The position numbers and the translations under genes are program-made. Below are positions 1-64,000 of a stretch of 64,000 bases of DNA, in pieces. The notes below the pieces were generated by a model. The model saw only the letters and a list, made by a program, of their open reading frames with translations, ran no database searches and was not told the DNA's origin. The stretch is from contig OMVT01000005.1 in the NCBI GenBank assembly GCA_900314535.1, positions 1 through 64,000 of the forward strand. The letters run 5' to 3'. How positions within the stretch are numbered: the first letter of the stretch is position 1; each line of letters opens with the position of its first letter. Source of the stretch: an uncultured Olsenella sp. (GTDB lineage Bacteria > Actinomycetota > Coriobacteriia > Coriobacteriales > Atopobiaceae).

Positions 1-114
1 CCTGGAGAAGAGGCTATCGGCCGGCAGCTGGTACCCCATAGTCGGAATGCCGGTACTCGGTAGATGGAAACGAGGTACTAATTGACCGTACTAGTCACCA
101 AGAGGGGGGAGCCC

Positions 115-489
115 GAACCGGCGAAGACCCATCTCAGGACGGCACGCGCATGCCAGATGGGAGAGGCGCTCCAGGACGTCAATTCATGCGCAGACAGGGA
201 ATCGGCGGCGGAGGCCCGCGACCGCCTCTGCTCATGGATGATGCACTCCAACGTGTCCGAGATGAAGACCGTGGCGAGGACGCTCAGGAAGGAGCGGGAG
301 GGAATCCTGAACTGGTGGAAGAGGGGCTCCGCAGACTCGTTCCTGGAAGGGCCCAGCTCCGTCGTCCAGTCGGTCCGCAGCGCTGCAAGGGGCTTCAGGA
401 GCATCGCCTACTTCAGGACGATGATCTTCCTCCGGCTGGGCCGCCTGGACTTCACGGCCAAGAAGAAGCTGGCATGCGCTACCCACTAG
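115..489 (+). pseudogene. ISL3-family transposase, 3' remnant
   Basis: The translated stretch resembles the C-terminal end of ISL3-family DDE transposases: a helical segment, then a tryptophan-containing linker, the LEG segment that follows the last catalytic acid region, and a Gly-Phe/Ile-Arg-containing end (GFRSIAYFRTMIFLRLG). Only about 125 codons remain. Upstream, the same frame is closed at 61-63, so the first two thirds of the gene are missing and no terminal repeats could be identified. It lies just beyond the 3' end of the defence island, consistent with transposition or recombination at the island edge. Family assignment is by eye from the C-terminal pattern. Confidence 0.55.
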
Positions 490-509
490 AAACGTCGAAG
501 AGCCTTAAA

Positions 510-1721
510 TTAGCCAAGTAGCACGAGACATCCACTGTCAAAGGCACCTGGGAAAGGAAAAACCCGCTGTGTACCACCGAAGTCAATCTTGACGTGGGAA
601 GCATCAGCCCAGGTTACGACACCTTTCCCCATGGAGATATGCCTTACATAAGACCCAGTTTTGGGTTGCCTAGATCCGATTGGAACTATGCGTAAGCGTT
701 TTTGTCTTGAGGATGAGCTTGAAGTCTGTGCTTCTGAGTCTGGATGCGACTCCATCCATTTCAAGAGAGCTATAGGACTAGCCATCACTTCATCAGGGAT
801 ATCTCGAATGGCTGATTGAGAGTCAGGAGAGCTGTCGAAAGACAGAGGAAGCTTCAACTGTCGATCGTCAGGTACTTCAGATTCGTCGAGATCAGAGTTT
901 TCGAGTTCCCACTCAACATCGTCGATATCAAAATCATCGTCGTCATCATAACCCAGCGTCTTATCTTCAATGTAGTCATCCCCATACATGTCTACATAGA
1001 CGGACATCACCTTATCCGCCGCGCTATCTAACTCTTCACGGGGGATAAGCGGGAGATCGATTTTCGTGGAAACGTCCAGAGTATCAAGAATGCTATACAC
1101 GGCAGATGACCTAATGATGGGGTATTTATAATAGGGCCGTATCGACTCGAACATAAGTCCATCAAAGCAATCAACTGGACTATCCAAGGAGGTATTCGCC
1201 ACATGGATACGTGCGAGCTGTCCATGGTCGCTGTCGGAAAGAGAAAGCCAATCTGAAAGGTAGATGGCGTAACCATCATTTTGTTCAGGCTTGAGAAACG
1301 AGAGCATCAAGCTGTCTAGATGGCGGAACAGCACCACGCTCCAACGGGAGCCAAACTTGGAGAAGATGCGATGAATCGCGTAAGCCTCATCGCTACGAGC
1401 GTACCCAACATCTTCCATCGAGATGGCGTAAAAGGCAACAGCATCTGAGCCATGGGGGTAATCAGCCGCATCGAGGCTAAAGAGGTAGGAGCCTGTGCGA
1501 ATGGACGTGGTATGCACCACATCCAAATCATTGAGGATGCGATTTTTTGAAAGCAACGAAAAGACAAATGTCTTCGAAGGACAAGCATGCAGCTTAACGG
1601 GCATGTTCTTCTCGCAATAGCCAAGGTGCGAGAAGAAACAGATGCCCGCTTTATCAACCGGAAGAGAAAAAACGTCTTCAAGCCATGGATTTGAGTCGTA
1701 GAGAGTTAGTTCTACACCCAT
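510..1721 (-). CDS. Unknown 403-residue protein, last gene of the phosphorothioation-linked operon
   Basis: I do not recognise a named family. The start at 1721 (ATG) lies 6 nt past the stop of the 174-residue gene; a TTG three bases earlier is also possible. Three parts can be seen: an N-terminal mixed alpha/beta region of about 220 residues; a very acidic linker near residues 245-290 with runs of Asp and Glu; and a C-terminal segment (about 355-403) with the spacing His-x3-Gly-x-Gly-x-Val followed by a Val-x-Ile-x-Phe strand. That ending resembles the Tudor-like fold at the end of UvrD/PcrA helicases. Because it closes the restriction-side operon it may be a regulator, adaptor or effector of the defence system. 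No nuclease motif is obvious. Base composition is visibly more AT-rich than the core genome. Confidence 0.75.
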   Translation of the reverse strand: MGVELTLYDSNPWLEDVFSLPVDKAGICFFSHLGYCEKNMPVKLHACPSKTFVFSLLSKNRILNDLDVVHTTSIRTGSYLFSLDAADYPHGSDAVAFYAISMEDVGYARSDEAYAIHRIFSKFGSRWSVVLFRHLDSLMLSFLKPEQNDGYAIYLSDWLSLSDSDHGQLARIHVANTSLDSPVDCFDGLMFESIRPYYKYPIIRSSAVYSILDTLDVSTKIDLPLIPREELDSAADKVMSVYVDMYGDDYIEDKTLGYDDDDDFDIDDVEWELENSDLDESEVPDDRQLKLPLSFDSSPDSQSAIRDIPDEVMASPIALLKWMESHPDSEAQTSSSSSRQKRLRIVPIGSRQPKTGSYVRHISMGKGVVTWADASHVKIDFGGTQRVFPFPGAFDSGCLVLLG

Positions 1722-1727
1722 CAAGAG

Positions 1728-2252
1728 CTAGCCTAGGTTTTTGAGATCAATCTGGGGAGCATTGCCGCTCAGGTCATCATAAAACCTTTGCATGACATCC
1801 ATAGCACGTTCCAGGTAGTCCTCTGGAGCGTTTGCAGGGGCCTTCTCAACGAAGTCCTCGTACATCTGCTCGATGCCACCCCGCACATACGAATCAAAGA
1901 GCTCCATGTTGTTTTTAAGCTTTTCAGGCTCATCGTCGTTGGCATCATCCCGGAACGCTCGATCGATTCTCTCGGGTGCTTCGAGGTCAGTTGTCTGCTC
2001 GAGGAGCATTACGAGACGATAGAGGAACATCAGGTCAGCACGGCTTTTTGTCAGAACCTCGGTCAAAATATTTGTTGAGTCATTGCTTTCTCGATCAATG
2101 GGAGCAGTTCTGTTGTAGAGCAGCCCAAACACGGCACCGTTCATGTAGACGTCGATATTGCGCTCGTAAAGCCTTGCCTCTTTAACGAGGTACTTGGTAT
2201 AGGTGGCATGCTTACCTAGTAGAGAAATGTCGTGGTCAAACATGTCGGACAT
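1728..2252 (-). CDS. Unknown 174-residue helical protein coupled to the DndD-like ATPase
   Basis: The ATG overlaps the TAA stop of the DndD-like gene by one base (TAATG), so translation is probably coupled and the two proteins are likely made in fixed ratio. The sequence is mostly amphipathic helix, acidic, with no signal peptide, membrane segment or catalytic motif that I can see. It is not a convincing DndE, which is smaller and basic. Given its position it may be a partner subunit of the ATPase. Function unknown; the call as a real gene rests on the coupling, its codon use and its place in a gapless operon. Confidence 0.75.
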   Translation of the reverse strand: MSDMFDHDISLLGKHATYTKYLVKEARLYERNIDVYMNGAVFGLLYNRTAPIDRESNDSTNILTEVLTKSRADLMFLYRLVMLLEQTTDLEAPERIDRAFRDDANDDEPEKLKNNMELFDSYVRGGIEQMYEDFVEKAPANAPEDYLERAMDVMQRFYDDLSGNAPQIDLKNLG

Positions 2253-4237
2253 TACCCCTCCCTCTTGAGGACGGAGTATTCTTCGCTCCGCTTATCAAGC
2301 GCGTAGCTCGCGCCTAGACGATCTTGTAAAACAGGCCTTGCATAGACCCAGTCCTTGTTCATAACGAACATGATGACCTGCTCGGATGCTTCAGGAAGGA
2401 CGCGTGAGATGTTGGCAATGTGTCTCTCGTCAGTGTTAGAGAAGGGGGCATCCATAACAAGAGGATAGGGTTCCGAGGAGAGGTCATATTGTGTGTCGCC
2501 GGATTTTGCGACGACTTTCTCCTTTGCCAGGGAGACAAGTCCGGCTATAAAGGCAAAGTTCTTAACCCTGTTCAAGCCTTCGGATTCCCCAGTAAAGCGG
2601 GAGTTCTCACCGAGGTCGGTAATGAGCTGGACTTCATAGTTGGAGTCAATTACGACCTTTCTGTGGCCATGGTACATTTGGTTGAAGATGTCGTTAACGC
2701 GAGATTGTAGCCTCTCTCGTATGTCGCCCTCTTCTTCGGTGTACTCATCATTGAGCCACTTGGCAATGGTCTCTGCATACTGTATGTAAAGGAAAGTCTT
2801 CTTGTTCTTGGCGCTCGCCGAGGATGTCTTCGCGTATACGCTATTCAGGCGCTCAATCGTGGACTGAAGTTCACCAGATTCGCGAAGGATGGAGTCGCGT
2901 TTGTCTTGGGCCTTCTTAAGAGCCTTCTTTACGCCGTTGCGTGCGGTCTCGGTGCTGCTGAGATTGGGGAGTTGCTGGAGCCTCGCGCTTAGCAGTCCTA
3001 TTTGCTCGTCACCATCTTGTATCTGCTGAGTGGCAGAGAAGATGTTAGCAAGCCAGGATTGCATGCTCGCCAAAGTGCTCTCTTGATCTGTGGCAAAGCG
3101 AGAAAGCTCACCCTGGTAGTTTCTGACCGCGGTACCTATCGATTCGGGGGGACAATACCGCATCTCTTCCCTGACGTGTTCGACGGCCTCGGGATGCTCG
3201 GAGAACTTCAGACCGCATACGCAAATGCCTCGGGCGAGGATGTCTTCAAGCGTTGGACGGGTCAAGTCCTTGATGCCCTTGTCGTCAAGCTGGGCGTCCT
3301 TTAGGAGCTGCTCTGCACGGTCGATGAGAGGGGCGGAAAAGAAATGCATGGAGGATGAGCTGAAGCCCCGCTGCATGGCCGTGATGGTGCTTGCTCGAAG
3401 ACTAGAGGCAGCCCTGACCGACTTCTCATGCCTCTCTTTTTCCGCTTCGAGAGACTTAGATTGGCTGTTCTCTCGAAGTAGCTCGTCATACTGGTCCTTC
3501 TGGGTAGTAAGCTGCTCGATTTGGGAATTGCACTCTTTCAGCCGTTCGTCGTTAGCATCCAGGCGTTCCCTGGAGTCCTGTATTCTTGCAAGCGCCTCCT
3601 TCGCGCGCTTGTCGCCATCTTCGTCGAGCGAACCGTAGAGCTTGCCTAAAACGGACTTGCGCTTCGCCTTACTCCCAAGATGGTTGATGCCGTTCTCGAG
3701 GACGGTCAGACCAAGCAGGCCTTTGACCGAGTCCCTGAGATCACCGCGCGTGCTTACACTTGCCACGCGTTCGGTATCAAAGAAGAAGTAGCTGGAAAGG
3801 CCTTCGGGCAATATGGACTTGACAACGTTGTCTACCTGGTAGCTCTTGATGGGGTTTGTTTGCCCGTCCTTGTCTATGAAGGACATGGACACAGTGGGCT
3901 TCGACCCATGTATGTCGGCACCCGTTTTTGTGTATCTGCGCGTTCTGATGAGGGTGTAGTTAAGTCCACCGTGGATGAATTCGATTTGTACCTCTACATC
4001 TTCAGAGGACCCGTTCTGCATCTCGTTTGCAACGTCGTAATTTAGGAGGTCGTCAGGGTTGTCGAGCATGACCTTTTCGTAGAAACACCAGTTAAACGCC
4101 TGCAACAAGGTGGTCTTGCCATAGGTATTGTCCCCGAGTATCACAGTCACGTTCTTCTGGGGGTCAGTAGAAAAGGAGATAGACTGGTCGCCCCGGTACT
4201 GCCGGAAGTTGTGGAGCCTTAACGATTGAAGCAGCAT
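2252..4237 (-). CDS. DndD/SMC-like ATPase of the phosphorothioation-linked restriction operon
   Basis: This 661-residue protein has the layout of DndD, RecF and Rad50-type ATPases. An N-terminal Walker A (GDNTYGKT, residues 35-42) is followed by a long coiled coil (about 190-480) with a CxC pair near its tip (ICVCG) that may act as a zinc hook. The C-terminal half carries a signature-like helix and a Walker B with D-loop (VMDAPFSNTD). DndD homologues use ATP to act on DNA during phosphorothioation or its surveillance. Here the modification genes already include their own ATPase (sspC), so this one more likely serves the restriction arm. A strong GGAGGAA ribosome site lies just upstream, directly after the stop of the 56-residue gene. 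Confidence 0.85.
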   Translation of the reverse strand: MLLQSLRLHNFRQYRGDQSISFSTDPQKNVTVILGDNTYGKTTLLQAFNWCFYEKVMLDNPDDLLNYDVANEMQNGSSEDVEVQIEFIHGGLNYTLIRTRRYTKTGADIHGSKPTVSMSFIDKDGQTNPIKSYQVDNVVKSILPEGLSSYFFFDTERVASVSTRGDLRDSVKGLLGLTVLENGINHLGSKAKRKSVLGKLYGSLDEDGDKRAKEALARIQDSRERLDANDERLKECNSQIEQLTTQKDQYDELLRENSQSKSLEAEKERHEKSVRAASSLRASTITAMQRGFSSSSMHFFSAPLIDRAEQLLKDAQLDDKGIKDLTRPTLEDILARGICVCGLKFSEHPEAVEHVREEMRYCPPESIGTAVRNYQGELSRFATDQESTLASMQSWLANIFSATQQIQDGDEQIGLLSARLQQLPNLSSTETARNGVKKALKKAQDKRDSILRESGELQSTIERLNSVYAKTSSASAKNKKTFLYIQYAETIAKWLNDEYTEEEGDIRERLQSRVNDIFNQMYHGHRKVVIDSNYEVQLITDLGENSRFTGESEGLNRVKNFAFIAGLVSLAKEKVVAKSGDTQYDLSSEPYPLVMDAPFSNTDERHIANISRVLPEASEQVIMFVMNKDWVYARPVLQDRLGASYALDKRSEEYSVLKREG

Positions 4238-4246
4238 AACTTCCTC

Positions 4247-4417
4247 CTAGTAAGTCGCATCAGCGATGCTCATGATGGTCTTCCTTATGAGGTCAACCAT
4301 CTCGCCCGAACTTCTCTCGCGGGTATGGTCGTTTCGCCTCTCCGCCTGGAGAATCTCGTATTTCATCCTCTCGAGTTTCTGCGGGTTCAGGTCGGTTTCT
4401 GTGGCGTCTTTAGGCAT
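4247..4417 (-). CDS. 56-residue DNA-modification-associated small protein
   Basis: This small gene starts with ATG at 4417, overlaps the end of the helicase gene by 8 bases, and stops with TAG at 4247-4249, immediately before the ribosome site of the DndD-like ATPase gene. The product (begins MPKDATETDL, ends SIADATY) is charged and helical: a central Lys/Arg/Glu-rich helix with a heptad look, then a second helix. Small helical proteins of this size occur between helicase and ATPase genes in other phosphorothioation-type clusters and are annotated there only as modification-system-associated small proteins. It could bridge the helicase and the ATPase. Evidence for reality is the gapless operon fit, overlap coupling and the spacing of the next ribosome site; function is unknown. 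Confidence 0.7.
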   Translation of the reverse strand: MPKDATETDLNPQKLERMKYEILQAERRNDHTRERSSGEMVDLIRKTIMSIADATY

Positions 4418-6599
4418 AAGGCTCATCCTTTACGTCTTCTTCGGTAATTTCGAAGGCCTCTATGAGGCTTGAAATCAGTTGTTGAGATTCCGCGGGGTTT
4501 TCGGCGATAAGAGAGAAGTCCTTTATCCGGGTGACCTCTCTTATGGCCAGAGATTTTGAAGACTGCACGACGGTGGGAGGGTAAAGATCGATGTCTTCGG
4601 GAAGCATGGGAAGGGTCACGAAATCGTAGATGATCGCATAGTCCTTCCCTGGTGCTTTCCTAAGGACTCTCCCGCGGCGTTGCACATATTCCTTGGGATT
4701 TGTGCTGCTGGCAAGGATAAAGGCTTTCTCTATGCTGGGAATATTGACGCCTTCATCTAAGCATCTGATGGCCACGAGGGCCTGCATGTTCTTTCCGCTA
4801 GAGAACTCTTCTGTCAGAGTCTTTCTCTTCTCGGCGTTCTCGTTCGATGTGAACTGCGCCACTTTCATATGGAGATCATTGCCAAGCATTCGAGAGACGG
4901 CGTCTATCTGGCGGATGTCGCCCTCATCTGGTTGGCCTTCTATGTAGCCATCGTCCTGAATGGTGGTAGCGCCGCAGTAGACGAGCATATGGTTCTCGTA
5001 CGAGTGCGGGGTAATGACCTCTTTCAGTTTTCCAATCTTCGCATGCGCTCCAGCGATGATTCGGGCACGTTTAATGAGCAACATCTTCACGGAAGGCGGA
5101 AGGTCTGCTTTGCGTTTGGAGGAGGATGACGCTATCGCTTTAGATATCTGCTTAGATAGCTCTACATATCGTTCGAGCTCGTCCTCTTCAAGGCACACCA
5201 CGACAGGGTGGTAGTAGTAGGGGGTGAGCATACCGTTGTTAATCGCGTCTTCAAGAGAGTATTCAATGCACTTTGCACCGAAATACTCAAATATGGCCCG
5301 AGTACCATCCTCATCGCCGTATCTGTCAATTGTTGCAGACAGCGCAAGCCTGAAAGGGAATTGCTGCGGCAGGGAATCGAGCGCTCTAACGGTACCGATA
5401 TTATGAGCCTCGTCAACAACGATGAGGCAGTTGCCTCGAAGCTTCTGAATCTGCTCCTGCATGAAGGAGCTCTCGAATGTTGCATTGGTGGTCACGATAC
5501 AAAGGCGAGGTATCCCTCCGAATCTGAAGCCACCGATGGCCGTCTTTACTCGGTCCTTCCAGTTCTTCTGGGAAGAAGCGGAATAACATACTATTGGCTT
5601 GAGGCCGAAAGCGAGGATGTCCCCTTTCCACTGTTCCACGAGATGTTGGTACGGGCAAACGATGACAACCGCAAGGTTATGCTTGACGACATCAGAAAGG
5701 GCGCATATGGCAGCCAAGGCGGTATAGGTTTTGCCGGTACCGGTTGCCATGTCAAAAATCCCACGGAAGCCGTTGTCCTTCCAGTTGCTAATGGCCTGGT
5801 TCTGGTAATCCCTCAGAACCAGGTCTTGGGGGATGCGCGGAATTCCTTCTTCGGCCTGGCGACTATCACCCTGCGCGTAATCAGTTTCAGCGGCCGGATA
5901 GATAGCCAGATCCCCGAGGTTAATGCCATCGGCAATCTTGTATTTCTCGATGATGGCCTTTGAGACCTGCGGGAAGTCCTGCACGATGATGCCAGGCTCG
6001 TAGTCGCCCCACATTGCGTTGAAAGCAGACTCTTTATCTCTTACGCGATTGACGTCGTTTGACCAGGACGTGAACACGTCGATAGCCTCGTAGTTCCGAT
6101 GGAAAGCGTTGTCTGACTCGTTCATGGAACCAGAAAAGGCGATTACGTTGTCCGAGTCATCGTACATGAGCCCAAGCTTCTCGTGGAACATGCCGATTTC
6201 GCCGTCCGTTTCGAGGAAGGCTATCTTTATCGTCATCGCACCGGAAGAGATAAGGTTGGAAAGCAGATTGAGCCTGGCCTCCTCAAACTTACCCTCGGGT
6301 TGCCGCAGCTCGCGGATAAGGGCGTCGAGGATGATCTCATCCCGATGCTTATAGCCATCTTCGATGGCGTCGATGTCCTCCTGTGACAGCTTGGGCGAGG
6401 CCACGACATCGATTCGCCCGTGATTAAGCAGGAGTCCCTTGAGCCCCTCGGTTAGGCTGAGTAGTGCGGATGAGGAGAAAAAGCCGACGGCCCGTCGGTA
6501 GAGCACGGACCGAGCGAGGACGGGGGTATAGAAGTCGCGAACGACATCGCGCGACAGCGACCTATATTCCCTCTTGATGTCCAAGTCGGTAAAACTCAT
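4410..6599 (-). CDS. PLD-nuclease/DEAD-box helicase, phosphorothioation-linked restriction protein
   Basis: The predicted 729-residue protein joins two enzymes. Near residues 139-162 is a single phospholipase-D-type nuclease motif (HEK, then GSMNES). This is followed by a superfamily 2 helicase with Walker A ATGTGKT (285-291), DEAH box (396-399), an SAT motif and a motif VI ending RRGRVLRK. I chose ATG 6599: GAGGGG sits 7 nt upstream, a -10 box lies at 6631-6636, and the longer GTG start at 6671 falls inside a terminator hairpin. Proteins of this type are known beside DNA phosphorothioation genes as presumed restriction enzymes that translocate on and cut unmodified DNA. It heads the second transcriptional block of the island. 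Confidence 0.85.
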   Translation of the reverse strand: MSFTDLDIKREYRSLSRDVVRDFYTPVLARSVLYRRAVGFFSSSALLSLTEGLKGLLLNHGRIDVVASPKLSQEDIDAIEDGYKHRDEIILDALIRELRQPEGKFEEARLNLLSNLISSGAMTIKIAFLETDGEIGMFHEKLGLMYDDSDNVIAFSGSMNESDNAFHRNYEAIDVFTSWSNDVNRVRDKESAFNAMWGDYEPGIIVQDFPQVSKAIIEKYKIADGINLGDLAIYPAAETDYAQGDSRQAEEGIPRIPQDLVLRDYQNQAISNWKDNGFRGIFDMATGTGKTYTALAAICALSDVVKHNLAVVIVCPYQHLVEQWKGDILAFGLKPIVCYSASSQKNWKDRVKTAIGGFRFGGIPRLCIVTTNATFESSFMQEQIQKLRGNCLIVVDEAHNIGTVRALDSLPQQFPFRLALSATIDRYGDEDGTRAIFEYFGAKCIEYSLEDAINNGMLTPYYYHPVVVCLEEDELERYVELSKQISKAIASSSSKRKADLPPSVKMLLIKRARIIAGAHAKIGKLKEVITPHSYENHMLVYCGATTIQDDGYIEGQPDEGDIRQIDAVSRMLGNDLHMKVAQFTSNENAEKRKTLTEEFSSGKNMQALVAIRCLDEGVNIPSIEKAFILASSTNPKEYVQRRGRVLRKAPGKDYAIIYDFVTLPMLPEDIDLYPPTVVQSSKSLAIREVTRIKDFSLIAENPAESQQLISSLIEAFEITEEDVKDEPYA

Positions 6600-6630
6600 A
6601 AGATAGCCCCTCATTCTCACAGGCTCATCC

Positions 6631-6636
6631 ATTATA
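6631..6636 (-). promoter_or_regulatory. -10 box (TATAAT) of the restriction block
   Basis: A consensus TATAAT on the minus strand lies just after the terminator that follows sspA and about 32 nt before the chosen ATG of the helicase. No good -35 hexamer is visible at 16-18 nt, because that stretch is the right arm of the hairpin. The promoter may therefore be weak or activator-dependent. Confidence 0.55.
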
Positions 6637-6646
6637 CGACCCAAAA

Positions 6647-6680
6647 AGTCATCCGGTGACTCTATAGTCACCGGATGACT
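6647..6680 (-). terminator. Perfect 15-bp hairpin terminator between modification and restriction blocks
   Basis: Arms AGTCATCCGGTGACT and AGTCACCGGATGACT are perfectly complementary around a 4-base loop. On the minus strand the stem is followed directly by TTTTT, the layout of a Rho-independent terminator. It lies 47 nt after the sspA stop. As a DNA palindrome it could also be an operator for the following promoter. Confidence 0.8.
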
Positions 6681-6727
6681 GTGTTTGGCAAATGTTGAAG
6701 CAACAAAAGGCAGAGAGATTCAGGTCG

Positions 6728-7885
6728 TTAGTAAGTCGCCTCGATGATATCAAGAGCCCCCTTGAGCCTCATCATGTCTTCTTCCGTGGTCATCGTACTC
6801 ACGCTGAGGCGTACGGTGCCCGCAGGCAAGGTGCCTAGGAATCTGTGCGCATAGGGTGCGCACTGGATGCCGGAGCGTACGGCTATGCCGAACTGGCCGA
6901 GCACCATCTCGGCCTCGTCGGGGCTGTAGCCGCCGAAGAGGGCAGAGACGACGCCGATTCTGTCACACTCCATCTGGTCACCGACAACTTGGACAAATGC
7001 ATAAGATCGGAGCAAGGAGAGAAGCTCGTCGCGTTTTGCGTTCTCATCAGCATGGACGTGCTCGATTCCCCGCTCGAGGATCCAGTTGGTCGATGCCTTG
7101 AGGCCGGCAATCGCATAGGTGTTCTGGCTTCCAATCTCCTCCATCTGCACGATGTCGTCGGGAAGGTCCTGCTCAATGGAGTTGATGCCGTTACCGCCGA
7201 AGAAGACGGGCTCCAGCCGAGCTCCGCGCTTGCAGATGAATCCGCCGATGCCAAAGGGGCCGAGGAGCGTCTTATGGCCAGCGAACACGGCAAAGTCGAA
7301 AACGTCGCTCGCGAGCGGCAGGGGAAGAAGCCCGGCGGTCTGGCTCATGTCAATGACAGTCGTCGCTCCATAGGATTTTCCGAGGCGGCAGAGATCCTCT
7401 ACCGGGACAACGGCGCCGCATACGTTGCTTGCATGAGTCATCACGAGGAGACAAGGAGGCCGCTCCGCGAACTTTCGCTCTATCTCAGCAAAATCTGGTA
7501 GCAACGTCTCCTTGTCAAAGGGCAATACCCGCACATCAACGCCATGGACCTTGGCCAGGTGATGGATCGGGCGCGTTACTGCGTTGTGTTCGAAGGGGGT
7601 CACATAGACGGCATCCCCATCGCTCAGGCCAAGGCCGAGCAGTATGCGGTTGAGCGCGTCGGTGGCGGAGGCGGTGAAGACGACCTCGCTCGCGGGGCAG
7701 CCGTATAGCGCTCTCAGGTTGTCCTTCGCCTGCCGGGCTACGTTTCCGGCGGCAACAGCTAATGCGTTCCCACCGCGACCGATATTTCCCCCGGAGTTGC
7801 GGTAGAAGGAGTCGGCGAAATCGTAGACGCTCGCAGGCTTCGGGAAAGTCGTCGCCGCGTTGTCGAAGTATGCGATATCGCCCAT
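6728..7885 (-). CDS. sspA: Cysteine desulfurase, SspA-type sulfur donor
   Basis: This is a 385-residue pyridoxal-phosphate enzyme of aminotransferase class V. The cofactor lysine lies in GHKTLLG (K205) and the sulfur-carrying cysteine in IQCAPY (C342). It would take sulfur from L-cysteine as a persulfide and pass it to SspD for insertion into the DNA backbone. It begins two bases after the sspC stop and is the last gene of the modification block; a strong terminator follows. Its sequence style (short loop around the active cysteine, GNIGRGG near residue 36) is closer to SufS/CsdA than to IscS. Without the neighbours it could be taken for a housekeeping SufS, but the tight operon argues for a dedicated role. 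Confidence 0.88.
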   Translation of the reverse strand: MGDIAYFDNAATTFPKPASVYDFADSFYRNSGGNIGRGGNALAVAAGNVARQAKDNLRALYGCPASEVVFTASATDALNRILLGLGLSDGDAVYVTPFEHNAVTRPIHHLAKVHGVDVRVLPFDKETLLPDFAEIERKFAERPPCLLVMTHASNVCGAVVPVEDLCRLGKSYGATTVIDMSQTAGLLPLPLASDVFDFAVFAGHKTLLGPFGIGGFICKRGARLEPVFFGGNGINSIEQDLPDDIVQMEEIGSQNTYAIAGLKASTNWILERGIEHVHADENAKRDELLSLLRSYAFVQVVGDQMECDRIGVVSALFGGYSPDEAEMVLGQFGIAVRSGIQCAPYAHRFLGTLPAGTVRLSVSTMTTEEDMMRLKGALDIIEATY

Positions 7886-7887
7886 GG

Positions 7888-10800
7888 CTAGCAGAGCCCC
7901 CTCAGAACATCGAACACAACCTGGCGCTTCTCCTCGGGTGAGAGCGACCCGCCCATCTCGCTCAGACAGGCGATGAGCCCGTTCTTCAGGAGACGTGAAC
8001 GCCCGCTGGTCTTGACGGGGGCGAACGTCTTCTGCTGGCGGGAGCCATCGGGGGCGATGAACACGATTCCGAGCTGGTCGCCGTCGATGTCTTCGGGCTG
8101 TTCTGCAGTCCCCTCGACCTGCCGCTTCATGCCGGAGAGGATTCTCGGGAAGTCGTCGAAGCGCGCGTCGTTCCAGTCGTCCACACGGAGGGATGTCGCG
8201 GCCTTCGCGATTCTGCCGGCGGTGACCAGATCGTCGCCGCTTGCCGCCATGATTGCGTTGAGGATCTTTCGGTTTACCCCTGTGAACGAGCGAGAGTACA
8301 CGACGGGATGCTCCTCAAGCCAGTCCTTCAGAACCGATCCGAGGCTGGAGCCTTCGTGCGCGTTCGGCTCGAAAATGCCCATGATGGTGCTTGTGAGGCC
8401 TTTGGTGCAGTCCGAGAGGTAAGCGTCACAGTCGTCCTTCTCAGCAACTATTGCGGCAACAAGGGAAGCAGAGCCGACGGGCGAGCCGAAGATCCGTGGG
8501 AACTCGTCAAACAGGAGCACGTCGGCATCCGTATCGATGCGCCGGATGGCCCTGAAGAAGGCCGCTCGCGCAGCGGGGATTCGGCCCGCCTTCCCGGAAT
8601 GGGCATGGTCGTACTGGCATGTCCGGGTAACCTGCGGAAGGGCCGCGTACCAGAGCCTGATTGCCTCGGCGACTGAGCTGCGGTCGGAGCCGCTCTTGTC
8701 GCATTTGAAGGCGGCGGCGAGCGCATGCGTGTAGGACTCCATCTGAGGAGACCAGTTGAGCCTCGTGGCCCGGTAAGACTCAGGCCGTTTCGAGAGGTCG
8801 TCCAGCAGCGTTTCGCTCAGTGGCCTCTCTTCGCCATCGAGGGTGATCTTGATCTCGTTGCGGTAGCTTCTCAGGACATAGGCGATGTATATGGGGATGG
8901 GTCCTCGCCTCAGGCCAATGCCGTATTCGGGACCGGTGAGACTCTGGTAGAGGTCGGAAAACGGGGTGTCGTCTGCACGCTCGAGAAAGTCCCGAACGAT
9001 GCGTATGACGCTGGCGATTTCCTTGCTGGGGGTGCCTGGCTCATCGATTGCATCAGACAGGCTGCTTATGAGACCGGTCTTCTCGAGCGCGCTCCTGGCC
9101 ATAGAGGTCTCCTGACCGTTGCCAACGAAGCCGAGGCTAGGGGCCAGCGTAGGCGCACAAAGCGCTTTGAGAATCTTGGTACGGCTGCTGAAGGCGGTAC
9201 CCGTGAGCTCGTTCTTGTTGAGCGCCTCGTTGGTGATGCACGGAGTGTTGCCGTACGTCTTCTCGCAGAGTGCCGAGAGCTCGTCCGAGAGCTTGCGCTT
9301 GCGGGTAATGACCTTGCGCTGCCCGCCATCGATGAAGTAGAGAGTCTGCATGAGCTCAGGCTGGAAGAACCCCGCTATGTATCCGTTGACGATCTCGGCG
9401 TAGTCCTCGATGACGACCTCGTACTCCTCGGCAAGTGCGGCATCGCCCTTGGCCTCGTCTTTCAGTTGACGCGCCGCCTCGAGCTTGTAGATGGCGTCAT
9501 CCACCTTCTTGAATGATCTCGGATAAGCGACGACGGTCATGGGGGCACAAGAAACCGAGTCCTTGGCTACTGCCTTTAGGTCATGAACCTCATCGGCTGT
9601 CGAGCAGTAGACGGCGACGATCTGGCCGTCCCCATCCTTCTTGAGAATGGGCCCATCTTCGGGTTTCCATGACAAGAGCTCTTGCGCATCGACGAAGCCG
9701 CAATCGAAGTATCGGACGATGCTGTAGTCCTCGTTGTACCTGGAAGGGTAAAGAGCGCGCCTGCCAAGGTCGGAGTTGAGTATTTCAGCGCAGCTGAGCG
9801 AGTTGCGGAGGGCCTCGGAGCGATCGGCCACCTCCCTGTCGATGGGGACGCCGGTCGTCTCCTTGAGCTGGAGATATGAGTTGCTGCGCCTCAGGTAGAC
9901 TATGGAATCCTGGGCGACCAGGGCATCAATCGCGCCGGTCACTTCGTCCATTGGGAAGCCGCTATCGGTGAAGATGTCGGCGATGTTCTGCCGCGTCGGG
10001 GCCACGGCATCGAACTGCGCGACGGCATCGATGGCGGCGACCGTCTTGATGATCTTCGCCTCTAGGCTGTCGGACCCAACGTGCACGAGCGACGCCCGAG
10101 CAAGCTCGTAGACCTTGTGCAGCGGCGACGTATAGAGTTCCTTGCGAAGCAGTGGCTCGAAGTAGTCGTAGACGTAATCGGGGGTGACGAACATCTTGAT
10201 GTCACCGATGACGTTGCCGAGGGTATGCTCGCCCGCCGAGCAGATGAAGGTGAAGAGCGTGCGCTCGTTCTGAGCCACGCGCTCGGAGAGCCTGGGGAGG
10301 AGGTATGCGGTTATGGGGTGCAGCGGATAGCAGCCGAAGGTGACAAGACGCACCTCGTCCTCAGTGAACAAGTCGTTGGCAAGGTAGCGTGAGCCCAGCG
10401 TGCGGAGCTTGCGATCGTTTGCGCCGCCGCCATCCGAGAGCCAGCGATTCCAGGTCTCGGGATCTTTGTTGATGGCGGCTGACATGAGTTCGTAGTACTG
10501 CCCGGCGTCATCATGCATGACGATTTCTCCGAAGCGCCCGGAGACGCCACGCCAACCATCAACCTTCTCCTTGGGGAGCTTGGAGTCGATGTAGTTTGAC
10601 AGGCTCTTATGGCTGATGAGGAGCAGGTGCATCTGCTTGTCGATGGCACTCCTGTTGCATGCCTCGGCGAAATCTTGGAGCAGCCTGGTGTCTTCTACGG
10701 TGGCTTTGTCAAGGCTTGTTTCGAGGTACTTGCTGAACTCGTCGTATACGACGTACACGCCGCTGATGCCCGAATCAGAGAGCCGGTCTATCACCTTCTC

Positions 10801-11475
10801 GTAGACGTCGATGACGTCGGCTCCTTCGAGGGCATCGAAGGAGCTGCCGGAGGTGAGCTGAGGGTAGAGGCTTACAAAGGTCTCGTAAGTCTTCGTATCC
10901 ATGTTCTTGAGCTGGGTGATCATGGATTCGAAGGTCAGGCCCGAGGACTCCTCGAGCCTGCGAAGCGTCTCGGGGAAGTCGCTTTTCCAGCGCTCGATCG
11001 TGGCGATAGCGCCGTCGTAGTTCGTCTGGGGCATGACGCCGTCATAGCCGTTGGCGCGAAGCGAGTTGCGGAGCGCTGAAAGGAGGGAGTGGCGAAGGTC
11101 AGAGGTGCTGCCGTTGATAATCACGGGGAGGAGTCTGGCTCCGTCGGTCACGAAGTGTTCCAGCGTCTCGCCGAACCCCAGACCGCGATTGTAGTAGGCG
11201 TCGATGATTTTCTGGAAAAGGGAGGGGTCCTTGTCCCACATGGCTTCCAGGGCGGCGAGGACGACATGGGACTTGCCCTTGCCGTATGCGCCGACGAATA
11301 GCTTCGCTCGCTGGTTAGATGGCGCGACAACCGCGCTCAGGATCTCTTCTAGATAGCGGCAGACCGCCTCGGTAGGGATGAGGCCTTCGACCTTGCTCCT
11401 GTCCCCAAAGTCGTAATCGATGTTGACTGAAGTCTGGAAGTCCTGGTTGGGCACTATGAGTTCGTCGAGGTTCAC
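7888..11475 (-). CDS. sspC: SspC-type large P-loop ATPase of DNA phosphorothioation
   Basis: This 1195-residue protein carries a Walker A (GAYGKGKS, about residues 62-69) and a Walker B-like strand ending in YDEF (about 238-241). The rest is long and helical and without motifs I can name. In SspABCD systems, SspC is the ATPase that works with the DUF4007 nickase SspB and the sulfur-handling SspD. I prefer GTG at 11475, with AGGAG about 6 nt upstream inside the stop region of sspB; a longer ATG at 11517 would overlap sspB without a ribosome site. Similar large ATPases (BrxC, PglY) occur in BREX, but the DUF4007 and PAPS-reductase neighbours point to phosphorothioation. Confidence 0.82.
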   Translation of the reverse strand: MNLDELIVPNQDFQTSVNIDYDFGDRSKVEGLIPTEAVCRYLEEILSAVVAPSNQRAKLFVGAYGKGKSHVVLAALEAMWDKDPSLFQKIIDAYYNRGLGFGETLEHFVTDGARLLPVIINGSTSDLRHSLLSALRNSLRANGYDGVMPQTNYDGAIATIERWKSDFPETLRRLEESSGLTFESMITQLKNMDTKTYETFVSLYPQLTSGSSFDALEGADVIDVYEKVIDRLSDSGISGVYVVYDEFSKYLETSLDKATVEDTRLLQDFAEACNRSAIDKQMHLLLISHKSLSNYIDSKLPKEKVDGWRGVSGRFGEIVMHDDAGQYYELMSAAINKDPETWNRWLSDGGGANDRKLRTLGSRYLANDLFTEDEVRLVTFGCYPLHPITAYLLPRLSERVAQNERTLFTFICSAGEHTLGNVIGDIKMFVTPDYVYDYFEPLLRKELYTSPLHKVYELARASLVHVGSDSLEAKIIKTVAAIDAVAQFDAVAPTRQNIADIFTDSGFPMDEVTGAIDALVAQDSIVYLRRSNSYLQLKETTGVPIDREVADRSEALRNSLSCAEILNSDLGRRALYPSRYNEDYSIVRYFDCGFVDAQELLSWKPEDGPILKKDGDGQIVAVYCSTADEVHDLKAVAKDSVSCAPMTVVAYPRSFKKVDDAIYKLEAARQLKDEAKGDAALAEEYEVVIEDYAEIVNGYIAGFFQPELMQTLYFIDGGQRKVITRKRKLSDELSALCEKTYGNTPCITNEALNKNELTGTAFSSRTKILKALCAPTLAPSLGFVGNGQETSMARSALEKTGLISSLSDAIDEPGTPSKEIASVIRIVRDFLERADDTPFSDLYQSLTGPEYGIGLRRGPIPIYIAYVLRSYRNEIKITLDGEERPLSETLLDDLSKRPESYRATRLNWSPQMESYTHALAAAFKCDKSGSDRSSVAEAIRLWYAALPQVTRTCQYDHAHSGKAGRIPAARAAFFRAIRRIDTDADVLLFDEFPRIFGSPVGSASLVAAIVAEKDDCDAYLSDCTKGLTSTIMGIFEPNAHEGSSLGSVLKDWLEEHPVVYSRSFTGVNRKILNAIMAASGDDLVTAGRIAKAATSLRVDDWNDARFDDFPRILSGMKRQVEGTAEQPEDIDGDQLGIVFIAPDGSRQQKTFAPVKTSGRSRLLKNGLIACLSEMGGSLSPEEKRQVVFDVLRGLC

Positions 11476-11483
11476 GGGATCTC

Positions 11484-12398
11484 CTATCCGATTAGGTCGT
11501 AGTACCAGCGGAGGCACTCTTCTTTGGAGAGGTCTTCCGTGAGGATGCGCACCACGTCGAGTCCCGCGGTCCGGTTGATGCGAAGGTAGTCGTTGTTCTG
11601 CAGCTCATAGAGCTTGTCGAGGAGACCAACGGAGTCGAGATTGTATACGCGACCGGGAGAGAACGGGCCGTTGAGCAGCGTCTCGATGGGGATTTCTGAT
11701 TGTCGCTCGCTGTCATCGTCAAGGTGTTCCTGCATCGAGCAGATGGCGTAGAGGACGAGTATGGCGGGAAGTGAGTTGAGGTTAGGCGGGGTCTTGCGGA
11801 ACGTGCGATTGGAGCGGCTCTCAATATCAATGAGTCCGAGGTCGCTAAGCGGGCAGTCGATGACACTTTCCGGAGAGATGGGCTTGCCGTTCATGCGGTC
11901 GTGCGGCACGTAAGTGCCTATGATGCAGTTGAAGTCGGATTCCAGCGATGCCAGAGCGACGTCCTTACGGTCGTTATAGGTAAAGACATATCGCTCTAGC
12001 GCTCTTGTGAAGTCCTCGCGGCCGAAAACACCCATGTTGAATTCATTGAAGAAGAAATACCAGGCTGTCGCTTCTTCCTGTGCGGAGGCAAGGTTGCACT
12101 GAAGGGCTAAGAGAGTTCCGATTTCCTCGGTATAAGTGTCTCGCTCGAGGATGAGCTTACCGAGTTCCGTCAGGACATGTTCGTGCTTGCGTCCGTCGGC
12201 GTATCCGATAAGTCCCATGGCCTGCAACCAATAGCGCAGAGCGATGACCTGGTTGGCACCGAGGCCAAGTTCATCCATGGCCGTTTTACTGCTACTGGGC
12301 ATGAGCATCCGGTTGTCTTTGATAATGGCTTTAAGCCCTTTGCTGATCCAGCCCTTGCGGACGAAGAACGACTGGTGAGCCTTGAATCTCATCTGCAT
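11484..12398 (-). CDS. sspB: SspB-type DUF4007 protein, probable DNA nickase of phosphorothioation
   Basis: The 304-residue sequence opens with the DUF4007 signature: a Phe/His segment with FFVRKGWISKG, then an LGLGANQVIALRYWLQ helix. A winged-helix-like middle follows, and a C-terminal part with a YNLDSVGLLDKL segment. SspB of the Vibrio SspABCD system is reported as a site-specific nickase whose nick allows sulfur incorporation in one strand. It lies four bases after the sspD stop, so sspD, sspB and sspC are almost certainly cotranscribed. Catalytic residues of this family are not well enough known to me to check individually. Confidence 0.82.
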   Translation of the reverse strand: MQMRFKAHQSFFVRKGWISKGLKAIIKDNRMLMPSSSKTAMDELGLGANQVIALRYWLQAMGLIGYADGRKHEHVLTELGKLILERDTYTEEIGTLLALQCNLASAQEEATAWYFFFNEFNMGVFGREDFTRALERYVFTYNDRKDVALASLESDFNCIIGTYVPHDRMNGKPISPESVIDCPLSDLGLIDIESRSNRTFRKTPPNLNSLPAILVLYAICSMQEHLDDDSERQSEIPIETLLNGPFSPGRVYNLDSVGLLDKLYELQNNDYLRINRTAGLDVVRILTEDLSKEECLRWYYDLIG

Positions 12399-12402
12399 GG
12401 GC

Positions 12403-14118
12403 CTATCCCTCCTGGACTCTCAGGTACTTGCGCATGAGGCATCCGCCTTCCAGGTATTTGTCGGTTACGCACTGATGGCAGTGCACGCACTTAGCGGGAT
12501 CGATGTGGTAACCGCTGCCATTGATGGTGATCGCGTTAAAACGGCAGAGCGCCTCACACTTGAGGCACTGGCGGCAGGCGTTATATTTGACGACCTGGTA
12601 TTTGGCCATACGAAGAAGAGCCTCGCTGTCGGAGGTCTTCAGAATTCGCACCTTCGCCGCATACTCGTAGCCAGGCTGGGAGAACGGCATTACAGAGATG
12701 AGAGGCTCGTTGGTCCTGTGGTCAACGATGACGCTTTCGTGCAGAAGCGGCCGTCCGAGCCCCGGCGCGTAATCACCGATGGGTGTCATAAGTCCTACGA
12801 ACTCGTCCGAGTAAGGCCTCTCGAGAGAGAAGATCATGGCATTGTCATCCGTCGCGCAGTGGCTGGCCTCGACTTGAACCGTTTTGGCGGCTGCAACGCC
12901 ATTTCCGCCTTGCCGCGCCTTCCACTTACCAGTGTCAACATAGACCTCTGGGTCGGGTTTTCCGATTCTCCGAGCGAAGTCCACGAGGAATGTGCGCCAC
13001 CGTTCAGATTGCTCCGGCATGTAGATTTGCGAGAGGAACTGGGCCCGTGGGTTGTTGTTCGGGCACATCCAGCAGCCGACACGTTCATAGCCGAGTCGGT
13101 AGGCATCGTTGAAGTCGATGCCTTCGGAGAGGATGTAGAGCCAGACGTCACAGTCGTTCCAGTAGAAGATGGGCGAGGCGACCTTTTGTCTCTGAATCTT
13201 GACGGACTCCGCGCTGTCCTCTACACGATTGTACTTGCTTCGAGATACGGACTCGTTCTTGCGTATGCCATAGAAGGTAAGGATTGGCTCATCGCCAAAG
13301 AGCCCCTTGAACGCACGGGAAATGGGACCGGTCTTGAACATGGAGCAGCACCAGCGCATCGTGCGGGCTGGTGGCCCAATAACGTTTGCGACGTCGTAAA
13401 AGTCCTGCTCATAATTCTTTGCGACCTTGAATATCGCGAGCGGATGGTTGTCCCTAAAGCGTTTGGCATACTCGATTGTGCTCGGGAACTCAAGAGTGGT
13501 GTTGCCGAAGATATGTACAAGATATGGGTTGCTTAGAGCCCGCACGGCTAGATCGGCGGTGACTGTAGAGTCCTTACCGCCAGAGAACGATACGACAAGG
13601 TGCTCATCCGGATAACCCTCTGAAGCTTTAACGATGAAATCACTGGCTTCACGGACGAGAGCACCAAGGTGCTCTTTGTTGGCTTCGACGAAGGCGGTCT
13701 TGTAACGCTTGAACCCATCGTCAGAGTTTAAGGGTCCATATTCTTCAAGCTGTTTGCGTATGTCGTTGGGATCAGTGGCGAGGATAGTCGCCACCGATAT
13801 GTTGTTGGGCTTGCCATTGACATAGTATTTGCTGCCCACGGCCCACACGGAGTCGTCTTTGAAGGCAAGGGGCCTTCCGACCATCAACTCAAAAAGTAGC
13901 CGCTCCTCAGGAAAGACGGGCCTGATGTCAGCACAGAGATAGCCGGCCTCGCCGCCGCAGCGAGGGCAGGTAATTCGATTCTGGCCTGGTGTATGTATAA
14001 TAGGTATCCTGCAATCACTGCACCAATAGATAGCATGGGGTGCAACCTCGACGGTTCTGCTGCCACATTCAGGGCATACTTCGCTATCGGTGTGGCGATT
14101 GCATTTGACACAATACAT
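12403..14118 (-). CDS. sspD: SspD/DndC-like PAPS-reductase-family protein with zinc ribbons and a ferredoxin tail
   Basis: The start is ATG 14118, preceded by GGAG at 10 nt; longer in-frame starts run through a palindromic leader. The 571-residue product has two N-terminal zinc ribbons (CxxC...CxxC, about residues 2-60), an ATP-pyrophosphatase loop SGGKDS (179-184) and the DndC-type cysteines in WCCSMF and GCWMCPN. It ends with a ferredoxin-like tail containing two cysteine clusters (CRQCLKCEALC and CVHCHQC). The family activates DNA or sulfur by adenylation and transfers sulfur from the cysteine desulfurase, using an iron-sulfur centre. The extra ferredoxin-like tail could deliver electrons. 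It is the first gene of the modification block. Confidence 0.85.
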   Translation of the reverse strand: MYCVKCNRHTDSEVCPECGSRTVEVAPHAIYWCSDCRIPIIHTPGQNRITCPRCGGEAGYLCADIRPVFPEERLLFELMVGRPLAFKDDSVWAVGSKYYVNGKPNNISVATILATDPNDIRKQLEEYGPLNSDDGFKRYKTAFVEANKEHLGALVREASDFIVKASEGYPDEHLVVSFSGGKDSTVTADLAVRALSNPYLVHIFGNTTLEFPSTIEYAKRFRDNHPLAIFKVAKNYEQDFYDVANVIGPPARTMRWCCSMFKTGPISRAFKGLFGDEPILTFYGIRKNESVSRSKYNRVEDSAESVKIQRQKVASPIFYWNDCDVWLYILSEGIDFNDAYRLGYERVGCWMCPNNNPRAQFLSQIYMPEQSERWRTFLVDFARRIGKPDPEVYVDTGKWKARQGGNGVAAAKTVQVEASHCATDDNAMIFSLERPYSDEFVGLMTPIGDYAPGLGRPLLHESVIVDHRTNEPLISVMPFSQPGYEYAAKVRILKTSDSEALLRMAKYQVVKYNACRQCLKCEALCRFNAITINGSGYHIDPAKCVHCHQCVTDKYLEGGCLMRKYLRVQEG

Positions 14119-14145
14119 TCTTTGTATACTCCGCTCAGAGTCTAA

Positions 14146-14169
14146 GCATTGGATGTCATCATCCAATGC
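14146..14169. promoter_or_regulatory. Perfect 10-bp palindrome in the sspD leader
   Basis: Arms GCATTGGATG and CATCCAATGC flank a 4-base centre, 28-51 bases upstream of the sspD start. There is no T-run after it, so it is not a typical terminator. It looks like a dimeric repressor site or a stabilising RNA hairpin. No regulator gene for it is evident in the island. Confidence 0.55.
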
Positions 14170-14235
14170 GACCATCTTAGCAAAGCGGACGTACCGATAA
14201 AAGCCCCTAGCGTGCAATCGACTGACAGAAAATCC

Positions 14236-14241
14236 ATTATA
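14236..14241 (-). promoter_or_regulatory. Candidate -10 box of the sspDBCA block
   Basis: TATAAT on the minus strand about 118 nt before the sspD start would place the palindrome at 14146-14169 inside the transcript leader. A matching -35 hexamer is not convincing, so this is a tentative call. Confidence 0.4.
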
Positions 14242-14623
14242 ATAGCATACTGCCAAGAGAAATGCCATCAGGCAATCGGTGTGCCTGACAATGCATGTCA
14301 GCGGGAGATGCGGATAGGCCGCTCGCTGATTGCCGATATCCACCAATGAATAAGTGAATTGCCAATCCGCGGTTGAAAGCTGCAAAAGGCTAACCGATTA
14401 AGTCCACGGACTTCTTGAAAAACCATTTCGCTGCAGGAAGCTGAGGTTACCGTTTGCGGCGACGGATCCTCTGGGCGCGTCAGGCGCATGTACCATCGAC
14501 GAATCCGTTAGGGCCACGGCTGGGGGAGATTACCACGATGATGGATAAGGATTCCTGCACCTTGAGTATGGCGATGAGAACAGGACGCTAGAGTATGGTC
14601 GTCTCGACACGGAAGAGGCATTC

Positions 14624-14842
14624 GTGAAGGAGACCGGCAGTGGCGACATCACGCAGTTCTGCTACGACGCGCCCGCCCGTGAGACCACCATCACGCTCCG
14701 TGAGACCGAGGACTACTCTCTCGAGGACGTGGCTGACACGCTTCGCAGGGATGCGGAGGACCTGTTCATCGGTGACATCGCGGAGATCCTCGGATTCTGG
14801 AATGTTCCTTACGTGAAGGACGAGAAGGTCCTGGCGTCGTAG
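14624..14842 (+). CDS. Hypothetical 72-residue protein, possibly a 5'-truncated remnant
   Basis: The GTG-started frame encodes an acidic, helical protein (TEDYSLEDVADTLRRDAEDL segment) with no recognised domain. The frame stays open upstream to 14549 and reads sensibly there (LEYG occurs twice), but lacks a good start and ribosome site. This suggests the real N-terminus was lost or frameshifted. It lies between the defence island and the decayed prophage. Confidence 0.35.
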   Translation: MKETGSGDITQFCYDAPARETTITLRETEDYSLEDVADTLRRDAEDLFIGDIAEILGFWNVPYVKDEKVLAS

Positions 14843-15261
14843 CGAGGCGAGAGGGACAAGAGGCGCGAGAAGAACGAGGGACCGTCATCGACTGCCCCTT
14901 TTTGACGAGAAGAGCCATTTCCCACCTCACCATCCCACACGCCAGGTGGTGATGTCGTCGGGGCGCCGCAGTCGCGTCCGCTGCGGGCGTTCCGCCGGGG
15001 CGCGCGGGATGGTGGGGTGGGGATACCGATAGCAAGCAACCGGACTGGGGATCCGCCTCGCTTGCACCGGCTGCGCACAGCCTCAGACGAGACATTTCCG
15101 GACTTGCGTCTCAAACGGACCTGAGACCCTCCGGCGCCGGATTCCTGCCCCTGAGAGCTCTCACATGGCTCTCGCGCCGTACGCAGCGCGTCGCAGGGCC
15201 TCCCGCCCTTCACCGCGTCGCCCGGGACGACGCAATCTTCCGCGTGGGGGTCGATTCGTCC
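14843..15261. other. Gene-free stretch at the island/prophage boundary
   Basis: No frame here reads like a protein. Composition changes from moderate to very GC-rich across it. I see no tRNA, terminal repeat or clear hairpin terminator. It is probably degraded sequence downstream of the portal-gene fragment. Confidence 0.4.
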
Positions 15262-15687
15262 CTATGCCCCGTCCCCGTACCACTTACTGCGGTACTCCTC
15301 GCGCGTCATCAGGCCTGCCGTGACCTCGTCCATGTCCTGGCGCTTCTCGGAGGCGGTGTCCTGCACGATGGAGTCGTCGTATATCACGGACACGCCGCCC
15401 TTCTCGGGAAGCGCCTCGCCCATGTGCCGCGCGCAGGAGAGAAGGGCGTGCGCGACGCCCGCGAGTGCGCCCTCCAGCGCGTTCTCGTTCTTGCGGACAT
15501 TGCGCATGAGGGCGCTGTTGTCGCTCGAGATCTCCGTGGCCGTCTTCACGTACCCCACGTTGTCCAGGTCGAAGTAGTTCACGCCCAGCCCCACGAGGTC
15601 GCCCAGCACCTGCAGCGCCAGGCGGAACGCCTTGCCCTGCGCCTCGGTCCTCAGCGCCGGTGCGAACTCCTGGATTGTGTCTGAGCC
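15262..15687 (-). pseudogene. Phage portal protein, C-terminal fragment
   Basis: The frame reads as the C-terminal third of an SPP1/A118-type portal protein. It has an EFAPALR segment, KTATEISSDNS (the TATE motif typical of these portals), and an end with VIYDDSIVQD and REEYRSKWYG. The portal forms the dodecameric DNA gateway of tailed-phage heads. The first two thirds are missing: similarity starts at about 15687, exactly where a hairpin (15682-15712) begins, and the frame upstream has no portal character. No terminase or other head genes survive nearby, so this is a relic of a deleted prophage. Confidence 0.7.
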
Positions 15688-15712
15688 CTGTCCATTATAT
15701 TGACAGGGCTCA
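15682..15712. repeat. Perfect 11-bp inverted repeat at the portal-fragment junction
   Basis: Arms TGAGCCCTGTC and GACAGGGCTCA flank a 9-base AT-rich loop. It forms the exact boundary where portal homology ends, and the preceding tiny frame stops within its right arm. It may be a transposon end or a deletion scar; without a T-run it is a poor terminator. Confidence 0.55.
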
Positions 15713-15763
15713 CACCCAGCGAGGCTCCGCCCTCAGTTCGGCGGGCACCCTGCTCAGATCCAT
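15710..15763 (-). pseudogene. 17-codon frame with strong ribosome site, probably a truncated gene start
   Basis: GGGAGG lies 7 nt before ATG 15763. The frame (begins MDLSRVPAEL) stops at TGA inside the inverted repeat. A strong ribosome site before so short a frame suggests the surviving start of a gene removed by the same rearrangement that truncated the portal gene. Confidence 0.25.
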
Positions 15764-15793
15764 TTCTGCCTCCCGTGCGAGGGGGACTCGGGC

Positions 15794-16015
15794 CTAGTTG
15801 ATTCCACGGTTGCGCCCCCTCGGCTGACGGGGGCCGCACCCGGCGCGCCGGGCGTTCGGGAGCACGCAGTAAATCGGGATGAGCCAGCGGCCGTTCACCT
15901 TGTCCGCCGGGATGCGGCCCTCCCGGATGCCGCGCGTGATCGACCCCACGTGCTCGCCCGTGAGCTCCGAGAGCACTCGGTGAGTCACCAAGGGAGGGAG
16001 ATCGCTGATGCCCAT
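15794..16015 (-). CDS. Excisionase-like small DNA-binding protein
   Basis: The 73-residue product has the layout of MerR/Xis-type winged helix-turn-helix proteins: a short helix pair (HRVLSELTGEHVGSITRGI), a basic turn (REGRIPADKV) and the NGRWLIP wing. Such proteins bend DNA at attachment sites and steer the integrase toward excision. It is transcribed away from two XRE regulator genes across an AT-rich control region. That fits a lysogeny-type switch in an integrative element. The integrase itself is broken, so an excision role is probably lost. Confidence 0.55.
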   Translation of the reverse strand: MGISDLPPLVTHRVLSELTGEHVGSITRGIREGRIPADKVNGRWLIPIYCVLPNARRAGCGPRQPRGRNRGIN

Positions 16016-16128
16016 AGGTCGCCTTCCTTTCTCGAATCATGCCTTTGGAATGGGGCGGGTGCTGCCGGCGTGCCACCCGATGGCGCACCATTGCCTCCCG
16101 CGACGTGTAGGCTAGCATAGAAAATATC

Positions 16129-16207
16129 ATAGTGTGAGGATGTCCGCATATAGTGGTAGAATAAAGCGATAAACGCTTGTAAGAATAGTCATAATCTGAT
16201 AGACTAT
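16129..16207. promoter_or_regulatory. AT-rich divergent control region with direct and inverted repeats
   Basis: This strip is far more AT-rich than its surroundings. It holds ATAGTG twice, 21 bp apart (16129, 16150), a small palindrome AAGCG/CGCTT (16164-16178) and ATAGTC/GACTAT (16185-16207). It separates the excisionase-like gene from the first XRE gene and is the likely binding region for one or both XRE regulators. Confidence 0.5.
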
Positions 16208-16280
16208 GTTGCGAAGTGTTATGTCCCGCAATCGGCAAACGGCATCGGGGCGCCACGGAACGTGCGCGGAGGGAAGGGTC

Positions 16281-16949
16281 ATGTCCAGCAGGCTGCTCGA
16301 GATACGCAAGGCGGCGGGGTACGCCACGGCAAGGGAGTTCGCCGAGGCCTCCGGCCTGGCGGAGTCCACCTACACGCGCTACGAGTCGAACCCCGAGAAG
16401 ATCCCGCTCAAGGTCGCCTGGGACCTCGCGGACCGGTTCCACGTGACCATCGACCAGGTGGTTGGTCGCGACACCGAGGCCAAGGGCGACCCGCGCGGGG
16501 CGCAGCAGAGGGCGTTCGACGCGCTGTCGCCGCGCTCGCAGGAGGAGGCGGCCGACTTCATGGCCTACCTCGCCGAGCGTGACGCCCGCAGCAGGGAGGC
16601 GCAGTCCGAGAGGGCGAGGCGCGTGTGGGAGGTCGTATCCTCGCGCATCGAGCGCGCCTACCTCGGCAGACTCTCCGAGAAGCCGGGTGGGCCCGACCCG
16701 GTCCTGCTCACGGGGAGCGACGCGGAGCTGCGCGAGGGGTTCCGGAACCTCGCCCGCGCGTGGGTCGTCGGGGCGAAGGGACCGCTCAACCGGTTCGCGC
16801 CCCAGGTGCGCGACGAAGAGGCGCTCGAGGAGGTCATGGCTGCTTACGATCGCATGCACGAGTCGTTCGTGGACGACCACGGCATGCTCGTCAGCTGGTC
16901 ACGGGAGGCGGGTCCCGGCTACGAGGGGGGAGGTCTCGCCGGGAGGTAG
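16281..16949 (+). CDS. XRE-family helix-turn-helix regulator (222 residues)
   Basis: The start ATG 16281 follows GGAGGGAAGG. Residues 1-60 form an XRE helix-turn-helix (EIRKAAGYATAREFAEASGL, then TYTRYES). After it comes VTIDQVVGRD, a pattern shared with the next gene. The C-terminal 150 residues are helical with an HESFVDDHG segment and no named domain. It probably regulates the divergent excisionase-like gene across the AT-rich strip. An upstream ATG at 16206 is in frame but lacks a ribosome site. Strongly GC-rich codon use matches the other element genes rather than the core. Confidence 0.7.
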   Translation: MSSRLLEIRKAAGYATAREFAEASGLAESTYTRYESNPEKIPLKVAWDLADRFHVTIDQVVGRDTEAKGDPRGAQQRAFDALSPRSQEEAADFMAYLAERDARSREAQSERARRVWEVVSSRIERAYLGRLSEKPGGPDPVLLTGSDAELREGFRNLARAWVVGAKGPLNRFAPQVRDEEALEEVMAAYDRMHESFVDDHGMLVSWSREAGPGYEGGGLAGR

Positions 16950-17040
16950 CCCGAGAAAGAAGGCGGCCCGCGGGAGCTGGCACTCCCACGGGCCCGTTGT
17001 CCATTCCAAAGGCATATTCCAGAAAGGACGGTGACAGTAT

Positions 17041-17436
17041 ATGTCATCTCCCACCACCACGCACACGCCCGAGGGCGGGGGCAGCCCCGTCGCGGGCGGC
17101 AGGAGGACCCTGCAGAGGCTCAGGAGGGGCGCCGGCTACCCCAGCGCGAAGGTGTTCGCCGCCGAGCTCGGCATTCCCGAGACCACCTACGCCCGCTACG
17201 AGAGGGCGCCCGAGACGCCGCAGTGCGGCATCTCCATGGCCAACGCCTGGGCGATCGCCGACAAGCTCGGCTGCTCCATCGACCTCGTGGTCGGCCGCGA
17301 GGACATCGACAGGCCCCGACCCGTTACCCTCGACGACAGGGCTCGTGCCCTCACGCGCGAGAGCCGCCGCATGCTCGACGACTACCTCGACTACCTCGAG
17401 CACCGCGACGCCGAGGACTCCCGGGCGAGGCGGTAG
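17041..17436 (+). CDS. XRE-family helix-turn-helix regulator (131 residues), paralogue of the previous gene
   Basis: After a Gly/Pro/Thr-rich start (about 20 residues) comes a helix-turn-helix (LRRGAGYPSAKVFAAELGIP, TYARYER), then SIDLVVGRED. This closely parallels the VTIDQVVGRD of the 222-residue regulator upstream. The tail (RMLDDYLDYLEHRDAED) is helical. AGAAAGGA lies upstream of ATG 17041. It directly precedes the broken integrase gene by two bases, so the pair was probably cotranscribed. The two paralogues suggest a past duplication within the element. Confidence 0.7.
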   Translation: MSSPTTTHTPEGGGSPVAGGRRTLQRLRRGAGYPSAKVFAAELGIPETTYARYERAPETPQCGISMANAWAIADKLGCSIDLVVGREDIDRPRPVTLDDRARALTRESRRMLDDYLDYLEHRDAEDSRARR

Positions 17437-17438
17437 CC

Positions 17439-18641
17439 ATGGCCAAGGTCACGGGAGAGGGCTCCATCATCCAGATGGAGAAGGACAAGCCGAAGTCCAA
17501 GTGCCGCACCTGGCAGCTGCGCGTGCCCATCGGCGTGGACGCGCGCACCGGCAAGTACAGGCAGCGCACCCGCGTGGTGTACGGCATCTACACCGAGGCC
17601 AAGAAGGCCCTGCGCGCCTTCATCGAGGAGATAGAGGGCGACCACGTCCAAGGCCGCACCGACTACACCTTCGAGGCCTACTGTCGGCACTACCTCAAGG
17701 CGCGCCGCAAAGAGGGAAGTGGCGCCCACCACGAAGAGAAGGCAGGAATGGCAATTCGGGGCGGCCTGCCGCCACATCGGACACGTCAAGCTCGAACAGG
17801 TCACGCCCACGATGCTCAACGACATGTACATCGCGATGATGCGGGGCGACACCATGTCCAGCAAGCCCTCCAGCGGCTCCTACGTCAACCAGATTCACGA
17901 CAACATCACCCTCGTGTTCGAGGCCGCCAAGGCCGAGGGCATCCTGGCCGAGAATCCCTGCGACAAGGTCACGCCGCCCAAGATGGACGCGCGAGCTAAG
18001 AAGGTCGTCCCGTCCGACAAGGCGCGCGCGTTCATAGACTCGCTCGACCCGTCGAACCCCCACGAGCTCGCCTGGCTCATTGCCGCCACCATGGGGCTCG
18101 GGCGGGGAGAGGTATGCGGGCTGTCATGGGGCGACGTCGACTTTGACCGCAGGGTCGTGAGCATCCGCCACTCCTACGACGAGCTCGGCAACCTCAAGGG
18201 CACCGAGGCGAAGGCCGGTACGCGCCTGCTGCCGCTGCCCGACATCACGGCGAGGGACCCCTCACGGCCAAGGGGCTCCAGGCCGAGTACTTCGAGCGCA
18301 TCAACGAGTCGCGGCGAAAGAAGGGAAAGACCGGCTCCGAGTGGCACCTTGAGCAGACCGACGAGACGTCCGTGATTACGGCCAAGTGCAGCGAGCGCAT
18401 CAAGCCGAGCTCGCTGTCGCGATGGTGGCCGCTCGAGCGCGGCAACTACTGCCTCGATGGCTCCTCCCTCCACGAGCTCGGACACACCTGCCTGACGCTC
18501 CTCGCCGAGGAGGGCGTGCATCCCAAGGCCATGCAGGAGCTGGCGGGCCACTACAGCTCGCAGATCACGATGGATGTGTGCACCCACGCCAACATGGACG
18601 CCAAGCGAGAGGCCGTCGCCTCCGTGTCCAAGCTCTTCTGA
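17439..18641 (+). pseudogene. Tyrosine-recombinase integrase, two frameshifts and catalytic residues lost
   Basis: Read across three frames, this is a phage-type integrase of about 400 residues. It has an Arm-binding start (TWQLRVPIGVDARTGKYRQR), a core-binding helix domain, and a catalytic domain. One extra base near 17711-17718 and a second shift near 18250-18262 break the frame. The conserved positions have also changed: Arg I of GLRxGE is GLGRGE, Arg II of HxLRHT is HELGHT, and the tyrosine of MDVYTH is MDVCTH. Each is explained by one base change from the expected codon. The element can no longer move by its own recombinase. Confidence 0.85.
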
Positions 18642-18667
18642 GCAAGCCGGCCGGTCCTAGCACAGCG

Positions 18668-18702
18668 ATACCCCCTGAGCCGCCATCTGCCCCAGGGGGT
18701 AT
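18668..18702. terminator. Hairpin after the integrase pseudogene
   Basis: Arms ATACCCCCTG and CAGGGGGTAT (10 bp) with a 15-base loop lie 27 bases past the integrase stop. There is no T-run, so its efficiency as a terminator is uncertain. Confidence 0.45.
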
Positions 18703-18896
18703 AATCATGCCAGTGCAGGTAGTGGGACCAAATCGCTCATCCGCCACCAAGTGAGTTTTCTTCTCCGGCCTCGTCCGGACCCCAATTCCATCAGCAGAAG
18801 CATTCTTCCAAAACTCTTCCAACGCGGGATTCCTCGACCAACAAAACCGCAGATAGATAGCTTATTCACTCTTCGGCGCAAGTACTGAGTGGGAAT

Positions 18897-18932
18897 GCGG
18901 GCAGGAGACAGAAGGGCTTGTCTCCTGCCCGC
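18897..18932. terminator. 14-bp-stem hairpin ending the minus-strand small-gene pair
   Basis: Arms GCGGGCAGGAGACA and TGTCTCCTGCCCGC, loop of 8 bases, lie 28 bases past the stop of the 103-residue minus-strand gene. This placement fits a terminator for that pair. Confidence 0.65.
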
Positions 18933-18959
18933 TCTGCCTTACTCGAGGATTATCTCTGC

Positions 18960-19271
18960 CTACCGTTTCATACGCTCTTGGAGTTCTTCGCTCATGCCGT
19001 CAAGGTCTTCGAGCGTGATCGCTCCTTCGGCAAGAAGCTCGTGGAGCACATTGTCCATGGTCGAGCGCGAGAGGGTGCATTCCACGCATGCCATCCTCCG
19101 GTCCTTCCTGATGCGCCCGTCGAGCTTCCAGAAGCGCTCGGATGCTGGCTTGGAATCATCAGACAGGATCTCCTGGTACTCATGGCAGAGCCGCTCCATT
19201 GCCTGCGCCTGCCATTGGGGAAGCAGCTTCCGGAAGAGCTTCCAGTCCGATTCCTTCACGCCTCCTGACAT
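18960..19271 (-). CDS. Unknown 103-residue helical protein
   Basis: I do not recognise the family. The protein is charged and helical, with two Cys-containing turns (RLCHEYQ and CVECTLSRS) and an acidic C-terminus (ITLEDLDGMSEELQERMKR). There is no signal peptide or membrane segment. Its ATG overlaps the stop of the upstream frame (ATGA), suggesting coupled translation, and a strong hairpin follows. The composition is already core-like. It might be a small regulator, but nothing in the sequence shows a DNA-binding fold. Confidence 0.55.
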   Translation of the reverse strand: MSGGVKESDWKLFRKLLPQWQAQAMERLCHEYQEILSDDSKPASERFWKLDGRIRKDRRMACVECTLSRSTMDNVLHELLAEGAITLEDLDGMSEELQERMKR

Positions 19272-19609
19272 TATCCCTCCTCTCTTTCATCTGGTACGAA
19301 CCAGCCAAGATGCTGCTCGACCAGAAGCCTCAGCGATGCTGTGCCCTCCTCATACCCTGGCACTGTCTCATGCAGAAGTTCGGGCAGATCTTTTCGGCCA
19401 GGGGATTTGGGCTGGCGTGTTACCGCTTCCGAGCAGGCCAGGGCTTTGCCGGAGCATGGATGAGAGCACGAAGCCATCTGCCGCAGGTGACCCTTCTTGC
19501 CAGTGCCCTGCATGCTATGGAGAAACTGTCCGGAAGAGAAGCCTTGTCTTTCTCGTGTTCCTGACCCGTATGGACGAGCTGTGGTCCTGCTGTTTCTGCA
19601 GGAATCCAT
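19271..19609 (-). CDS. Doubtful 112-residue frame preceding the 103-residue gene
   Basis: The last 40 residues (PELLHETVPGYEEGTASLRL, then LGWFVPDE) look like genuine protein, and the stop overlaps the next start. The N-terminal 60 residues are Ser/Arg/Cys-rich and unlike a folded domain. The real gene may start later or have lost its beginning. Family unknown. Confidence 0.35.
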   Translation of the reverse strand: MDSCRNSRTTARPYGSGTRERQGFSSGQFLHSMQGTGKKGHLRQMASCSHPCSGKALACSEAVTRQPKSPGRKDLPELLHETVPGYEEGTASLRLLVEQHLGWFVPDEREEG

Positions 19610-19693
19610 GCGTGCTCTGCATGAGCTCCTTGCTCGTTTCCGACCATTCGGAGCTGATGTGTCGCCAGAGCAGAAAATGTGGCTCGGCTTTCA

Positions 19694-19722
19694 TTGACCG
19701 CTGAATCAGCATTTTCTATACT
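19694..19722 (+). promoter_or_regulatory. Promoter of the metal-exporting P-type ATPase
   Basis: TTGACC (19694-19699) and TATACT (19717-19722) are separated by exactly 17 bases, a near-consensus vegetative promoter. Transcription would start around 19729, so the palindrome at 19733-19754 lies at the start of the transcript. Confidence 0.75.
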
Positions 19723-19732
19723 TCTTCTTGAA

Positions 19733-19754
19733 CATATGAGCAGACATTCATATG
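19733..19754. promoter_or_regulatory. ArsR/SmtB-type metal operator palindrome
   Basis: CATATGAG and TTCATATG flank six bases. The core ATATGA...TCATAT closely matches the imperfect 12-2-12 palindromes bound by SmtB, CzrA and NmtR-type zinc or cobalt sensors. Position just after the -10 box fits repression that is relieved by metal. No ArsR-family gene is adjacent, so the sensor must be encoded elsewhere. Confidence 0.65.
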
Positions 19755-19822
19755 CACAGGAAAGAGATGGTGCCAAAGGGCACTGGGCCGGGAAAGCCAT
19801 GCTTTCCAGAAAGGAGAGGGCC

Positions 19823-21805
19823 ATGGGATGCAGCTGCTGCGGACATGACGCTCACGACCACGACGAAGACGAGAAGAAGCCCTGCTCGTGCTGCGAGGCA
19901 GACGAGGAGGACGAGGACGACGATGATGAGGACCCAGCTGTCCTCAAGAAGAAGATCCTGATTTCGGCCATCCTTCTTGTCGCTGCCGTCATCGTGACCA
20001 GGGTCTGGGAGTTCCCGCTTCTGGTCCAGTTCATCTTCTTCCTGCCGTCCTACCTTGTCGCTGGAGGGTCTGTCCTCAAGGAGGCAGGGGAGAACATCGT
20101 AGAGGGCCATCCCTTCGACGAGGACTTCCTTATGGCAGTCGCTACGGTCGGAGCGCTTCTGATCGGCTTCATTCCGGGTGGCGAGCCCATGTTCGCCGAA
20201 GCCGTCTTCGTGATGCTCTTCTTCCAGGTAGGAGAGCTCTTCGAGGGGATTGCGGAAGGCAACTCGCGCCGCTCGATCTCCCAGCTCATGGATATCCGCC
20301 CCGACACGGCCAATGTCGAGCGCGATGGCGAGGTCAAGGTCGTCGACCCTGATGATGTCGAGGTCGGCGAGACCATCGTTATCCGTCCGGGCGAGAAGGT
20401 GCCGATGGACGGCGTCATCCTCGAGGGCTCCTCGAGCCTCAACACGGTCGCGATCACGGGCGAATCCGCTCCGTGTGATGTCATCCCCGGCGATGCTGTC
20501 ATCTCGGGCTGTGTCAATGTGTCGGGAGTCCTGCGCGTCAAGGTCACGAAGGCCTTCGGCGAGTCCACGGCGGCAAAGATCTTGGACCTCGTCGAGCATG
20601 CGGGCCAGAGCAAGTCGCGCTCCGAGAACTTCATCACCCGCTTCGCGAAGGTCTATACGCCGATTGTCGTCTATGCTGCCATCGCTGTCGCGTTCCTGCC
20701 GCCCCTCTTCTCGGGTGACTTCGGGGCGAACTTCGCGACATGGCTTCTGCGTGCCTTGACGTTCCTCGTCGTCTCCTGCCCCTGTGCGCTCGTGCTCTCC
20801 GTGCCGCTTACCTTCTTCGGCGGCATCGGCGGCGCTTCGAAGAGCGGCATCCTGATCAAGGGCTCCACCTTCATGGATGCGCTTGCGACGGCTGACACGA
20901 TCGTGTTCGACAAGACGGGCACGCTCACGAAGGGCACATTCGTCGTGAGCGCCGTGCACCCTGACAAGGTGGATGAGAAGGAGCTCCTGCATCTGGCAGC
21001 GCATGTCGAGCAGTTCTCGACGCACCCGATTGCGGCAGCGCTGCGCTCTGCCTTCCCCTGCGTCGGCGATGGCTGCGAGATCAAGGACACGACCGAGATT
21101 GCCGGCCAGGGCATCGTGGCCACGGTCGCAGGCAAGAGGGTTGCGGTCGGCAATATCCGCCTCATGGACGCCGAAGGTGCGAAGTGGCATGTGTGCGAGC
21201 ATGACATGGGAACGTGCATCCATGTCGCAATCGACCACAGGTATGCGGGACATATCGTGATCTCCGACGAGGTCAAGCCAGATGCAGCAGAAGCCATCCG
21301 TGACATGAAGGCAGAAGGCGTCCACAAGACCGTCATGCTCACGGGCGACCGCGAGGAAGTGGCGCATGATGTGGCCACAGAGCTCGGGCTCGATGAGTAC
21401 CGGAGCGGCCTTCTTCCGCAGGACAAGGTTGCCGAGGTGGAGAAGCTCCTCTCTGCGAAGCCGGAAGGCACCTCGCTTGCCTTTGTCGGTGACGGCATCA
21501 ACGATGCGCCGGTGCTCGCCCGTGCCGATGTCGGCATCGCGATGGGTGCTCTCGGCTCTGATGCTGCCATCGAGGCGGCAGATGTCGTCCTTATGGATGA
21601 CAAGCCGTCGAAGGTCGCCCTTGCCATCCGCATTGCCCGCCGCACGATCAAGATCGCACGCCAGAACATCGTCTTTGCCATTGCCGTCAAGGTTGCAATC
21701 CTTGTGCTTGCGCTCTTCGGTCTCGCGCCGATGTGGCTTGCCGTCTTCGGCGATGTCGGCGTCATGGTCCTCTGCGTCCTCAATGCAACGCGTGCGCTGA
21801 AGTAG
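19823..21805 (+). CDS. Zinc/cadmium/cobalt-exporting P1B-type ATPase
   Basis: ATG 19823 follows AAGGAGAGG. The 660-residue pump would export divalent soft metals across the membrane. It has TGES in the actuator domain, the CPC transport motif (C319-C321), the phosphorylated aspartate in DKTGTLTKG (D363), the P1B-typical HP pair (STHPIA), a GDGIND hinge and about eight membrane helices. There is no N-terminal HMA domain. Instead residues 1-40 are a short Cys/His/Asp/Glu-rich stretch (CSCCGHDAHDHDED) that probably binds metal. CPC with an HP locus and the ArsR/SmtB-like operator favour Zn/Cd/Co over copper. A bidirectional terminator follows. Confidence 0.9.
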   Translation: MGCSCCGHDAHDHDEDEKKPCSCCEADEEDEDDDDEDPAVLKKKILISAILLVAAVIVTRVWEFPLLVQFIFFLPSYLVAGGSVLKEAGENIVEGHPFDEDFLMAVATVGALLIGFIPGGEPMFAEAVFVMLFFQVGELFEGIAEGNSRRSISQLMDIRPDTANVERDGEVKVVDPDDVEVGETIVIRPGEKVPMDGVILEGSSSLNTVAITGESAPCDVIPGDAVISGCVNVSGVLRVKVTKAFGESTAAKILDLVEHAGQSKSRSENFITRFAKVYTPIVVYAAIAVAFLPPLFSGDFGANFATWLLRALTFLVVSCPCALVLSVPLTFFGGIGGASKSGILIKGSTFMDALATADTIVFDKTGTLTKGTFVVSAVHPDKVDEKELLHLAAHVEQFSTHPIAAALRSAFPCVGDGCEIKDTTEIAGQGIVATVAGKRVAVGNIRLMDAEGAKWHVCEHDMGTCIHVAIDHRYAGHIVISDEVKPDAAEAIRDMKAEGVHKTVMLTGDREEVAHDVATELGLDEYRSGLLPQDKVAEVEKLLSAKPEGTSLAFVGDGINDAPVLARADVGIAMGALGSDAAIEAADVVLMDDKPSKVALAIRIARRTIKIARQNIVFAIAVKVAILVLALFGLAPMWLAVFGDVGVMVLCVLNATRALK

Positions 21806-21825
21806 CAGGAAAAGATATAGATAGC

Positions 21826-21859
21826 AGCAGGGGCCCGCATCTCGGTGCGGGCCCCTGCT
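21826..21859. terminator. Bidirectional terminator between the metal ATPase and trmB
   Basis: A 14-bp perfect stem (GCAGGGGCCCGCA / TGCGGGCCCCTGC plus one A-T pair) with a 6-base loop sits between the two convergent genes. Confidence 0.8.
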
Positions 21860-21881
21860 TCAGGCTTGGATGAGCTGTGCG

Positions 21882-22733
21882 CTATCTGTTGTGCACGTAG
21901 TAGCCTTCGCCGTGCTTCTTCTTGTAGTCCTTCATGTTCCTGACCGTGTTCTCCATGCCATACGGCACGTAGTCCATATTCTCCAGGTCATGCGGCAGGT
22001 ATCTCGAGAGCGAGAGCTCCGCGGTCTGCACAGGATTGGTCGGTGCCGGATCTTCCGGGATGGCGCAGAGGCCCAGGACCTTCGCGCCCTGTGCCGTGAG
22101 CCTCTCCTCATAGCCTGTCACCGGCTCGTCGGGAAGCTTGCTTCTCGTATCGTCTGTCTTCCAGACGAGACGGTAGTTCGCAAGCGGCAACTGCGTGAGC
22201 GTGAAGTCGAAGAAGGGCTGGGAGTCGGTCTTGAGGACGATCGGGGCGCCGGGAGCAAGGACACGGCGGTAGTCCATGAGGCGGTCCAGGATCGTGAGGC
22301 GGTATTCGGCGAAGCGCTTCTTCGGGAAGGGCGTCGGGAAGTTGATGTGGATGCAGGAGAGCTCGCCTTCTCCAAAGAACTCAGGCACATCGTTTCCCAT
22401 GCCAGGCACGAAGAGGGCGTTGGGGAGCTTCTCTTCCAAGGCAAGCTGCGCGGCATAGGCGATGCAGACAGGCTCCGTATCGACGCCGATATAGAGCGTG
22501 TCAGGGTGCATCTTTGCCATCCCGCAGGCAAAGGCGCCCTTGCCGCAGCCGAGGTCGAGCTCTACCTTGCTGAAGCGCCCAAGTCCGCTCTCGTCGAGCG
22601 GATGGCAGGCTTCTGCCCATCTGCCGGCATATTTCCGGGGCTCGGTCTCGATTGCGTCGGCATATCTAGCAAGCCGCTCCTCGAGCACGAAGTGCTTGGG
22701 CATGCGGGCATGGACCTTGTGAAGCTTGTGCAT
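21882..22733 (-). CDS. trmB: tRNA (guanine-N7)-methyltransferase, TrmB-like
   Basis: The 283-residue protein is a Rossmann SAM methyltransferase. It carries motif I ELDLGCGKGAF, an acidic SAM-binding TEPV segment, and the TrmB-specific INFPTPFPKKRFAEYRLT (classically NFPDPWPKKRH). A late SKLPDEPVTGYEER segment matches the TrmB end that contacts tRNA (usually S.YE.k). It would form m7G46 in the variable loop of tRNAs using S-adenosylmethionine. The canonical NFPDPW is NFPTPF here, and the protein is longer than most TrmB (about 220-240 residues), with an extended N-terminus. Single gene between two terminators. Confidence 0.85.
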   Translation of the reverse strand: MHKLHKVHARMPKHFVLEERLARYADAIETEPRKYAGRWAEACHPLDESGLGRFSKVELDLGCGKGAFACGMAKMHPDTLYIGVDTEPVCIAYAAQLALEEKLPNALFVPGMGNDVPEFFGEGELSCIHINFPTPFPKKRFAEYRLTILDRLMDYRRVLAPGAPIVLKTDSQPFFDFTLTQLPLANYRLVWKTDDTRSKLPDEPVTGYEERLTAQGAKVLGLCAIPEDPAPTNPVQTAELSLSRYLPHDLENMDYVPYGMENTVRNMKDYKKKHGEGYYVHNR

Positions 22734-22822
22734 GGGACTCCTTGTCTGGAACGCGATTTTCCTTCTGCATGCTAATGCATGGAGGAGTGCCTGGGCTTCT
22801 TGTTCCTGAACGTACAGAGAAA

Positions 22823-22852
22823 GAACCCCGCAGCGGCTGCTGCGGGGTTCTG
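22823..22852 (-). terminator. Terminator of the pyrophosphatase gene
   Basis: Arms AGAACCCCGCAGC and GCTGCGGGGTTCT with a 4-base loop; on the minus strand the stem ends in a short T-rich run. It lies 24 bases past the gene's stop. Confidence 0.75.
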
Positions 22853-22876
22853 GTGTGGCATATGGGAATGCGGCAG

Positions 22877-24553
22877 CTATTCGCCGTCTTCCTCCTGCAT
22901 GGCCTGGAGCGTGCTCATGAGGGCAGGGATGACCTGCTTCTTGCGGGAGACGACGCCCGGAAGCGTGGCGATGCCGTCAACGGGCTTCACGCCGAAGGCA
23001 CGGGAGACGATGGCCTCGGTGTTCGGGCCGGAGTAGAGGAGCTCCGTCGTCTGGGACTTCACGTCCGTGAACATGTAGAACACCATCGGGATATCGTTGG
23101 CGGAGGCGCCATCCGGCAGGTACGGTCCGACAAGGGCCTCTGCGGCCTTCCTCGATCCTTCTGTCATGAACGAGCCCTGGCCGACGCCGAAGCGGACATG
23201 GCCGCGGCTGAAGACCTTGAAGTCGGAGCCGAAGACTTCCTCTGCCGTGCGGCCCGTGAGGTCGGCACCGGCATCGAACATCTGGTCAGCATACGTGTCG
23301 ATATCGACACCGGCAATCTTTGCGAGCTCCTTGCCCACATAGACGTCCCTCGGCGTGCAGGTCGGGGAGCGGAAGGCGAGCGTGTCGGAGAGGATGGCAG
23401 AGAGCATGAGGCCAGCGATGTTGGCCGGGATATCGATGCCCTTCTCCTGGTAGATGTCGTAGACGATCGTGCAGGTGCAGCCCACCGGGACATTCCTGAA
23501 GTAGGCAGGGGCCTCGGTCTCGATCGTGCCGATGCGGTGATGGTCGATGATCTCCATGATCGTGGCCTGCTCGAGGCCGTCGACCGCCTGGCTGCGCTCG
23601 TTGTGGTCGACGAGGATCACATGCTTCTTGCGCGCAGAGAGGAGGTTGGAGCTCGAGACCATGCCGGAATAGCAGCCGTCCTCGTCGAGGACCGGGAAGT
23701 AGCGGTGGCGGGAGGAGGACATTGCCTTGCGGGCGTCGTCGACGGTCGTGTTCACGCTGAAGCGCAGGACCTTGTCGGCCGGCAGCATCTTGGCGCGGAC
23801 CGGGATGGACATGGAGACGAGGCGTGCGGCCGCATAGGTGTCATACGGCGTCGTGATGATGGCGCAGCTGTTTGCCGCTGCTGCCTGCTGCACGACGTGG
23901 CTCACCTGGGCGCCGTTGCAGATGATGAGAAGGCCGATGCCAGATTCGACAGCGAAGCGCTGCGTCTCATAGCGGTTCGTGACGAGCACGATGTCGCCCG
24001 GCTCGATGAGGCCTTCCATCATCTCAGGGGAGGTGCCGACGCGCACGTTGCCCTGGGTCACTTCTCCCTCGGGGTCGCCGAGCACGAGCTCGCCCTTGAG
24101 CGTTTCGACGATGTTGGCATACTTCGTCTTCGCATTGCTCACGACCTGCGTGTCGAAGATGTCCATGTTCGCGTTGGCGATATCCTTGACGGCGATGATG
24201 CCGAGCATCTTCTTCTCGTCGTCCGTGATGCAGAGGGTATCGACCTTGCCCGTGCCCATCGTGTTCCAGGCAGCGAACAGCGACATCTCGGAGTCGATGC
24301 CGGGTACCTTCTGGTAGGAGATGTCCTTGATCTGCGGACGCACGCTCGTGATCAGAGGCGGCTCCTCGAAGCCGAAGTGATCGAGCACGAAGGCGGTCTC
24401 GCGGTTCACGGCTCCAGCGCGGCGTGCTTCGTAGTATGTATCTCCAAGCTGGTTCTTGAGGTAGGCGTAGGAGATAGCGGAACAGATGCTGTCCGTATCC
24501 GGATGGAGGTGGCCGATTACATTGACCTTGCGGATGGTCTCGGGTTCGGACAT
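22877..24553 (-). CDS. Manganese-dependent inorganic pyrophosphatase with CBS and DRTGG inserts
   Basis: At 558 residues this is the long, regulated form of family II pyrophosphatase. It has an N-terminal DHH domain (GHLHPDTDSICSA at 13-25), two CBS repeats with a DRTGG domain inserted between about residues 65 and 290, the rest of the catalytic DHH domain (VDHNERSQA, then DHHRIG), and a DHHA2 tail (SRGHVRFGVGQ). It splits pyrophosphate to phosphate in the cytosol. In known CBS-pyrophosphatases, adenine nucleotides bound to the CBS pair inhibit or activate the enzyme, linking activity to energy state. Monocistronic as far as the sequence shows. Confidence 0.9.
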   Translation of the reverse strand: MSEPETIRKVNVIGHLHPDTDSICSAISYAYLKNQLGDTYYEARRAGAVNRETAFVLDHFGFEEPPLITSVRPQIKDISYQKVPGIDSEMSLFAAWNTMGTGKVDTLCITDDEKKMLGIIAVKDIANANMDIFDTQVVSNAKTKYANIVETLKGELVLGDPEGEVTQGNVRVGTSPEMMEGLIEPGDIVLVTNRYETQRFAVESGIGLLIICNGAQVSHVVQQAAAANSCAIITTPYDTYAAARLVSMSIPVRAKMLPADKVLRFSVNTTVDDARKAMSSSRHRYFPVLDEDGCYSGMVSSSNLLSARKKHVILVDHNERSQAVDGLEQATIMEIIDHHRIGTIETEAPAYFRNVPVGCTCTIVYDIYQEKGIDIPANIAGLMLSAILSDTLAFRSPTCTPRDVYVGKELAKIAGVDIDTYADQMFDAGADLTGRTAEEVFGSDFKVFSRGHVRFGVGQGSFMTEGSRKAAEALVGPYLPDGASANDIPMVFYMFTDVKSQTTELLYSGPNTEAIVSRAFGVKPVDGIATLPGVVSRKKQVIPALMSTLQAMQEEDGE

Positions 24554-24776
24554 GTGCGTGACTCCTTGTCATCTTGTGCGGAGCGGGTAGGCAGATGGCA
24601 TATGCTCAGCCCTGCTCTGCTGCTTTCCAGAAGGCACATGATTCAAGGCTCAGTATATGTGTGTGCTCCATTGTTAGCACCAACTGCCCGCGAGCGGGTC
24701 GGCGTGCGTCCCAAATGGATGAGGAAGGACCAATTATCACAACTTGTTCATGCAGAACGTGCATCTGTTAAGGGGT

Positions 24777-25787
24777 TTAGGCAGCAGGCGTCCGGTCGTG
24801 GTTGATCTCCTGATAGAAGAGCTGTGCGATCTCTTCGGTCGAGGTTCCCGTGCCCAGGGCCCACATCGTCTTTGCGACAAGCGCCTCTGTCGTCATGTCC
24901 CCGCCGAGCAATATTCCTGGCCGGTCCTGGAATGCATGGCCCACCTCGTAGACGCCGAGGTCGAGCCCCTCTTCGGGTACCTGGGTCGTGAGCACGCAGG
25001 TCCTGCCGGACGCTACCCAGGAAAAGATCGCTTCCTGGAAGGCGCCTCCGTCGTAGTCGGGGATGCCGCCGATGCCGAAGGTCTCCAAGATCACAGCGTC
25101 GTAGTCGCGCTCGAGAAGATGGAAGATCGAAGGCCTGAGCTCGGGCGTGAGCTTCAAGACGAGCACACGCTCGTCGAGCGCGAAGTAGCGCCTGAGGTGG
25201 AGCCCCTCCTTCGAGGCAGGCTTTGCAAGGCCGCTCCAGATGACCCGGTTCTGGCGGATGTAGGCAAGCGTCGGATAGTTCATGCTCGTGAAGGCGTTGT
25301 AGCTCATCGTGCGCTGCTTGTGGGCACGCGTGCCGGCGATGGCCTTGCCATTGAAGACGATCGTGACCTCTCGGGCCGAGTCGTCTGTGGCAAAGAGGAC
25401 GGACTGGTAGAGGTTGAGCTTTGCATCCGTGAAGGGCGCTGCCATCGGCTGCTGGGAGCCGGTGAGCACGATCGGCTTCGGCGAGTCCTCAAGGAGATAG
25501 GAGAGCGCTGCTGCCGTGTATGCCATCGTGTCGGTCCCGTGCAGCACGACGAACCCGTCATACTCCTCGTAGTGCGCAGCTATCGTGTCTGCAATCTGGA
25601 GCCAGTCGCGCGGGCGCATGTTCGTGCTGTCTATGTTCATGGGCTGCACGATATCGAGCTCTGCCAGCTCTGCGAGCTGCGGGACACGCTCGACGAGCTC
25701 TGTGCCCGTGAGTCCCGGGGCAAGTCCCGTGTCGTGGGGGAGCGAGGCGATGGTGCCGCCGGTCGCGACGATGAGTATGCGCTTCAT
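24777..25787 (-). CDS. ansA: L-asparaginase, type I (AnsA-like)
   Basis: The 336-residue protein has both asparaginase signatures: ATGGTIAS at the N-terminus (nucleophilic threonine in GGTIAS) and VVLHGTDTMAYTAAAL with the second threonine and aspartate. A MNIDSTNM segment supplies the substrate-binding serine. It converts asparagine to aspartate and ammonia. No signal peptide is seen, so it acts in the cytosol like AnsA. AAGGA lies 5 nt before ATG 25787. It diverges from ettA. An asparaginase/glutaminase with a wider range cannot be excluded. Confidence 0.88.
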   Translation of the reverse strand: MKRILIVATGGTIASLPHDTGLAPGLTGTELVERVPQLAELAELDIVQPMNIDSTNMRPRDWLQIADTIAAHYEEYDGFVVLHGTDTMAYTAAALSYLLEDSPKPIVLTGSQQPMAAPFTDAKLNLYQSVLFATDDSAREVTIVFNGKAIAGTRAHKQRTMSYNAFTSMNYPTLAYIRQNRVIWSGLAKPASKEGLHLRRYFALDERVLVLKLTPELRPSIFHLLERDYDAVILETFGIGGIPDYDGGAFQEAIFSWVASGRTCVLTTQVPEEGLDLGVYEVGHAFQDRPGILLGGDMTTEALVAKTMWALGTGTSTEEIAQLFYQEINHDRTPAA

Positions 25788-25870
25788 AGCATCCTTTCTG
25801 GTAGAGCCGGGCCCATTCTAGCGGGTTTGCTTCCCTCTTGCGTGCCTTCTGCGCATTCGGGAGCAGACGC

Positions 25871-25900
25871 TTCAGGCTGGATGTATGGCTCCCGTACAAT
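25871..25900 (+). promoter_or_regulatory. Candidate promoter of ettA
   Basis: TACAAT (25895-25900) with a weak TTCAGG 18 bases upstream. It overlaps the ATG at 25899, which argues that this ATG is not the start of translation and that the GTG at 25965 is used. Confidence 0.5.
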
Positions 25901-25964
25901 GAAATGGATATCGATAGACAAGGGAGCGGTGCGCTCCTCAGAACCGGAAGGACGTGATGGTCCT

Positions 25965-27644
25965 GTGGCAGAGTTCATCTACCAGATGCATCAGGCCCGC
26001 AAGGCATTCCAGGGCAAGGTCATCCTGGACGACGTGACGATGGGATTCTTTCCTGGCGCCAAGATCGGCGTCGTCGGCCCGAATGGCATGGGCAAGTCCA
26101 CGCTCCTGAAGATCATGGCAGGGCTCGAGGACGTGTCTGCCGGCGAGGCGCGCCTGACGCCGGGCTATACGGTGGGACTTCTTGAGCAGGAGCCGCCGCT
26201 CGACGAAGACAAGACCGTGATCGAGAACATCAAGATGGCATATGGCGACCTGCTCGGAAAGATCGACCGCTTCAACCAGATCGGCGAGGAGATGGCGTCG
26301 CCCGATGCCGACTTCGATTCTCTGATGGCCGAGATGGGACGCCTCCAGGACGAGATCGACGCGGCGAATGGCTGGGACCTCGAAAGCCAGCTCTCGCAGG
26401 CTATGGATGCCCTCCAGTGCCCCGATCCAGACGAGCCGGTCACGCATCTCTCCGGCGGCGAGAGAAGGCGTGTCGCCCTCTGCAGGCTCCTTCTCGAGGC
26501 ACCGGACCTGCTGCTTCTCGACGAGCCGACAAACCACCTCGATGCCGAGTCTGTCCTCTGGCTCGAGCAGTACCTCAAGAACTATCCAGGAGCAGTCCTC
26601 GCCGTCACGCATGACCGCTACTTCCTGGACGACGTCGCCGAGTGGATCTGCGAGGTCGACCGTGGCACGCTCTATCCCTACAAGGGCAACTACTCGACCT
26701 ACCTCGAGACGAAGGCAGCCCGCCTCGAGATGGAAGGCAAGCAGAACGCGAAGCGCGCCAAGAAGATGAAGAGCGAGCTCCAGTGGGTGCGTTCCGGTGC
26801 GAAGGCCCGCCAGGCCAAGAGCAAGGCACGTCTTGCTGCCTACGAGCAGATGGAGGCAGAGTCCAAGAACATCCGCACCGTCGACTTCACGGAGATCCAT
26901 ATCCCGGCAGGCCCGCGCCTCGGCTCCAAGGTCCTCGAGGCCACGCACCTCTCGAAGTCCTTCGGCGACCGTGTGCTGATCGACGATCTCACCTTCAGCC
27001 TTCCCCGGAATGGCATTGTCGGCGTGATCGGCCCGAACGGCGTCGGCAAGTCCACGCTCTTCAAGATGATTGTCGGGCAGGAGCAGCCTACAGGGGGCTC
27101 GCTCGAGCTCGGCGAGACCGTGAAGCTCTCCTATGTCGACCAGATGCGCGCAGGCATCGATCCTGACAAGAATGTCTGGGAGGTCGTGTCCGATGGCAAC
27201 GACACGATCATCGTCGGCGAGGCCGAGGTGCCGAGCCGTGCCTATGTGAGCGCCTTCGGCTTCAAGGGCCAGGACCAGCAGAAGCGTGCCGGCGTCCTTT
27301 CGGGCGGCGAGAGGAACCGCCTGAACCTTGCATTGACGCTTCGCCAGGGCGGAAACCTGCTCCTGCTCGACGAGCCGACAAACGACCTCGATACGGAGAC
27401 CCTGGAATCCCTCGAAGAGGCGCTCCAGGAGTTTGCTGGCTGTGCTGTCATCACGAGCCACGACCGCTGGTTCATGGACCGTGTCGCAACGCACATCCTT
27501 GCCTGGGAGGGCACGGATGAAAATCCGGGTGCCTGGTACTGGTTCGAGGGCAACTTCGAGGCCTACCAGGAGAACCGCGAGAAGAGGCTCGGGCCTGACG
27601 CCTCGCGCCCGCACCGCATCCACCGCAAGCTCACGCGCGACTAG
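25965..27644 (+). CDS. ettA: ABC-F translation factor EttA
   Basis: The 559-residue protein is two fused ABC ATPase domains without membrane parts: Walker A GPNGMGKST and GPNGVGKST, signatures LSGGERRRV and LSGGERNRL, Walker B LLLDEPTNHLD and LLLDEPTNDLD. Between them lies a basic arm and linker. EttA binds the ribosomal E site and restrains translation when ATP is low. I chose GTG 25965, because family members begin MAxFIYxMH and the upstream ATG lies in the promoter. Length matches E. coli EttA (555). A convergent terminator follows. Confidence 0.9.
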   Translation: MAEFIYQMHQARKAFQGKVILDDVTMGFFPGAKIGVVGPNGMGKSTLLKIMAGLEDVSAGEARLTPGYTVGLLEQEPPLDEDKTVIENIKMAYGDLLGKIDRFNQIGEEMASPDADFDSLMAEMGRLQDEIDAANGWDLESQLSQAMDALQCPDPDEPVTHLSGGERRRVALCRLLLEAPDLLLLDEPTNHLDAESVLWLEQYLKNYPGAVLAVTHDRYFLDDVAEWICEVDRGTLYPYKGNYSTYLETKAARLEMEGKQNAKRAKKMKSELQWVRSGAKARQAKSKARLAAYEQMEAESKNIRTVDFTEIHIPAGPRLGSKVLEATHLSKSFGDRVLIDDLTFSLPRNGIVGVIGPNGVGKSTLFKMIVGQEQPTGGSLELGETVKLSYVDQMRAGIDPDKNVWEVVSDGNDTIIVGEAEVPSRAYVSAFGFKGQDQQKRAGVLSGGERNRLNLALTLRQGGNLLLLDEPTNDLDTETLESLEEALQEFAGCAVITSHDRWFMDRVATHILAWEGTDENPGAWYWFEGNFEAYQENREKRLGPDASRPHRIHRKLTRD

Positions 27645-27671
27645 GCGTCGAGGACAGCTTCAAGAATGAAG

Positions 27672-27701
27672 AAGGCCGGCATCTGGAGGGATGCCGGCCT
27701 T
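27672..27701. terminator. Bidirectional terminator between ettA and scrB
   Basis: Arms AAGGCCGGCATC and GATGCCGGCCTT (12 bp) around a 6-base loop, between convergent genes. Confidence 0.8.
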
Positions 27702-27721
27702 TGCGCGTCTCTGGACAGAAT

Positions 27722-29152
27722 CTAGAAGGAGAGGCTCCAGAAGGTGGTCTTCACCTCGGGTGCTGCATCCACGATGAAGGAATGCTGCTTCGGATAGAAG
27801 CGCGTCGAGAACGTGTACGGGACGCCTTCGAGGAAGACCTCGACAGAAGAGGCGTCCGTGACGATACGGAGGCCTGAGAGCTCAGGAAGCTCTTCGAAGC
27901 GCTCGGTCCTGCCGGCACCGACAGAGTCCATGGACGGATCTTCGAATGCCATCCTGAACACATGTCCGTCCCAGGAGAGCCTGAGCTCATGGGCAATGGT
28001 TGCCGTGAAGGGCTGATTTGCATTCTCGATCTCGCAGTCGAAGGCAGGGGTGCCCATATCGACGAAGGAGCCTTGTGCGGACTGCTCGTCTGTGCGGTGG
28101 GCGGCAAGCTCGCGGATGGGCCTCTGCACGACCTGGCCATCCTCGAAGGAGATCTCGCGCGGCAGCGTGAAGCAGTGCTGCCAGCCGTCAGCGATCGTGA
28201 GGTTCGTGATATCGGGCGTATCGGGCATGCCCATCCAGCCAATCAGGATGCGGCGTCCGTCATCTGCCGCAAACGTCTGCGGCGCATAGAAGTCGAAGCC
28301 GGCGTCCCAGAGCGTGAAGCCCGAGAACGAGGGATCTTCCTGGATGGGGGCGGAGAGCTCGAAGAAGCCGGACTGGTAGATATTGCGCCTGTCCCAGGCA
28401 CCGCCGGAAAGGCCCTGCGGCGAGGTCGAGAGGATATGGTGGGTCTCGCCGGCCTTGTCTGTGAGATCGAAGTAGTCGGGGCACTCCCACATGAAGCCGA
28501 AGGGTTCAGGCGTCGTGAGGCGCGTCTCAAGCGTCCAGCGGTCGAGGTCGTCTGCGTGGAAGAGGAGGATCTCTCCGACATCGTCGGAGCGCCTTGCGCC
28601 CTGCACCATCCAGAAGCCTGAATCGTCCTGCCAGACTTTGGGGTCGCGCACATGGCAGGTGTCGTCTTCGGGGTAGTCAGAGTTTCTCATCACGACATGC
28701 TTCGGCCCGAAATGGAGGCCATCTGTCGTGACGGTGTGGATCGTGTTCGCCTCGCGGCCCGTGCGGATGTAGTCGTAGCCATCCCGGTCTTCGAGCTTCA
28801 CGTTGCCGGTATAGAAGATATGGATGCCGTCAGGCTGGACAAGCGCGCTTCCCGAATAGACGCCCGAGACATCGGATGGCTGGTCGGGGTAGAGAGGGCA
28901 GCCTTCATAGTGCCACTGGAGCAGGTCGGTGCTTGTCTGGTAGCCCCAGCACTTGACGCCGCCGTTCACATCGAAGGGTGCGTACTGGAAATAGGCACGG
29001 TAGCGGCCCTGATACTGGCAGAGGCCGTTGGGGTCGTTCAGCCAGCCCACGGGAGGCATCAAGTGGAAGAGCTCGCCCCATTCGCCGTGCGTGGCGCCCT
29101 GTTCCTTCTCCTGGCGCAGCCTGTCGAGATCGCGTTCAAGTGCAGTAGACAT
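27722..29152 (-). CDS. scrB: Sucrose-6-phosphate hydrolase (GH32 invertase)
   Basis: The protein (476 residues from ATG 29152, AAGGAG at 9 nt) shows the three GH32 catalytic motifs: WLNDPNG with the nucleophilic aspartate (about 43), RDPKVW with the transition-state aspartate, and ECPDYF with the acid-base glutamate. A C-terminal beta-sandwich follows. It hydrolyses sucrose-6-phosphate delivered by the PTS to glucose-6-phosphate and fructose. There is no signal peptide, which fits cytosolic action. It is transcribed away from scrR, and an operator identical to that before scrA lies in the shared region. A start nine codons upstream is possible but lacks a ribosome site. Confidence 0.92.
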   Translation of the reverse strand: MSTALERDLDRLRQEKEQGATHGEWGELFHLMPPVGWLNDPNGLCQYQGRYRAYFQYAPFDVNGGVKCWGYQTSTDLLQWHYEGCPLYPDQPSDVSGVYSGSALVQPDGIHIFYTGNVKLEDRDGYDYIRTGREANTIHTVTTDGLHFGPKHVVMRNSDYPEDDTCHVRDPKVWQDDSGFWMVQGARRSDDVGEILLFHADDLDRWTLETRLTTPEPFGFMWECPDYFDLTDKAGETHHILSTSPQGLSGGAWDRRNIYQSGFFELSAPIQEDPSFSGFTLWDAGFDFYAPQTFAADDGRRILIGWMGMPDTPDITNLTIADGWQHCFTLPREISFEDGQVVQRPIRELAAHRTDEQSAQGSFVDMGTPAFDCEIENANQPFTATIAHELRLSWDGHVFRMAFEDPSMDSVGAGRTERFEELPELSGLRIVTDASSVEVFLEGVPYTFSTRFYPKQHSFIVDAAPEVKTTFWSLSF

Positions 29153-29206
29153 GCGGACACTCTCCTTGCGTCGGACCAATGCTTATGACCGTTCATCCAC
29201 ACTATA

Positions 29207-29221
29207 GTGAAATCGTTCTCA
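29207..29221. promoter_or_regulatory. Sucrose operator O1 (scrB/scrR side)
   Basis: GTGAAATCGTTCTCA, a LacI-type imperfect palindrome with a central CG. The exact reverse complement occurs before scrA at 30460-30474, marking both as ScrR sites. It overlaps a TATAGT -10-like box for scrB on the minus strand. Confidence 0.75.
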
Positions 29222-29321
29222 TATTTCTATGAAAATGTGGTACGTATCTTGCAAGCGGATTGTTCCGGCGCAGGTGCCTTCAGGACATAGAATGGACGCT
29301 CGGAACGGTGCGGGAGGACAT

Positions 29322-30308
29322 GTGGATATCAACACGATAGCGAAGATGGCAGGGGTGTCCCGTGCCACGGTGTCGCGCTACTTCAACAACGGCTATGTCT
29401 CGGAAGAGAAGCGCCGAACAATCGCGAAGGTCGTCGAGCAGACGGGATATGTCCCTTCCCAGCAGGCGCAGACGCTGCGTACCGGCAAGACGAACCTCGT
29501 CGGCGTGATACTGCCGAAGGTGAACTCGTATGCAGTCGGCCGCATGCTGGCAGGCATCTCCCTCTCCTTTGCCGATACACCCTACCAGATGCTTCTGGCA
29601 GACACGAACAACAACAAGGACGCCGAGGTGTCGTATCTTCAGCTCTTCGCGAACAGGAACCAGATCGACGGCCTCATCTTCATCGCCACGGTCTTCGACC
29701 AGGCGCATCTCGATGCGATCGCGGCGCTCAGCTGCCCGCTTGTCGTGCTCGGGCAGGACCTCGAGGGACATACGTCTGTCTACAATGACGACTACCGCTC
29801 CATGTATTGGCTTGTCCGGAAGGTCCTGAAGCACGGAGAGCATCCAGCCTATATCGGCGTTCTCGAAGAGGACGAATCCGCAGGCAAGGGCCGTCACAGA
29901 GGCTTTCTCGATGCCTGCCGGGATGCCGGGGTCGAGGTGCCGCCCCAAGCGCAGGCCGTGAGCGCCTTCACGCTCGATTCGGGCTATCTGTGCGCAGAGA
30001 AGATCTTCGATGCCTACCCTGAGTGCGACACGCTCGTCTGTGCCTCCGACAACATCGCATATGGCGCTATGACCTGCGCAAAGGAGTACGGGAAGCGCGT
30101 GCCGGAAGATGTGCAGATCACGGGCGTGGGCGATGGGGACCTGTCACGCGTCGTGACGCCGACGCTTACGACGATCCATCACCACTATAAGACGGCTGGC
30201 AGGGAAGCCGCCCGCATCCTGCTCCAGGCCATGCAGGGAGCCCCCGAAGTCTCGCGAGAGATTCGCATGGGCTACGACATCCAGATTCGCAATTCCACCC
30301 GCTCCTAG
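29322..30308 (+). CDS. scrR: LacI-family sucrose repressor
   Basis: From GTG 29322 (GGGAGG just upstream) the 328-residue protein has a LacI DNA-binding head (IAKMAGVSRATVSRYFNNGYVS, read as residues 5-26), the hinge helix with LVGVILP following, and a periplasmic-binding-protein-like sugar domain. The RYFNNG pattern in the recognition region is typical of sucrose and fructoside regulators. It probably represses scrB and scrA until sucrose-6-phosphate or fructose binds. The gene sits between its two targets; the operator at 29207-29221 may also control scrR itself. An in-frame ATG at 29292 is an alternative start. Confidence 0.85.
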   Translation: MDINTIAKMAGVSRATVSRYFNNGYVSEEKRRTIAKVVEQTGYVPSQQAQTLRTGKTNLVGVILPKVNSYAVGRMLAGISLSFADTPYQMLLADTNNNKDAEVSYLQLFANRNQIDGLIFIATVFDQAHLDAIAALSCPLVVLGQDLEGHTSVYNDDYRSMYWLVRKVLKHGEHPAYIGVLEEDESAGKGRHRGFLDACRDAGVEVPPQAQAVSAFTLDSGYLCAEKIFDAYPECDTLVCASDNIAYGAMTCAKEYGKRVPEDVQITGVGDGDLSRVVTPTLTTIHHHYKTAGREAARILLQAMQGAPEVSREIRMGYDIQIRNSTRS

Positions 30309-30459
30309 GGTTAACGTTCTCAGGATTCATAGGACAGATCAGGGCTCCTCACGACCGGTTTTCCGCTCAAGATGCCGTCTGCCGAAGAAAAGCTACCGTT
30401 TGCCCCCATCATTCAAGAAGCTCTGGTGTTTTTTCTGTTTGTGCGGTTTCATATCTGTG

Positions 30460-30474
30460 TGAGAACGATTTCAC
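30460..30474. promoter_or_regulatory. Sucrose operator O2 (scrA side)
   Basis: TGAGAACGATTTCAC is the exact reverse complement of the 15-base site before scrB and lies 50 bases before the scrA start. Two sites about 1.25 kb apart could also allow repressor looping. Confidence 0.75.
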
Positions 30475-30523
30475 AAACGTGCTCAAGCAATTGGGGATAG
30501 GGAAGAAGAGAAGGGAAGCACGC

Positions 30524-31942
30524 ATGGCTCTTGATTACGCACAAGCTGCCAAGGAGGCCCTCGAGGCCGTCGGCGGCAAAGACAACATCGTGTCTGCCGC
30601 CCACTGTGCAACGCGTCTGCGTCTGGTCATCGCCGACAATGACAAGATCGACAAGGAGAAGCTCGAGAACGCCGTCGGTGCCAAGGGCAACTTCGAGGCA
30701 TCCGGCCAGCTCCAGATCATCTATGGCACGGGCACGGTCGACAAGGTCTACGACGAGTTCATCAAGCAGTCCGGCGTGAGCGCCGCTTCGAAGGCAGAGG
30801 CGAAGGAAGCGGCAGCCAAGCAGGGCAACGCCTTCCAGCGTGCCATCAAGGTCCTCTCCGACGTCTTCGTGCCGATCATCCCGGCCATCGTCGCATCCGG
30901 CATGCTCATGGGCGTCATGTCTGCCATCCAGTACATGGGTACGCCTGTCGCAGACGGCGGCGCCGGCTTCTTCGCGCTCGACACCACCTCCGTCTGGTGG
31001 CGCATCGCATCGCTGATCAACGCCTGCGCACTCGGCAACCTCCAGATCCTCCTCGGCTTCTCTGCGGCCACGGTCTTCGGCGGCAACCCCTACCTCGGAG
31101 CATCGCTCGGCGCCCTGCTCATCAGCTCCGACTTCATCAATGCCTATAGCGCCTCCGCGGCAATCGCGAACGGCACGATGATCACCCTCGATGTCATCCC
31201 CGGCGTCTACTCGATCGACTGGGTCGGCTATCAGGGCCATGTCATCCCCATCCTCGTCGGCGTCTGGATCCTCTGCTTCTTCGAGAAGCGTCTCCACAAG
31301 GCCGTCCCCGAGATGTTCGACCTGTTCGTGACGCCGCTCGTCTCTGTCTCCCTTGCTGCCTACATCACGATCCTCTTCATCGGCCCGATCTTCGTCTGGC
31401 TCGAGAATGCAATCCTCGGCCTGCTCATGTGGCTCCTCTCCGTGCCTCTGGGCATCGGCTATATCGTTATCGGCCTCATCTACTCTCCGTCTGTCGTCAC
31501 CGGCCTGCACCAGATGTACACCGCAATCGATGTCTCCATGCTCGCCCAGTACGGCGTCACCTACTGGCTGCCGATCGCAAGTGCTGCCAACATCTCCCAG
31601 GGCGGTGCCTGCCTGGCTGTCGCTCTGCGCACGAAGTCCGAGAAGACGAAGTCCCTCGCCGTTCCTTCCGGCATCTCCTGCCTCCTCGGCATCACCGAGC
31701 CTGCCATCTTCGGCGTCAACCTCCCGAAGATGAAGCCGTTCGTCTGCGGCATGATCGGTTCTGCATGCGGCGCTCTCTGCTGCTTCATCTTCCACCTCGC
31801 CGCATCCGGCACGGGCGTCACGGGCATCTTCGGCATCCTGCTCTGCATCACGCAGCCTGTCCAGTACATCATCATGTTCGCTGTCGCCTTCGGCGTTGCC
31901 TTTGGACTCACCTCGGCCATCTACCGGGAGGAAGAGGCCTAA
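30524..31942 (+). CDS. scrA: Sucrose-specific PTS enzyme IIBC
   Basis: The 472-residue protein starts at ATG 30524. Residues 1-90 form the EIIB domain with the phosphocysteine in AAHCATRLRL (about residue 26). The rest is the EIIC permease with about ten membrane helices, including GITEPAIFGVNLP typical of the glucose-sucrose EIIC group. It carries sucrose into the cell while phosphorylating it. There is no EIIA domain, so a crr-type EIIA-Glc from elsewhere must supply phosphate, as in other ScrA systems. An in-frame ATG-like start at 30479 has no ribosome site. Regulated by the ScrR operator just upstream; terminator follows. Confidence 0.92.
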   Translation: MALDYAQAAKEALEAVGGKDNIVSAAHCATRLRLVIADNDKIDKEKLENAVGAKGNFEASGQLQIIYGTGTVDKVYDEFIKQSGVSAASKAEAKEAAAKQGNAFQRAIKVLSDVFVPIIPAIVASGMLMGVMSAIQYMGTPVADGGAGFFALDTTSVWWRIASLINACALGNLQILLGFSAATVFGGNPYLGASLGALLISSDFINAYSASAAIANGTMITLDVIPGVYSIDWVGYQGHVIPILVGVWILCFFEKRLHKAVPEMFDLFVTPLVSVSLAAYITILFIGPIFVWLENAILGLLMWLLSVPLGIGYIVIGLIYSPSVVTGLHQMYTAIDVSMLAQYGVTYWLPIASAANISQGGACLAVALRTKSEKTKSLAVPSGISCLLGITEPAIFGVNLPKMKPFVCGMIGSACGALCCFIFHLAASGTGVTGIFGILLCITQPVQYIIMFAVAFGVAFGLTSAIYREEEA

Positions 31943-31977
31943 GGCCAGCAGTTTCATACCAGAACGTACGCATGGAA

Positions 31978-32007
31978 GAGCCGCTGTCCCAGAAGGGGCA
32001 GCGGCTC
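31978..32007. terminator. Terminator between scrA and the DUF3516 helicase gene
   Basis: GAGCCGCTGTCCC pairs with GGGGCAGCGGCTC (one G-T pair) over a 4-base loop, between convergent genes. Confidence 0.78.
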
Positions 32008-32042
32008 CTCTGCTGTCTTTGGGCATGCGTGCCGATGAGGGC

Positions 32043-34631
32043 CTATCCTTCCTGGAGCAGGTCCTCGATGAAGCCGACCTTGTAGGCCCTGAAGCGGACC
32101 TCTCCTTCCTCCTGCGTGAGGTCGAGGTCTACATCGGCGAGGATGCCGAAGTCGTGGTCGCCTTCGGTGTCGCTGAATATCTGATGGACCTGCCAGATGT
32201 GGTCGGACTTCTCCTTGTCCTCTGAGAGCTCGAAGAACTGCGAGGAGCGGGCATCTGCATCGAGGAGGATATCCTCGTGCTGCTCGTGGTAGCTTTCGAG
32301 GATGCGTCGCCATACGACCTCGCGATAGCCGTAGTCGGCATCGAGCGCTCCCAGCGCTTCGGCGTCTCCCGCCTGGGCCAGGCGCACCCGCTGCCAGAGC
32401 GCATTGCGCACGAGCAGCGTGAGGCCGCGCCGGTCGTGGACAATCTCGTCCGGGGCCTCGGGAGCCTCCTCTTCGGGAAGTGCTCCTGAGGCCTCCCATT
32501 CGTCGAAGAGGGAGGAGTCGATGGAGCGGACCATGAGGCCAAGCCAGCTGATGATGTCCTTGAGATAGTCGTCGCGCTTGTCGAGCGGCACGGTGCGGTC
32601 AAGCGCACGGTAGGCCTCGGAGAGGTAGCGCAAGAGCGTGCCTTCGGAGCGGGCGATGTTGTAGCGCTGGATGTAGCTCTTGAAGTCGGAGGCAGATTCG
32701 ATCATGTCGCGCAGGACGCTCTTCGGCGAGAGCTCGTAGTCGGCAGCCCAGGGGACCTTCTTGCAGTACTCGGAAAAGGCCTGGGAGAGGAGGTCTTCGA
32801 GAGGCTTCGGGTAGGTCACTTCCTGGACGCGCTCCATGCGCTCTTCGTACTCGATGCCATCGGCCTTCATCTCGGCGATGGCGTGTGTCCTTGCTTCGCG
32901 CTCCTGGGCACGGAGAATCTGGTGCGGGTCTTCGAGCGTCGCCTCGACCATCGAGATGAGGTCCATATCGTAGGTGGGAGATTCGGGATCCAGGAGCTCG
33001 AGCGCTGCGAGCAGGAACGGCGAGAGCGGCTGGTCGAGTGCAAAGTCGTCCGGCAGGTCGACAAGCGTCGAGTAGGAATCATGGCCGTCTTCTGTGGTGC
33101 AGGTGATGACACCGGCATCGAGCAGCGTCGCGAAGATCTCGTCGGTACGCTCCGAGAGCTTCTCCTTCTGCTCTGCTGTCTGGGCAGAATCCTCGACGAG
33201 CTTGTGCATGCGCGCAAGGGCATCTCCGCCCTGCTCTATCTCTGCGAGCACCATGGAGTTCGTGATCCTGAGATGCGGCACGAGCGTCTCGGGCTCTGCG
33301 TCGATGAGACGCTTGAACGTCTGCTCGTTCCAGCCGACAAAGCCCTCGGGCGGCGTCTTCGTCTTGATCTTGCGGGCCTTCTTCGGGTCGCCTCCAGCCT
33401 TGAGGAGCGCTCGTGCCTTCTCGATGTCGTATTCGGTCGCCTCGGCGAGGACGACGCCTTCCGTATCGAAGCCGGAACGTCCGGCACGGCCTGCAATCTG
33501 GTGGAACTCGCGCGCATTGAGCCGGCGCATGCGGCGTCCATCGAACTTCGTGAGCTGTGTCAGGAGCACGGTATGGATCGGGACATTGATGCCGACACCG
33601 AGGGTGTCGGTGCCGCAGATGACAGGAAGAAGGCCCTGCTGCGCAAGCTTCTCCACAAGGAGACGGTATCTCGGGAGCATGCCGGCATGGTGGACGCCGA
33701 CGCCACAGAGCAGAAGCCGCTTCAGCGCCTTGCCGAAGTTCGTCGTGAAGCGGGTGCCCTTGATAGCATCCTTCACGGCATCCCTCTGCTCCTTCGTGCT
33801 GACGCCGTAGCTCGCAAGTGCCTGGGCGCTCTTGAAGGCAGCATCCTGGGCGAAGTGCACGATATAGAGCGGCGCATCGCCGCTCTTGAGGGCAAGCTCG
33901 ACGGTGGCTTCGAGTGCTGTGTCCACGAACTGGTAGTGGAGAGGCACGGGACGCGGGGCATTGGCTATAACGTCGACGGTGCGCCCGGTCAGGTCCTCGA
34001 TCTTGTCGTGGATTGCCGTCACATCGCCGAGCGTCGCGCTCATGAGGAGGAAGTGGACATGGGGGAGGGTCAAGAGCGGCACCTGCCAGGCCCAGCCACG
34101 GTCGCGGTCGGCATAGAAGTGGAACTCGTCCATCGCGGCATAGCCGATATCGGCGTCCTCGCCGAAGCGCAGGGCATCCTGTGCGAGGATCTCTGCCGTG
34201 CAGCAGATGATCGGCGCCTCGGGATTGATCACGGTATCGCCTGTGATCATGCCGACATTGTCCTTCCCGAAGATGTCGACCATCTGGAAGAACTTCTCAG
34301 AGACAAGTGCTTTGATAGGTGCGGTGTAGTAGCTCCGCTCTCCAGCGCATAATGCTATGAAGCACATGCCGAGTGCCACCATGGACTTGCCGGAGCCTGT
34401 GGGCGTGCCCAGGATCACATGGTCGCCTGCGGCAATATCGAGCAGGGCCTCTTCCTGGTGAGGCCAGAGCTCCATGCCACGGGATTCGACCCAGGAAAGG
34501 AAGGTCTCGAGGGATTCATCGGTCGGGATATGGGGGTCTTCTTGCGACCAGTCAGGTCCGAGCCTGCCGAGAGAGCCAGGTCCGTTCGGTCCTTCATCGG
34601 CCTCTTCGACCGGAATATTCATGTCAGACAT
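32043..34631 (-). CDS. DUF3516 superfamily 2 helicase (Ski2-like)
   Basis: The 862-residue protein has a Ski2/Mtr4-like helicase core: Walker A GTPTGSGKS (about 78-86), motif II MDEFH, motif III MSATL, and motif VI QIAGRAGRSGF. The C-terminal half matches the actinobacterial DUF3516 domain. These proteins are thought to be RNA helicases, but their substrate is not well established. An acidic N-terminus of about 30 residues precedes the core. The MDEFH box instead of DEAD/DEVH is usual for this family. The gene stands alone between a terminator and the XRE gene. Confidence 0.87.
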   Translation of the reverse strand: MSDMNIPVEEADEGPNGPGSLGRLGPDWSQEDPHIPTDESLETFLSWVESRGMELWPHQEEALLDIAAGDHVILGTPTGSGKSMVALGMCFIALCAGERSYYTAPIKALVSEKFFQMVDIFGKDNVGMITGDTVINPEAPIICCTAEILAQDALRFGEDADIGYAAMDEFHFYADRDRGWAWQVPLLTLPHVHFLLMSATLGDVTAIHDKIEDLTGRTVDVIANAPRPVPLHYQFVDTALEATVELALKSGDAPLYIVHFAQDAAFKSAQALASYGVSTKEQRDAVKDAIKGTRFTTNFGKALKRLLLCGVGVHHAGMLPRYRLLVEKLAQQGLLPVICGTDTLGVGINVPIHTVLLTQLTKFDGRRMRRLNAREFHQIAGRAGRSGFDTEGVVLAEATEYDIEKARALLKAGGDPKKARKIKTKTPPEGFVGWNEQTFKRLIDAEPETLVPHLRITNSMVLAEIEQGGDALARMHKLVEDSAQTAEQKEKLSERTDEIFATLLDAGVITCTTEDGHDSYSTLVDLPDDFALDQPLSPFLLAALELLDPESPTYDMDLISMVEATLEDPHQILRAQEREARTHAIAEMKADGIEYEERMERVQEVTYPKPLEDLLSQAFSEYCKKVPWAADYELSPKSVLRDMIESASDFKSYIQRYNIARSEGTLLRYLSEAYRALDRTVPLDKRDDYLKDIISWLGLMVRSIDSSLFDEWEASGALPEEEAPEAPDEIVHDRRGLTLLVRNALWQRVRLAQAGDAEALGALDADYGYREVVWRRILESYHEQHEDILLDADARSSQFFELSEDKEKSDHIWQVHQIFSDTEGDHDFGILADVDLDLTQEEGEVRFRAYKVGFIEDLLQEG

Positions 34632-34716
34632 CAGGGGTGTTGCAGCTCCTTGGATGGAATAGATTTGTTCAGCCCTTCCATTCTAAGGGGTCTGGCGTCT
34701 GCCGGTGGGGGACAGC

Positions 34717-35124
34717 CTAGTCCTTGTGGCGCTTCTCGAACTTCTGCGGGTGCTTGGCATGGCGGAGAAGGATGTTCTTCACATCCGCCTGCACGACAAG
34801 GTCGTTGTCGAGATAGAGGTCGATGATTTCTTCGGCCTCAGGTTTCACGACCCTCAGAATGCCCGGGAGATCCCCCTCTTTGCTGTATCCAAGGATATCG
34901 TTCGGTGTGCAGCCCAGCAGCTCGGCAGCTTTCACGAGCTGGCTTGCATTCATATCACGGCGGCCGGCTTCCCAGTGCTCCACTTCTCCTTTGGTGACAC
35001 CGATATAGTCCCCAAGCTGCGTCGTGGAGAGGTTGCGAGCTTTCCTGATTTCACGCAGATTGTTCGGCTGCTTCGCCGGGGCGATCGGCTCCTTCTTGTC
35101 TTCCTGTGCCCCGCCTTCTGCCAT
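34717..35124 (-). CDS. XRE-family transcriptional regulator
   Basis: This 135-residue protein has a classical helix-turn-helix in the middle (LREIRKARNLSTTQLGDYIG, then VEHWEAGRRDM), a Lys/Pro-rich N-terminal tail of about 22 residues and a helical C-terminal third (EEIIDLYLDNDLVV) that may dimerise. AGGAG lies 5 nt before ATG 35124. Two copies of CCTAC-N5-GTAGG lie 75-130 bases upstream of the start, in its own promoter region, which suggests autoregulation. Targets are unknown. Confidence 0.75.
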   Translation of the reverse strand: MAEGGAQEDKKEPIAPAKQPNNLREIRKARNLSTTQLGDYIGVTKGEVEHWEAGRRDMNASQLVKAAELLGCTPNDILGYSKEGDLPGILRVVKPEAEEIIDLYLDNDLVVQADVKNILLRHAKHPQKFEKRHKD

Positions 35125-35197
35125 GTCCGCTCCTGTACCGAATCTGGTATTTCAATCACAGAAGACCAGAAATGATGAGCGAACGCCAGAACAAAAG

Positions 35198-35252
35198 CCT
35201 ACGCAGAGTAGGTAAACGCATAAATATGCTGCAAAGCCTACGCAAAGTAGGC
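35198..35252. promoter_or_regulatory. Twin palindromes CCTAC-N5-GTAGG upstream of the XRE gene
   Basis: The sites at 35198-35212 and 35237-35251 share the palindrome and a GCCTACGCA start; the second extends to GCCTAC...GTAGGC. They are 39 bases apart on centre, close to four helical turns, so two dimers could sit on nearly one face. Probably operators for the adjacent XRE protein. Confidence 0.6.
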
Positions 35253-35291
35253 ATATGAATAGAGGAGGTGGCAAGAAAGAGCAGGCGCATG

Positions 35292-35324
35292 AAAAGCCGC
35301 TCCGGGCTGAGAGTCCAGAGCGGC
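35292..35324 (-). terminator. Rho-independent terminator of the larA-like gene
   Basis: On the minus strand GCCGCTC pairs with GAGCGGC, extended by two further pairs past one mismatch, then TTTTC. It lies 27 bases past the stop. Confidence 0.7.
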
Positions 35325-35350
35325 CGTATTCGTTGCCTTGAATGATGTGG

Positions 35351-36604
35351 CTAGAGACGCATGAGCGGGAGGGTCGAGCCTCCGTGAGGCATAACGAGGA
35401 TGCGGGGTGCGCGTCCGAGCTCACGGAGCGTCTTTGCACGCGCTGCATCGAGGGCTTCCTGTACTGTCGCAAATGGTGTCATGAACGCAGCTCTGACCTC
35501 GGCATCCGGCATGTCGGAGACAAGATAGATGTCGCAGCGCTCCTCTATCTGCGCTACCGCTGCTGCCTTGTGGCCACCGAGCACGAACGTCTTCTTCAGG
35601 CGTTCCACCACCTCATGAGGAGTCGCTGCTTCGCGCATCCACTGCTCGAAGGTCGGCTGGCCGAAGCCTTCCTGACAGGAACCCACGAGCACGATCGTCC
35701 CGCCGTCGCGCACCGGATGCTTCGCGTTGTCGAGCGCCTTCTGGAGCTGGTAGAGATTGAGATCCTTCGGAGCTCCTCCCTGGGAGACGACCACGATGTC
35801 TGCCTCCTCGTGGAGTTCGCACCCGTAGAGATCGTCGAGATGGTGGCAGGCATCGCGCTGGGCAGCCACGAAGTCTCCTGCTGCGGCATAGACGATGTGC
35901 CTGTCCTCGTCGAGGACGACATTCACGATGAAATCGAGGCCGACCATGCGGCAGGCTTCCTCGAGATCGAGCCTCACGGGGCTCTCCATGTTGCCAGCGT
36001 GGGCTTCTGGGCTAAGCATCAAGGAATGGTTTGCCTGGATGGCTTCGAAGGTGGAGCAGCCCGGCATGATGGCCTTGGCGCCGCCCGAGTAGCCGGCAAA
36101 GTAGTGGTACTCCACATTGCCGAGGCCGACCCTCACATCGGCATCCGCGACCTCTTCGATAATATCGACAGGAGTGCCTGCTTTGGTCGTGCCGAAGTGC
36201 CTGAAGGACGTGCTGCCGTTCACGACGGCGATCTTTCCCCTCCAGGGGCCCATGATGCAGGCAAGCTCTTCCTCGGTCTGGGGCCTGTGGGAGCCAAGCG
36301 CTATTGCGACAAAGACATCCTTGTCGGGGATGCCCGCCTCGTGGAGCTCCTGCATGACGGGAGTGAGGAGCTCGGGTGTGGGGCAGGGGCGGGTGCAGTC
36401 GCTTGCGATGAGGCAGACCTTCTGTCCTGGATGGACGATGTCCTTGAGGCGAGCTGTGCCGACAGGGGAGGAAAGGGCGTCTCTCACAAGCTTTTCGCCG
36501 GGCTTTTCTGCCTCGACCGCATTGGCATGCATCACCTCGATGAGCTCTGCATCATCTATCTCTATGGTCTGGCTGCGCGTGCCGATTCCGAGCTCCGTCC
36601 TCAT
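35351..36604 (-). CDS. LarA-family nickel-pincer racemase/epimerase
   Basis: The 417-residue protein has the LarA (DUF2088) layout. Compared with Lactiplantibacillus LarA, the nickel-pincer cofactor lysine lies in GGAKAIMPG, a histidine sits 10 residues before it (EYHYFAGY) and another exactly 16 after it (QANHSLM). A third histidine is in ALGSHRPQT. All ligands are therefore kept. LarA interconverts D- and L-lactate; homologues act on other 2-hydroxyacids, so the substrate here is open. No larB, larC or larE cofactor genes are in the window, so the cofactor must come from elsewhere. Single gene with its own terminator. Confidence 0.85.
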   Translation of the reverse strand: MRTELGIGTRSQTIEIDDAELIEVMHANAVEAEKPGEKLVRDALSSPVGTARLKDIVHPGQKVCLIASDCTRPCPTPELLTPVMQELHEAGIPDKDVFVAIALGSHRPQTEEELACIMGPWRGKIAVVNGSTSFRHFGTTKAGTPVDIIEEVADADVRVGLGNVEYHYFAGYSGGAKAIMPGCSTFEAIQANHSLMLSPEAHAGNMESPVRLDLEEACRMVGLDFIVNVVLDEDRHIVYAAAGDFVAAQRDACHHLDDLYGCELHEEADIVVVSQGGAPKDLNLYQLQKALDNAKHPVRDGGTIVLVGSCQEGFGQPTFEQWMREAATPHEVVERLKKTFVLGGHKAAAVAQIEERCDIYLVSDMPDAEVRAAFMTPFATVQEALDAARAKTLRELGRAPRILVMPHGGSTLPLMRL

Positions 36605-36778
36605 GCCTCATCCCTTCTGTCCTGTTTCGACCAGCATACAGGCTGATCCTGAGGCTGTCCTGGTGGATGCGCTGTGAGTTTACAGAATGCTTGCCAGGCC
36701 CTGCGTGAAACGGGGTCTGTGGCCTCGCTACAATGCAGGAAGAACGAGACCATAAGAAGCTTTCCGAAGGAGACATCC

Positions 36779-37642
36779 GTGATACGCCTTGCCCTCTCCG
36801 ATATGGACAACACCCTCATTCCCTTCGGGAACCCGCATGTCTCGAAGCGCACGCTCGAGGCGATTGCGGATGCACGGGCGGCAGGCGTCGAGTTCGGGCC
36901 TTCCACGGGACGTGACTACCATGAGCTGCTGCGCTTTTTCCAGGGCGATGCCTCTGCCTTCCAGACAGGGGTCATGTCGAGCGGCAAGAAGGTCATGATC
37001 GACGGCGAGATCGTCTCGCTGTCCCTGATCGAGCATGATCCGCTCGAGCGCATGGTGGAGATGCTCAAGAGCGTGCCGGATGTATTCCTCGTGGCCTATC
37101 CGGCAGATACCGATATCACGAATCCGGTCTGGGTCATTGCAGCAGACCCCGAGCAAGTGCCGGTATACCAGGAGCGCTTCAAGTTCACGCCGCAGGTGGC
37201 AGAGCAGGTGCCGGAGGTGCCGCTCATCGCAGCGACGCTTGCCGCCACATCGGGACGCCCTGCCTGCCGCTTCATCGATACGAAGCTCAGCCCCGCCTTT
37301 CCCGAGTTCGATATCGTCTCGCCGACGCCCAACTGGTACGATATCGTGCCCCACGGCGTCAGCAAGGCATCGGGCCTCCATGTCCTGATGGACAAGCTTG
37401 GGCTTTCCGACGAGGAAGTCGTCGTCTTCGGCGACGCCGCAAACGATGTGCCTGTCTTCCAGGAGGTCACGAACTCTGTCGCCGTCGCGAATGCAACGAA
37501 GGAAGTGGCAGCGCTTGCCCGCTACCATATCGGTGCCTGCGCAGATGACGGGGTAGCTGTGGCGCTCGAGGATATCGCGCAGGCTGCAGAGAGAAACACC
37601 CTCCCCGAGTTCATGCTCGAAGAGGATGCTCGCAGGAACTGA
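36779..37642 (+). CDS. HAD-superfamily phosphatase, Cof-type
   Basis: I chose GTG 36779 because AAGGAG lies 6 nt upstream and the protein then opens with the HAD motif I DMDNTL (nucleophile and acid aspartates). The 287-residue product has a C2 cap and motif IV GDAANDVPVF near the end, with the conserved lysine in between (HGVSKASGL). Cof/YidA-type enzymes remove phosphate from sugar phosphates or cofactors such as pyridoxal phosphate; the substrate cannot be told from sequence. TACAAT at 36729-36734 is a likely -10 box. The motif usually reads GDxxND; GDAAND keeps the metal-binding acids. Confidence 0.85.
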   Translation: MIRLALSDMDNTLIPFGNPHVSKRTLEAIADARAAGVEFGPSTGRDYHELLRFFQGDASAFQTGVMSSGKKVMIDGEIVSLSLIEHDPLERMVEMLKSVPDVFLVAYPADTDITNPVWVIAADPEQVPVYQERFKFTPQVAEQVPEVPLIAATLAATSGRPACRFIDTKLSPAFPEFDIVSPTPNWYDIVPHGVSKASGLHVLMDKLGLSDEEVVVFGDAANDVPVFQEVTNSVAVANATKEVAALARYHIGACADDGVAVALEDIAQAAERNTLPEFMLEEDARRN

Positions 37643-37658
37643 AGCTTGGCGCCTGAAG

Positions 37659-38144
37659 CTAGAGGATGTGCTCCATACCGATGAGGTAGGGCTTGAGGCC
37701 CAGGTGCTCGTAGAAGCCTTCTGCCTTCGGGTTGCAGGACCAGACATGGAGCGTCACGCGGTAGCAGCCCTGCTCTTTCGCATAGGCACAGACTGCCTCC
37801 CAGAGATGCTCTCCCACATGCTGGCCGCGGCAGCGCTCGTTCACGCAGAGGTCGTCGAGGTAGAGCTCGCGGTCCTGGCGCATGTTGGGGGCGCTGGTCA
37901 GATCCTGGAGCTCGCAGAAGGCATGGCCCAGAAGCTCATGGGTGCCTTCTTGCCTGTTTTCGTCCACCGCGACGAAGATGGGATGTGCAGGGTCCTTGAT
38001 AAGTGCCTTGAGCTCATCTTCCGTATACTTCCTCGTATCCGGGATGAAGAGGTCGGGACGTCCTTCTGCATGGACATTGCAGACCTGGATCAGGAGCTCC
38101 ATGATTCCTTCGATATCCTCTTCGGTGACGCGGCGTATCTGCAT
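37659..38144 (-). CDS. GNAT-family acetyltransferase
   Basis: The 161-residue protein has the GNAT fold order: a beta strand with IRRVTEEDIEGIMEL, then YLDDLCV, then motif A NERCRGQHVGEHLWEAV that binds the acetyl-CoA pyrophosphate, and a late strand with RVTLHVWSCNPKAEGFYEHL. It transfers an acetyl group to an amine of an unknown small molecule or protein. The gene is preceded closely by the membrane-protein gene (stop 38154), with AGGAG 6 nt before its ATG, so the two are probably cotranscribed. Confidence 0.82.
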   Translation of the reverse strand: MQIRRVTEEDIEGIMELLIQVCNVHAEGRPDLFIPDTRKYTEDELKALIKDPAHPIFVAVDENRQEGTHELLGHAFCELQDLTSAPNMRQDRELYLDDLCVNERCRGQHVGEHLWEAVCAYAKEQGCYRVTLHVWSCNPKAEGFYEHLGLKPYLIGMEHIL

Positions 38145-38153
38145 GTGCTTCTC

Positions 38154-38645
38154 CTAACGGTCTGACAGGGCAATGAGCTCGGTGTGGTCCATAACGGAGT
38201 CGACGAAGGCGTCGAAGTTCGTGCTCGACTCGTGGAAGGTCCTGGGGTGCCCTCCAAGGACGAGCTCGAGCGCGTGGGACTTCTCGCGTATATCGTAGGC
38301 CACGATCTTGTCCCAGCTGTAGGATCTTGTGCGCTTGAGGCAGTTCGTATAGGAGACGCCCCCATCTCTGACTTCGAGCCTTCTGTTGAAGTAGTTGAGG
38401 ACCTGGATGAGGGCCATGACCTCGAAGGCGCAGACAAGCGGGATGCCGATCCAGCGGATCCAGACAAGCCAGACCGAGCTCGAGAACAGCGGGAAGAGAA
38501 GAAGCCAGATCGTGATGGCGCCTGAGGCAGCGACACCTAGCGCCCACATGAGATTCGAGCGCACGCGCTCGGTCACGACGACAGCTGCTCCTGTGCTTTC
38601 GCTCGCTTCTGCCATGTGTCCATGTTTCCTTTCTTCGCCACTCAT
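38154..38645 (-). CDS. Two-helix membrane protein with a cytoplasmic PH-like tail
   Basis: From ATG 38645 (GAGGAAG 7 nt upstream) the protein is 163 residues: about 35 polar residues, two membrane helices (near 35-57 and 62-85), and a beta-rich tail (LEVRDGGVSYTNCLKRTRSY, then WDKIVAYDI) that resembles a bacterial PH-like domain. I do not recognise a named family. Starts at 38672 and 38615 are also in frame. It is cotranscribed with the GNAT gene nine bases downstream. Confidence 0.6.
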   Translation of the reverse strand: MSGEERKHGHMAEASESTGAAVVVTERVRSNLMWALGVAASGAITIWLLLFPLFSSSVWLVWIRWIGIPLVCAFEVMALIQVLNYFNRRLEVRDGGVSYTNCLKRTRSYSWDKIVAYDIREKSHALELVLGGHPRTFHESSTNFDAFVDSVMDHTELIALSDR

Positions 38646-38753
38646 CCGACTCTTCCTCATGAGGATGCCCATGAGCGGGTATCACTATCCAAGGACTTTG
38701 GGATTCGCTACCATTCTACAGAAGGCAGCGTCTGCCGCACCAAGCGGCTTGAA

Positions 38754-39950
38754 ATGGGGTTGGATATGGAACTCTCCGTGGAGAAGAGGCACTACAAGCG
38801 CCTTGCAGCAGAGCTTCGCATGGCATTGGTGTCGGGCACGGATGAGGAGGCTCTCTCTGCCATCAAGGAGCTCGTGCCGCTGCGCAGCTATGCCACGCCG
38901 AAGGAGCTTGTCGACTTCCTCGAGCGTGCCTGCGTCTGGGCATCGCGGGAGGTTGTCGATGCAATCATCGCAGACCTCGGTCCCATCCCGTACTGCGGCT
39001 GGGCACTTGCCCTGGCCCTTCGCTGCGACCGTGAGGACATCGCCTATGACCTGAAGGCACGCCGCGTGAACCTGCTCGAAGATCCAGAGATTCCCGAGAG
39101 CCTTCCTGAGCGCTCGCTCCTGATGCACGACCTGACGCGTGGCGACATGACGGGGTCCTCTCCCAAGCTCTTCGAAGACCCGCAGGGACGCTCGGTCACC
39201 TCTGAGATCTTCCGTACCTTCGGGCCATCCGAGGAGCTGGTCGGCGCAGACTACTCGCGCGGCACCGATGTGAGACGTTCCTGCGAGCTTGTGGCGAAGC
39301 TTGCAAACGACCAGAGCTTCATTCCCGTCGTCTTTGACGATATCTTCCGCGCGGCGCTTGCCTGCGCCTCGCGTGCCTATGCCTATCCGGCCTCCTATGT
39401 GCCGGGCACGGCAGAGTCCTGCCTCGAGCTGGCAGATGCCCTGCTCGAGCTCTGGCGCCAGCATCTTGGCGGCACGGAGCGCATACCGGAGCTCCTGGGC
39501 CGCATGGTCGTCCCGAACCAGGATGAGCGCCTGATTGTCTGGATCTGCGAAAAGGCGCCGGAAGTCTTCTATGACAGGCTGTGCTCGCAGAGCTGGCTCA
39601 AGAAGGATGTCGGGCTCGTGCGCCGCATGGTAGCACACCTCACACCGGGGACGGAGTACCAGAATGGGGTGCTCCTCTCTGTGCTTGCAGGAGGCGCCTG
39701 CTTCGACCAGCTCGAAGATCTCCTTGGCTGGCAGAATACCTACACGCCCGCAAACCTCGACCGCGCCATCGATGCAGCATCCGAGGCGGGGCATGCAGAG
39801 ATTGCAGCCTGGCTTCTGACGCTTTGGCAGGATCTCTCCGATACAGCCAAGTCTGTCGAGGATGCAAAGGCCGAAGAGGAGCCCGAGCAGAAAGAGACGC
39901 CTCAGGACGACGAGGACGATCTCGGCGACCTTTCGGATCTTCTCCTGTAG
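38754..39950 (+). CDS. Unknown 398-residue helical-repeat protein, first gene of the MoxR/VWA operon
   Basis: The protein is built of short helix pairs that resemble ankyrin- or HEAT-like repeats (EALSAIKELVPLRSYATPKE and, near the end, DRAIDAASEAGHAEIAAWLL). An acidic tail with ETPQDDEDD follows. I do not recognise a family. It stops 6 bases before the VWA gene, so it is likely a scaffold or substrate-recognition partner for the MoxR-VWA pair. The start is uncertain: ATG 38754 and ATG 38766 are both possible and neither has a strong ribosome site. Confidence 0.65.
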   Translation: MGLDMELSVEKRHYKRLAAELRMALVSGTDEEALSAIKELVPLRSYATPKELVDFLERACVWASREVVDAIIADLGPIPYCGWALALALRCDREDIAYDLKARRVNLLEDPEIPESLPERSLLMHDLTRGDMTGSSPKLFEDPQGRSVTSEIFRTFGPSEELVGADYSRGTDVRRSCELVAKLANDQSFIPVVFDDIFRAALACASRAYAYPASYVPGTAESCLELADALLELWRQHLGGTERIPELLGRMVVPNQDERLIVWICEKAPEVFYDRLCSQSWLKKDVGLVRRMVAHLTPGTEYQNGVLLSVLAGGACFDQLEDLLGWQNTYTPANLDRAIDAASEAGHAEIAAWLLTLWQDLSDTAKSVEDAKAEEEPEQKETPQDDEDDLGDLSDLLL

Positions 39951-39956
39951 GCTGCC

Positions 39957-41567
39957 ATGGCAGATGCGATGGAGGGGCTCACCCCGGAAGAGAAGGCAGC
40001 CTTCGAAGAGGCGGAACAGAAGACACGCGAGCGCTACGAGCTTGCGCGCAAGGTCGTCGACCTGGCTGAAGGCCTCGTCGTGAGCGACAGCCATTTCCTT
40101 GCTCCTGCCATAGGCCAGCTCAAGAGCGATATCTCGCCTGCCCTCATGATCGAGCCGTTCGCGACGGATGGCCAGACGCTCTATATCGAGCCGACACGCG
40201 TGCTTGCGACGTTCGCGAAGACAAGGAAGCCTCCGATCCACGATATCGTGCATGTCCTCATGCACTGCATCCTGATGCATCCCTTCGTCGATGACCGCGT
40301 GGAGCGCTTCCCCTGGGACCTTGCTTCTGACATCATCGCCGAGAGCCTGGCCGCCGAGATCTGCGGTGCCCGTGAAGGGGACAGGGGCGAGGCCATCTCG
40401 GTCGTGCTCGAGCACCTGAAGAAGGACCTCCATGGGCCACTTTCCACAGACAGGCTCTATAGGGCGCTGCGCCGGGGCTACTACCACGACCTCATGAGTG
40501 CCTGGGGATCCATCTTCCATGTGGACAACCATGACCTCTGGTATGCAGCCCCTGCCTCATCTCCTGAAAACGGGGGACAGCAGAAGGAAGGCTCCTCCTC
40601 CCATGCACCGACAGAGTACGAGGAGCGCCATGCCCCCAACCAGGGTTCGGGAGAGGAGCGCGAAGGCAGCGCACGGAAGACCCGGCAGCAGTCACGGCAG
40701 GCTTCAGGGAATGGCGGCGAAGCGGAGAACGAGGCGCTCGTGCGCCAAGCAGGCGGCCTCGGCGAGCGTGAGCGCGAGCAAGAACGAGACAAGTGGCAGC
40801 AGGTCGCAAAGTCCATCAATGTGGACCTCCATACGCTCTCGCGCGAGCGCGGGGAGCAGCTCGGCGACCTCACGAACGAGCTCGAGATCAGGACGCACCG
40901 TCCCCAGGACTTCCGCGAGTTCCTGCGCAAGTTTGCCGTGATGCAGGAATCCCTGCATACATCGGACGACGAGTTCGACTATGTCTTCTATACGTATGGG
41001 CTTGCGCTCTACGGCAACGTCCCTCTGATCGAGCCGCTCGAATATCGCGACGAGAAGAGGATCCGGGAGTTTGCGATCGTGCTCGACACGTCGGGCTCTG
41101 TCGCAGGGGACACAATCCAGCGCTTCGTGGACACGGCTTTCGATGTGCTGCATGCCGACTCGACCTTCACGGAGCGCACGAACATCCACATCATCGAGGC
41201 GGATGCCGGCGTCGAGTCCGATACGAAGATCTCGACACCCGAAGATCTTGCGAAATGGTCAGACCATGTCACGGTCAAGGGCTTCGGCGGCACCGACTTC
41301 CGCCCTGCCTTCGACTACATCGACAGGCTCATCCGCGAAGGCGAGTTCCGCCACCTCGACGGGATGGTCTATTTCACGGATGGCTTCGGCACGTATCCGA
41401 AGAGGAAGCCTCCTTATAAATGTGCCTTCATCTTCTACGATGAGAGCTACCGCAAGGAAAGCGTTCCGCCCTGGGCCATACAGCTTGTGCTGCCGCCGGA
41501 GGAGCTCGAACGCGAATCTGACGAATCGGAAAGCTACCGTGCCCAGAAGGCCGAGAAGCGAGGATAG
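39957..41567 (+). CDS. VWA-domain protein, DUF2201-like, partner of MoxR ATPase
   Basis: The 536-residue protein has an N-terminal metallopeptidase-like part (HDIVHVLMHCILMHP, about 92-106), a long charged low-complexity linker (about 205-275) and a C-terminal von Willebrand factor A-like domain. The MIDAS metal site is intact: DTSGS (377-381), GGTDF and YFTDG. Such proteins act with MoxR-type AAA ATPases to mature or remodel metal enzymes and large complexes. The classic HExxH zinc motif is not exact (HVLMH), so peptidase activity is doubtful. It is followed 6 bases later by the ATPase gene. Confidence 0.8.
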   Translation: MADAMEGLTPEEKAAFEEAEQKTRERYELARKVVDLAEGLVVSDSHFLAPAIGQLKSDISPALMIEPFATDGQTLYIEPTRVLATFAKTRKPPIHDIVHVLMHCILMHPFVDDRVERFPWDLASDIIAESLAAEICGAREGDRGEAISVVLEHLKKDLHGPLSTDRLYRALRRGYYHDLMSAWGSIFHVDNHDLWYAAPASSPENGGQQKEGSSSHAPTEYEERHAPNQGSGEEREGSARKTRQQSRQASGNGGEAENEALVRQAGGLGEREREQERDKWQQVAKSINVDLHTLSRERGEQLGDLTNELEIRTHRPQDFREFLRKFAVMQESLHTSDDEFDYVFYTYGLALYGNVPLIEPLEYRDEKRIREFAIVLDTSGSVAGDTIQRFVDTAFDVLHADSTFTERTNIHIIEADAGVESDTKISTPEDLAKWSDHVTVKGFGGTDFRPAFDYIDRLIREGEFRHLDGMVYFTDGFGTYPKRKPPYKCAFIFYDESYRKESVPPWAIQLVLPPEELERESDESESYRAQKAEKRG

Positions 41568-41573
41568 GGAAGC

Positions 41574-43100
41574 ATGAACATCAAGACAGCGACAGAGCAG
41601 ATCAAGGGCGCCGTGCGTGCCTATCTCGCAAAGGACGAGAACGGGCTCTATCTGATCCCGCCCCAGATGCAGCGCCCTCTCATCATGATGGGCCCTCCGG
41701 GCATCGGCAAGACCGCTATCGTCTCCGAGGTCGCAGAGGAGCTCGGCGTCAACTTCGTCTCGTACTCGATGACGCACCACACGAGGCAGTCGGCACTGGG
41801 ACTTCCCTATATCGCCGATGCGACGTATGGCGGGAAGGAGTACAAGGTCTCGCGCTACACGATGTCCGAGATCATTGCAGCCACCTATGACGCAATCGAG
41901 CGCACGGGCATCCCCGAGGGCATCATCTTCCTCGACGAGGTCAACTGCGTGAGCGAGACGCTCGCTCCCGCCATGCTCCAGTTCCTGCAGTACAAGACGT
42001 TCGGCCAGCACAAGCTGCCTGTCGGCTGGGTCATCGTGACGGCCGGCAATCCGCCTGAGTACAACAGGAGCGCCCGCGAGTTCGATGCCGCCATGCTCGA
42101 CCGCATGAAGAGGATCGATATCGAGCCCGACCTCGATGTCTGGATGGACTATGCAACGACGCACGGCGTGCATCCTGTCATCCTCACGTACCTCACAAAC
42201 AAGCCGCAGAACTTCTACCATGTCCATGCGGGCGTGGAGAGCACAAGCATCGTGACGGCCCGTGGCTGGGAAGACCTCTCCCGCATGATCCTGGCCTACG
42301 AGCATGAGGGACTTTCTGTCGACCTCAACCTGATTGCCCAGTATCTCCAGGACCAGGAGATTGCAGAGGACTTCAGCCTCTATCTCGAGCTCTTCGAGAA
42401 GTACCAGGGCGATTACCAGGTCTCCGCGATTCTTTCGGGCGCTGCCGGCGAGGAGCTGAAAGACCGTGCAAAGGAAGCACCGTTCGACGAGCGAGTCGCC
42501 CTCGTGAACCTGCTGCTCGATGTGCTCCTGGGCGATGTGCACCGCCTGGCTGCAAGGAAGAAGGCGCTCCTCGAGGTGCGCCAGATTCTGGCAGAGCTCA
42601 AGGAGGCCGACTCCGGCGTGTCGCTCCTGGCATCGCTCACAGCACAGGAGAACGAGTGCCAGCTCGAGCTCAGGCGCCTTGTCGCATCCGGCTTTGCCTC
42701 GGGTGCCCGCCAGATGGCAGAGGCGAAGAAAGGGGAGATTCTCGAGGCCATCAGGAAGGCAGTCGCCCGCGCCGTCGCACAGGCAGGAGGCTCTCTCAGC
42801 CAGGAGGATGCCTACAATGCGGCCAAGGAGAGCTTCAACGCGATGGTGCGCGACCTCGGCGCTGGCTCGAAGGAGTTCGTCTCGAAGATCGACTGTGCAA
42901 TCGACTTCGTGAACGATGCCTACGGCGACTCCCAGGAGATGCTGATATTCATGACACACCTGGCGGTGGATCCAGACTTCATGCACTTCGTGGCGGAGCA
43001 CGGCTCGAAGAAGTTCGTGGAGCACAGCCGCGGCCTCATGTTCCATGACAGGAGCACGCAGCTTCTGAACGAGGTAGACAAGCTGGAGGGACTTGCGTGA
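41574..43100 (+). CDS. MoxR-type AAA+ ATPase
   Basis: The 508-residue protein has Walker A MGPPGIGKTA (39-48), Walker B FLDEVNC, sensor I TAGNPPE and an arginine-rich RMKRIDIE segment of the AAA_5 (MoxR) group. The C-terminal 250 residues are helical. MoxR ATPases work as chaperones with VWA proteins, as in RavA-ViaA and NorQ-NorD. The start ATG 41574 is preceded by AGGATAGGGAAG. The last bases overlap the small next gene (GTGA). Confidence 0.85.
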   Translation: MNIKTATEQIKGAVRAYLAKDENGLYLIPPQMQRPLIMMGPPGIGKTAIVSEVAEELGVNFVSYSMTHHTRQSALGLPYIADATYGGKEYKVSRYTMSEIIAATYDAIERTGIPEGIIFLDEVNCVSETLAPAMLQFLQYKTFGQHKLPVGWVIVTAGNPPEYNRSAREFDAAMLDRMKRIDIEPDLDVWMDYATTHGVHPVILTYLTNKPQNFYHVHAGVESTSIVTARGWEDLSRMILAYEHEGLSVDLNLIAQYLQDQEIAEDFSLYLELFEKYQGDYQVSAILSGAAGEELKDRAKEAPFDERVALVNLLLDVLLGDVHRLAARKKALLEVRQILAELKEADSGVSLLASLTAQENECQLELRRLVASGFASGARQMAEAKKGEILEAIRKAVARAVAQAGGSLSQEDAYNAAKESFNAMVRDLGAGSKEFVSKIDCAIDFVNDAYGDSQEMLIFMTHLAVDPDFMHFVAEHGSKKFVEHSRGLMFHDRSTQLLNEVDKLEGLA

Positions 43101-43420
43101 GCGAAAACGAGAGCCATACCCTGGCAGACGATCTGGCAAAGTCGGGCTACAAGATGTCCGAGGCGCTCGAAGAGGCGCTTGGGAGCAGCCAGAAGGACGA
43201 AGCGCCTGAATCGTCTGTCCACACCTTTGGGAGCATGAAGGAGCCCGAAGGGAAGAAGGATGCAGACGAAGACCCGACCCAGACGGATTTCTTCCGTGCA
43301 ATGAATGCATACCGCGCAGCGAGGAAGTCAGGCGATGAGCAGGCCATGCGCGAAGCGGAGGAGCATCTGCGATCCGTCGTGCGCTCAGAGCTCACGGAGT
43401 CGGAAGGCTGCGGCTGCTAG
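43097..43420 (+). CDS. Unknown 107-residue acidic protein ending the MoxR/VWA operon
   Basis: The GTG start overlaps the stop of the ATPase gene by four bases, so translation is coupled. The product is acidic and helical, with a disordered middle (EPEGKKDADEDPTQTDF) and a helix with RAARKSGDEQAMREAEEHLR. It ends in CGC, which might bind metal or carry a modification. I do not recognise a family. A terminator follows. Confidence 0.65.
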   Translation: MSENESHTLADDLAKSGYKMSEALEEALGSSQKDEAPESSVHTFGSMKEPEGKKDADEDPTQTDFFRAMNAYRAARKSGDEQAMREAEEHLRSVVRSELTESEGCGC

Positions 43421-43455
43421 GCAGTGCCCGTGCCGCACTGGAGATACATATGAGG

Positions 43456-43488
43456 AGGCGCCCCAGGAGATGCGTTCCTGGGGCGCCT
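43456..43488. terminator. Bidirectional terminator between the MoxR/VWA operon and pyrE
   Basis: Arms AGGCGCCCCAGGA and TCCTGGGGCGCCT (13 bp) around a 7-base loop between convergent genes. Confidence 0.8.
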
Positions 43489-43523
43489 TCGCTGTGGGCG
43501 CAAGGAGAAGGGAAGCTCTTCTG

Positions 43524-44189
43524 CTATTCCTTGGCGCCGTACTGTGCATAGTAGGCATCGAGCGCCTTGTCGAGCTCGGGCGTGATGAGAGTACCGGTCA
43601 GCGCCTCGCGGACATCCTTCATGCTCACGATGCTGGCGACAGGGAAGCCATAGCGTTCCTGGATCTCGTCCTGGGCGCTCTTGACGCCGCCCTTGCCGAC
43701 CTCCATGCGGTTCAGGGAGACGATGAGGCCCTTCACATCCACATCGGCAGCAGCCTTGAGCTTCGGGTAGGTCTCGTCGATGGACTTGCCGGAGGTCGTG
43801 ACATCCTCGACGATCACGACACGGTCGCCGTCCTTCAGGGATGCTCCGAGGAAGTTGCCCTTGTCGGCACCATGGTCCTTGGCCTCCTTGCGGTCAGCGC
43901 AGTAGGCGACCTCCTTGCCATACAGCTCGTCCAAGGCGATGGCGGTGACGACGGCCAGAGGAATGCCCTTGTAGGCGGGACCGAACACGACATCGAAGTC
44001 GAGGCCGAAGTTGTCGTGGATGGCCTTCGCATAGAAGCGTCCCAGCTCATGGAGCTGGGCGCCTGTCACATAGGCACCGGCATTCATGAAGAAGGGGGAT
44101 TGGCGCCCGCTCTTCAGGGTGAAGCTGCCGAACTTGAGCACGTGGCTGTCTACCATAAAGTCGATGAATTCGCGCTGATAGTCTTCCAT
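43524..44189 (-). CDS. pyrE: Orotate phosphoribosyltransferase
   Basis: From ATG 44189 (AGGAAGG 6 nt upstream) the enzyme has 221 residues. It joins orotate to PRPP to form OMP in pyrimidine synthesis. Visible are SGRQSPFFMNAG (orotate side), FGPAYKGIPLA, the flexible-loop DRKEAKDHG and the PRPP-binding VIVEDVTTSGKS. The lysine pair of the flexible loop is shifted in this group (RKEAKDHG) but matches the longer form found in many bacteria. The rest of the pyr genes are not in the window. A start 14 codons upstream is open but lacks a ribosome site. Confidence 0.92.
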   Translation of the reverse strand: MEDYQREFIDFMVDSHVLKFGSFTLKSGRQSPFFMNAGAYVTGAQLHELGRFYAKAIHDNFGLDFDVVFGPAYKGIPLAVVTAIALDELYGKEVAYCADRKEAKDHGADKGNFLGASLKDGDRVVIVEDVTTSGKSIDETYPKLKAAADVDVKGLIVSLNRMEVGKGGVKSAQDEIQERYGFPVASIVSMKDVREALTGTLITPELDKALDAYYAQYGAKE

Positions 44190-44263
44190 GAATGCCTTCC
44201 TCGCTTGCACTTCCTGCCATGTCCTGCCCATTGTCTCACATATGGAGCTCTGTGCATCCTGTG

Positions 44264-45145
44264 CTACCGGGCAGGGTCCTCCTCCGTTGCCGGTATCACG
44301 GAGACGCCGACAAGTTCAGGCCCGGTGTGGATCAGAAGGTCGGGGGAGATGAGCGTGCGCTGGATGTCAGGAAGCGCGTTGGGGACAGCCGCTCTGAGCT
44401 TCTCCTCCATCTCGTCGAAGACATCGAGGGCATTCGTGCAGCAGATGCCGAGACGGACCTTATCGAAGAAGACGGACCATTCGCGGGCAAGCTTCACCTC
44501 TGTCGCAAGGGCCTTCTCCCAGCCGCGGGCCTTCTTGACCGCGAAGTAGTAGCCCTGCTTGTCGCAGCTGATGACAGGCTTGATGTTGAGCATCGAGCCA
44601 AGACGGTAGGTCGCCTCGTTGATGCGGCCGCCCTTGCGCAGATACTCGAGCGTCTTGCAGCTGAAGAAGACACGGGTGTTCTCGGCGGCTTTCGTGAGGC
44701 GCGCTTCGAGCTCTTCGAAGGGCACGCCTGACTCGATGAGCTCGACCGCACGCTGCACGACCATGCCGGCAGCAAGGCCGATGTTCTTCGTGTCGATGCA
44801 GACGATCGGGAAATCGTCCATCATATGGGCTACGAGCTCGGCCGTCTGGAAGGTTGCAGAAAGGCCCGAGGAGATCGTCACGATCACAGCCTTCTCGTAG
44901 CCGTCCGCCTTCGCCTGCTCGAGCGCCTGGCGTATTGCCTCGGGTGTCGGAAGCGACGTCGTCGGTATCTCGTCTTTGAAGCGCTCGATCACCTCGTCCG
45001 CCGTGATATCGACACCGCTCTGGTAGCTTGTGCCATCGGAATAGTTGATGCGCAGCGGCACGACCCTCACGTCGTGTGCATGCACGAATGCTTCGGGAGT
45101 ATCGGTTCCACTGTCGCACAGGACCGCAATACGCTGGTCGTTCAC
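44264..45145 (-). CDS. DegV/FakB-family fatty-acid-binding protein
   Basis: The 293-residue protein has the DegV pattern: IAVLCDSGTDTP at the N-terminus, a TSLPTPEAI segment, VIVTISSGLSATFQTAEL, and FFSCKTLEYLRKGGRINEA. The conserved TS-P and SSGLS segments hold the fatty-acid carboxylate in FakB proteins, which present the lipid to the kinase FakA. So it probably serves exogenous fatty-acid use. No FakA gene is in the window. It is a single gene upstream of pyrE on the same strand, 75 bases apart, so cotranscription is possible. Confidence 0.87.
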   Translation of the reverse strand: MNDQRIAVLCDSGTDTPEAFVHAHDVRVVPLRINYSDGTSYQSGVDITADEVIERFKDEIPTTSLPTPEAIRQALEQAKADGYEKAVIVTISSGLSATFQTAELVAHMMDDFPIVCIDTKNIGLAAGMVVQRAVELIESGVPFEELEARLTKAAENTRVFFSCKTLEYLRKGGRINEATYRLGSMLNIKPVISCDKQGYYFAVKKARGWEKALATEVKLAREWSVFFDKVRLGICCTNALDVFDEMEEKLRAAVPNALPDIQRTLISPDLLIHTGPELVGVSVIPATEEDPAR

Positions 45146-45251
45146 GGATGCCTCCGATGATTGCAGGTTATTGCTTGGTTCCTACCCGTTCCTGGGACGC
45201 GCTTGCCTGGCAGCTGCATCGCATGGAGCTGCTATGAAATGTACACCTTAT

Positions 45252-45281
45252 GGACAGGCTAGCCTGCACCGACACCTGTCC
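45252..45281. terminator. Hairpin in the nhaA leader region
   Basis: GGACAGG pairs with CCTGTCC over a 16-base loop and is followed on the plus strand by CTTTCTTC. It lies upstream of nhaA with no plus-strand gene just before it, so it may be a leader element rather than a true terminator. Confidence 0.35.
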
Positions 45282-45357
45282 CTTTCTTCAAGCGGTTCCG
45301 GTAAGGTATATATGTGTATATGACAATCAGTATCGGATACCGCATATGGAGGCGAAC

Positions 45358-46818
45358 ATGGCCGAAGAGAAGCTGGATCAGACACGGCAGAACGAATCAA
45401 CTGCTTTTTCCCAGGATGGGTCCCTGCCCGAGGCGCTGTCTCCTGTCATAGAGGAAGAGCAGGTCCTGCGCCGCCTCGGCGTCAGAAGCGCATTCCAGGA
45501 GATCACGTCGAACAGCACGATTGCCGCTGGCGCCATGGTCATCTGCGCCCTTCTGGCGGTGCTTGTCGCGAATACGCCTGCCTACGAGGTGGTGGAGTCG
45601 GCGCTCAGGTGGCCGGTCGAGATACGTCTCGGCAGCTTCGTGGGCGAGCTCTCGCTCGAAGGCTTCGTGAACGACTTTCTGATGGCAATATTCTTCCTCG
45701 AGGTCGGCATCGAGCTCAAATACGAGATGACGGTAGGGGAGCTTGCAAATCCCCGTCAGGCTGCCGTGCCGATGCTTGCAGCGGTTGGCGGCGTCGCCTG
45801 CCCTGCGCTCATCTATCTTGCCTTCAATGCGCAGGGCGGCGCTCCCCATGGCTGGGCTGTGCCGATCGCAACCGACATTGCCTTCGCGCTCGGCGTCATG
45901 TCTCTTGCAGGAGATCGCATCGCTGTCTCGACGAAGGTCTTCTTCCAGACGCTTGCTATTGCAGACGATATCCTCGCAATCGTCGTGATTGCCCTCTTCT
46001 ATGGGCAGTCGCCCGATATTGCCTGGTGCGCAGCTTCCGCTATCGTCGTGCTGGTCCTCATGGCACTCAACCATGCAAAGGTCTACTCGGTGAAGCCCTA
46101 CCTGATTGTCGGCCTCGTGCTGTGGTTTTGCATGTACAACTCCGGCATCCATGCCACCCTTGCTGGCGTCATCCTTGCCTTCACGCTTCCCGGCAAGAGC
46201 GACATCCGCCTCTCGAGCCTGGGAGACTGGCTCTCGCAGGAATCGGCAGAGCTCGACGATGTCTACGACGATGAGTCCCACATCCTCGGCCAGCATGACT
46301 TCACGGAGCATGCCTATATCGCCGAGCGGGTCCTTCACCATGCGACGCCGCCGCTGCGCCGTGTCGAGCGCTACTTCTCCGTCTTCACGAACTTCTTCAT
46401 CCTGCCGGTCTTCGCGTTCGTGAATGCCCAGGTGCGTCTTGTCGGTGTCGATATGGCAGCCGTGCTTGCAGGCTCGGTCACGCGCGGCGCCTACTTCGGT
46501 GCGGTCCTCGGGAAGCCCTTGGGCATCATCCTCGTGACGCTCGTGCTCGTGAAGCTCGGCTTCGCGAAGCTTCCCCACGGCATGGACGTGAAGCAGGCCA
46601 TCACGATGGGGCTTATGGGCGGCGTCGGCTTCACGATGTCGATCCTGATCTCCGGCCTTGCCTTCGCAGATGCACAGGAGCAGCTCGAGGCCAAGTGCGC
46701 CATCCTTGCCGCTTCCGTGACATCGGCGCTTCTGGGCCTTGCCTTCATCCACATCGCCGATGCGGTCACGAAGGGAAGGAAGAAGGAGCCCGACAAGGCC
46801 TCCGAGAGAGCCTCATAG
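45358..46818 (+). CDS. nhaA: Na+/H+ antiporter NhaA
   Basis: ATG 45358 follows GGAGG at 5 nt. The 486-residue protein is a twelve-helix membrane antiporter that exports sodium in exchange for protons. The NhaA hallmarks are FFLEVGIELKYEM, ATDIAFALGVMSL (discontinuous helix with TDIAFA) and the twin aspartates of LAIADDILAIVVIALFY that bind ions. It has an extra polar N-terminal tail of about 50 residues and a charged cytoplasmic loop (about 300-340) absent from E. coli NhaA. Alone in its unit; a terminator follows. Confidence 0.92.
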   Translation: MAEEKLDQTRQNESTAFSQDGSLPEALSPVIEEEQVLRRLGVRSAFQEITSNSTIAAGAMVICALLAVLVANTPAYEVVESALRWPVEIRLGSFVGELSLEGFVNDFLMAIFFLEVGIELKYEMTVGELANPRQAAVPMLAAVGGVACPALIYLAFNAQGGAPHGWAVPIATDIAFALGVMSLAGDRIAVSTKVFFQTLAIADDILAIVVIALFYGQSPDIAWCAASAIVVLVLMALNHAKVYSVKPYLIVGLVLWFCMYNSGIHATLAGVILAFTLPGKSDIRLSSLGDWLSQESAELDDVYDDESHILGQHDFTEHAYIAERVLHHATPPLRRVERYFSVFTNFFILPVFAFVNAQVRLVGVDMAAVLAGSVTRGAYFGAVLGKPLGIILVTLVLVKLGFAKLPHGMDVKQAITMGLMGGVGFTMSILISGLAFADAQEQLEAKCAILAASVTSALLGLAFIHIADAVTKGRKKEPDKASERAS

Positions 46819-46838
46819 ATAGAGATGCTCATGCAGAA

Positions 46839-46868
46839 GGGGCGCACCGGTACAGCCGGATGCGCCCC
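46839..46868. terminator. Terminator between nhaA and the next minus-strand gene
   Basis: GGGGCGCA-CCGG pairs with CCGG-A-TGCGCCCC, one bulged base, between convergent genes; T-rich sequence follows on the plus side. Confidence 0.7.
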
Positions 46869-46905
46869 TCGCTTTCTCTTCTGATGGCAAGATATATATG
46901 CAGGC

Positions 46906-47223
46906 CTACTCCACGGTGCCGTACGTGTAGCCCCAGCCATGTGCCGTGATGATGGAGTTCAGCTGGTCGCAGAGGCGTGCCCGCTTGTAGGAGCCCGAAG
47001 GCAGGAGCTCCAAGACCTCCATGAGGTCGGGACCGAGGTCGTCCACCTCGCCTCGCGTGATCACATCGATGCTCGAGACGGAGCCGCTCATGTTGCCCTG
47101 GTAGAGCTCGTCTACCAGGTGCTGCAACTCGCCGTATTCATCCGAGCGCTCGTTCGTGCGGGGCGTCTTGTGTGTGCTGTGGCCCCTGTGCGGGGCAGAT
47201 GCATGGTTTCTCATATGTGACAT
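46906..47223 (-). CDS. Unknown 105-residue protein
   Basis: The N-terminal 25 residues are His/Arg/Thr-rich and disordered. The rest looks folded, with VDELYQGNMSGSVSSIDV and a conserved-looking end (LPSGSYKRARLCDQLN, then GWGYTYGTVE). There is a faint resemblance to DUF2795-like helical domains, but I would not assign it. The start is uncertain: ATG 47223, or ATG 47214 just downstream, neither with a clear ribosome site. Divergent from the aminotransferase gene. Confidence 0.55.
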   Translation of the reverse strand: MSHMRNHASAPHRGHSTHKTPRTNERSDEYGELQHLVDELYQGNMSGSVSSIDVITRGEVDDLGPDLMEVLELLPSGSYKRARLCDQLNSIITAHGWGYTYGTVE

Positions 47224-47333
47224 GATAGCAAGGAGGATGCATCTGTCATCCAGAATGCACCTATACTTGAAAAGCATGCATCACGTGCAGGGAGATGCAG
47301 GACTCCCTGTGCAGCAACGATGAGGGAGGCCCC

Positions 47334-48620
47334 ATGGGCAACGTATATGAAAGCATGGAGACCGAAGAGCTCGACCGCACCATCGCGGAGCTCGAGCAGG
47401 AGGTTGAAGATCTCAAGGCGCAGGGGCTTGCGCTCGATATGACGCGTGGCAAGCCGTCGCCCGAGCAGACTGACCTCTCCCGTCCGATGCTCGACCTCGT
47501 GAATTCCCATTCCGATCTGATGGATGGCACGCTCCAGGTGAACAACTACGGAGGTCCGGATGGCCTGCCGTCGGCACGTCGCCTTGCGGCCGACTACCTT
47601 GGTGTCGATCCTGCCAATGTCGTCGTTATCGGCTCTTCGAGCCTGAACCTCATGCACGACGTTGTCTGCCACGCCTATACGCACGGCATCGCAGGGAACA
47701 AGCCTTGGTGCGAGCAGGGCAAGGTCAAGTTCCTCTGCCCGTCTCCGGGATATGACCGCCACTTCAAGGTCACGGCCTACTACGGAATCGAGAACGTGCC
47801 GGTTCCCCTGAAGGAAGACGGCCCCGACATGGACATGGTGCGCCGCCTCGTCGAGGGCGACCCGACGGTCAAGGGCATCTGGTGCGTGCCGAAGTACGAG
47901 AACCCGACTGGCATCACGTACTCGGATGAGGTTGTCCGTGCCTTCGCGAACCTCCATCCGGCGGCACCCGACTTCCGCATCTTCTGGGACAATGCCTACG
48001 CCGTGCACGACTTCTACGAGGAGGGGGACCATCTCCTCAACATTTTCGAGGCCATGGCAGAGGCAGGCACGACCGACCTCGTCTACGAGTTCGGCTCCAC
48101 GGCCAAGATCACGTTCCCGTCGAATGGCATCGCCTTCATGACAGCATCTCCGGCCGACATGGCAGAGATCCGCGAGGCCTTCTCCGTCATGCGTGTCTCG
48201 CCGGAGAAGATCTCCCAGTATGCCCACGTGCTGTTCCTGAAGGACATGAAGACCATCCACGAGCACATGATGAAGCATGCTGCCATCGTCCGTCCGCGCT
48301 TCGAGCTCGTCGAGTCGAAGCTCACGGAGGGCCTCTCAGACCTCGGCGTCGCGACGTGGACCCATCCGCGTGGCGGCTACTTCGTCTCCTTCGATGGCCC
48401 CAAGGGCTCGGCTACAAGGATCGTGTCGCTCTGCGCAGAGATCGGCGTGAAGCTCACGGCAGCTGGTGCCACCTGGCCGTATGGACACGACCCCTACGAC
48501 ACGAACATCCGCATCGCCCCGACGTTCCCCAAGATCGAGGACCTCGGCCGTGCGCTCGATGTCTTCGTCGTCGCCGTAAAGCTCGTCTCGGCACGCCTTG
48601 CCCGCGAAGCGCGCGCATAG
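47334..48620 (+). CDS. Class Ic aspartate aminotransferase-like enzyme
   Basis: ATG 47334 follows GAGGGAGG. The 428-residue protein is a fold-type I PLP aminotransferase of the Asp_aminotransf/MocR-like group Ic. Visible are TRGKPSPEQ (substrate side), NYGGPDGLPSARRLAADYLG, KYENPTG, DNAYAVHDF, and the cofactor lysine in GSTAKITFPSNG. Group Ic enzymes move amino groups between aspartate (or alanine/glutamate) and 2-oxoacids. There is no helix-turn-helix domain, so it is an enzyme, not a regulator. Strong terminator after the stop. Confidence 0.87.
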   Translation: MGNVYESMETEELDRTIAELEQEVEDLKAQGLALDMTRGKPSPEQTDLSRPMLDLVNSHSDLMDGTLQVNNYGGPDGLPSARRLAADYLGVDPANVVVIGSSSLNLMHDVVCHAYTHGIAGNKPWCEQGKVKFLCPSPGYDRHFKVTAYYGIENVPVPLKEDGPDMDMVRRLVEGDPTVKGIWCVPKYENPTGITYSDEVVRAFANLHPAAPDFRIFWDNAYAVHDFYEEGDHLLNIFEAMAEAGTTDLVYEFGSTAKITFPSNGIAFMTASPADMAEIREAFSVMRVSPEKISQYAHVLFLKDMKTIHEHMMKHAAIVRPRFELVESKLTEGLSDLGVATWTHPRGGYFVSFDGPKGSATRIVSLCAEIGVKLTAAGATWPYGHDPYDTNIRIAPTFPKIEDLGRALDVFVVAVKLVSARLAREARA

Positions 48621-48646
48621 CTCTCCGGAGAATCTTCACACTCTTT

Positions 48647-48680
48647 GGCACCTCCCGCACAACCTGCGGGAGGTGTTACT
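48647..48680 (+). terminator. Terminator of the aminotransferase gene
   Basis: Arms CACCTCCCGCA and TGCGGGAGGTG with a 5-base loop, followed by TTACTTT. Confidence 0.82.
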
Positions 48681-48811
48681 TTAATATGGGTGTTCCATCA
48701 ATAATTGCTGGATGGCAGCAAACATAGTATGTATGGCGGACGTATGATGGCTGTCTTGGGCAGCGTCGTATGATGCTTGGGAGCCATGCAATGAAGAAGG
48801 AGCTCGTCGCA

Positions 48812-49717
48812 ATGCCGAAGAAGACACAGGGAAGCGCACGCAAGGCCAAGGGTGCTGCTACGTCTGCCACGCAGAAGACGTCGCAGAAGAGCGCTCCGGC
48901 CGCAAAGAGCGCGAAGAAGTCGAAGGGCGCGCACTGGAAGCCCGGAGAGCCTGTGAGCCTGCCGGTCCGCATTGTCCTCATCGTCTTCATCGTCCTCATG
49001 GCGCTCTCCATGATGCTGCCGTCGCTCACCTATCTGGCAGCGGGAGATTCGAGCGCAGACTCCCAGGACAGCTCCCAGACGTCCGATACATCTTCCGACA
49101 GCTCGGACTCCTCGTCTGACGACAGCTCGGCCGACGCAATCGATTCACGCTACCAGGCGCTTGTCGATGCGCAGCAGAAGAAGCTCGATTCCGATCCCAA
49201 TAATCTTGCTGCTCTTCTCAACATGGGCAATGACTATATGAAGTGGGGTGTCGCGCTCCTGCAGGCGAGCTCGGCAGATGCCGACACGAGCCATGCCTAC
49301 GACGTGCTCGACAATGCTGTCGCCACCTATGACAAGTATCTGGCACTCAACGACTCCTCTGCCGTGAAGGTCGACCGGGCGCTCTGCCAGTACTATGCAG
49401 GCGACACGGACGATGCGATCTCCTCGCTCGAGGCGCTCACGCAGGAAGATCCGAACTATGGTCCCGCCTGGGCGAATCTCGGCATGCTCTATCAGGTGAA
49501 AGGCAGCAAGGACTCCGCGAAGAACGCCTACAACAAGGCGATTGCCGTCGAGCCGAATGACGAGTACGGCTCGAAGTCGTTCGCGCAGCAGCAGCTCTCG
49601 TCCATCGCCGCCTCCGAATCCTCGTCGTCTTCGAGCTCGAGCTCCACATCTTCGTCTTCGTCGACGTCGACGGGCCTCTCGAACACGCTCTCGAATGAGT
49701 CGGGCACCGGCCTCTAA
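48812..49717 (+). CDS. Membrane-anchored TPR protein
   Basis: From ATG 48812 (AAGGAG 9 nt upstream) the protein has 301 residues: a Lys/Ala-rich basic cytoplasmic tail (about 45), one membrane helix (PVRIVLIVFIVLMALSMML), a Ser/Asp-rich spacer (about 80-120), two to three TPR repeats (NLAALLNMGNDYMKWG, then YGPAWANLGMLYQVKG) and a Ser/Thr tail. The basic start and single helix place the TPR domain outside the cell membrane. It probably serves as an adaptor in envelope assembly. It precedes the STAS and Tat genes by 30 bases. Confidence 0.75.
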   Translation: MPKKTQGSARKAKGAATSATQKTSQKSAPAAKSAKKSKGAHWKPGEPVSLPVRIVLIVFIVLMALSMMLPSLTYLAAGDSSADSQDSSQTSDTSSDSSDSSSDDSSADAIDSRYQALVDAQQKKLDSDPNNLAALLNMGNDYMKWGVALLQASSADADTSHAYDVLDNAVATYDKYLALNDSSAVKVDRALCQYYAGDTDDAISSLEALTQEDPNYGPAWANLGMLYQVKGSKDSAKNAYNKAIAVEPNDEYGSKSFAQQQLSSIAASESSSSSSSSSTSSSSSTSTGLSNTLSNESGTGL

Positions 49718-49747
49718 GGAATTCATCCAGGAGAAAGGAAATCTCTC

Positions 49748-50059
49748 ATGGCACTCTCTATAGAAACATCTACGCAGGAAGGCGTGGCCAAGGTCAGCGT
49801 GACGGGCGAAGTCGACGTCTCGAATGCGCCTGAGCTCAGGCAGGCCCTCGAGGCCGCCCTTGCTTCCGGCGCCAAAGAGGTCGCTGTCGCAATGGAGAAC
49901 GTCCCCTATATCGACTCCACCGGCATCGGCGTGCTTGTGGGAGCGGCACACGCTGCAAAGGATGCAGGCGTGCACTTCACAATCGTCCGCCCGCAGCGCA
50001 ATGTCTCGCGCGTGCTTGCGCTTCTCGGCGTGAGCGGCGAGCTCAATGTCACGGAGTAG
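49748..50059 (+). CDS. STAS-domain anti-sigma factor antagonist
   Basis: This 103-residue protein is a single STAS domain. The phosphorylatable serine lies in YIDSTGIGVLVG, the signature of SpoIIAA/RsbV-type antagonists. When unphosphorylated they release a sigma factor from its anti-sigma kinase. No anti-sigma kinase or sigma gene is adjacent, so the partner is unknown. AGGAGAAAGG lies upstream of the ATG. Confidence 0.85.
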   Translation: MALSIETSTQEGVAKVSVTGEVDVSNAPELRQALEAALASGAKEVAVAMENVPYIDSTGIGVLVGAAHAAKDAGVHFTIVRPQRNVSRVLALLGVSGELNVTE

Positions 50060-50102
50060 GTCTGTTCTCTTGTTCGATCCGGCGTTTATGGAGGTATGAC
50101 GC

Positions 50103-50741
50103 GTGTTTGGCATAAGTGAAACCGAGCTTGCGCTGATCTTGATCTTCGCATTCCTCATCTTCGGGCCTGACAAGCTGCCGGGCATGGGACGCACGGTCGG
50201 CCGTGCGATCCGCCAGTTCCGCGATGCTCAGGACAGCGTGACGAAGGTCGTGCAGTCCGAGATCGTCGACCCGATCAACTCGGGCATGAACGAACCGGCC
50301 GCGAAGAAGCGTGCCGAGCAGGCAAAGGCTGCCCAGGCCGAGGATGCAGATATCGAAGGTGCCGAGGGTGCAGAAGTCGTTGCTCCTGCAAAGAAGCCCG
50401 AGACCTTTGCCGAGCGCAAGGCTCGTCTCGAGGCAGAGCGCAAGGCCAAGGAGTCTGCTGCTGCCGACGAGAAGAAGCAGGCTGCCTTCGACGAGAACGA
50501 GAAGGACGAGGTCGGTGAGTCCTTTGCTGGCGCCGATTCCGACGAGGATCTGCCTGAAGGCGAGGATGAGGCTCCGAAGGAGCCCGATCTCGCTGCGCTC
50601 TATGCCATGACGCCCAAAGACCATAGGGCAGCGAAGGCCGAGACGCCTTCCGAGCCTGCCAAGGCCGATGAGGCTCCTGCTTCCGCAACTGCAGAGGCAG
50701 CGCCTGCTGCATCTGCCGCCGATTCTGGAAAGGAGGAGTAG
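50103..50741 (+). CDS. tatB: Twin-arginine translocase subunit TatA/TatB
   Basis: GTG start with GGAGG 8 nt upstream. A short outside end and one membrane helix (ELALILIFAFLIFGPDKLP) with the FGP hinge are followed by an amphipathic helix (MGRTVGRAIRQFRDAQ), then a long acidic disordered tail rich in Ala, Glu and Lys. The length (212 residues) and the early glutamate before the helix are TatB-like, whereas TatA is shorter. Actinobacteria often have both; here only one is present beside tatC, two bases before it. Confidence 0.85.
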   Translation: MFGISETELALILIFAFLIFGPDKLPGMGRTVGRAIRQFRDAQDSVTKVVQSEIVDPINSGMNEPAAKKRAEQAKAAQAEDADIEGAEGAEVVAPAKKPETFAERKARLEAERKAKESAAADEKKQAAFDENEKDEVGESFAGADSDEDLPEGEDEAPKEPDLAALYAMTPKDHRAAKAETPSEPAKADEAPASATAEAAPAASAADSGKEE

Positions 50742-50743
50742 GG

Positions 50744-51535
50744 ATGCCTATCGGACCAGCGCGCATGCCGCTCTTCGACCATCTCGGAGAGCTTCGCCGC
50801 CGTCTCACCATCATCGTCGTATCCGTGCTTGCCACGGCCGTCATCATCTATTTCGCGACGCCGACCTTGATTGAGTTCATGCTCGATCCTCTGCGCGACA
50901 TCCTCGGCGACGACGCGAAGCTCCAGGTCCTCACGGTCCTCGGCGGCTTCACGATTCGCTTCAAGGTCGCGTTCTTCTTCGGCACGATCATCTGCACGCC
51001 GATCATCATCTGGGAGCTCATGGCATTCTTCCTCCCGGCACTGAAGGAGAAGGAGCGCAAGTGGGTCATCCCGACCGTCGCAGCGCTTGTGATCCTCTTC
51101 TTCCTCGGCATGATCTTCTGCTACTTCGTGATCGAGAAGGCGGCCTTCGGCTGGCTCATCCAGCAGACGAATGACTTCGCCTCGGCCATCTACAACGCAG
51201 AGGACTATCTCGACATCTTCATGAAGCTCGAGATCGGCTTCGGCATCGCCTTCGAGATTCCGCTGGTGATCTTCTATCTGTCCATCCTGTACATCGTGCC
51301 GTACGCGACGTTCCGTGCCCAGTGGCGCTACATCTACGTCGGCCTCATGACGCTCTCCGGCATCGTCACGCCGGATGCAAGCCCGGTCACGATGCTGCTC
51401 ATGTTCGCAGCGCTCATCGGCCTCTACGAGATCGCTCTGGCCATCGCCCGCCAGGTCATCACTGCACGCGATGGCAAGGAAGCCCTCAAGTGGACACGCG
51501 AGGACTATGAGGAGCACGAGTTCGACAAGGAATAG
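50744..51535 (+). CDS. tatC: Twin-arginine translocase subunit TatC
   Basis: The 263-residue membrane protein has the TatC layout of six helices. It has the N-terminal DHLGELRRRL segment with the signal-peptide-binding glutamate region, an FKVAFFFG helix, and TPDASPVTMLLM before the last helices. It recognises twin-arginine signal peptides and exports folded proteins with TatA/B. It overlaps or abuts the neighbours on both sides, so STAS, tatB, tatC and topA are one transcript. Confidence 0.92.
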   Translation: MPIGPARMPLFDHLGELRRRLTIIVVSVLATAVIIYFATPTLIEFMLDPLRDILGDDAKLQVLTVLGGFTIRFKVAFFFGTIICTPIIIWELMAFFLPALKEKERKWVIPTVAALVILFFLGMIFCYFVIEKAAFGWLIQQTNDFASAIYNAEDYLDIFMKLEIGFGIAFEIPLVIFYLSILYIVPYATFRAQWRYIYVGLMTLSGIVTPDASPVTMLLMFAALIGLYEIALAIARQVITARDGKEALKWTREDYEEHEFDKE

Positions 51536-54121
51536 GTGAAGAGCTTGAAACTCGTTATCACCGAGAAGAATGATGCAGCCACGCAGATTGCGCGGCTGCT
51601 TTCCGAATCTGGCAAGCCCAAGGCAGACAAGGTGTATTCGACGCCTATCTACCGCTTCCAGCATGACGGGGAGGAGTGGGTGACCATAGGCCTGCGTGGC
51701 CACATCATGGCTCCCGACTTCCCGCCTGAGCTCAAATACAGCAAGAAGGAGGGCTGGTACGGTCTCACCGAAGACGGCGAGCACCTGCCGGCCCATCTGC
51801 CTGATACGCTTGCCAAGCCGCCCTTCAAGAAGAAGAAGCCGTTTTTGGAGGACGGCGTGGACGTGAAGGGCTGGAAGATTCCGGCCCTGCCATATCTTGT
51901 CTGGTCGCCGATTGAGAAGAAGCCGGCAGAGAAGGAGATCATCCGCTCGCTCAAGAACCTCGCGAAGAAGGCCGACTCCATCGTGATCGCCACGGACTTC
52001 GACCGCGAGGGCGAGCTCATCGGCTCCGATGCCCTGCGCCAGGTGCGCCAGGTCGCCCCTGATACGCCGGCGCTTCGCGCCCGCTATTCTGCCTTCACGA
52101 AGGCAGAGATCGACCATGCCTTCACGCATCTCGTCGAGCTTGACCAGGATCTGGCCGACGCTGGCGAGAGCCGCCAGTATATCGACCTCATCTGGGGCGC
52201 AGCCCTCACGCGCTACCTCACGGTCGCACGCTTCGGTGGCCTCGGCAACACCCGCTCGGCCGGACGTGTCCAGACGCCGACCTTGGCGCTCGTCGTCGAG
52301 CGCGAACGGGAGCGCCAGGCCTTCGTGCCGAAGGACTACTGGGTCATCTCGGGCGAGCTCTCGAAGGACAAGGATTCCTTCAAGGTCGTGCATACGACGT
52401 CGCGCTTCTGGGACAAGGACAAGGCCGATGCTGCCTTTGCCGCCGTGAAGGATGCCAAGCGCGCAACGGTCACGAGCATCGAGAAGAAGTCGCGCACCGT
52501 GCATGCGCCGGCCCCCTTCAATACCACCTCCATGCAGGCGGCTGCTGCCGCAGAGGGCATAGCGCCCGGACGTGCGATGAGGATTGCCGAGTCGCTCTAC
52601 ATGAAGGGCCTCATCTCCTATCCGCGTGTCGATAATACGGTCTATCCGAAGTCGCTCGACCTCAAGGAATGCGTGAGGACCTTGAAGGCTGTGCCGCAGT
52701 ATGCGCCGGTCTGCGACAGGCTCCTCGCACAGCCGAAGCTCGTCGCGACCCGCGGCAAGCAGGAGACAACGGACCACCCGCCCATCTATCCGACAGCCGC
52801 TGCAGACCCAGGAGACCTCCAGCCTGCCGACTGGAAGCTCTACAACCTGATTGCACGCCGCTTCCTCGCCACCCTCATGCAGCCGGCCACGATCGAAGGC
52901 ACGAAGCTCGTGTTCTCGATCGAGGGAGAGCCGTTCCAGGCAACAGGAGACGTGCTCGTGAAGCCGGGCTTCCGTGCCATCTATCCTTACGGCATGAAGA
53001 AGGACGAGCAGCTCCCGCAGCTTCAAGAAGGCGATGTCTGCGACGTCGAGTCGCTCTCTATGGACGCAAAGCAGACGGAGCCGCCTGCCCGCTACAGCCA
53101 GGGCAAGCTCATCCAGGAGATGGAGAAGGCAGGCCTCGGCACGAAGTCGACACGTGCCTCCATCATCGACCGCCTCTTCGAGGTCAAGTACCTCAAGAAC
53201 AACCCGATCGAGCCCTCCCAGCTCGGCATGGCCGTCATCGAGGCCCTGCACACCTATGCGCCGCACATCACGACGCCGGAGATGACAAGCGAGCTCGAGC
53301 AGGACATGAACGAGGTTGCCGAGGGCCGCGAGACCCAGCGCGAGGTTGTGGACCATTCCCGTGCCCTGCTCTCGGGCATGCTCGATGCCCTGATCGATCA
53401 TACGGAAGACCTCGGCAATGCAATCGCCGATGCGGTCACAGCCGATGCGAAGATCGGCGTCTGCCCGAAGTGCGGACACGACCTCGTCGTGAAGACGTCT
53501 GCCAAGACGCGTTCGAGCTTCGTCGGCTGCACGAACTGGCCGGACTGCGATGTCACCTATCCTCTGCCGAAGGGAAGGATCGAGCCGATCGAGGGCGAGG
53601 CAGGCGTGTGCCCTGAGTGCGGCGCTCCCCGCATCAAGGTGCATCCATTCAGGAGCCGTGCCTACGAGATGTGCGTGAACCCGAAGTGCCCGACGAACTT
53701 CGAGCCGGATGTCGTCGTCGGTGAGTGCCCGGCCTGCAAGGCAGCTGGCAAGGATGCCAAGCTCATCGCGCACAAGTCGGAGAAGACCGGCAAGCGCTTC
53801 ATCCGCTGCGAGAACTACGACGAGTGCGGGACGAGCTATCCGCTCCCTGCCCGTGGCAAGCTCGAGGCGACAGGCGAGACCTGCCCTGCCTGCGGAGCGC
53901 CGCTTGTCGTCGTGCATACTGCCCGTGGTCCCTGGAAGCTCTGCCCGAATCCTGCCTGCCCGGAAAACGAGAAGAAGGCAGCAGCGAGAACGGCTGGAAG
54001 GGGCGGCAGCAGGACAAGGAGCGCCTCTGCGAGAAGCACTGCATCGAAGTCCTCTGCCAAGAAGGCGCCGGCCAGAAAGACGGCTGCCAAGAAGGCCACC
54101 CGCAAGAAGGCGGCAGAGTAG
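51536..54121 (+). CDS. topA: Type IA DNA topoisomerase
   Basis: This 861-residue enzyme relaxes negative supercoils. It has a Toprim domain with KLVITEKNDAA, the ATDFDREGELIG metal site, and the catalytic tyrosine in GLISYPRVDN (Y362), where the usual Thr is Val. The C-terminal part has four Cys4 zinc motifs (CPKC, CPEC, CPAC, CPAC) and a Lys/Ala-rich tail (KSSAKKAPARKTAAKKATR) typical of actinobacterial topoisomerases, which gives processivity. The Toprim-to-core layout is closer to the archaeal/short type than to E. coli TopA. The start may be GTG 51536 or TTG 51545. Confidence 0.92.
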   Translation: MKSLKLVITEKNDAATQIARLLSESGKPKADKVYSTPIYRFQHDGEEWVTIGLRGHIMAPDFPPELKYSKKEGWYGLTEDGEHLPAHLPDTLAKPPFKKKKPFLEDGVDVKGWKIPALPYLVWSPIEKKPAEKEIIRSLKNLAKKADSIVIATDFDREGELIGSDALRQVRQVAPDTPALRARYSAFTKAEIDHAFTHLVELDQDLADAGESRQYIDLIWGAALTRYLTVARFGGLGNTRSAGRVQTPTLALVVERERERQAFVPKDYWVISGELSKDKDSFKVVHTTSRFWDKDKADAAFAAVKDAKRATVTSIEKKSRTVHAPAPFNTTSMQAAAAAEGIAPGRAMRIAESLYMKGLISYPRVDNTVYPKSLDLKECVRTLKAVPQYAPVCDRLLAQPKLVATRGKQETTDHPPIYPTAAADPGDLQPADWKLYNLIARRFLATLMQPATIEGTKLVFSIEGEPFQATGDVLVKPGFRAIYPYGMKKDEQLPQLQEGDVCDVESLSMDAKQTEPPARYSQGKLIQEMEKAGLGTKSTRASIIDRLFEVKYLKNNPIEPSQLGMAVIEALHTYAPHITTPEMTSELEQDMNEVAEGRETQREVVDHSRALLSGMLDALIDHTEDLGNAIADAVTADAKIGVCPKCGHDLVVKTSAKTRSSFVGCTNWPDCDVTYPLPKGRIEPIEGEAGVCPECGAPRIKVHPFRSRAYEMCVNPKCPTNFEPDVVVGECPACKAAGKDAKLIAHKSEKTGKRFIRCENYDECGTSYPLPARGKLEATGETCPACGAPLVVVHTARGPWKLCPNPACPENEKKAAARTAGRGGSRTRSASARSTASKSSAKKAPARKTAAKKATRKKAAE

Positions 54122-54122
54122 C

Positions 54123-54764
54123 ATGGGCGCATTCATCAGCTTCGAAGGCATCGACGGCTGCGGCAAGTCGACGCAGGCGCAGATTCTCGCACATACGCTC
54201 GAGGCAGCAGGCTTCGAGGTCGTGCTCACGCGCGAGCCGGGCGGAACGAAGATTTCCGAGAAGATCCGCCAGATCCTCCTCGATCCGGAGAACGGCGAGA
54301 TGGCAGATGGCTGCGAGCTCATGCTCTACGAGGCATCGAGGGCGCAGCTCGTGTCCGAGTGCCTCCGTCCTGCCCTTGCACGCGGTGCCTGGGTCATCTG
54401 CGACCGCTATGCGGACTCGACCTTTGCCTACCAGTCGGCCGGCAGGAAGATCGCTCCCGAGACTGTGAAGCGTGCAAATGAGCTCGGCACGCTCGGGCTT
54501 CAGCCCGACCTCACGATCCTGCTCGATATGGACCCGGTGCATGCGCTTGCCCGCGCCACGAAGGGCGGTGCCGACCGCCTTGAGGCTGAAGGCATCGCAT
54601 TCCAGCAGAAGGTCCGCGAGGGCTATCTGGCCCTGGCGAAGGAGGAGCCGGAGCGCATCCGGTGGGTGGATGCCGAAGGGACAGAGGATGCCTGCGCAGA
54701 GAGATGCCGGGCAGTGCTTCTGCACGCCTTCCCCGAGCTTGGAAGACGTGGCCTCCATGTCTGA
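54123..54764 (+). CDS. tmk: Thymidylate kinase
   Basis: The 213-residue enzyme phosphorylates dTMP to dTDP. It has Walker A FEGIDGCGKST (7-17), the DR(Y/A) motif CDRYADSTFAYQ, the lid region with RATKGGADRLEAEG and a TREPGG segment at the start of the phosphate-binding loop for dTMP. It begins one base after the topA stop, so expression is coupled. The end overlaps holB by eight bases. Tmk next to holB is a widely kept pairing. Confidence 0.93.
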   Translation: MGAFISFEGIDGCGKSTQAQILAHTLEAAGFEVVLTREPGGTKISEKIRQILLDPENGEMADGCELMLYEASRAQLVSECLRPALARGAWVICDRYADSTFAYQSAGRKIAPETVKRANELGTLGLQPDLTILLDMDPVHALARATKGGADRLEAEGIAFQQKVREGYLALAKEEPERIRWVDAEGTEDACAERCRAVLLHAFPELGRRGLHV

Positions 54765-55881
54765 GAAGCTGAGCACGCCTGCAGCGCTTGCTGCGCTCGA
54801 GATGCAGGATGCGGTCAGGGACTTCCTTGCACGCTCCGTCACAGAGGGCCATATCACGCATGCCTACCTCTTCTGCGGAGCCCCGGGCTGCGGCATGGAG
54901 GAGGCAGCCACGGCGCTTGCCGAGTGCCTTGTCTGCCCGAACGGAGGAGACGGTGCCTGCGATGAGTGCATCAGGGTACGCCACCGCACGCATCCCGATG
55001 TCCACTGGCTGCATCCCGGCTCTTCCCAGGGATACCTCGTCTCGGAGATCCGCGATCTTATCGCAGATGTGCAGCTTGCACCGGTGCGTGCAAAAACGAA
55101 GCTCTATATCCTCGAGAGCGCGGCGCTCCTCAAGGGTGCCGCTGCCAATGCCCTTCTGAAGACGCTCGAGGAGCCGCCCGAGCATACGGTCTTCATCCTG
55201 CTTGCACGCTCTTCGGAGGCGGTGCTTTCGACCATCGTGTCGAGGTGCCAGATCGTGCCGTTCCGTGCCATCCCCGAGAAGGCGGCCGTCGCCCGCGTTG
55301 TCCAGAAGACCGGCGTCTCTGCCCAGGATGCAAGGATCGCGCTCTCTGTTGCAGGGACGCCCGATGCAGCCTCTGCCTATCTCGGCGAGCCCTCGAAGCG
55401 GGAGCTCCGTGCCCACACGATCCAGTGCCTGGACGGCCTTGCCGAGGATGACATGTGGGACGTGCTCGTGGCAGCGCGGGGGCTCTCGGAGCTTGTGCGC
55501 GAGCCTCTGAAGGACGTGAAGAAGGACCAGAAGAAGGAGCGCGACCGGGTTTCCGACTACCTTTCCGCCTCTGCCATCCACTCGCTCGAGGACGCACAGA
55601 AGCGCGAGCTTTCCGCCCGTGAGCGTTCGGGTATGATGGAGGTGTTCGCAGTCACGGAATCCGTGCTCCGCGATGCCCTGCTCATTGCGGATGGGTGCGC
55701 GGAAGATGCCGTGAATGCCGATATTCCCGGGCTTCAGGAGCGCATTGCCGATGCCGGCACCCCTGCCATCATGGCAGGATTTGCCGCAGTCGGCGAGGCA
55801 CGCCAGAGCCTTGCCCATAATGTCTCATCCCAGCTGACCCTGGAGGTCATGCTGTGTGCCATCAAGGAGGCACTTACGTGA
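54757..55881 (+). CDS. holB: DNA polymerase III delta-prime subunit
   Basis: The 374-residue protein is an AAA+ clamp-loader subunit. It has the zinc module CLVCPNGGDGACDECIRVR, the AANALLKTLEEPP segment, and sensor I TIVSRCQIV. The Walker A site reads CGAPGCGMEE, so the usual lysine is Met, consistent with a delta-prime subunit that does not hydrolyse ATP but helps place the clamp. The start ATG 54757 overlaps tmk. The tail is helical. Confidence 0.9.
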   Translation: MSEKLSTPAALAALEMQDAVRDFLARSVTEGHITHAYLFCGAPGCGMEEAATALAECLVCPNGGDGACDECIRVRHRTHPDVHWLHPGSSQGYLVSEIRDLIADVQLAPVRAKTKLYILESAALLKGAAANALLKTLEEPPEHTVFILLARSSEAVLSTIVSRCQIVPFRAIPEKAAVARVVQKTGVSAQDARIALSVAGTPDAASAYLGEPSKRELRAHTIQCLDGLAEDDMWDVLVAARGLSELVREPLKDVKKDQKKERDRVSDYLSASAIHSLEDAQKRELSARERSGMMEVFAVTESVLRDALLIADGCAEDAVNADIPGLQERIADAGTPAIMAGFAAVGEARQSLAHNVSSQLTLEVMLCAIKEALT

Positions 55882-57461
55882 CCACCATCATCCCTGTCAA
55901 GTTCAAGTACTCGCTGCGCGAGCTCTGGTTCGATCCGAAGGAGACGGGTGCCCGCGAAGCCGACCATGTGATTGTCACGACGGAGCGCGGCACCGAGATC
56001 GGCCTTGCGGTTGGCGACCCGTGCGAGGTGGACGACGAGACGCTCGAAGCCACGATCGGCACGGCGCCTCTCCAGAATGTGCTCCGCATCGCGACAGAGG
56101 CCGATCTTGCCCACGCAGAGCATCTTGCCGAGCTCGGCGAGAAGGCCATGCCGATCTTCCGCAAGCATGTCCATGAGTCCGGTCTCGATATGAAGCCGGT
56201 CGGCGTCGAGTATCTCTTCGGCGGCGAGAAGGTCGTCTGCTACTTTGCGGCAGAGGACCGCGTCGATTTCCGCCAGCTCGTCCGCGAGCTCTCCCATGAG
56301 CTGCATGCCCGCATCGATATGCGCCAGATCGGCGTCCGCGAGGAGGCTGCCATTGTCGGTGGCTATGGCCACTGCGGCCAGGAGCTGTGCTGCCGCCGCT
56401 TCGGCCATGAGTTCCAGCCGGTATCGATAAGGATGGCAAAGGAGCAGGACCTGCCGCTCAACTCCTCGAAGATCTCCGGCGCCTGCGGGCGCCTCATGTG
56501 CTGCCTGCGCTATGAGTTCGAGGCCTACCGCGACTTCAAGAGCAGGGCGCCGAAGAGGAATGCCGTGATCGACACGCCGCTCGGCAAGGCAAAGATCGTC
56601 GAGTACGATACGCCGAAGGAAGAGCTGCTGCTCCGTGTCGAGAACGGCAAGTCGTTCCGCGTGCCCCTGAAGGACATGACGGCAAGCGAGGCTGCCTGCA
56701 AGAAGTCCGAAGAGCTCGGATGCGCCTGCCGTCCCGATACGGTGACGCGTGCCGTCCTCGACAAGCTCGATTCTCCCGATATCCAGATGGCGCTGGCAGA
56801 GCTCGACCGCGAGCACGGCGTGCTGCCGCCTGAGCCGACGCTTCCCGAGGCAGACATCCTGCCCGAGACGAAGAGGAGACGTCGCCGCGCCGAGAGCAAG
56901 ACGCAGGGCCAGGACAGCGCGCATATGGTGAAGGTCGAGATTCCGGATGGAAGCCCGGCTCCCGCCACGCCGAAGCCGCGCCGCCGCCGCAAGGTCCGCA
57001 TGGACGCGCCGCAGCAGGCATCAGAAGCCGTATCCCAGGAGCGTACGTCTGCGGGAGAGGCACCTTCCCGTACCCGTCGCCGCCATCATCACGTCGAAGG
57101 CGCTCCTGAGGCTTCCCAGGAGCAGAAGCAGCCGAAACAGAAGACAGAGCAGCCGCACTCCCAGCGTCGCCGCCATGCCGCACCGGAGCAGGGAGAGGGT
57201 GCAGCTGCTGGCAATGGCCCTCGCCGTACCCGCCGCCGTCCCGGCGACAGGGGAGGCCAGGCGCAGGATGCGCAGAAGGGCAGAGGCTCCCGCCAGGAGG
57301 CATCTTCCCAGAAGGGCTCCGGCAAGGATGGAGCCTCCCGTCCGAAGCATCTGCGTCCTGAAGGGCAGAAGGGCGGCGAGCGTCCCCGCCGTCGCCATCG
57401 TTCCGGCGGCAAGGGGCAGGGTGGCGCCGAGCCGTCCTCTGGCGCCCCTTCCGCCGAGTGA
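55878..57461 (+). CDS. ricT: PSP1/RicT-type protein with an Arg-rich tail
   Basis: GTG 55878 overlaps the holB stop and has AAGGAGG 7 nt upstream. Residues 1-280 are the PSP1 domain with cysteines in CGQELCCRRFG and CGRLMCCLRYE; in Bacillus RicT these help hold iron-sulfur clusters and the Ric complex controls RNase Y. Residues about 290-527 form an Arg/Gln/Ser-rich low-complexity tail with repeats of RTRRR and RRRH, likely RNA-binding and disordered. The tail roughly doubles the usual length (about 275). Last gene before a terminator. Confidence 0.88.
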   Translation: MTTIIPVKFKYSLRELWFDPKETGAREADHVIVTTERGTEIGLAVGDPCEVDDETLEATIGTAPLQNVLRIATEADLAHAEHLAELGEKAMPIFRKHVHESGLDMKPVGVEYLFGGEKVVCYFAAEDRVDFRQLVRELSHELHARIDMRQIGVREEAAIVGGYGHCGQELCCRRFGHEFQPVSIRMAKEQDLPLNSSKISGACGRLMCCLRYEFEAYRDFKSRAPKRNAVIDTPLGKAKIVEYDTPKEELLLRVENGKSFRVPLKDMTASEAACKKSEELGCACRPDTVTRAVLDKLDSPDIQMALAELDREHGVLPPEPTLPEADILPETKRRRRRAESKTQGQDSAHMVKVEIPDGSPAPATPKPRRRRKVRMDAPQQASEAVSQERTSAGEAPSRTRRRHHHVEGAPEASQEQKQPKQKTEQPHSQRRRHAAPEQGEGAAAGNGPRRTRRRPGDRGGQAQDAQKGRGSRQEASSQKGSGKDGASRPKHLRPEGQKGGERPRRRHRSGGKGQGGAEPSSGAPSAE

Positions 57462-57495
57462 TTCCCGGATTCGAACGTAATATAAAGAACTTGTG

Positions 57496-57530
57496 TTCGG
57501 CCTTTCCGCTATGATGGAGAGGCCGAATTT
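57496..57530 (+). terminator. Terminator of the STAS-to-ricT operon
   Basis: TTCGGCCTTTC pairs with GAGAGGCCGAA (one T/G pair) with a 10-base loop, followed by TTTCTG. Confidence 0.7.
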
Positions 57531-57590
57531 CTGTCGTTCCCCTCTGGCATACTACGAACAGATGTTCCATACTGGATGCGAGGAGGAGCG

Positions 57591-58919
57591 ATGGAAGAAA
57601 AGCATGCATGCGCCCGCGCGGCGCACATCGCCTTCGGCGGTGCGATCGATACGAGCCGTGTCATCATCCACAGCGACATGAATGCCTTCTACGCAAGCGT
57701 CGAGCAGGCAGAGCACCCCGAGCTGAGAGGCCTTCCTGTCATCGTCGGCGGCGACGAGGAGGCCCGCCACGGCATCGTCCTCACGGCAAGCTACGAGGCG
57801 AAAAGGCGAGGCGTGAAGACGGCCATGGCGCTCTGGGAGGCGCGCAGGGCCTGTTCCGAAGCGATTGTCGTGCCGCCGCACTACAGGCTCTATCAGCGCT
57901 ATTCGCAGCTGGCCCGCAAGATCTACTACGACTACACCGACCTCGTGGAGCCGTTCGGACCGGATGAGGCCTGGCTCGATATCACGGAGTCGGCCCATCT
58001 TGCAGGAGGCGATGCGACCCTCATCGCGCAGGAGATCTCGGAGCGCATCCTCTCCGAGCTTGGGCTCACGGTCTCGGTTGGCCTTTCCTGGAACAAGATA
58101 TTCGCGAAGTTCGGCTCGGACCACGACAAGCCGAACGGGTTCATGGAGATCAGACCGGAGAATGCCGAGCGTCTCGTCTGGCCCTGTCCGGTGGAAGACC
58201 TCCTCTATGTCGGGCCTGCGACAGCGCGCAAGCTCTCCCGTCTCGGCATCCGCACGATAGGCGAGCTTGCGGCATCGGATGAGGAGCTCATACGCCGCAC
58301 GCTCGGCCGGATGGGCCTTGTCGTGCGCTCGTTTGCCCAGGGACGCGACAGGGATCCGGTGCGGCCGTTCGTGCCGACCGCCTCCGATATCGCACGCGAG
58401 ATTAAGAGCGTAGGGAATGGCATAACGGCACCGTTCGATGTCGCAGACGAGAGATGCGCCCGCCAGATCGTCTGGCTCATGGGAGAGTCGGTCGCACAGC
58501 GGCTCCGCGCGCTCGGGTTCGCAGCGCAAGGCGTTGCCGTCTCCATGAGGGACGCGAGCACGCTCATGCAGGAGACACGGCAGGTCCGCCTGGCCCGCCC
58601 TTCCTGCCTTACGCAGGAGCTCTGCAGCACGGCAGCCGATCTCTTCTGTGCGAGCTGGGATGTCGAGAGCCGTCCAGCACGCGGCATCGGGGTGCGCGCG
58701 ATCGGCCTTGTGCCGGCAGAGGGGCCGATCCAGCTTGATCTTGCCGGCACGGAGCTCTCGAGGATACGCCTCAAGGCGCTCGACGACGCAATCGACGGGC
58801 TCAGGTCGCGCTTCGGGAACCACGCCGTGCGCAGGCTCTCGGAGCTCGCCGATTCGAGGCTTTCCGCTCTCGATCCCGAGAAGGACAACACCGTTCATCC
58901 GGTATCGTATTTCGCGTAA
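57591..58919 (+). CDS. dinB: DNA polymerase IV (Y-family)
   Basis: ATG 57591 follows GGAGGAG. The 442-residue enzyme copies damaged DNA. Y-family motifs are HSDMNAFYASVEQ (first catalytic aspartate), TASYEAKRRGVKTAM, and GPDEAWLDIT with the D-E pair. A thumb helix-hairpin-helix (VGPATARKLSRLGIRTIGEL) and a little-finger domain follow. No beta-clamp motif of the QxxLFx form is clear at the C-terminus. It is followed 15 bases later by the 88-residue gene, and both may be cotranscribed. Confidence 0.93.
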   Translation: MEEKHACARAAHIAFGGAIDTSRVIIHSDMNAFYASVEQAEHPELRGLPVIVGGDEEARHGIVLTASYEAKRRGVKTAMALWEARRACSEAIVVPPHYRLYQRYSQLARKIYYDYTDLVEPFGPDEAWLDITESAHLAGGDATLIAQEISERILSELGLTVSVGLSWNKIFAKFGSDHDKPNGFMEIRPENAERLVWPCPVEDLLYVGPATARKLSRLGIRTIGELAASDEELIRRTLGRMGLVVRSFAQGRDRDPVRPFVPTASDIAREIKSVGNGITAPFDVADERCARQIVWLMGESVAQRLRALGFAAQGVAVSMRDASTLMQETRQVRLARPSCLTQELCSTAADLFCASWDVESRPARGIGVRAIGLVPAEGPIQLDLAGTELSRIRLKALDDAIDGLRSRFGNHAVRRLSELADSRLSALDPEKDNTVHPVSYFA

Positions 58920-58934
58920 GGGAGGCAGCACTCC

Positions 58935-59201
58935 ATGAGGGGCGTGGTAGAGCGCCAGAAGCGCTATGTCACAGTCATATCGAAGACCGATGAGGATGGC
59001 AGGGTGACACCACTCACCGTCGTGTGGGAGGACGGAGTGCACTACGATGTCGACCGTGTGCTCGACGTGCGGCAGGCCTGCTCGCTCAAGACCGGCGGGT
59101 GCGGCGTACGCTACACCGTAAAGGTGGGAGGGCATCCGACCTACCTCTTCTTCGAGGGGCCGCGCTGGTTCGTGGAAGCAAAGGTCGTGCCTCTGCCATG
59201 A
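58935..59201 (+). CDS. Unknown 88-residue protein downstream of dinB
   Basis: The protein is beta-rich: RYVTVISKTDEDGRVTPLTV, then VWEDGVHYDVDRVLDVR, and the end YLFFEGPRWFVE. No signal peptide is present. I do not assign a family. GGGAGG precedes ATG 58935. Its place after dinB and before queD in a tight run supports it being real, and it may be a DNA-repair-linked partner of dinB. Confidence 0.7.
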   Translation: MRGVVERQKRYVTVISKTDEDGRVTPLTVVWEDGVHYDVDRVLDVRQACSLKTGGCGVRYTVKVGGHPTYLFFEGPRWFVEAKVVPLP

Positions 59202-59238
59202 CTCTGGCGGGCAGATGCTGCCCGGGAAAGGCAATGCC

Positions 59239-59664
59239 ATGTATCAGCTCAAGACCGAAGCAAGCTTCGACGGTGCCCATTTCCTGACCGACTATAACGG
59301 GAAATGCGAGAACCTCCATGGACACCGCTGGCGTGTCGTCGTCTATATCAGGCAGAAGGAGCTTGGGAAAGAGGGCACCATGAAGGATATGGTCGTGGAC
59401 TTCGGCGTCTTCAAGAAGAAGGTGCGCGACGTCGTGAACAGCTTCGACCACATGTTCCTCGTCGAGGAGGGCTCGCTTGCTCCTGCCACGATCGAGGCGC
59501 TCGAAGGCGAAGGCTTCGTCCTCAAGATGCTGCCGTTCCGCACGACCGCCGAGAACCTTGCACACCACTTCGCAGACCTGCTCCAGGCCGAGGGGCTTCC
59601 CATATATGAGGTCGACGTGTATGAGACGCCGCTCAACTGCGCAAGCTACTTCCCTGAGGGCTGA
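59239..59664 (+). CDS. queD: 6-carboxytetrahydropterin synthase QueD
   Basis: The 141-residue protein has the PTPS/QueD pattern. The zinc histidines lie in FDGAHFL and LHGHRW, the active-site cysteine in NGKCENLHGH, a GTMKDMVVDFG strand pair follows, and a C-terminal YETPLNCASY with the glutamate that binds the pterin. It makes 6-carboxytetrahydropterin for queuosine and other deazapurines. The other que genes are absent from the window. ATG 59239 is used rather than an in-frame ATG 24 bases upstream. Confidence 0.88.
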   Translation: MYQLKTEASFDGAHFLTDYNGKCENLHGHRWRVVVYIRQKELGKEGTMKDMVVDFGVFKKKVRDVVNSFDHMFLVEEGSLAPATIEALEGEGFVLKMLPFRTTAENLAHHFADLLQAEGLPIYEVDVYETPLNCASYFPEG

Positions 59665-59724
59665 AGGCTGCGTTCCGTTCAGACAATGCAGCTGTTCATA
59701 AGGGGCAGCTCTCCAGCTTGAGGG

Positions 59725-59730
59725 TATAAT
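59725..59730 (+). promoter_or_regulatory. -10 box before the GH5-like gene
   Basis: TATAAT lies 27 bases before the start of the GH5-like gene; no consensus -35 hexamer at 17 bases is seen. Confidence 0.45.
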
Positions 59731-59756
59731 TTCAGGAAAGCGCAACCGGAGATGAG

Positions 59757-60818
59757 GTGGCAGGCATGACAGAGGAGACCAGGTACCACGGGGTGAATCT
59801 GACCGGGTGGCTCACGCTCGAGTCATGGGTGACGCCCGAGCTGTTCTCCGATTCCGGAACGCTCACCGAGAGGGATCTGGCACGGGTGCTGGGACCTGTC
59901 CACTACAAGGACCTGATTGGCGCGCACAGACGCTCCTTCATCACGGAAGACGACTTCAGGAACATCGCCGACCGCGGCTACAATGCCGTGCGTCTGCCGG
60001 TGCCCTGGTATGTCCTCGGAGCGGATGGCCCTGCCGCTGGCCCCTATATCGGCTGCCTTTCCCAGGTCGACGATGCGATAGGCTGGGGAAACAGGTGCGG
60101 CCTCAAGGTGCTGCTGTCCTTGGCCATATCTCCGGGAGCTTCCGAGTTCCGTGACGACCCGACCTCTGCGGCTGCCATGTCGCAGGACCGCAGGAACGAG
60201 GTCATCGATCTTCTGGTCGAGCTGGTCCGGCGCTACGCCGTGGAGGACTCGTTTCTGGGCATCGAGCTTGCAGACGATCCGGTGCCGCAGAAGCGCCAGG
60301 GGCTCTGGCAGATGTCAGACGGCGTGCCGCTCCATATGCTCAGGAACTACTATCGCATGGCATACGAGGCAATCCGGAACGAGGCAGGGGATGCCCCTGT
60401 GATCGTGCTGCCCGACGCCGGCATGCCGGCATCGTGGGACTTCTTCCTTGCCCGCAGCCATGACAGGAACGTGTGGCTCGACTGCCACCTCTACCAGTAT
60501 CTCGACGATCTCAGCAAAGCATCGACGGCTGTCGATGTGCGGGCGCTCGCGAAGCGCTCGGCGAAGACTCTGGCGCGCGAACGCCGCTCGAAGCTTCCCG
60601 TCATGGTCGGCAAGTGGTCGGCAGCGCTGCCGTATTCCGATTCTGTCACGACGCCCGAAGGGCGCATCGCCCTCGAGCGTGTCTATGTTTCGGAGCAGCT
60701 TGCTGCCTACAAGGACTGCCCGGCCTGGTTCTTCCAGACCTGGAAGACATCGGGCAGGCTTCCGAACTGGGATGCACGGATTGCGCTTTCGAGCTTCGAG
60801 AGGAGGCTCCTCGATTGA
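59757..60818 (+). CDS. GH5_9 (exo-1,3-beta-glucanase)-like protein with both catalytic acids replaced
   Basis: The 353-residue protein keeps the GH5 layout. It has GVNLTGWLTLESWVTPELF, as in yeast exo-1,3-glucanases (GVNxGGWLxLEPWITPxLF), YNAVRLPVPW, a histidine-tyrosine pair in CHLYQYLD, and WFFQTWK at the end. The catalytic positions have changed. The acid/base NEP is DDP (173-175), and the nucleophile segment GEWSAA is GKWSAA (K286), so it should not cleave glycosides. No signal peptide. It probably binds sugar or serves as a scaffold, or has lost function. It overlaps rsmI by one base. Confidence 0.75.
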   Translation: MAGMTEETRYHGVNLTGWLTLESWVTPELFSDSGTLTERDLARVLGPVHYKDLIGAHRRSFITEDDFRNIADRGYNAVRLPVPWYVLGADGPAAGPYIGCLSQVDDAIGWGNRCGLKVLLSLAISPGASEFRDDPTSAAAMSQDRRNEVIDLLVELVRRYAVEDSFLGIELADDPVPQKRQGLWQMSDGVPLHMLRNYYRMAYEAIRNEAGDAPVIVLPDAGMPASWDFFLARSHDRNVWLDCHLYQYLDDLSKASTAVDVRALAKRSAKTLARERRSKLPVMVGKWSAALPYSDSVTTPEGRIALERVYVSEQLAAYKDCPAWFFQTWKTSGRLPNWDARIALSSFERRLLD

Positions 60819-61681
60819 TGGCAGGCATGCTCTCCATGGTGGGGACGCCCATCGGCAACCTCCAGGACGTCTCGCCGCGTGTCCGGGAGACCCTTGAGGG
60901 CGCTGATGCCATCTTCTGCGAGGACACGCGCGTCACAGGGAAGCTCCTCGCTGTGCTTGGCATCCATGTGCGGCTCGAGCGCGCAGACGAGAACATCATC
61001 GCCCAGAAGATCGCTCCGACGCTCGAGCGGCTGGAGAGCGGCGAGCGCATCGCCTTCGTCTCGGATGCCGGCATGCCGGGCATCTCCGATCCTGGCCAGC
61101 GTCTCGTCGATGCGGCGCTCGATGCGGCGCTGCCCGTCGAAGTGATACCGGGGCCATCGGCGGTCATCTGTGCACTCGTGGCATCGGGGCTCTCGTCTGA
61201 CCACTTCTTCTTCGAAGGATTCCTGCCCAGGAAGGCCGGCGACCAGAAAAGGCGCCTCGCGGAGCTTGCACAGATTCCTGGCTCTCTTGTCATCTACGAA
61301 TCTCCCAGGCGTGCGCTCCAGACAGCAGAAGCTCTCGCCGAGGCCTTCCCCGAGCGCAGGTGTGCCCTTGTGCGCGAGCTCACGAAGATCCACGAGGAAT
61401 GCGTGCGCGGGCAGGCGCCCGAGCTAGCGGAGAAGCTTGCGGCACGTCCGGAGATCAAGGGCGAATGCGTCTTTGTGGTCGAGGCTCCGACACAAGAAGA
61501 GCTCACGGCGCGGCGTGAGGCAGAAGGCACGCGGCTGCCGCTCGACAAGGCGATTGCCGCAGGACTTGCCGAGGGGGAGCCGAAGAGCGCTCTTGCGAAG
61601 CGTCTCGCAAAGGAATACGAGGCCTCCCGGCAGGACATCTATGCACAGATTCTTGCTGCTGCACAGGAGGATGCAGGCTGA
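60818..61681 (+). CDS. rsmI: 16S rRNA 2'-O-ribose C1402 methyltransferase RsmI
   Basis: The 287-residue protein has the tetrapyrrole-methylase-like RsmI pattern: MVGTPIGNLQDVSPR at the start, a CEDTRVTGKLL segment, VSDAGMPGISDPG, and VIPGPSAV with SSDHFFFEGFLPRK. It 2'-O-methylates C1402 in the decoding centre of 16S rRNA using SAM. The start overlaps the stop of the GH5-like gene (TGATG), AGGAGG 11 nt upstream. A strong terminator follows. Confidence 0.93.
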   Translation: MAGMLSMVGTPIGNLQDVSPRVRETLEGADAIFCEDTRVTGKLLAVLGIHVRLERADENIIAQKIAPTLERLESGERIAFVSDAGMPGISDPGQRLVDAALDAALPVEVIPGPSAVICALVASGLSSDHFFFEGFLPRKAGDQKRRLAELAQIPGSLVIYESPRRALQTAEALAEAFPERRCALVRELTKIHEECVRGQAPELAEKLAARPEIKGECVFVVEAPTQEELTARREAEGTRLPLDKAIAAGLAEGEPKSALAKRLAKEYEASRQDIYAQILAAAQEDAG

Positions 61682-61726
61682 GGGGCTCACTGCCGCACCG
61701 ATTCTTTCAGGTTCAGAGAATGCAGA

Positions 61727-61769
61727 GCCGCCCGCAGACAGTTTCCTGCCGTCTGCGGGCGGCGTTTTT
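61727..61769 (+). terminator. Terminator of the rsmI transcript
   Basis: GCCGCCCGCAGAC pairs with GTCTGCGGGCGGC over an 11-base loop, followed by GTTTTTC. Confidence 0.85.
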
Positions 61770-61909
61770 CTTGTGCTCTCCCGCTGCCAGACGCCTGAGC
61801 TGTATATCGATGCGGTCCTGTGAGGTCTGTGCCAGAATGCTGTAAGAACATATGTTCCTGTTTCCTGCTATCCTCCCAGCATTGCAGGCGCCATCCAGAA
61901 GGAGGAAGG

Positions 61910-63016
61910 ATGGACAGGAGGCCCATCTATGATTCCGTCTTCAAGACCATGGCAGAGAAAATGCCAGAGCTTCTTGTGCCGCTCGTGAACGAGGCTTTCG
62001 GGACTGCGTATCCGGAAGATGCTCCCGTGACGCGGCTGGGGGAGGAACATGCCGGAAAGCGGAAGAGGATTGTCGATGCGGCCTTCCGCCTAGAGGGCAG
62101 GACTTTCCACATCGAGTGCCAGAGCTCGTGGGACCCGCATATGGCCATGAGGATGGATGAGTACGACCACGAGATTGCACATGAGGAGGCAGAAGCAAGA
62201 GGCGAAGACCGGCTGCTCGTGCTTCCGGCCTCTTGTGTCGTCTTCCTGAGAGATGCAAGGAGCATGCCGGATTTCATCTCGGTTGAGGCCATGGAATTCG
62301 ATGGGACGATATTCGAGCATAGGTCTCGTGCCATATGGGCAAAGCAGCTATCGGCAGACGAGATGTTCGCAAAGCATCTCCTGATCCTTCTGCCATTCTG
62401 GCTCATGCGCTATGAGGGAAGGTTCGCAGCAATCGCGCGGGACAGCGCACTCGAGGAGGAGCTGCTCGCCGAGTGCCGAGATATCCAGGAACGCCTGGCG
62501 GAAGCTGCGGCAGATAATGTGCCGGCCAGGAAGCATCCTTCGGGTGCTGCAGAGGGCGGCTCCATATTCTGGAAGCGCATGACCGAGCTTATAATCGAGG
62601 TATCAGACCATCTGCTCCGGGACTATGTGCCCCTGCAGGGAGAGGTGAGGGAAGCCATGGGCGGAAAGATCCTGAAGTTTGCGGACGAACGGTATGCAGA
62701 AGCGGCAGAGCGGCATGCCGAGGAGATGCGCGAGGCCGAAGAGCGCTGTGCCAGGGCAGAAGAGCGGTATGCCGAAGCAGAGGAGCGATCCGCCAGGGCA
62801 GAAAAGCGATATGCCGAAGCAGAGGAGCGATCCGCCAGGGCAGAAGAGCGATATGCCGAAGCAGAGGAGCGGCATGCAGAGGAGATGCGCGAAGCAAATG
62901 CGCGTATCGCCAGGGAGCTCTCCCGACACGGCGTCGACCAGTCCATCATCGATCAGGTGCTTTCCTTCGGCAGGAAGGACGGCAGCGATGACGGACCATC
63001 CGCTCAGCAGGCATAG
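61910..63016 (+). CDS. Rpn-family PD-(D/E)XK nuclease with coiled-coil repeat tail
   Basis: ATG 61910 follows AAGGAGG. The 368-residue protein has the Rpn/transposase_31-like nuclease start: YDSVFKTMAEKMPELLVPLV, then DAAFRLEGRTFHIECQS with the acidic and Gln residues of the PD-(D/E)XK fold. A helical middle and a C-terminal coiled coil of 14-residue repeats (RYAEAEERSARAEK) follow. Family members such as RpnA cut DNA and promote RecA-independent recombination. The repeat may set the oligomer or the length of the stalk. A partial duplicate of the tail follows directly. Confidence 0.8.
   Translation: MDRRPIYDSVFKTMAEKMPELLVPLVNEAFGTAYPEDAPVTRLGEEHAGKRKRIVDAAFRLEGRTFHIECQSSWDPHMAMRMDEYDHEIAHEEAEARGEDRLLVLPASCVVFLRDARSMPDFISVEAMEFDGTIFEHRSRAIWAKQLSADEMFAKHLLILLPFWLMRYEGRFAAIARDSALEEELLAECRDIQERLAEAAADNVPARKHPSGAAEGGSIFWKRMTELIIEVSDHLLRDYVPLQGEVREAMGGKILKFADERYAEAAERHAEEMREAEERCARAEERYAEAEERSARAEKRYAEAEERSARAEERYAEAEERHAEEMREANARIARELSRHGVDQSIIDQVLSFGRKDGSDDGPSAQQA
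62765..62884 (+). repeat. 42-bp tandem repeat coding for the Rpn coiled coil
   Basis: Two full 42-base copies (62765-62806, 62807-62848) and a partial third (62849-62884) are nearly identical and each adds 14 residues. Their perfect in-frame length would let copy number change without breaking the gene. Confidence 0.8.
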
Positions 63017-63048
63017 ATGATGTCAGCCGCGTTCCCCTGCAGGGAGAG

Positions 63049-63270
63049 GTGAGAGAAGCCATGGGCGGAAAGATCCTGAAGTTTGCAGACGAACGACATG
63101 CCGAGAGGATGCGCAAGATAGACGAGCGGCATGCAGAGGAGATGCGCAGAGAGAGTGAGCGCATTGCCAAAGGGCTCGCCGCACATGGCGTCGACCAGTC
63201 CATCATTGATGAGATATTCGGTGCCGATTGGAAGGACGAGAGCGGTGAAGGGTCTTCTGAGCAGACCTGA
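63049..63270 (+). pseudogene. Truncated duplicate of the Rpn C-terminal tail
   Basis: The 73-residue frame repeats the end of the preceding gene: REAMGGKILKFADER and the last HGVDQSIID segment are the same. Its DNA at 63034-63095 matches 62630-62691 at 60 of 62 bases. It lacks the nuclease domain and the full coiled coil. It could be expressed from GTG 63049 (GGGAG nearby), making a small partner, but more probably it is a leftover of tandem duplication and deletion. Confidence 0.65.
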
Positions 63271-63327
63271 TCTCGCCCTGTCCTGAGCAATGCATCGGGA
63301 CTTTGGGTGGATGGCAAGAGGTGGCAG

Positions 63328-63333
63328 TATAAT
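63328..63333 (+). promoter_or_regulatory. -10 box of metG
   Basis: TATAAT lies 54 bases before the metG start; the -35 region is weak. Confidence 0.45.
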
Positions 63334-63387
63334 GGCTTGGTTCTGCCAGCACATCAGGCCTTTGCCTTCCGTCATGAGGAGAGATCC

Positions 63388-64000
63388 ATGGCACAGAAGC
63401 CTTCATTCTTCATCACCACACCCATCTACTATGTGAACGCCGCTCCGCATCTGGGAACTGCCTACTGCACGATGCTCTGCGATGTGCAGGCACGCTTCCG
63501 CAGGGCTGCCGGCTACAACGTGAAGTTCCTGACGGGCATGGACGAGCACGGCGAGAAGGTGGCCGAGGCAGCAGCCAAGCACGGGATGACGCCGCAGGAG
63601 TGGTGCGATTCCCAGGCGCCGCTCTTCAAGGACCTCTGGCGCGAGCTCGAGATCTCGAACGACGACTTCATCCGCACGACGGAGGAGCGCCAGTACCATG
63701 CCGTGCAGTACCTCTGGAACCGCATGAAGGAGTCCGGCTATCTCTACAAGGGCTCCTATGACGGCTGGTACTGCGTGCCGGAGGAGACCTACTTCACCGA
63801 GAACCAGGTCAGGAAGGCCGACGAGGAGAACCACACCGAGGGACAGCACCTCTGCCCTGACTGCGGCCGTCCCCTCGAGCGTGTCCAGGAGGAGTCCTAC
63901 TTCTTCAAGCTTTCCGCCTTCCAGGATCGCCTCTTGAAGCTCTACGACGAGCATCCTGACTTCGTGCAGCCGTCCTTCCGCATGAACGAGGTGCGCTCGT
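63388..64000 (+). CDS. metG: Methionyl-tRNA synthetase, 5' part (runs off the window)
   Basis: ATG 63388 follows GAGGAGA. The visible 204 residues match class I MetRS: ITTPIYYVNAAPHLGTAY with the HIGH-like HLGT signature, FLTGMDEHGEKV, YDGWYCVPEE, and a zinc-type CPDCGR. The KMSKS loop and anticodon-binding part lie beyond the window. The enzyme joins methionine to its tRNAs. No T-box leader can be seen upstream. Confidence 0.92.
   Translation, partial: MAQKPSFFITTPIYYVNAAPHLGTAYCTMLCDVQARFRRAAGYNVKFLTGMDEHGEKVAEAAAKHGMTPQEWCDSQAPLFKDLWRELEISNDDFIRTTEERQYHAVQYLWNRMKESGYLYKGSYDGWYCVPEETYFTENQVRKADEENHTEGQHLCPDCGRPLERVQEESYFFKLSAFQDRLLKLYDEHPDFVQPSFRMNEVRS

Follow-up and report, generated by a model that had tools for sequence, protein, structure and literature searches.

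Phosphorothioate-based modification is described in the literature on these systems with a limited set of restriction partners, namely DndFGH, DndI or Pbe for Dnd modification and SspE or SspFGH for Ssp modification (PMC8092258, PMC10853773 and PMC11662687 among the sources). SspFGH harms unmodified cells (PMC8092258), as does DndFGH (PMC11662687). For archaeal PbeABCD, plasmids with the complete pbe set and no modification genes showed neither notable toxicity nor an antiviral effect (PMC6459918). A revised naming of the Pbe proteins assigns PbeB to a small, rapidly evolving protein and PbeD to the cognate of DndE (PMC10853773).

We analyzed a 64,000-nt stretch of DNA from an uncultured Olsenella sp. 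(hereafter, the window), in which the minus strand carries, in order, sspD, sspB, sspC, sspA, a 128-bp gap, pbeA, a 56-aa ORF, pbeC, a 174-aa ORF and a 404-aa ORF (Table 1). SspB, SspC, SspD and SspA were all detected with PADLOC and Pfam models, and both the PbeA helicase-nuclease and the PbeC CxC ATPase were detected past the gap. By gene content, the cluster combines sspDBCA, a predicted single-strand phosphorothioation module, with a Pbe module (pbeA-B-C-D) downstream of it. The naming in an earlier, sequence-only reading had implied a plain Ssp restriction block; the profile searches point to Pbe instead, and an identity as Ssp with SspE or SspFGH was dropped because the genes past the gap match Pbe models (PADLOC). 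PbeA also matched the NCBIfam model dnd_restrict_1, at a score below the cut-off of that model.

In common with the SspABCD-SspE and SspABCD-SspFGH systems, the window has SspB (DUF4007), SspC, an SspD-like sulfurtransferase and SspA; unlike them, its restriction genes are of the Pbe type, and its SspD, which contains a ferredoxin domain, is matched better by the PADLOC model of BrxP (1e-76) than by that of SspD (8e-11). It shares with the haloarchaeal DndCDEA-PbeABCD system (PMC6459918) the PbeA and PbeC families and, by position, candidates for a small PbeB-like ORF and the DndE-type protein, whereas its modification module is Ssp rather than Dnd and it has an additional 404-aa protein. Ssp genes adjoin Pbe genes in the window and in eleven other genomes (the nine with tight junctions described below, G065 and G466) from at least two bacterial groups, and a limited search of the literature on these systems found no description of this pairing. 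With this pairing, it can be asked experimentally whether single-strand phosphorothioation is recognized by Pbe.

Table 1. Coordinates of genes and candidate signals of the ssp-pbe cluster in the window
Feature	Position	Strand	Description and basis
404-aa protein	510..1724	-	without any family match
pbeD candidate	1728..2252	-	174 aa; DndE-cognate position; conserved in 10 relatives
pbeC	2252..4237	-	ABC ATPase with CxC hook (CVC in the protein); PADLOC PbeC 2e-119
pbeB (probable)	4247..4417	-	56-aa ORF overlapping the end of pbeA; named after PMC10853773
pbeA	4410..6599	-	PLD-type (HKD) nuclease fused to SF2 helicase; PADLOC PbeA 3e-243; Pfam ResIII, PLDc_2
GAGGGG, pbeA ribosome-binding site	6607..6612	-	sequence
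TATAAT, candidate -10 of pbe promoter	6631..6636	-	exact match; predicted start near 6624
T run TTTTT	6643..6647	-	first T pairs in the stem; GGG next
Intrinsic-terminator hairpin	6647..6680	-	15-bp perfect stem, 4-nt loop
sspA	6728..7885	-	cysteine desulfurase; PADLOC SspA 2e-31; Pfam Aminotran_5
sspC	7888..11517	-	P-loop ATPase; PADLOC SspC 3e-107
sspB	11484..12398	-	DUF4007; PADLOC SspB 2e-54; Pfam DUF4007 7e-74
sspD	12403..14118	-	PAPS-reductase-type sulfurtransferase with ferredoxin domain; start at MYCVKC, from relatives
10-bp perfect inverted repeat	14146..14169	-	GCATTGGATG-ATGA-CATCCAATGC; sspD leader
Candidate extended -10 of ssp promoter, TGC-TATTAT	14239..14244	-	promoter scan; similar TGC-TATxxx in G298, G245 and G267

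Counterparts of the 56-aa ORF, similar in length and at the same position, were present in five related loci (L004, L005, L019, L020 and L021). Neither this ORF nor the 174-aa ORF had a family match in PADLOC, Pfam or NCBIfam, and their identification as PbeB and PbeD is based on position and conservation. The 56-aa ORF is probably PbeB and is likely to have been missed by annotation. Homologues of the 404-aa protein, 23-28% identical, were found in L004, L005, G466, G661 and G710 and were not found in G298, G236, G763, G748 and G768. Among the relatives compared, it was thus seen only beside the Pbe subtype of the window, and it may be a subtype-specific effector or regulator.

The stem-loop in the 128-bp gap, AGTCATCCGGTGACT-ATAG-AGTCACCGGATGACT, begins 47 nt past the sspA stop codon (6728), and all 15 positions of its arms are paired, eight of them as G-C pairs. 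Its folding energy was -32.1 kcal/mol (z = -7.4), a value equaled by none of 200 shuffled sequences. Within 15 kb there is no other perfect 15-bp inverted repeat, and the hairpin is present as a single copy in the genome. The two elements of an intrinsic terminator, a stem-loop and a U-rich tract, are both present, the latter being short (UUUUU followed by GGG). We compared the hairpin with others in 204 kb of the same genome (the window and 140 kb of contig C69), in which 19 perfect stems (11 bp or longer, loops of 3-8 nt) were observed, versus 0-2 in first-order simulations; long perfect stems are therefore real and common in this host. Five host hairpins with a T-rich tail are located 20-29 nt past co-directional stop codons; their arms span 11-16 bp and their tails are short (for example, TTTCGG and TCTTTGG). 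With a d'Aubenton-Carafa-type score, the sspA hairpin reached 28.9, compared with 4.5-36 for these five host hairpins and -4.4 for its own opposite strand.

Because both score and form lie within the host range, the interpretation of the hairpin as an ordinary host intrinsic terminator acting in the ssp direction is well supported, and the perfect 15-bp stem with TTTTT that had been proposed as a terminator after sspA is confirmed as a feature of the sequence. It resembles the other intrinsic terminators of the host in its long perfect stem, a loop of 4-8 nt, a short T tail and a position about 20-50 nt past a stop codon. It differs from them in that the gene behind it has the same direction and a coupled function, and in that TATAAT follows at once. 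Since the T run is just five nucleotides long and is followed by GGG, read-through may be substantial. Neither the exact hairpin nor sspD was found in viral contigs, and a search of the junction DNA against plasmids gave no match.

An exact TATAAT is expected by chance 0.003 times (at the window rate) to 0.015 times (at the local composition) in the 47 nt between the stem and the ATG of pbeA. The best -35 hexamer among those 14-20 nt upstream matched TTGACA at 3/6 positions, with a spacer of 18 nt, inside the stem, and TATAAT is not preceded by a TG extension. A consensus promoter scan (at least 9/12 matches) did not list TATAAT because no -35 exceeds 3/6 and no TG is present. The fresh promoter suggested by the sequence-only reading thus has an exact -10 and neither a -35 at 16-18 nt nor an extended -10; a separate pbe promoter is plausible, no more, and, if real, would be weak or assisted, with its -35 region lying inside the stem. 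Terminator and promoter are in themselves ordinary. The GAGGGG and the ATG of the helicase are both present, and the position of the ATG (6599) is confirmed by all close relatives, which begin at the same M-S/G-F/L motif. An ORF called from the first GTG would begin at 6671, within the hairpin, so automatic annotation may be wrong at pbeA.

We compared the junction with that of related clusters. In nine relatives with the same gene order (G478/L004, G298/L020, G236/L021, G710/L054, G661/L055, G763/L056, G748/L057, G768/L058 and G479/L059), the pbeA start lies 8-20 bp past the sspA stop with no hairpin between them, as counted by eye on printed sequences, versus 128 bp in the window. A small ORF of about 100 codons lies between sspA and pbeA in G065 (L019). 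The pbe genes of G466 (L042) are convergent with the ssp genes, so that pbe cannot depend on the ssp promoter there. The usual state would appear to be one operon containing sspA and pbeA. Consequently, the proposal that the modification block ends before the restriction block starts likely applies to the window and does not describe a general trait; the split of ssp from pbe by a terminator was seen in the window genome only.

Sequence comparisons indicate that the ssp and pbe modules of the window are of different ancestry. Compared with G298 and G236, the Ssp proteins of the window are 61-77% identical and PbeC merely 27-29%, whereas compared with G478, G466, G661 and G710, SspC is 35-38% identical and PbeC 47-49%. 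In a tree of concatenated SspB-C-A, the window was grouped with G298 and G236 (support 100/100), and in a tree of concatenated PbeA-C-D, with G478, G710, G661 and G466 (support 100/100); the swapped groupings were rejected (p-AU 6.6e-10 and 1.3e-57). The GC content falls from 0.596 in sspA to 0.522 in pbeA (genome near 0.60), being 0.54-0.60 across ssp and 0.48-0.53 across pbe, with the step at the 128-bp gap. In G267 (L041), the same ssp type is followed by different effector genes starting 22 bp past sspA, and in a Treponema plasmid (L039), yet other genes for a helicase, an ATPase and a PLD protein begin 11 bp past the sspA of another ssp module. Joining at the 3΄ end of sspA is thus recurrent, and the terminator of the window is located at this position. 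The set in G267 (L041, 11519-15954), which encodes a 573-aa protein, a probable HATPase-type protein and a probable PLD-type protein, is a different candidate restriction set.

The terminator would accordingly mark a module-swap joint at which one presumed operon became two units. Identity to the nearest ssp and pbe relatives is only about 50-77%, too low for the exact joint or the direction of the swap to be read. Other genomes, such as those with tight junctions, may likewise have arisen by swaps and yet have gained no terminator, so that the swap need not have caused the split, and as the split was seen in one genome, it is by inference that we name the swap as its cause.

We consider it fairly probable that the arrangement comprises a terminator for ssp and a separate start for pbe and arose by the joining of a pbe module from a different lineage. 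In this explanation, the hairpin would end the ssp transcript in vivo 47 nt past sspA, and the pbe genes would be transcribed from their own start, probably at TATAAT (6636-6631), which in the absence of a -35 would be weak or in need of help. A stop directly upstream of the -10 would also shield the pbe promoter from ssp transcription running over it. The Pbe module of the other lineage would have been joined to the ssp module at the sspA 3΄ end, giving the present arrangement, whereas relatives without such a join look like one continuous operon. The order in which the modules arrived, and whether the terminator was brought by a module or formed at the joint, belong to what we infer. The same arrangement might instead reflect a leaky terminator, an attenuator at which most ssp transcripts would stop and a part would be read into pbe, TATAAT being a chance occurrence; the hairpin would then set a low restriction-to-modification ratio within one operon. 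The short T run ending in GGG, a TATAAT without a -35, and nine tight-junction relatives that all resemble one operon are consistent with this possibility. However, chance would place an exact TATAAT, here suitably spaced from a good ribosome site, just 0.003-0.015 times, and the hairpin ranks toward the upper end of the host terminators by score; we regard attenuation as possible but rather doubtful. The gap might also represent a mobile repeat or a decayed small gene between sspA and pbeA, given that it is about 110 bp longer than in the relatives and that the small ORF of G065 is at the same place; with no second copy of the gap in the genome or in two congeners, and no ORF recognized within it, we consider this highly improbable.

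The sequence-only reading held that the split allows DNA to be protected before the nuclease appears, and the toxicity of SspFGH (PMC8092258) and DndFGH (PMC11662687) without modification indicates that timing can matter in phosphorothioate systems. However, PbeABCD was harmless and had no activity in archaea when modification was missing (PMC6459918), nine relatives are without an ssp-pbe split, and the gene order itself already places modification before restriction. Extending the harmlessness of unmodified Pbe from archaea to the bacterial, Ssp-linked Pbe is an extrapolation; on balance, the protective purpose found no support and appears improbable.

The same reading had suggested that the stem doubles as an operator, in which case a dimeric regulator bound over the -35 region would activate or repress pbe. 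The 34-bp palindrome has its center near position -40 relative to the predicted start, the lack of a -35 would fit a pbe promoter that depends on an activator, and control of dnd is known to use palindromes bound by DndB (PMC4507180). Against this, apart from one lone half, no second site within two mismatches was found in the genome; the stem contains no DndB box (TACG-N10-CGTA) and is unlike the palindrome of the sspD leader. Moreover, similar long perfect stems at other host stops are the usual terminators of this genome and explain the palindrome without an operator. A single site would be compatible with a purely local regulator, which may act at the stem, and yet the operator function is not borne out by these comparisons, and we consider it very unlikely.

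A wider interpretation is that Ssp serves as a platform, with restriction modules of various kinds (several Pbe subtypes, HATPase/PLD sets and others) being exchanged directly behind sspA, that such a swap can split the operon into two separately controlled units, and that the stem is both the ssp terminator and the site of a pbe-activating regulator; in this complete form, we give it a slim chance. The joint is of interest as a single fixed position at which modules for phosphorothioate modification and for restriction recombine and at which the mode of co-expression can change.

We also compared the sspD leaders of the window, L020, L021, L040 and L041. The likeness between the terminator stem (CATCCGGTG) and the sspD leader motif (CATCCAATG), 7/9, is about at chance level (near 0.3 by our own estimate) and was set aside. 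The 10-mer TATAATGGAT, common to the pbeA and sspD leaders, was dropped as a shared promoter because it is the overlapping TGC-TATTAT that has similar ssp -10 elements in the relatives, and the match is probably due to chance. The inverted repeat of the window leader has a longer equivalent in G298, a 17-bp perfect inverted repeat with the same TTGGAT-N6-ATCCAA core, and the leaders of G236 and G267 carry (A)ACATCCAATG. This repeat may be a candidate operator of the ssp operon.

Follow-up and report, generated by a model that had tools for sequence, protein, structure and literature searches.

A decayed tyrosine integrase at the right end of a probable grounded prophage in an uncultured Olsenella, and covariation of the arm-binding domain with putative arm-type repeats among its relatives

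The closest described systems are the tyrosine integrases of the IntTn916 type (PF14657 plus PF00589). Their domain order and catalytic motifs are like those of the relatives of the gene studied here, whereas the copy in our window lacks four of the six catalytic residues and has no open frame. The accessible part of PMC8138268 describes the catalytic pentad RKHRH plus Tyr and a beta-stranded insertion in the catalytic domain; the three-stranded sheet with a helix that is predicted at the N terminus here resembles the IntTn916 subgroup as presented in the same part. Grounded prophages of E. coli, for example Qin with its mutated intQ', likewise combine a mutated recombinase gene with loss of phage genes; grounding via recombinase mutation and the decay of grounded prophages are both treated in the available portions of PMC6379469. 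Compared with those portions, the remnant in our window belongs to another phage lineage, resides in another host and adjoins a defence cluster. Paired arm-type repeats of 10-11 bp and differing arm-binding domains are also found in the integration cassettes of Cluster K and Cluster J mycobacteriophages (PMC3203893, PMC3706429, both as far as accessible). In these accessible parts the authors link site and domain differences for Cluster K (subcluster K1), while for Cluster J they saw no systematic change of site that went with the difference in domain. For Mycobacterium abscessus, prophages arranged in tandem at one site have been described (PMC9934374, accessible part). Among the listed titles and openings of abstracts on arm-type specificity, domain swaps, mosaic integrases and prophages at guaA, in Coriobacteriaceae or in tandem, which for some of these topics are a part of the papers found and include few subscription papers, no account of the family described below was found.

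The window is a stretch of 64,000 nucleotides from an uncultured Olsenella sp. (contig OMVT01000005.1, positions 1 to 64,000), and all coordinates refer to it and to its plus strand unless stated. The feature at 17439-18641 reads as a tyrosine integrase with arm-binding, core-binding and catalytic parts distributed over two frames (PF14657, PF00589 and homology). We interpret it, with a probability of about 90%, as the pseudogene of an integrase that marks the right end of a prophage element, grounded and for the most part deleted. The gene begins with ATG and ends with TGA; it is read in the first frame from 17439, in the next one over about 17719-18249, and in the first again up to the stop at 18641. 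Two frameshifts had been predicted from the DNA alone and both are borne out. The first break lies at 17700-17718 (net -2 bases) and the second at 18247-18250 (net -1 base), each measured against the nearest intact relative. A functional IntTn916-type recombinase requires a single open reading frame, which the window copy lacks. PF14657 is recognised on 17439-17711 with 24.2 bits (cut-off 22.3); the last piece of the integrase alone scores 25.1 bits for PF00589, below the cut-off of 27.1, while three intact relatives reach 71-81 bits.

Alignment with the relatives places the loss of the first catalytic Arg (Arg-I to Gly, GLGRGE) at 18100-18102, that of the second (Arg-II to Gly, HELGHT) at 18480-18482 and that of the nucleophile Tyr (to Cys, MDVCTH) at 18579-18581. 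These three losses had been predicted, and each codon is indeed one base from that of the nearest intact relative; of the positions originally given for them, 18481 is correct, while 18112 and 18575 are about 10 and about 4 bases off. A fourth loss, which the original prediction did not contain, changes the catalytic Lys of the beta-hairpin to Glu at 18205-18207. The Lys column was placed by aligning the intact relative L008 to 6emy, one of the solved structures nearest by sequence (6emy, 6en0 and 6emz, all titled 'Int protein'), which we take to be the Int of Tn1549. A search of the PDB with the N-terminal piece of the window's integrase gave no match. Thus R, K, R and Y of the set R-K-H-R-H plus Y are replaced and both His are retained. 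The comparison set comprised 53 distinct relatives whose open frame reaches 330 aa or more, and the broken copies stand outside it except L018. In this set Arg-I, Arg-II, Tyr and His-II are each kept in 53/53. The third His is kept in 52/53, and so is the catalytic Lys, for which the single exception by aligned letter is L018, a copy that is frameshifted there.

The remnant of the temperate-phage element spans 14563-18896, and its gene order is kept as a series of stumps. At 14563-14842 a translated match (49% over 89 aa) corresponds to a small ORF that neighbours the portal in the intact element. The C-terminal remnant of a phage portal gene follows at 15262-15682 on the minus strand (PHROG 533, 4.1e-23, on 15262-15609). 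The 5' tip of a primase-helicase gene is found at 15711-15763, also on the minus strand, with its end coordinate projected from a relative and the rest of the gene absent. Between these two truncated genes lies a 31-bp palindrome with perfect arms at 15682-15712 (no strand assigned), which resembles the two ends of an insertion sequence with no interior left. About 7.7 kb present in L048, the contig of the nearest relative, are missing from the window at this junction. The 25-bp tip of the palindrome occurs 44 times in a genome of the same genus (G051) and three times in the window's draft genome at up to two mismatches, and we read the palindrome as a probable insertion-sequence scar at a deletion junction. 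Two helix-turn-helix regulators are open and intact: one of 247 aa at 16206-16949 (96% identity to its counterpart in the intact element, 10:11 replacement to silent changes against L048) and one of 131 aa at 17041-17436 (98% identity, 2:4). The integrase follows, and the element ends with an attachment core at 18883-18896. These stumps and regulators beside the integrase are common to the remnant and its intact counterparts.

Members of its family occur across the order of the host. The middle piece of the integrase matches 106/140 genomes of the family, many of them distant, and an intact relative used as query matches 52/395 genomes of the order at E <= 1e-60, the window and broken copies included. 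The nearest relative, L035 (the same locus as L006), is located on contig QOUO01000051.1 of a metagenome-assembled genome from another genus of the family; it is 92.6% identical to the window over 15711-18641 and its integrase is open. Its contig (L048) is 99.99% identical over 9.1 kb to a 30.5-kb IMG/VR provirus, G140. Together the two carry portal, terminase, primase-helicase, two regulators, integrase, endolysin and tail protein, besides a weakly recognised excisionase-like gene; a major capsid gene was not recognised in G140 among the ORFs scanned. In blastn searches of phage and plasmid DNA collections, 17000-18760 of the window found no match.

The provirus G140 starts in the tail of guaA, whose final residues TIEWE and stop lie at the core, so that the element sits at the 3' end of guaA. 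The guaA tail of G140 is 73% identical over 126 bases to the guaA of the window's genome. That gene is located on another contig (C52), and the 4 kb on its downstream side gave no phage match; guaA as the site of the remnant is therefore unproven. The distances in G051 lead to the same conclusion, since in that genome the ATPase that adjoins the remnant in the window is separated from guaA by about 2.1 Mb in one direction and, should the 3.0-Mb contig be circular, by about 0.9 Mb in the other. Contigs C52 and C68 showed no overlap in their first 400 bases. A left core is present in two of the seven provirus records examined (G140 and G398), and in both, repeats of the element's own class, spaced by 12, are found near it. 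In the window's genome a left attachment core was not found, which counts against our main reading; the 12-base core occurs once in that genome, and the contig starts at base 1 of the window. A second, partial guaA C-terminal region is seen in another genome (G052:C116:5789-5995), which also has a longer one; the partial copy could mark the border of a guaA island.

Changes in the integrase were assigned to lineages from 17719 on, with 11 outgroups plus L035 and with three codons around 18258-18260 unread. The window lineage has 22 replacement and 10 silent changes, or 24:10 with two Arg changes that were not polarised, since two codon families occur among the outgroups. Without selection, the lineage's own spectrum predicts 23.3 replacements out of 32 (25.1 of 34 with the Arg changes). 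The lineage of the intact L035 shows 5:13, which differs from the window lineage (Fisher p=0.008); a further 13 replacement and 14 silent differences between the two copies, two Arg among them, are of unassigned lineage. Since the ratio of the window lineage is near the no-selection expectation, the gene evolves as a pseudogene: it combines homology to intact members, with the later two pieces 91.6% and 87.3% identical to L006, with lost constraint.

From these data a course of events can be proposed. The element would have entered the chromosome by recombination through its own tyrosine integrase, which would have used the arm-binding domain, the tandem arm repeats 3' of the gene and a core with GAGTGGGA, parts that homology identifies. 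An insertion sequence may then have entered the element, which lost a large part of its phage body in an order of events that we can only suppose, leaving the 31-bp scar between the stumps of portal and primase. With nothing left to excise, constraint on the integrase would have been lost; the gene has gathered two frame breaks and about two dozen replacements, four of them catalytic. The two adjoining regulators stayed open, perhaps for superinfection immunity. The lesions of the integrase would thus be ordinary decay of a grounded prophage, for which no special cause is needed, and it is possible that the first of them was a selected grounding.

The concentration of losses in the catalytic site is a point against plain decay. 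The original prediction held that random decay rarely hits exactly these positions, so that loss of activity may have been selected or that active copies were harmful during sampling or cloning. The losses are indeed more concentrated than neutral decay predicts. Against 21 close relatives, 4/6 catalytic invariants are changed in the window compared with 12/98 other invariant columns (Fisher p=0.005). A model with the lineage's own spectrum, which comprises 33 hand-adjusted changes with the catalytic ones among them, gives P=0.0009 for four or more of six, and a hypergeometric test on a wider set of 65 invariants gives P=0.009; all of these concentration tests (P about 0.001-0.009) were made after the fact. 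On a rival reading, a catalytic mutation would have been selected for grounding the prophage, shielding the host from induction and fixing the defence cluster, with the remainder decaying later; the grounding hypothesis as such is published (PMC6379469, accessible part). Other broken copies lend this some weight: a catalytic Arg is gone in 3/8 of them, one each in L020, L022 and the second copy in L050, while L018, L021, L032, L224 and L225 show no loss among readable catalytic residues. When the nine broken copies are pooled with the window included, 7 catalytic losses stand against 2.18 expected (P=0.0019). However, the excess is not significant without the window (3 losses against 1.07 expected, P=0.075); in site counts the eight copies have 3/41 catalytic losses compared with 7/379 at other invariants (p=0.064, stratified 0.075), which is suggestive but short of significance. 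Several hits cannot each have been selected. Locking the element needs one lesion and not six, so that selection of each loss is unsupported; other invariants fall too, and the overall ratio is near neutral at 22:10. Only the first lesion could have been selected, and selected loss is thus unproven. We consider selected inactivation a doubtful explanation that still deserves a place beside decay. Harm during cloning finds no support; the window is a genome-assembly contig and decay reaches the portal and primase genes as well.

Two further explanations are far less probable. A catalytically dead integrase could have been retained to act as a regulator that binds its own arm sites, and its arm-binding domain, located before the first frame break, is still recognised, with the arm repeats still present. 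However, the frame breaks after about 90 codons and only the N-terminal 91 residues could act, and from 17719 on replacement changes are near the neutral ratio, which makes such a role very improbable. An even slighter chance is assigned to frame breaks and substitutions being sequencing or assembly errors. The assembly is a draft of 87 contigs, which would leave room for them, but more than 30 lineage-specific substitutions and two indels would have to fall within one gene, while neighbouring long frames are open (753, 1209, 708 and 966 aa) and the same element has its portal and primase truncated too. Ordinary decay of a grounded prophage is therefore our preferred reading of the lesions.

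As a fossil the locus is of value, because its core and arm repeats survive and its intact relatives reveal a domain and repeats that vary together. Along 15711-18590, 120-base blocks of the window show 89-99% identity to L035, except at 17443-17760, where nucleotide identity is about 68%. This divergent segment begins at the start codon of the integrase and covers the coding sequence of the arm-binding domain (PF14657) and, judged by position, the first part of the core-binding domain. Similarity breaks off once more after the stop codon and resumes at the core. In this second region the window carries tandem 11-bp repeats at 18801-18822, putative arm-type sites of a TTCTTCC class. Tandem 11-bp repeats are present in 22/22 rows that are at least 59% identical to L011 and have at least 120 bases after the gene, and in 4/20 rows below 59% with the same length of sequence; 11/53 rows of the survey had too little sequence. 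By chance a tandem pair is expected in about 0.4% of such regions.

Four repeat classes are distinguished: TTCTTCC (window, L011, L017 and L212, the last only 32% identical to L011 overall), TTTGTCC (L013), TTCGTACC or similar (L014, L016, L019, L099 and L034) and GTGGC/GTAGC (L006, L008, L104 and L120). The correlation sample comprised 15 of 26 tandem-repeat rows plus the window; ten near-identical rows and L213 (38% identity, an odd N-terminal domain and another repeat sequence) were left out by hand. Given the catalytic part, the repeat class is correlated with the N-terminal domain (partial Mantel r=0.27, p=0.006, n=16 with L009 kept), and the correlation is 0.35 without L009 (p=0.0007, n=15) and 0.31 without L009 and L007 (p=0.002, n=14). 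The reverse test, repeat class against the catalytic part given the N-terminal domain, gives p of 0.98 and above. Whole-domain identity is only weakly correlated with the repeat class (r=0.17, p=0.04, n=16; r=0.16, p=0.06, n=14). Single columns of the N-terminal domain carry signal, the best with p=0.013, and the top five together reach p=0.0005, the minimum attainable with 2000 permutations; this test was done without L009 and L007 on four class labels that were assigned after seeing the repeats, one class having the single member L013. The best single column of the catalytic part has p=0.94. Across 14 protein groups the repeat class thus follows the N-terminal domain and not the catalytic part, with L009 as the one discordant copy. 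This copy (G105:C219) has the N-terminal domain of one class beside repeats of another and an altered core; it could reflect a recent swap, belong to a dead element or come from a chimeric bin. In contrast to Cluster J as described in the accessible reports, the repeat class here follows the domain, and in one pair the sequences that flank the swapped segment are alike.

The five best-associated residues are 13, 26, 42, 44 and 46. In a structure prediction of L118 (mean pLDDT 77, pTM 0.50, 9 sequences), residues 26, 42, 44 and 46 are found in the strands predicted at 24-33 and 40-48 of a three-stranded sheet. Residues 42, 44 and 46 alternate on one predicted strand and should therefore share one face, and a fourth of the five positions falls on the strand next to it.

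Elements with different repeat classes are also observed side by side. In both G088 and G064, repeats of another class come after a TTCTTCC element. In G088 (L050, 11180-11702) a second element stands in tandem after the first core, with the other repeat class at its left arm; its integrase is broken, and the fragment reads HELGHS, a separate loss of the same Arg. In G064 no second integrase was found. The arrangement suggests at most that repeat classes may let several elements share one site. On a broader view, integrases of this family would exchange the arm-binding domain and the matching tandem arm repeats jointly, with the core staying much the same, as a modular specificity code of which window and L035 are one instance. 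Elements of different class could then stand in tandem beside one core, as in G088 and G064, and distinct arms could restrict each integrase to the ends of its own element. We hold the chances of this proposal to be evenly balanced. The covariation makes the recognition code of the arm-binding domain directly testable with four repeat classes, and is relevant to the way in which several elements occupy a single insertion site.

Directly left of the remnant is a phosphorothioation-type defence cluster at 510-14385 on the minus strand, named from the best PADLOC matches. Over 2252-14385 these are PbeC, PbeA, SspA, SspC, SspB and BrxP/SspD, a blend of phosphorothioation-system names; two ORFs at 510-2252 have no PADLOC match. 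On the corresponding portal side of G140, between tail and portal (L059/L060), IetA/IetS-like genes, a methyltransferase and a restriction enzyme are found, so that different defence genes stand beside the same phage module, of Ssp/Pbe type here and IetA/IetS-like with restriction-modification in G140. A tRNA-Ile call at 13082-13176 falls inside the BrxP-like gene and is probably false. To the right, the window contains a 966-aa open frame at 24744-27644 with two ABC_tran stretches.
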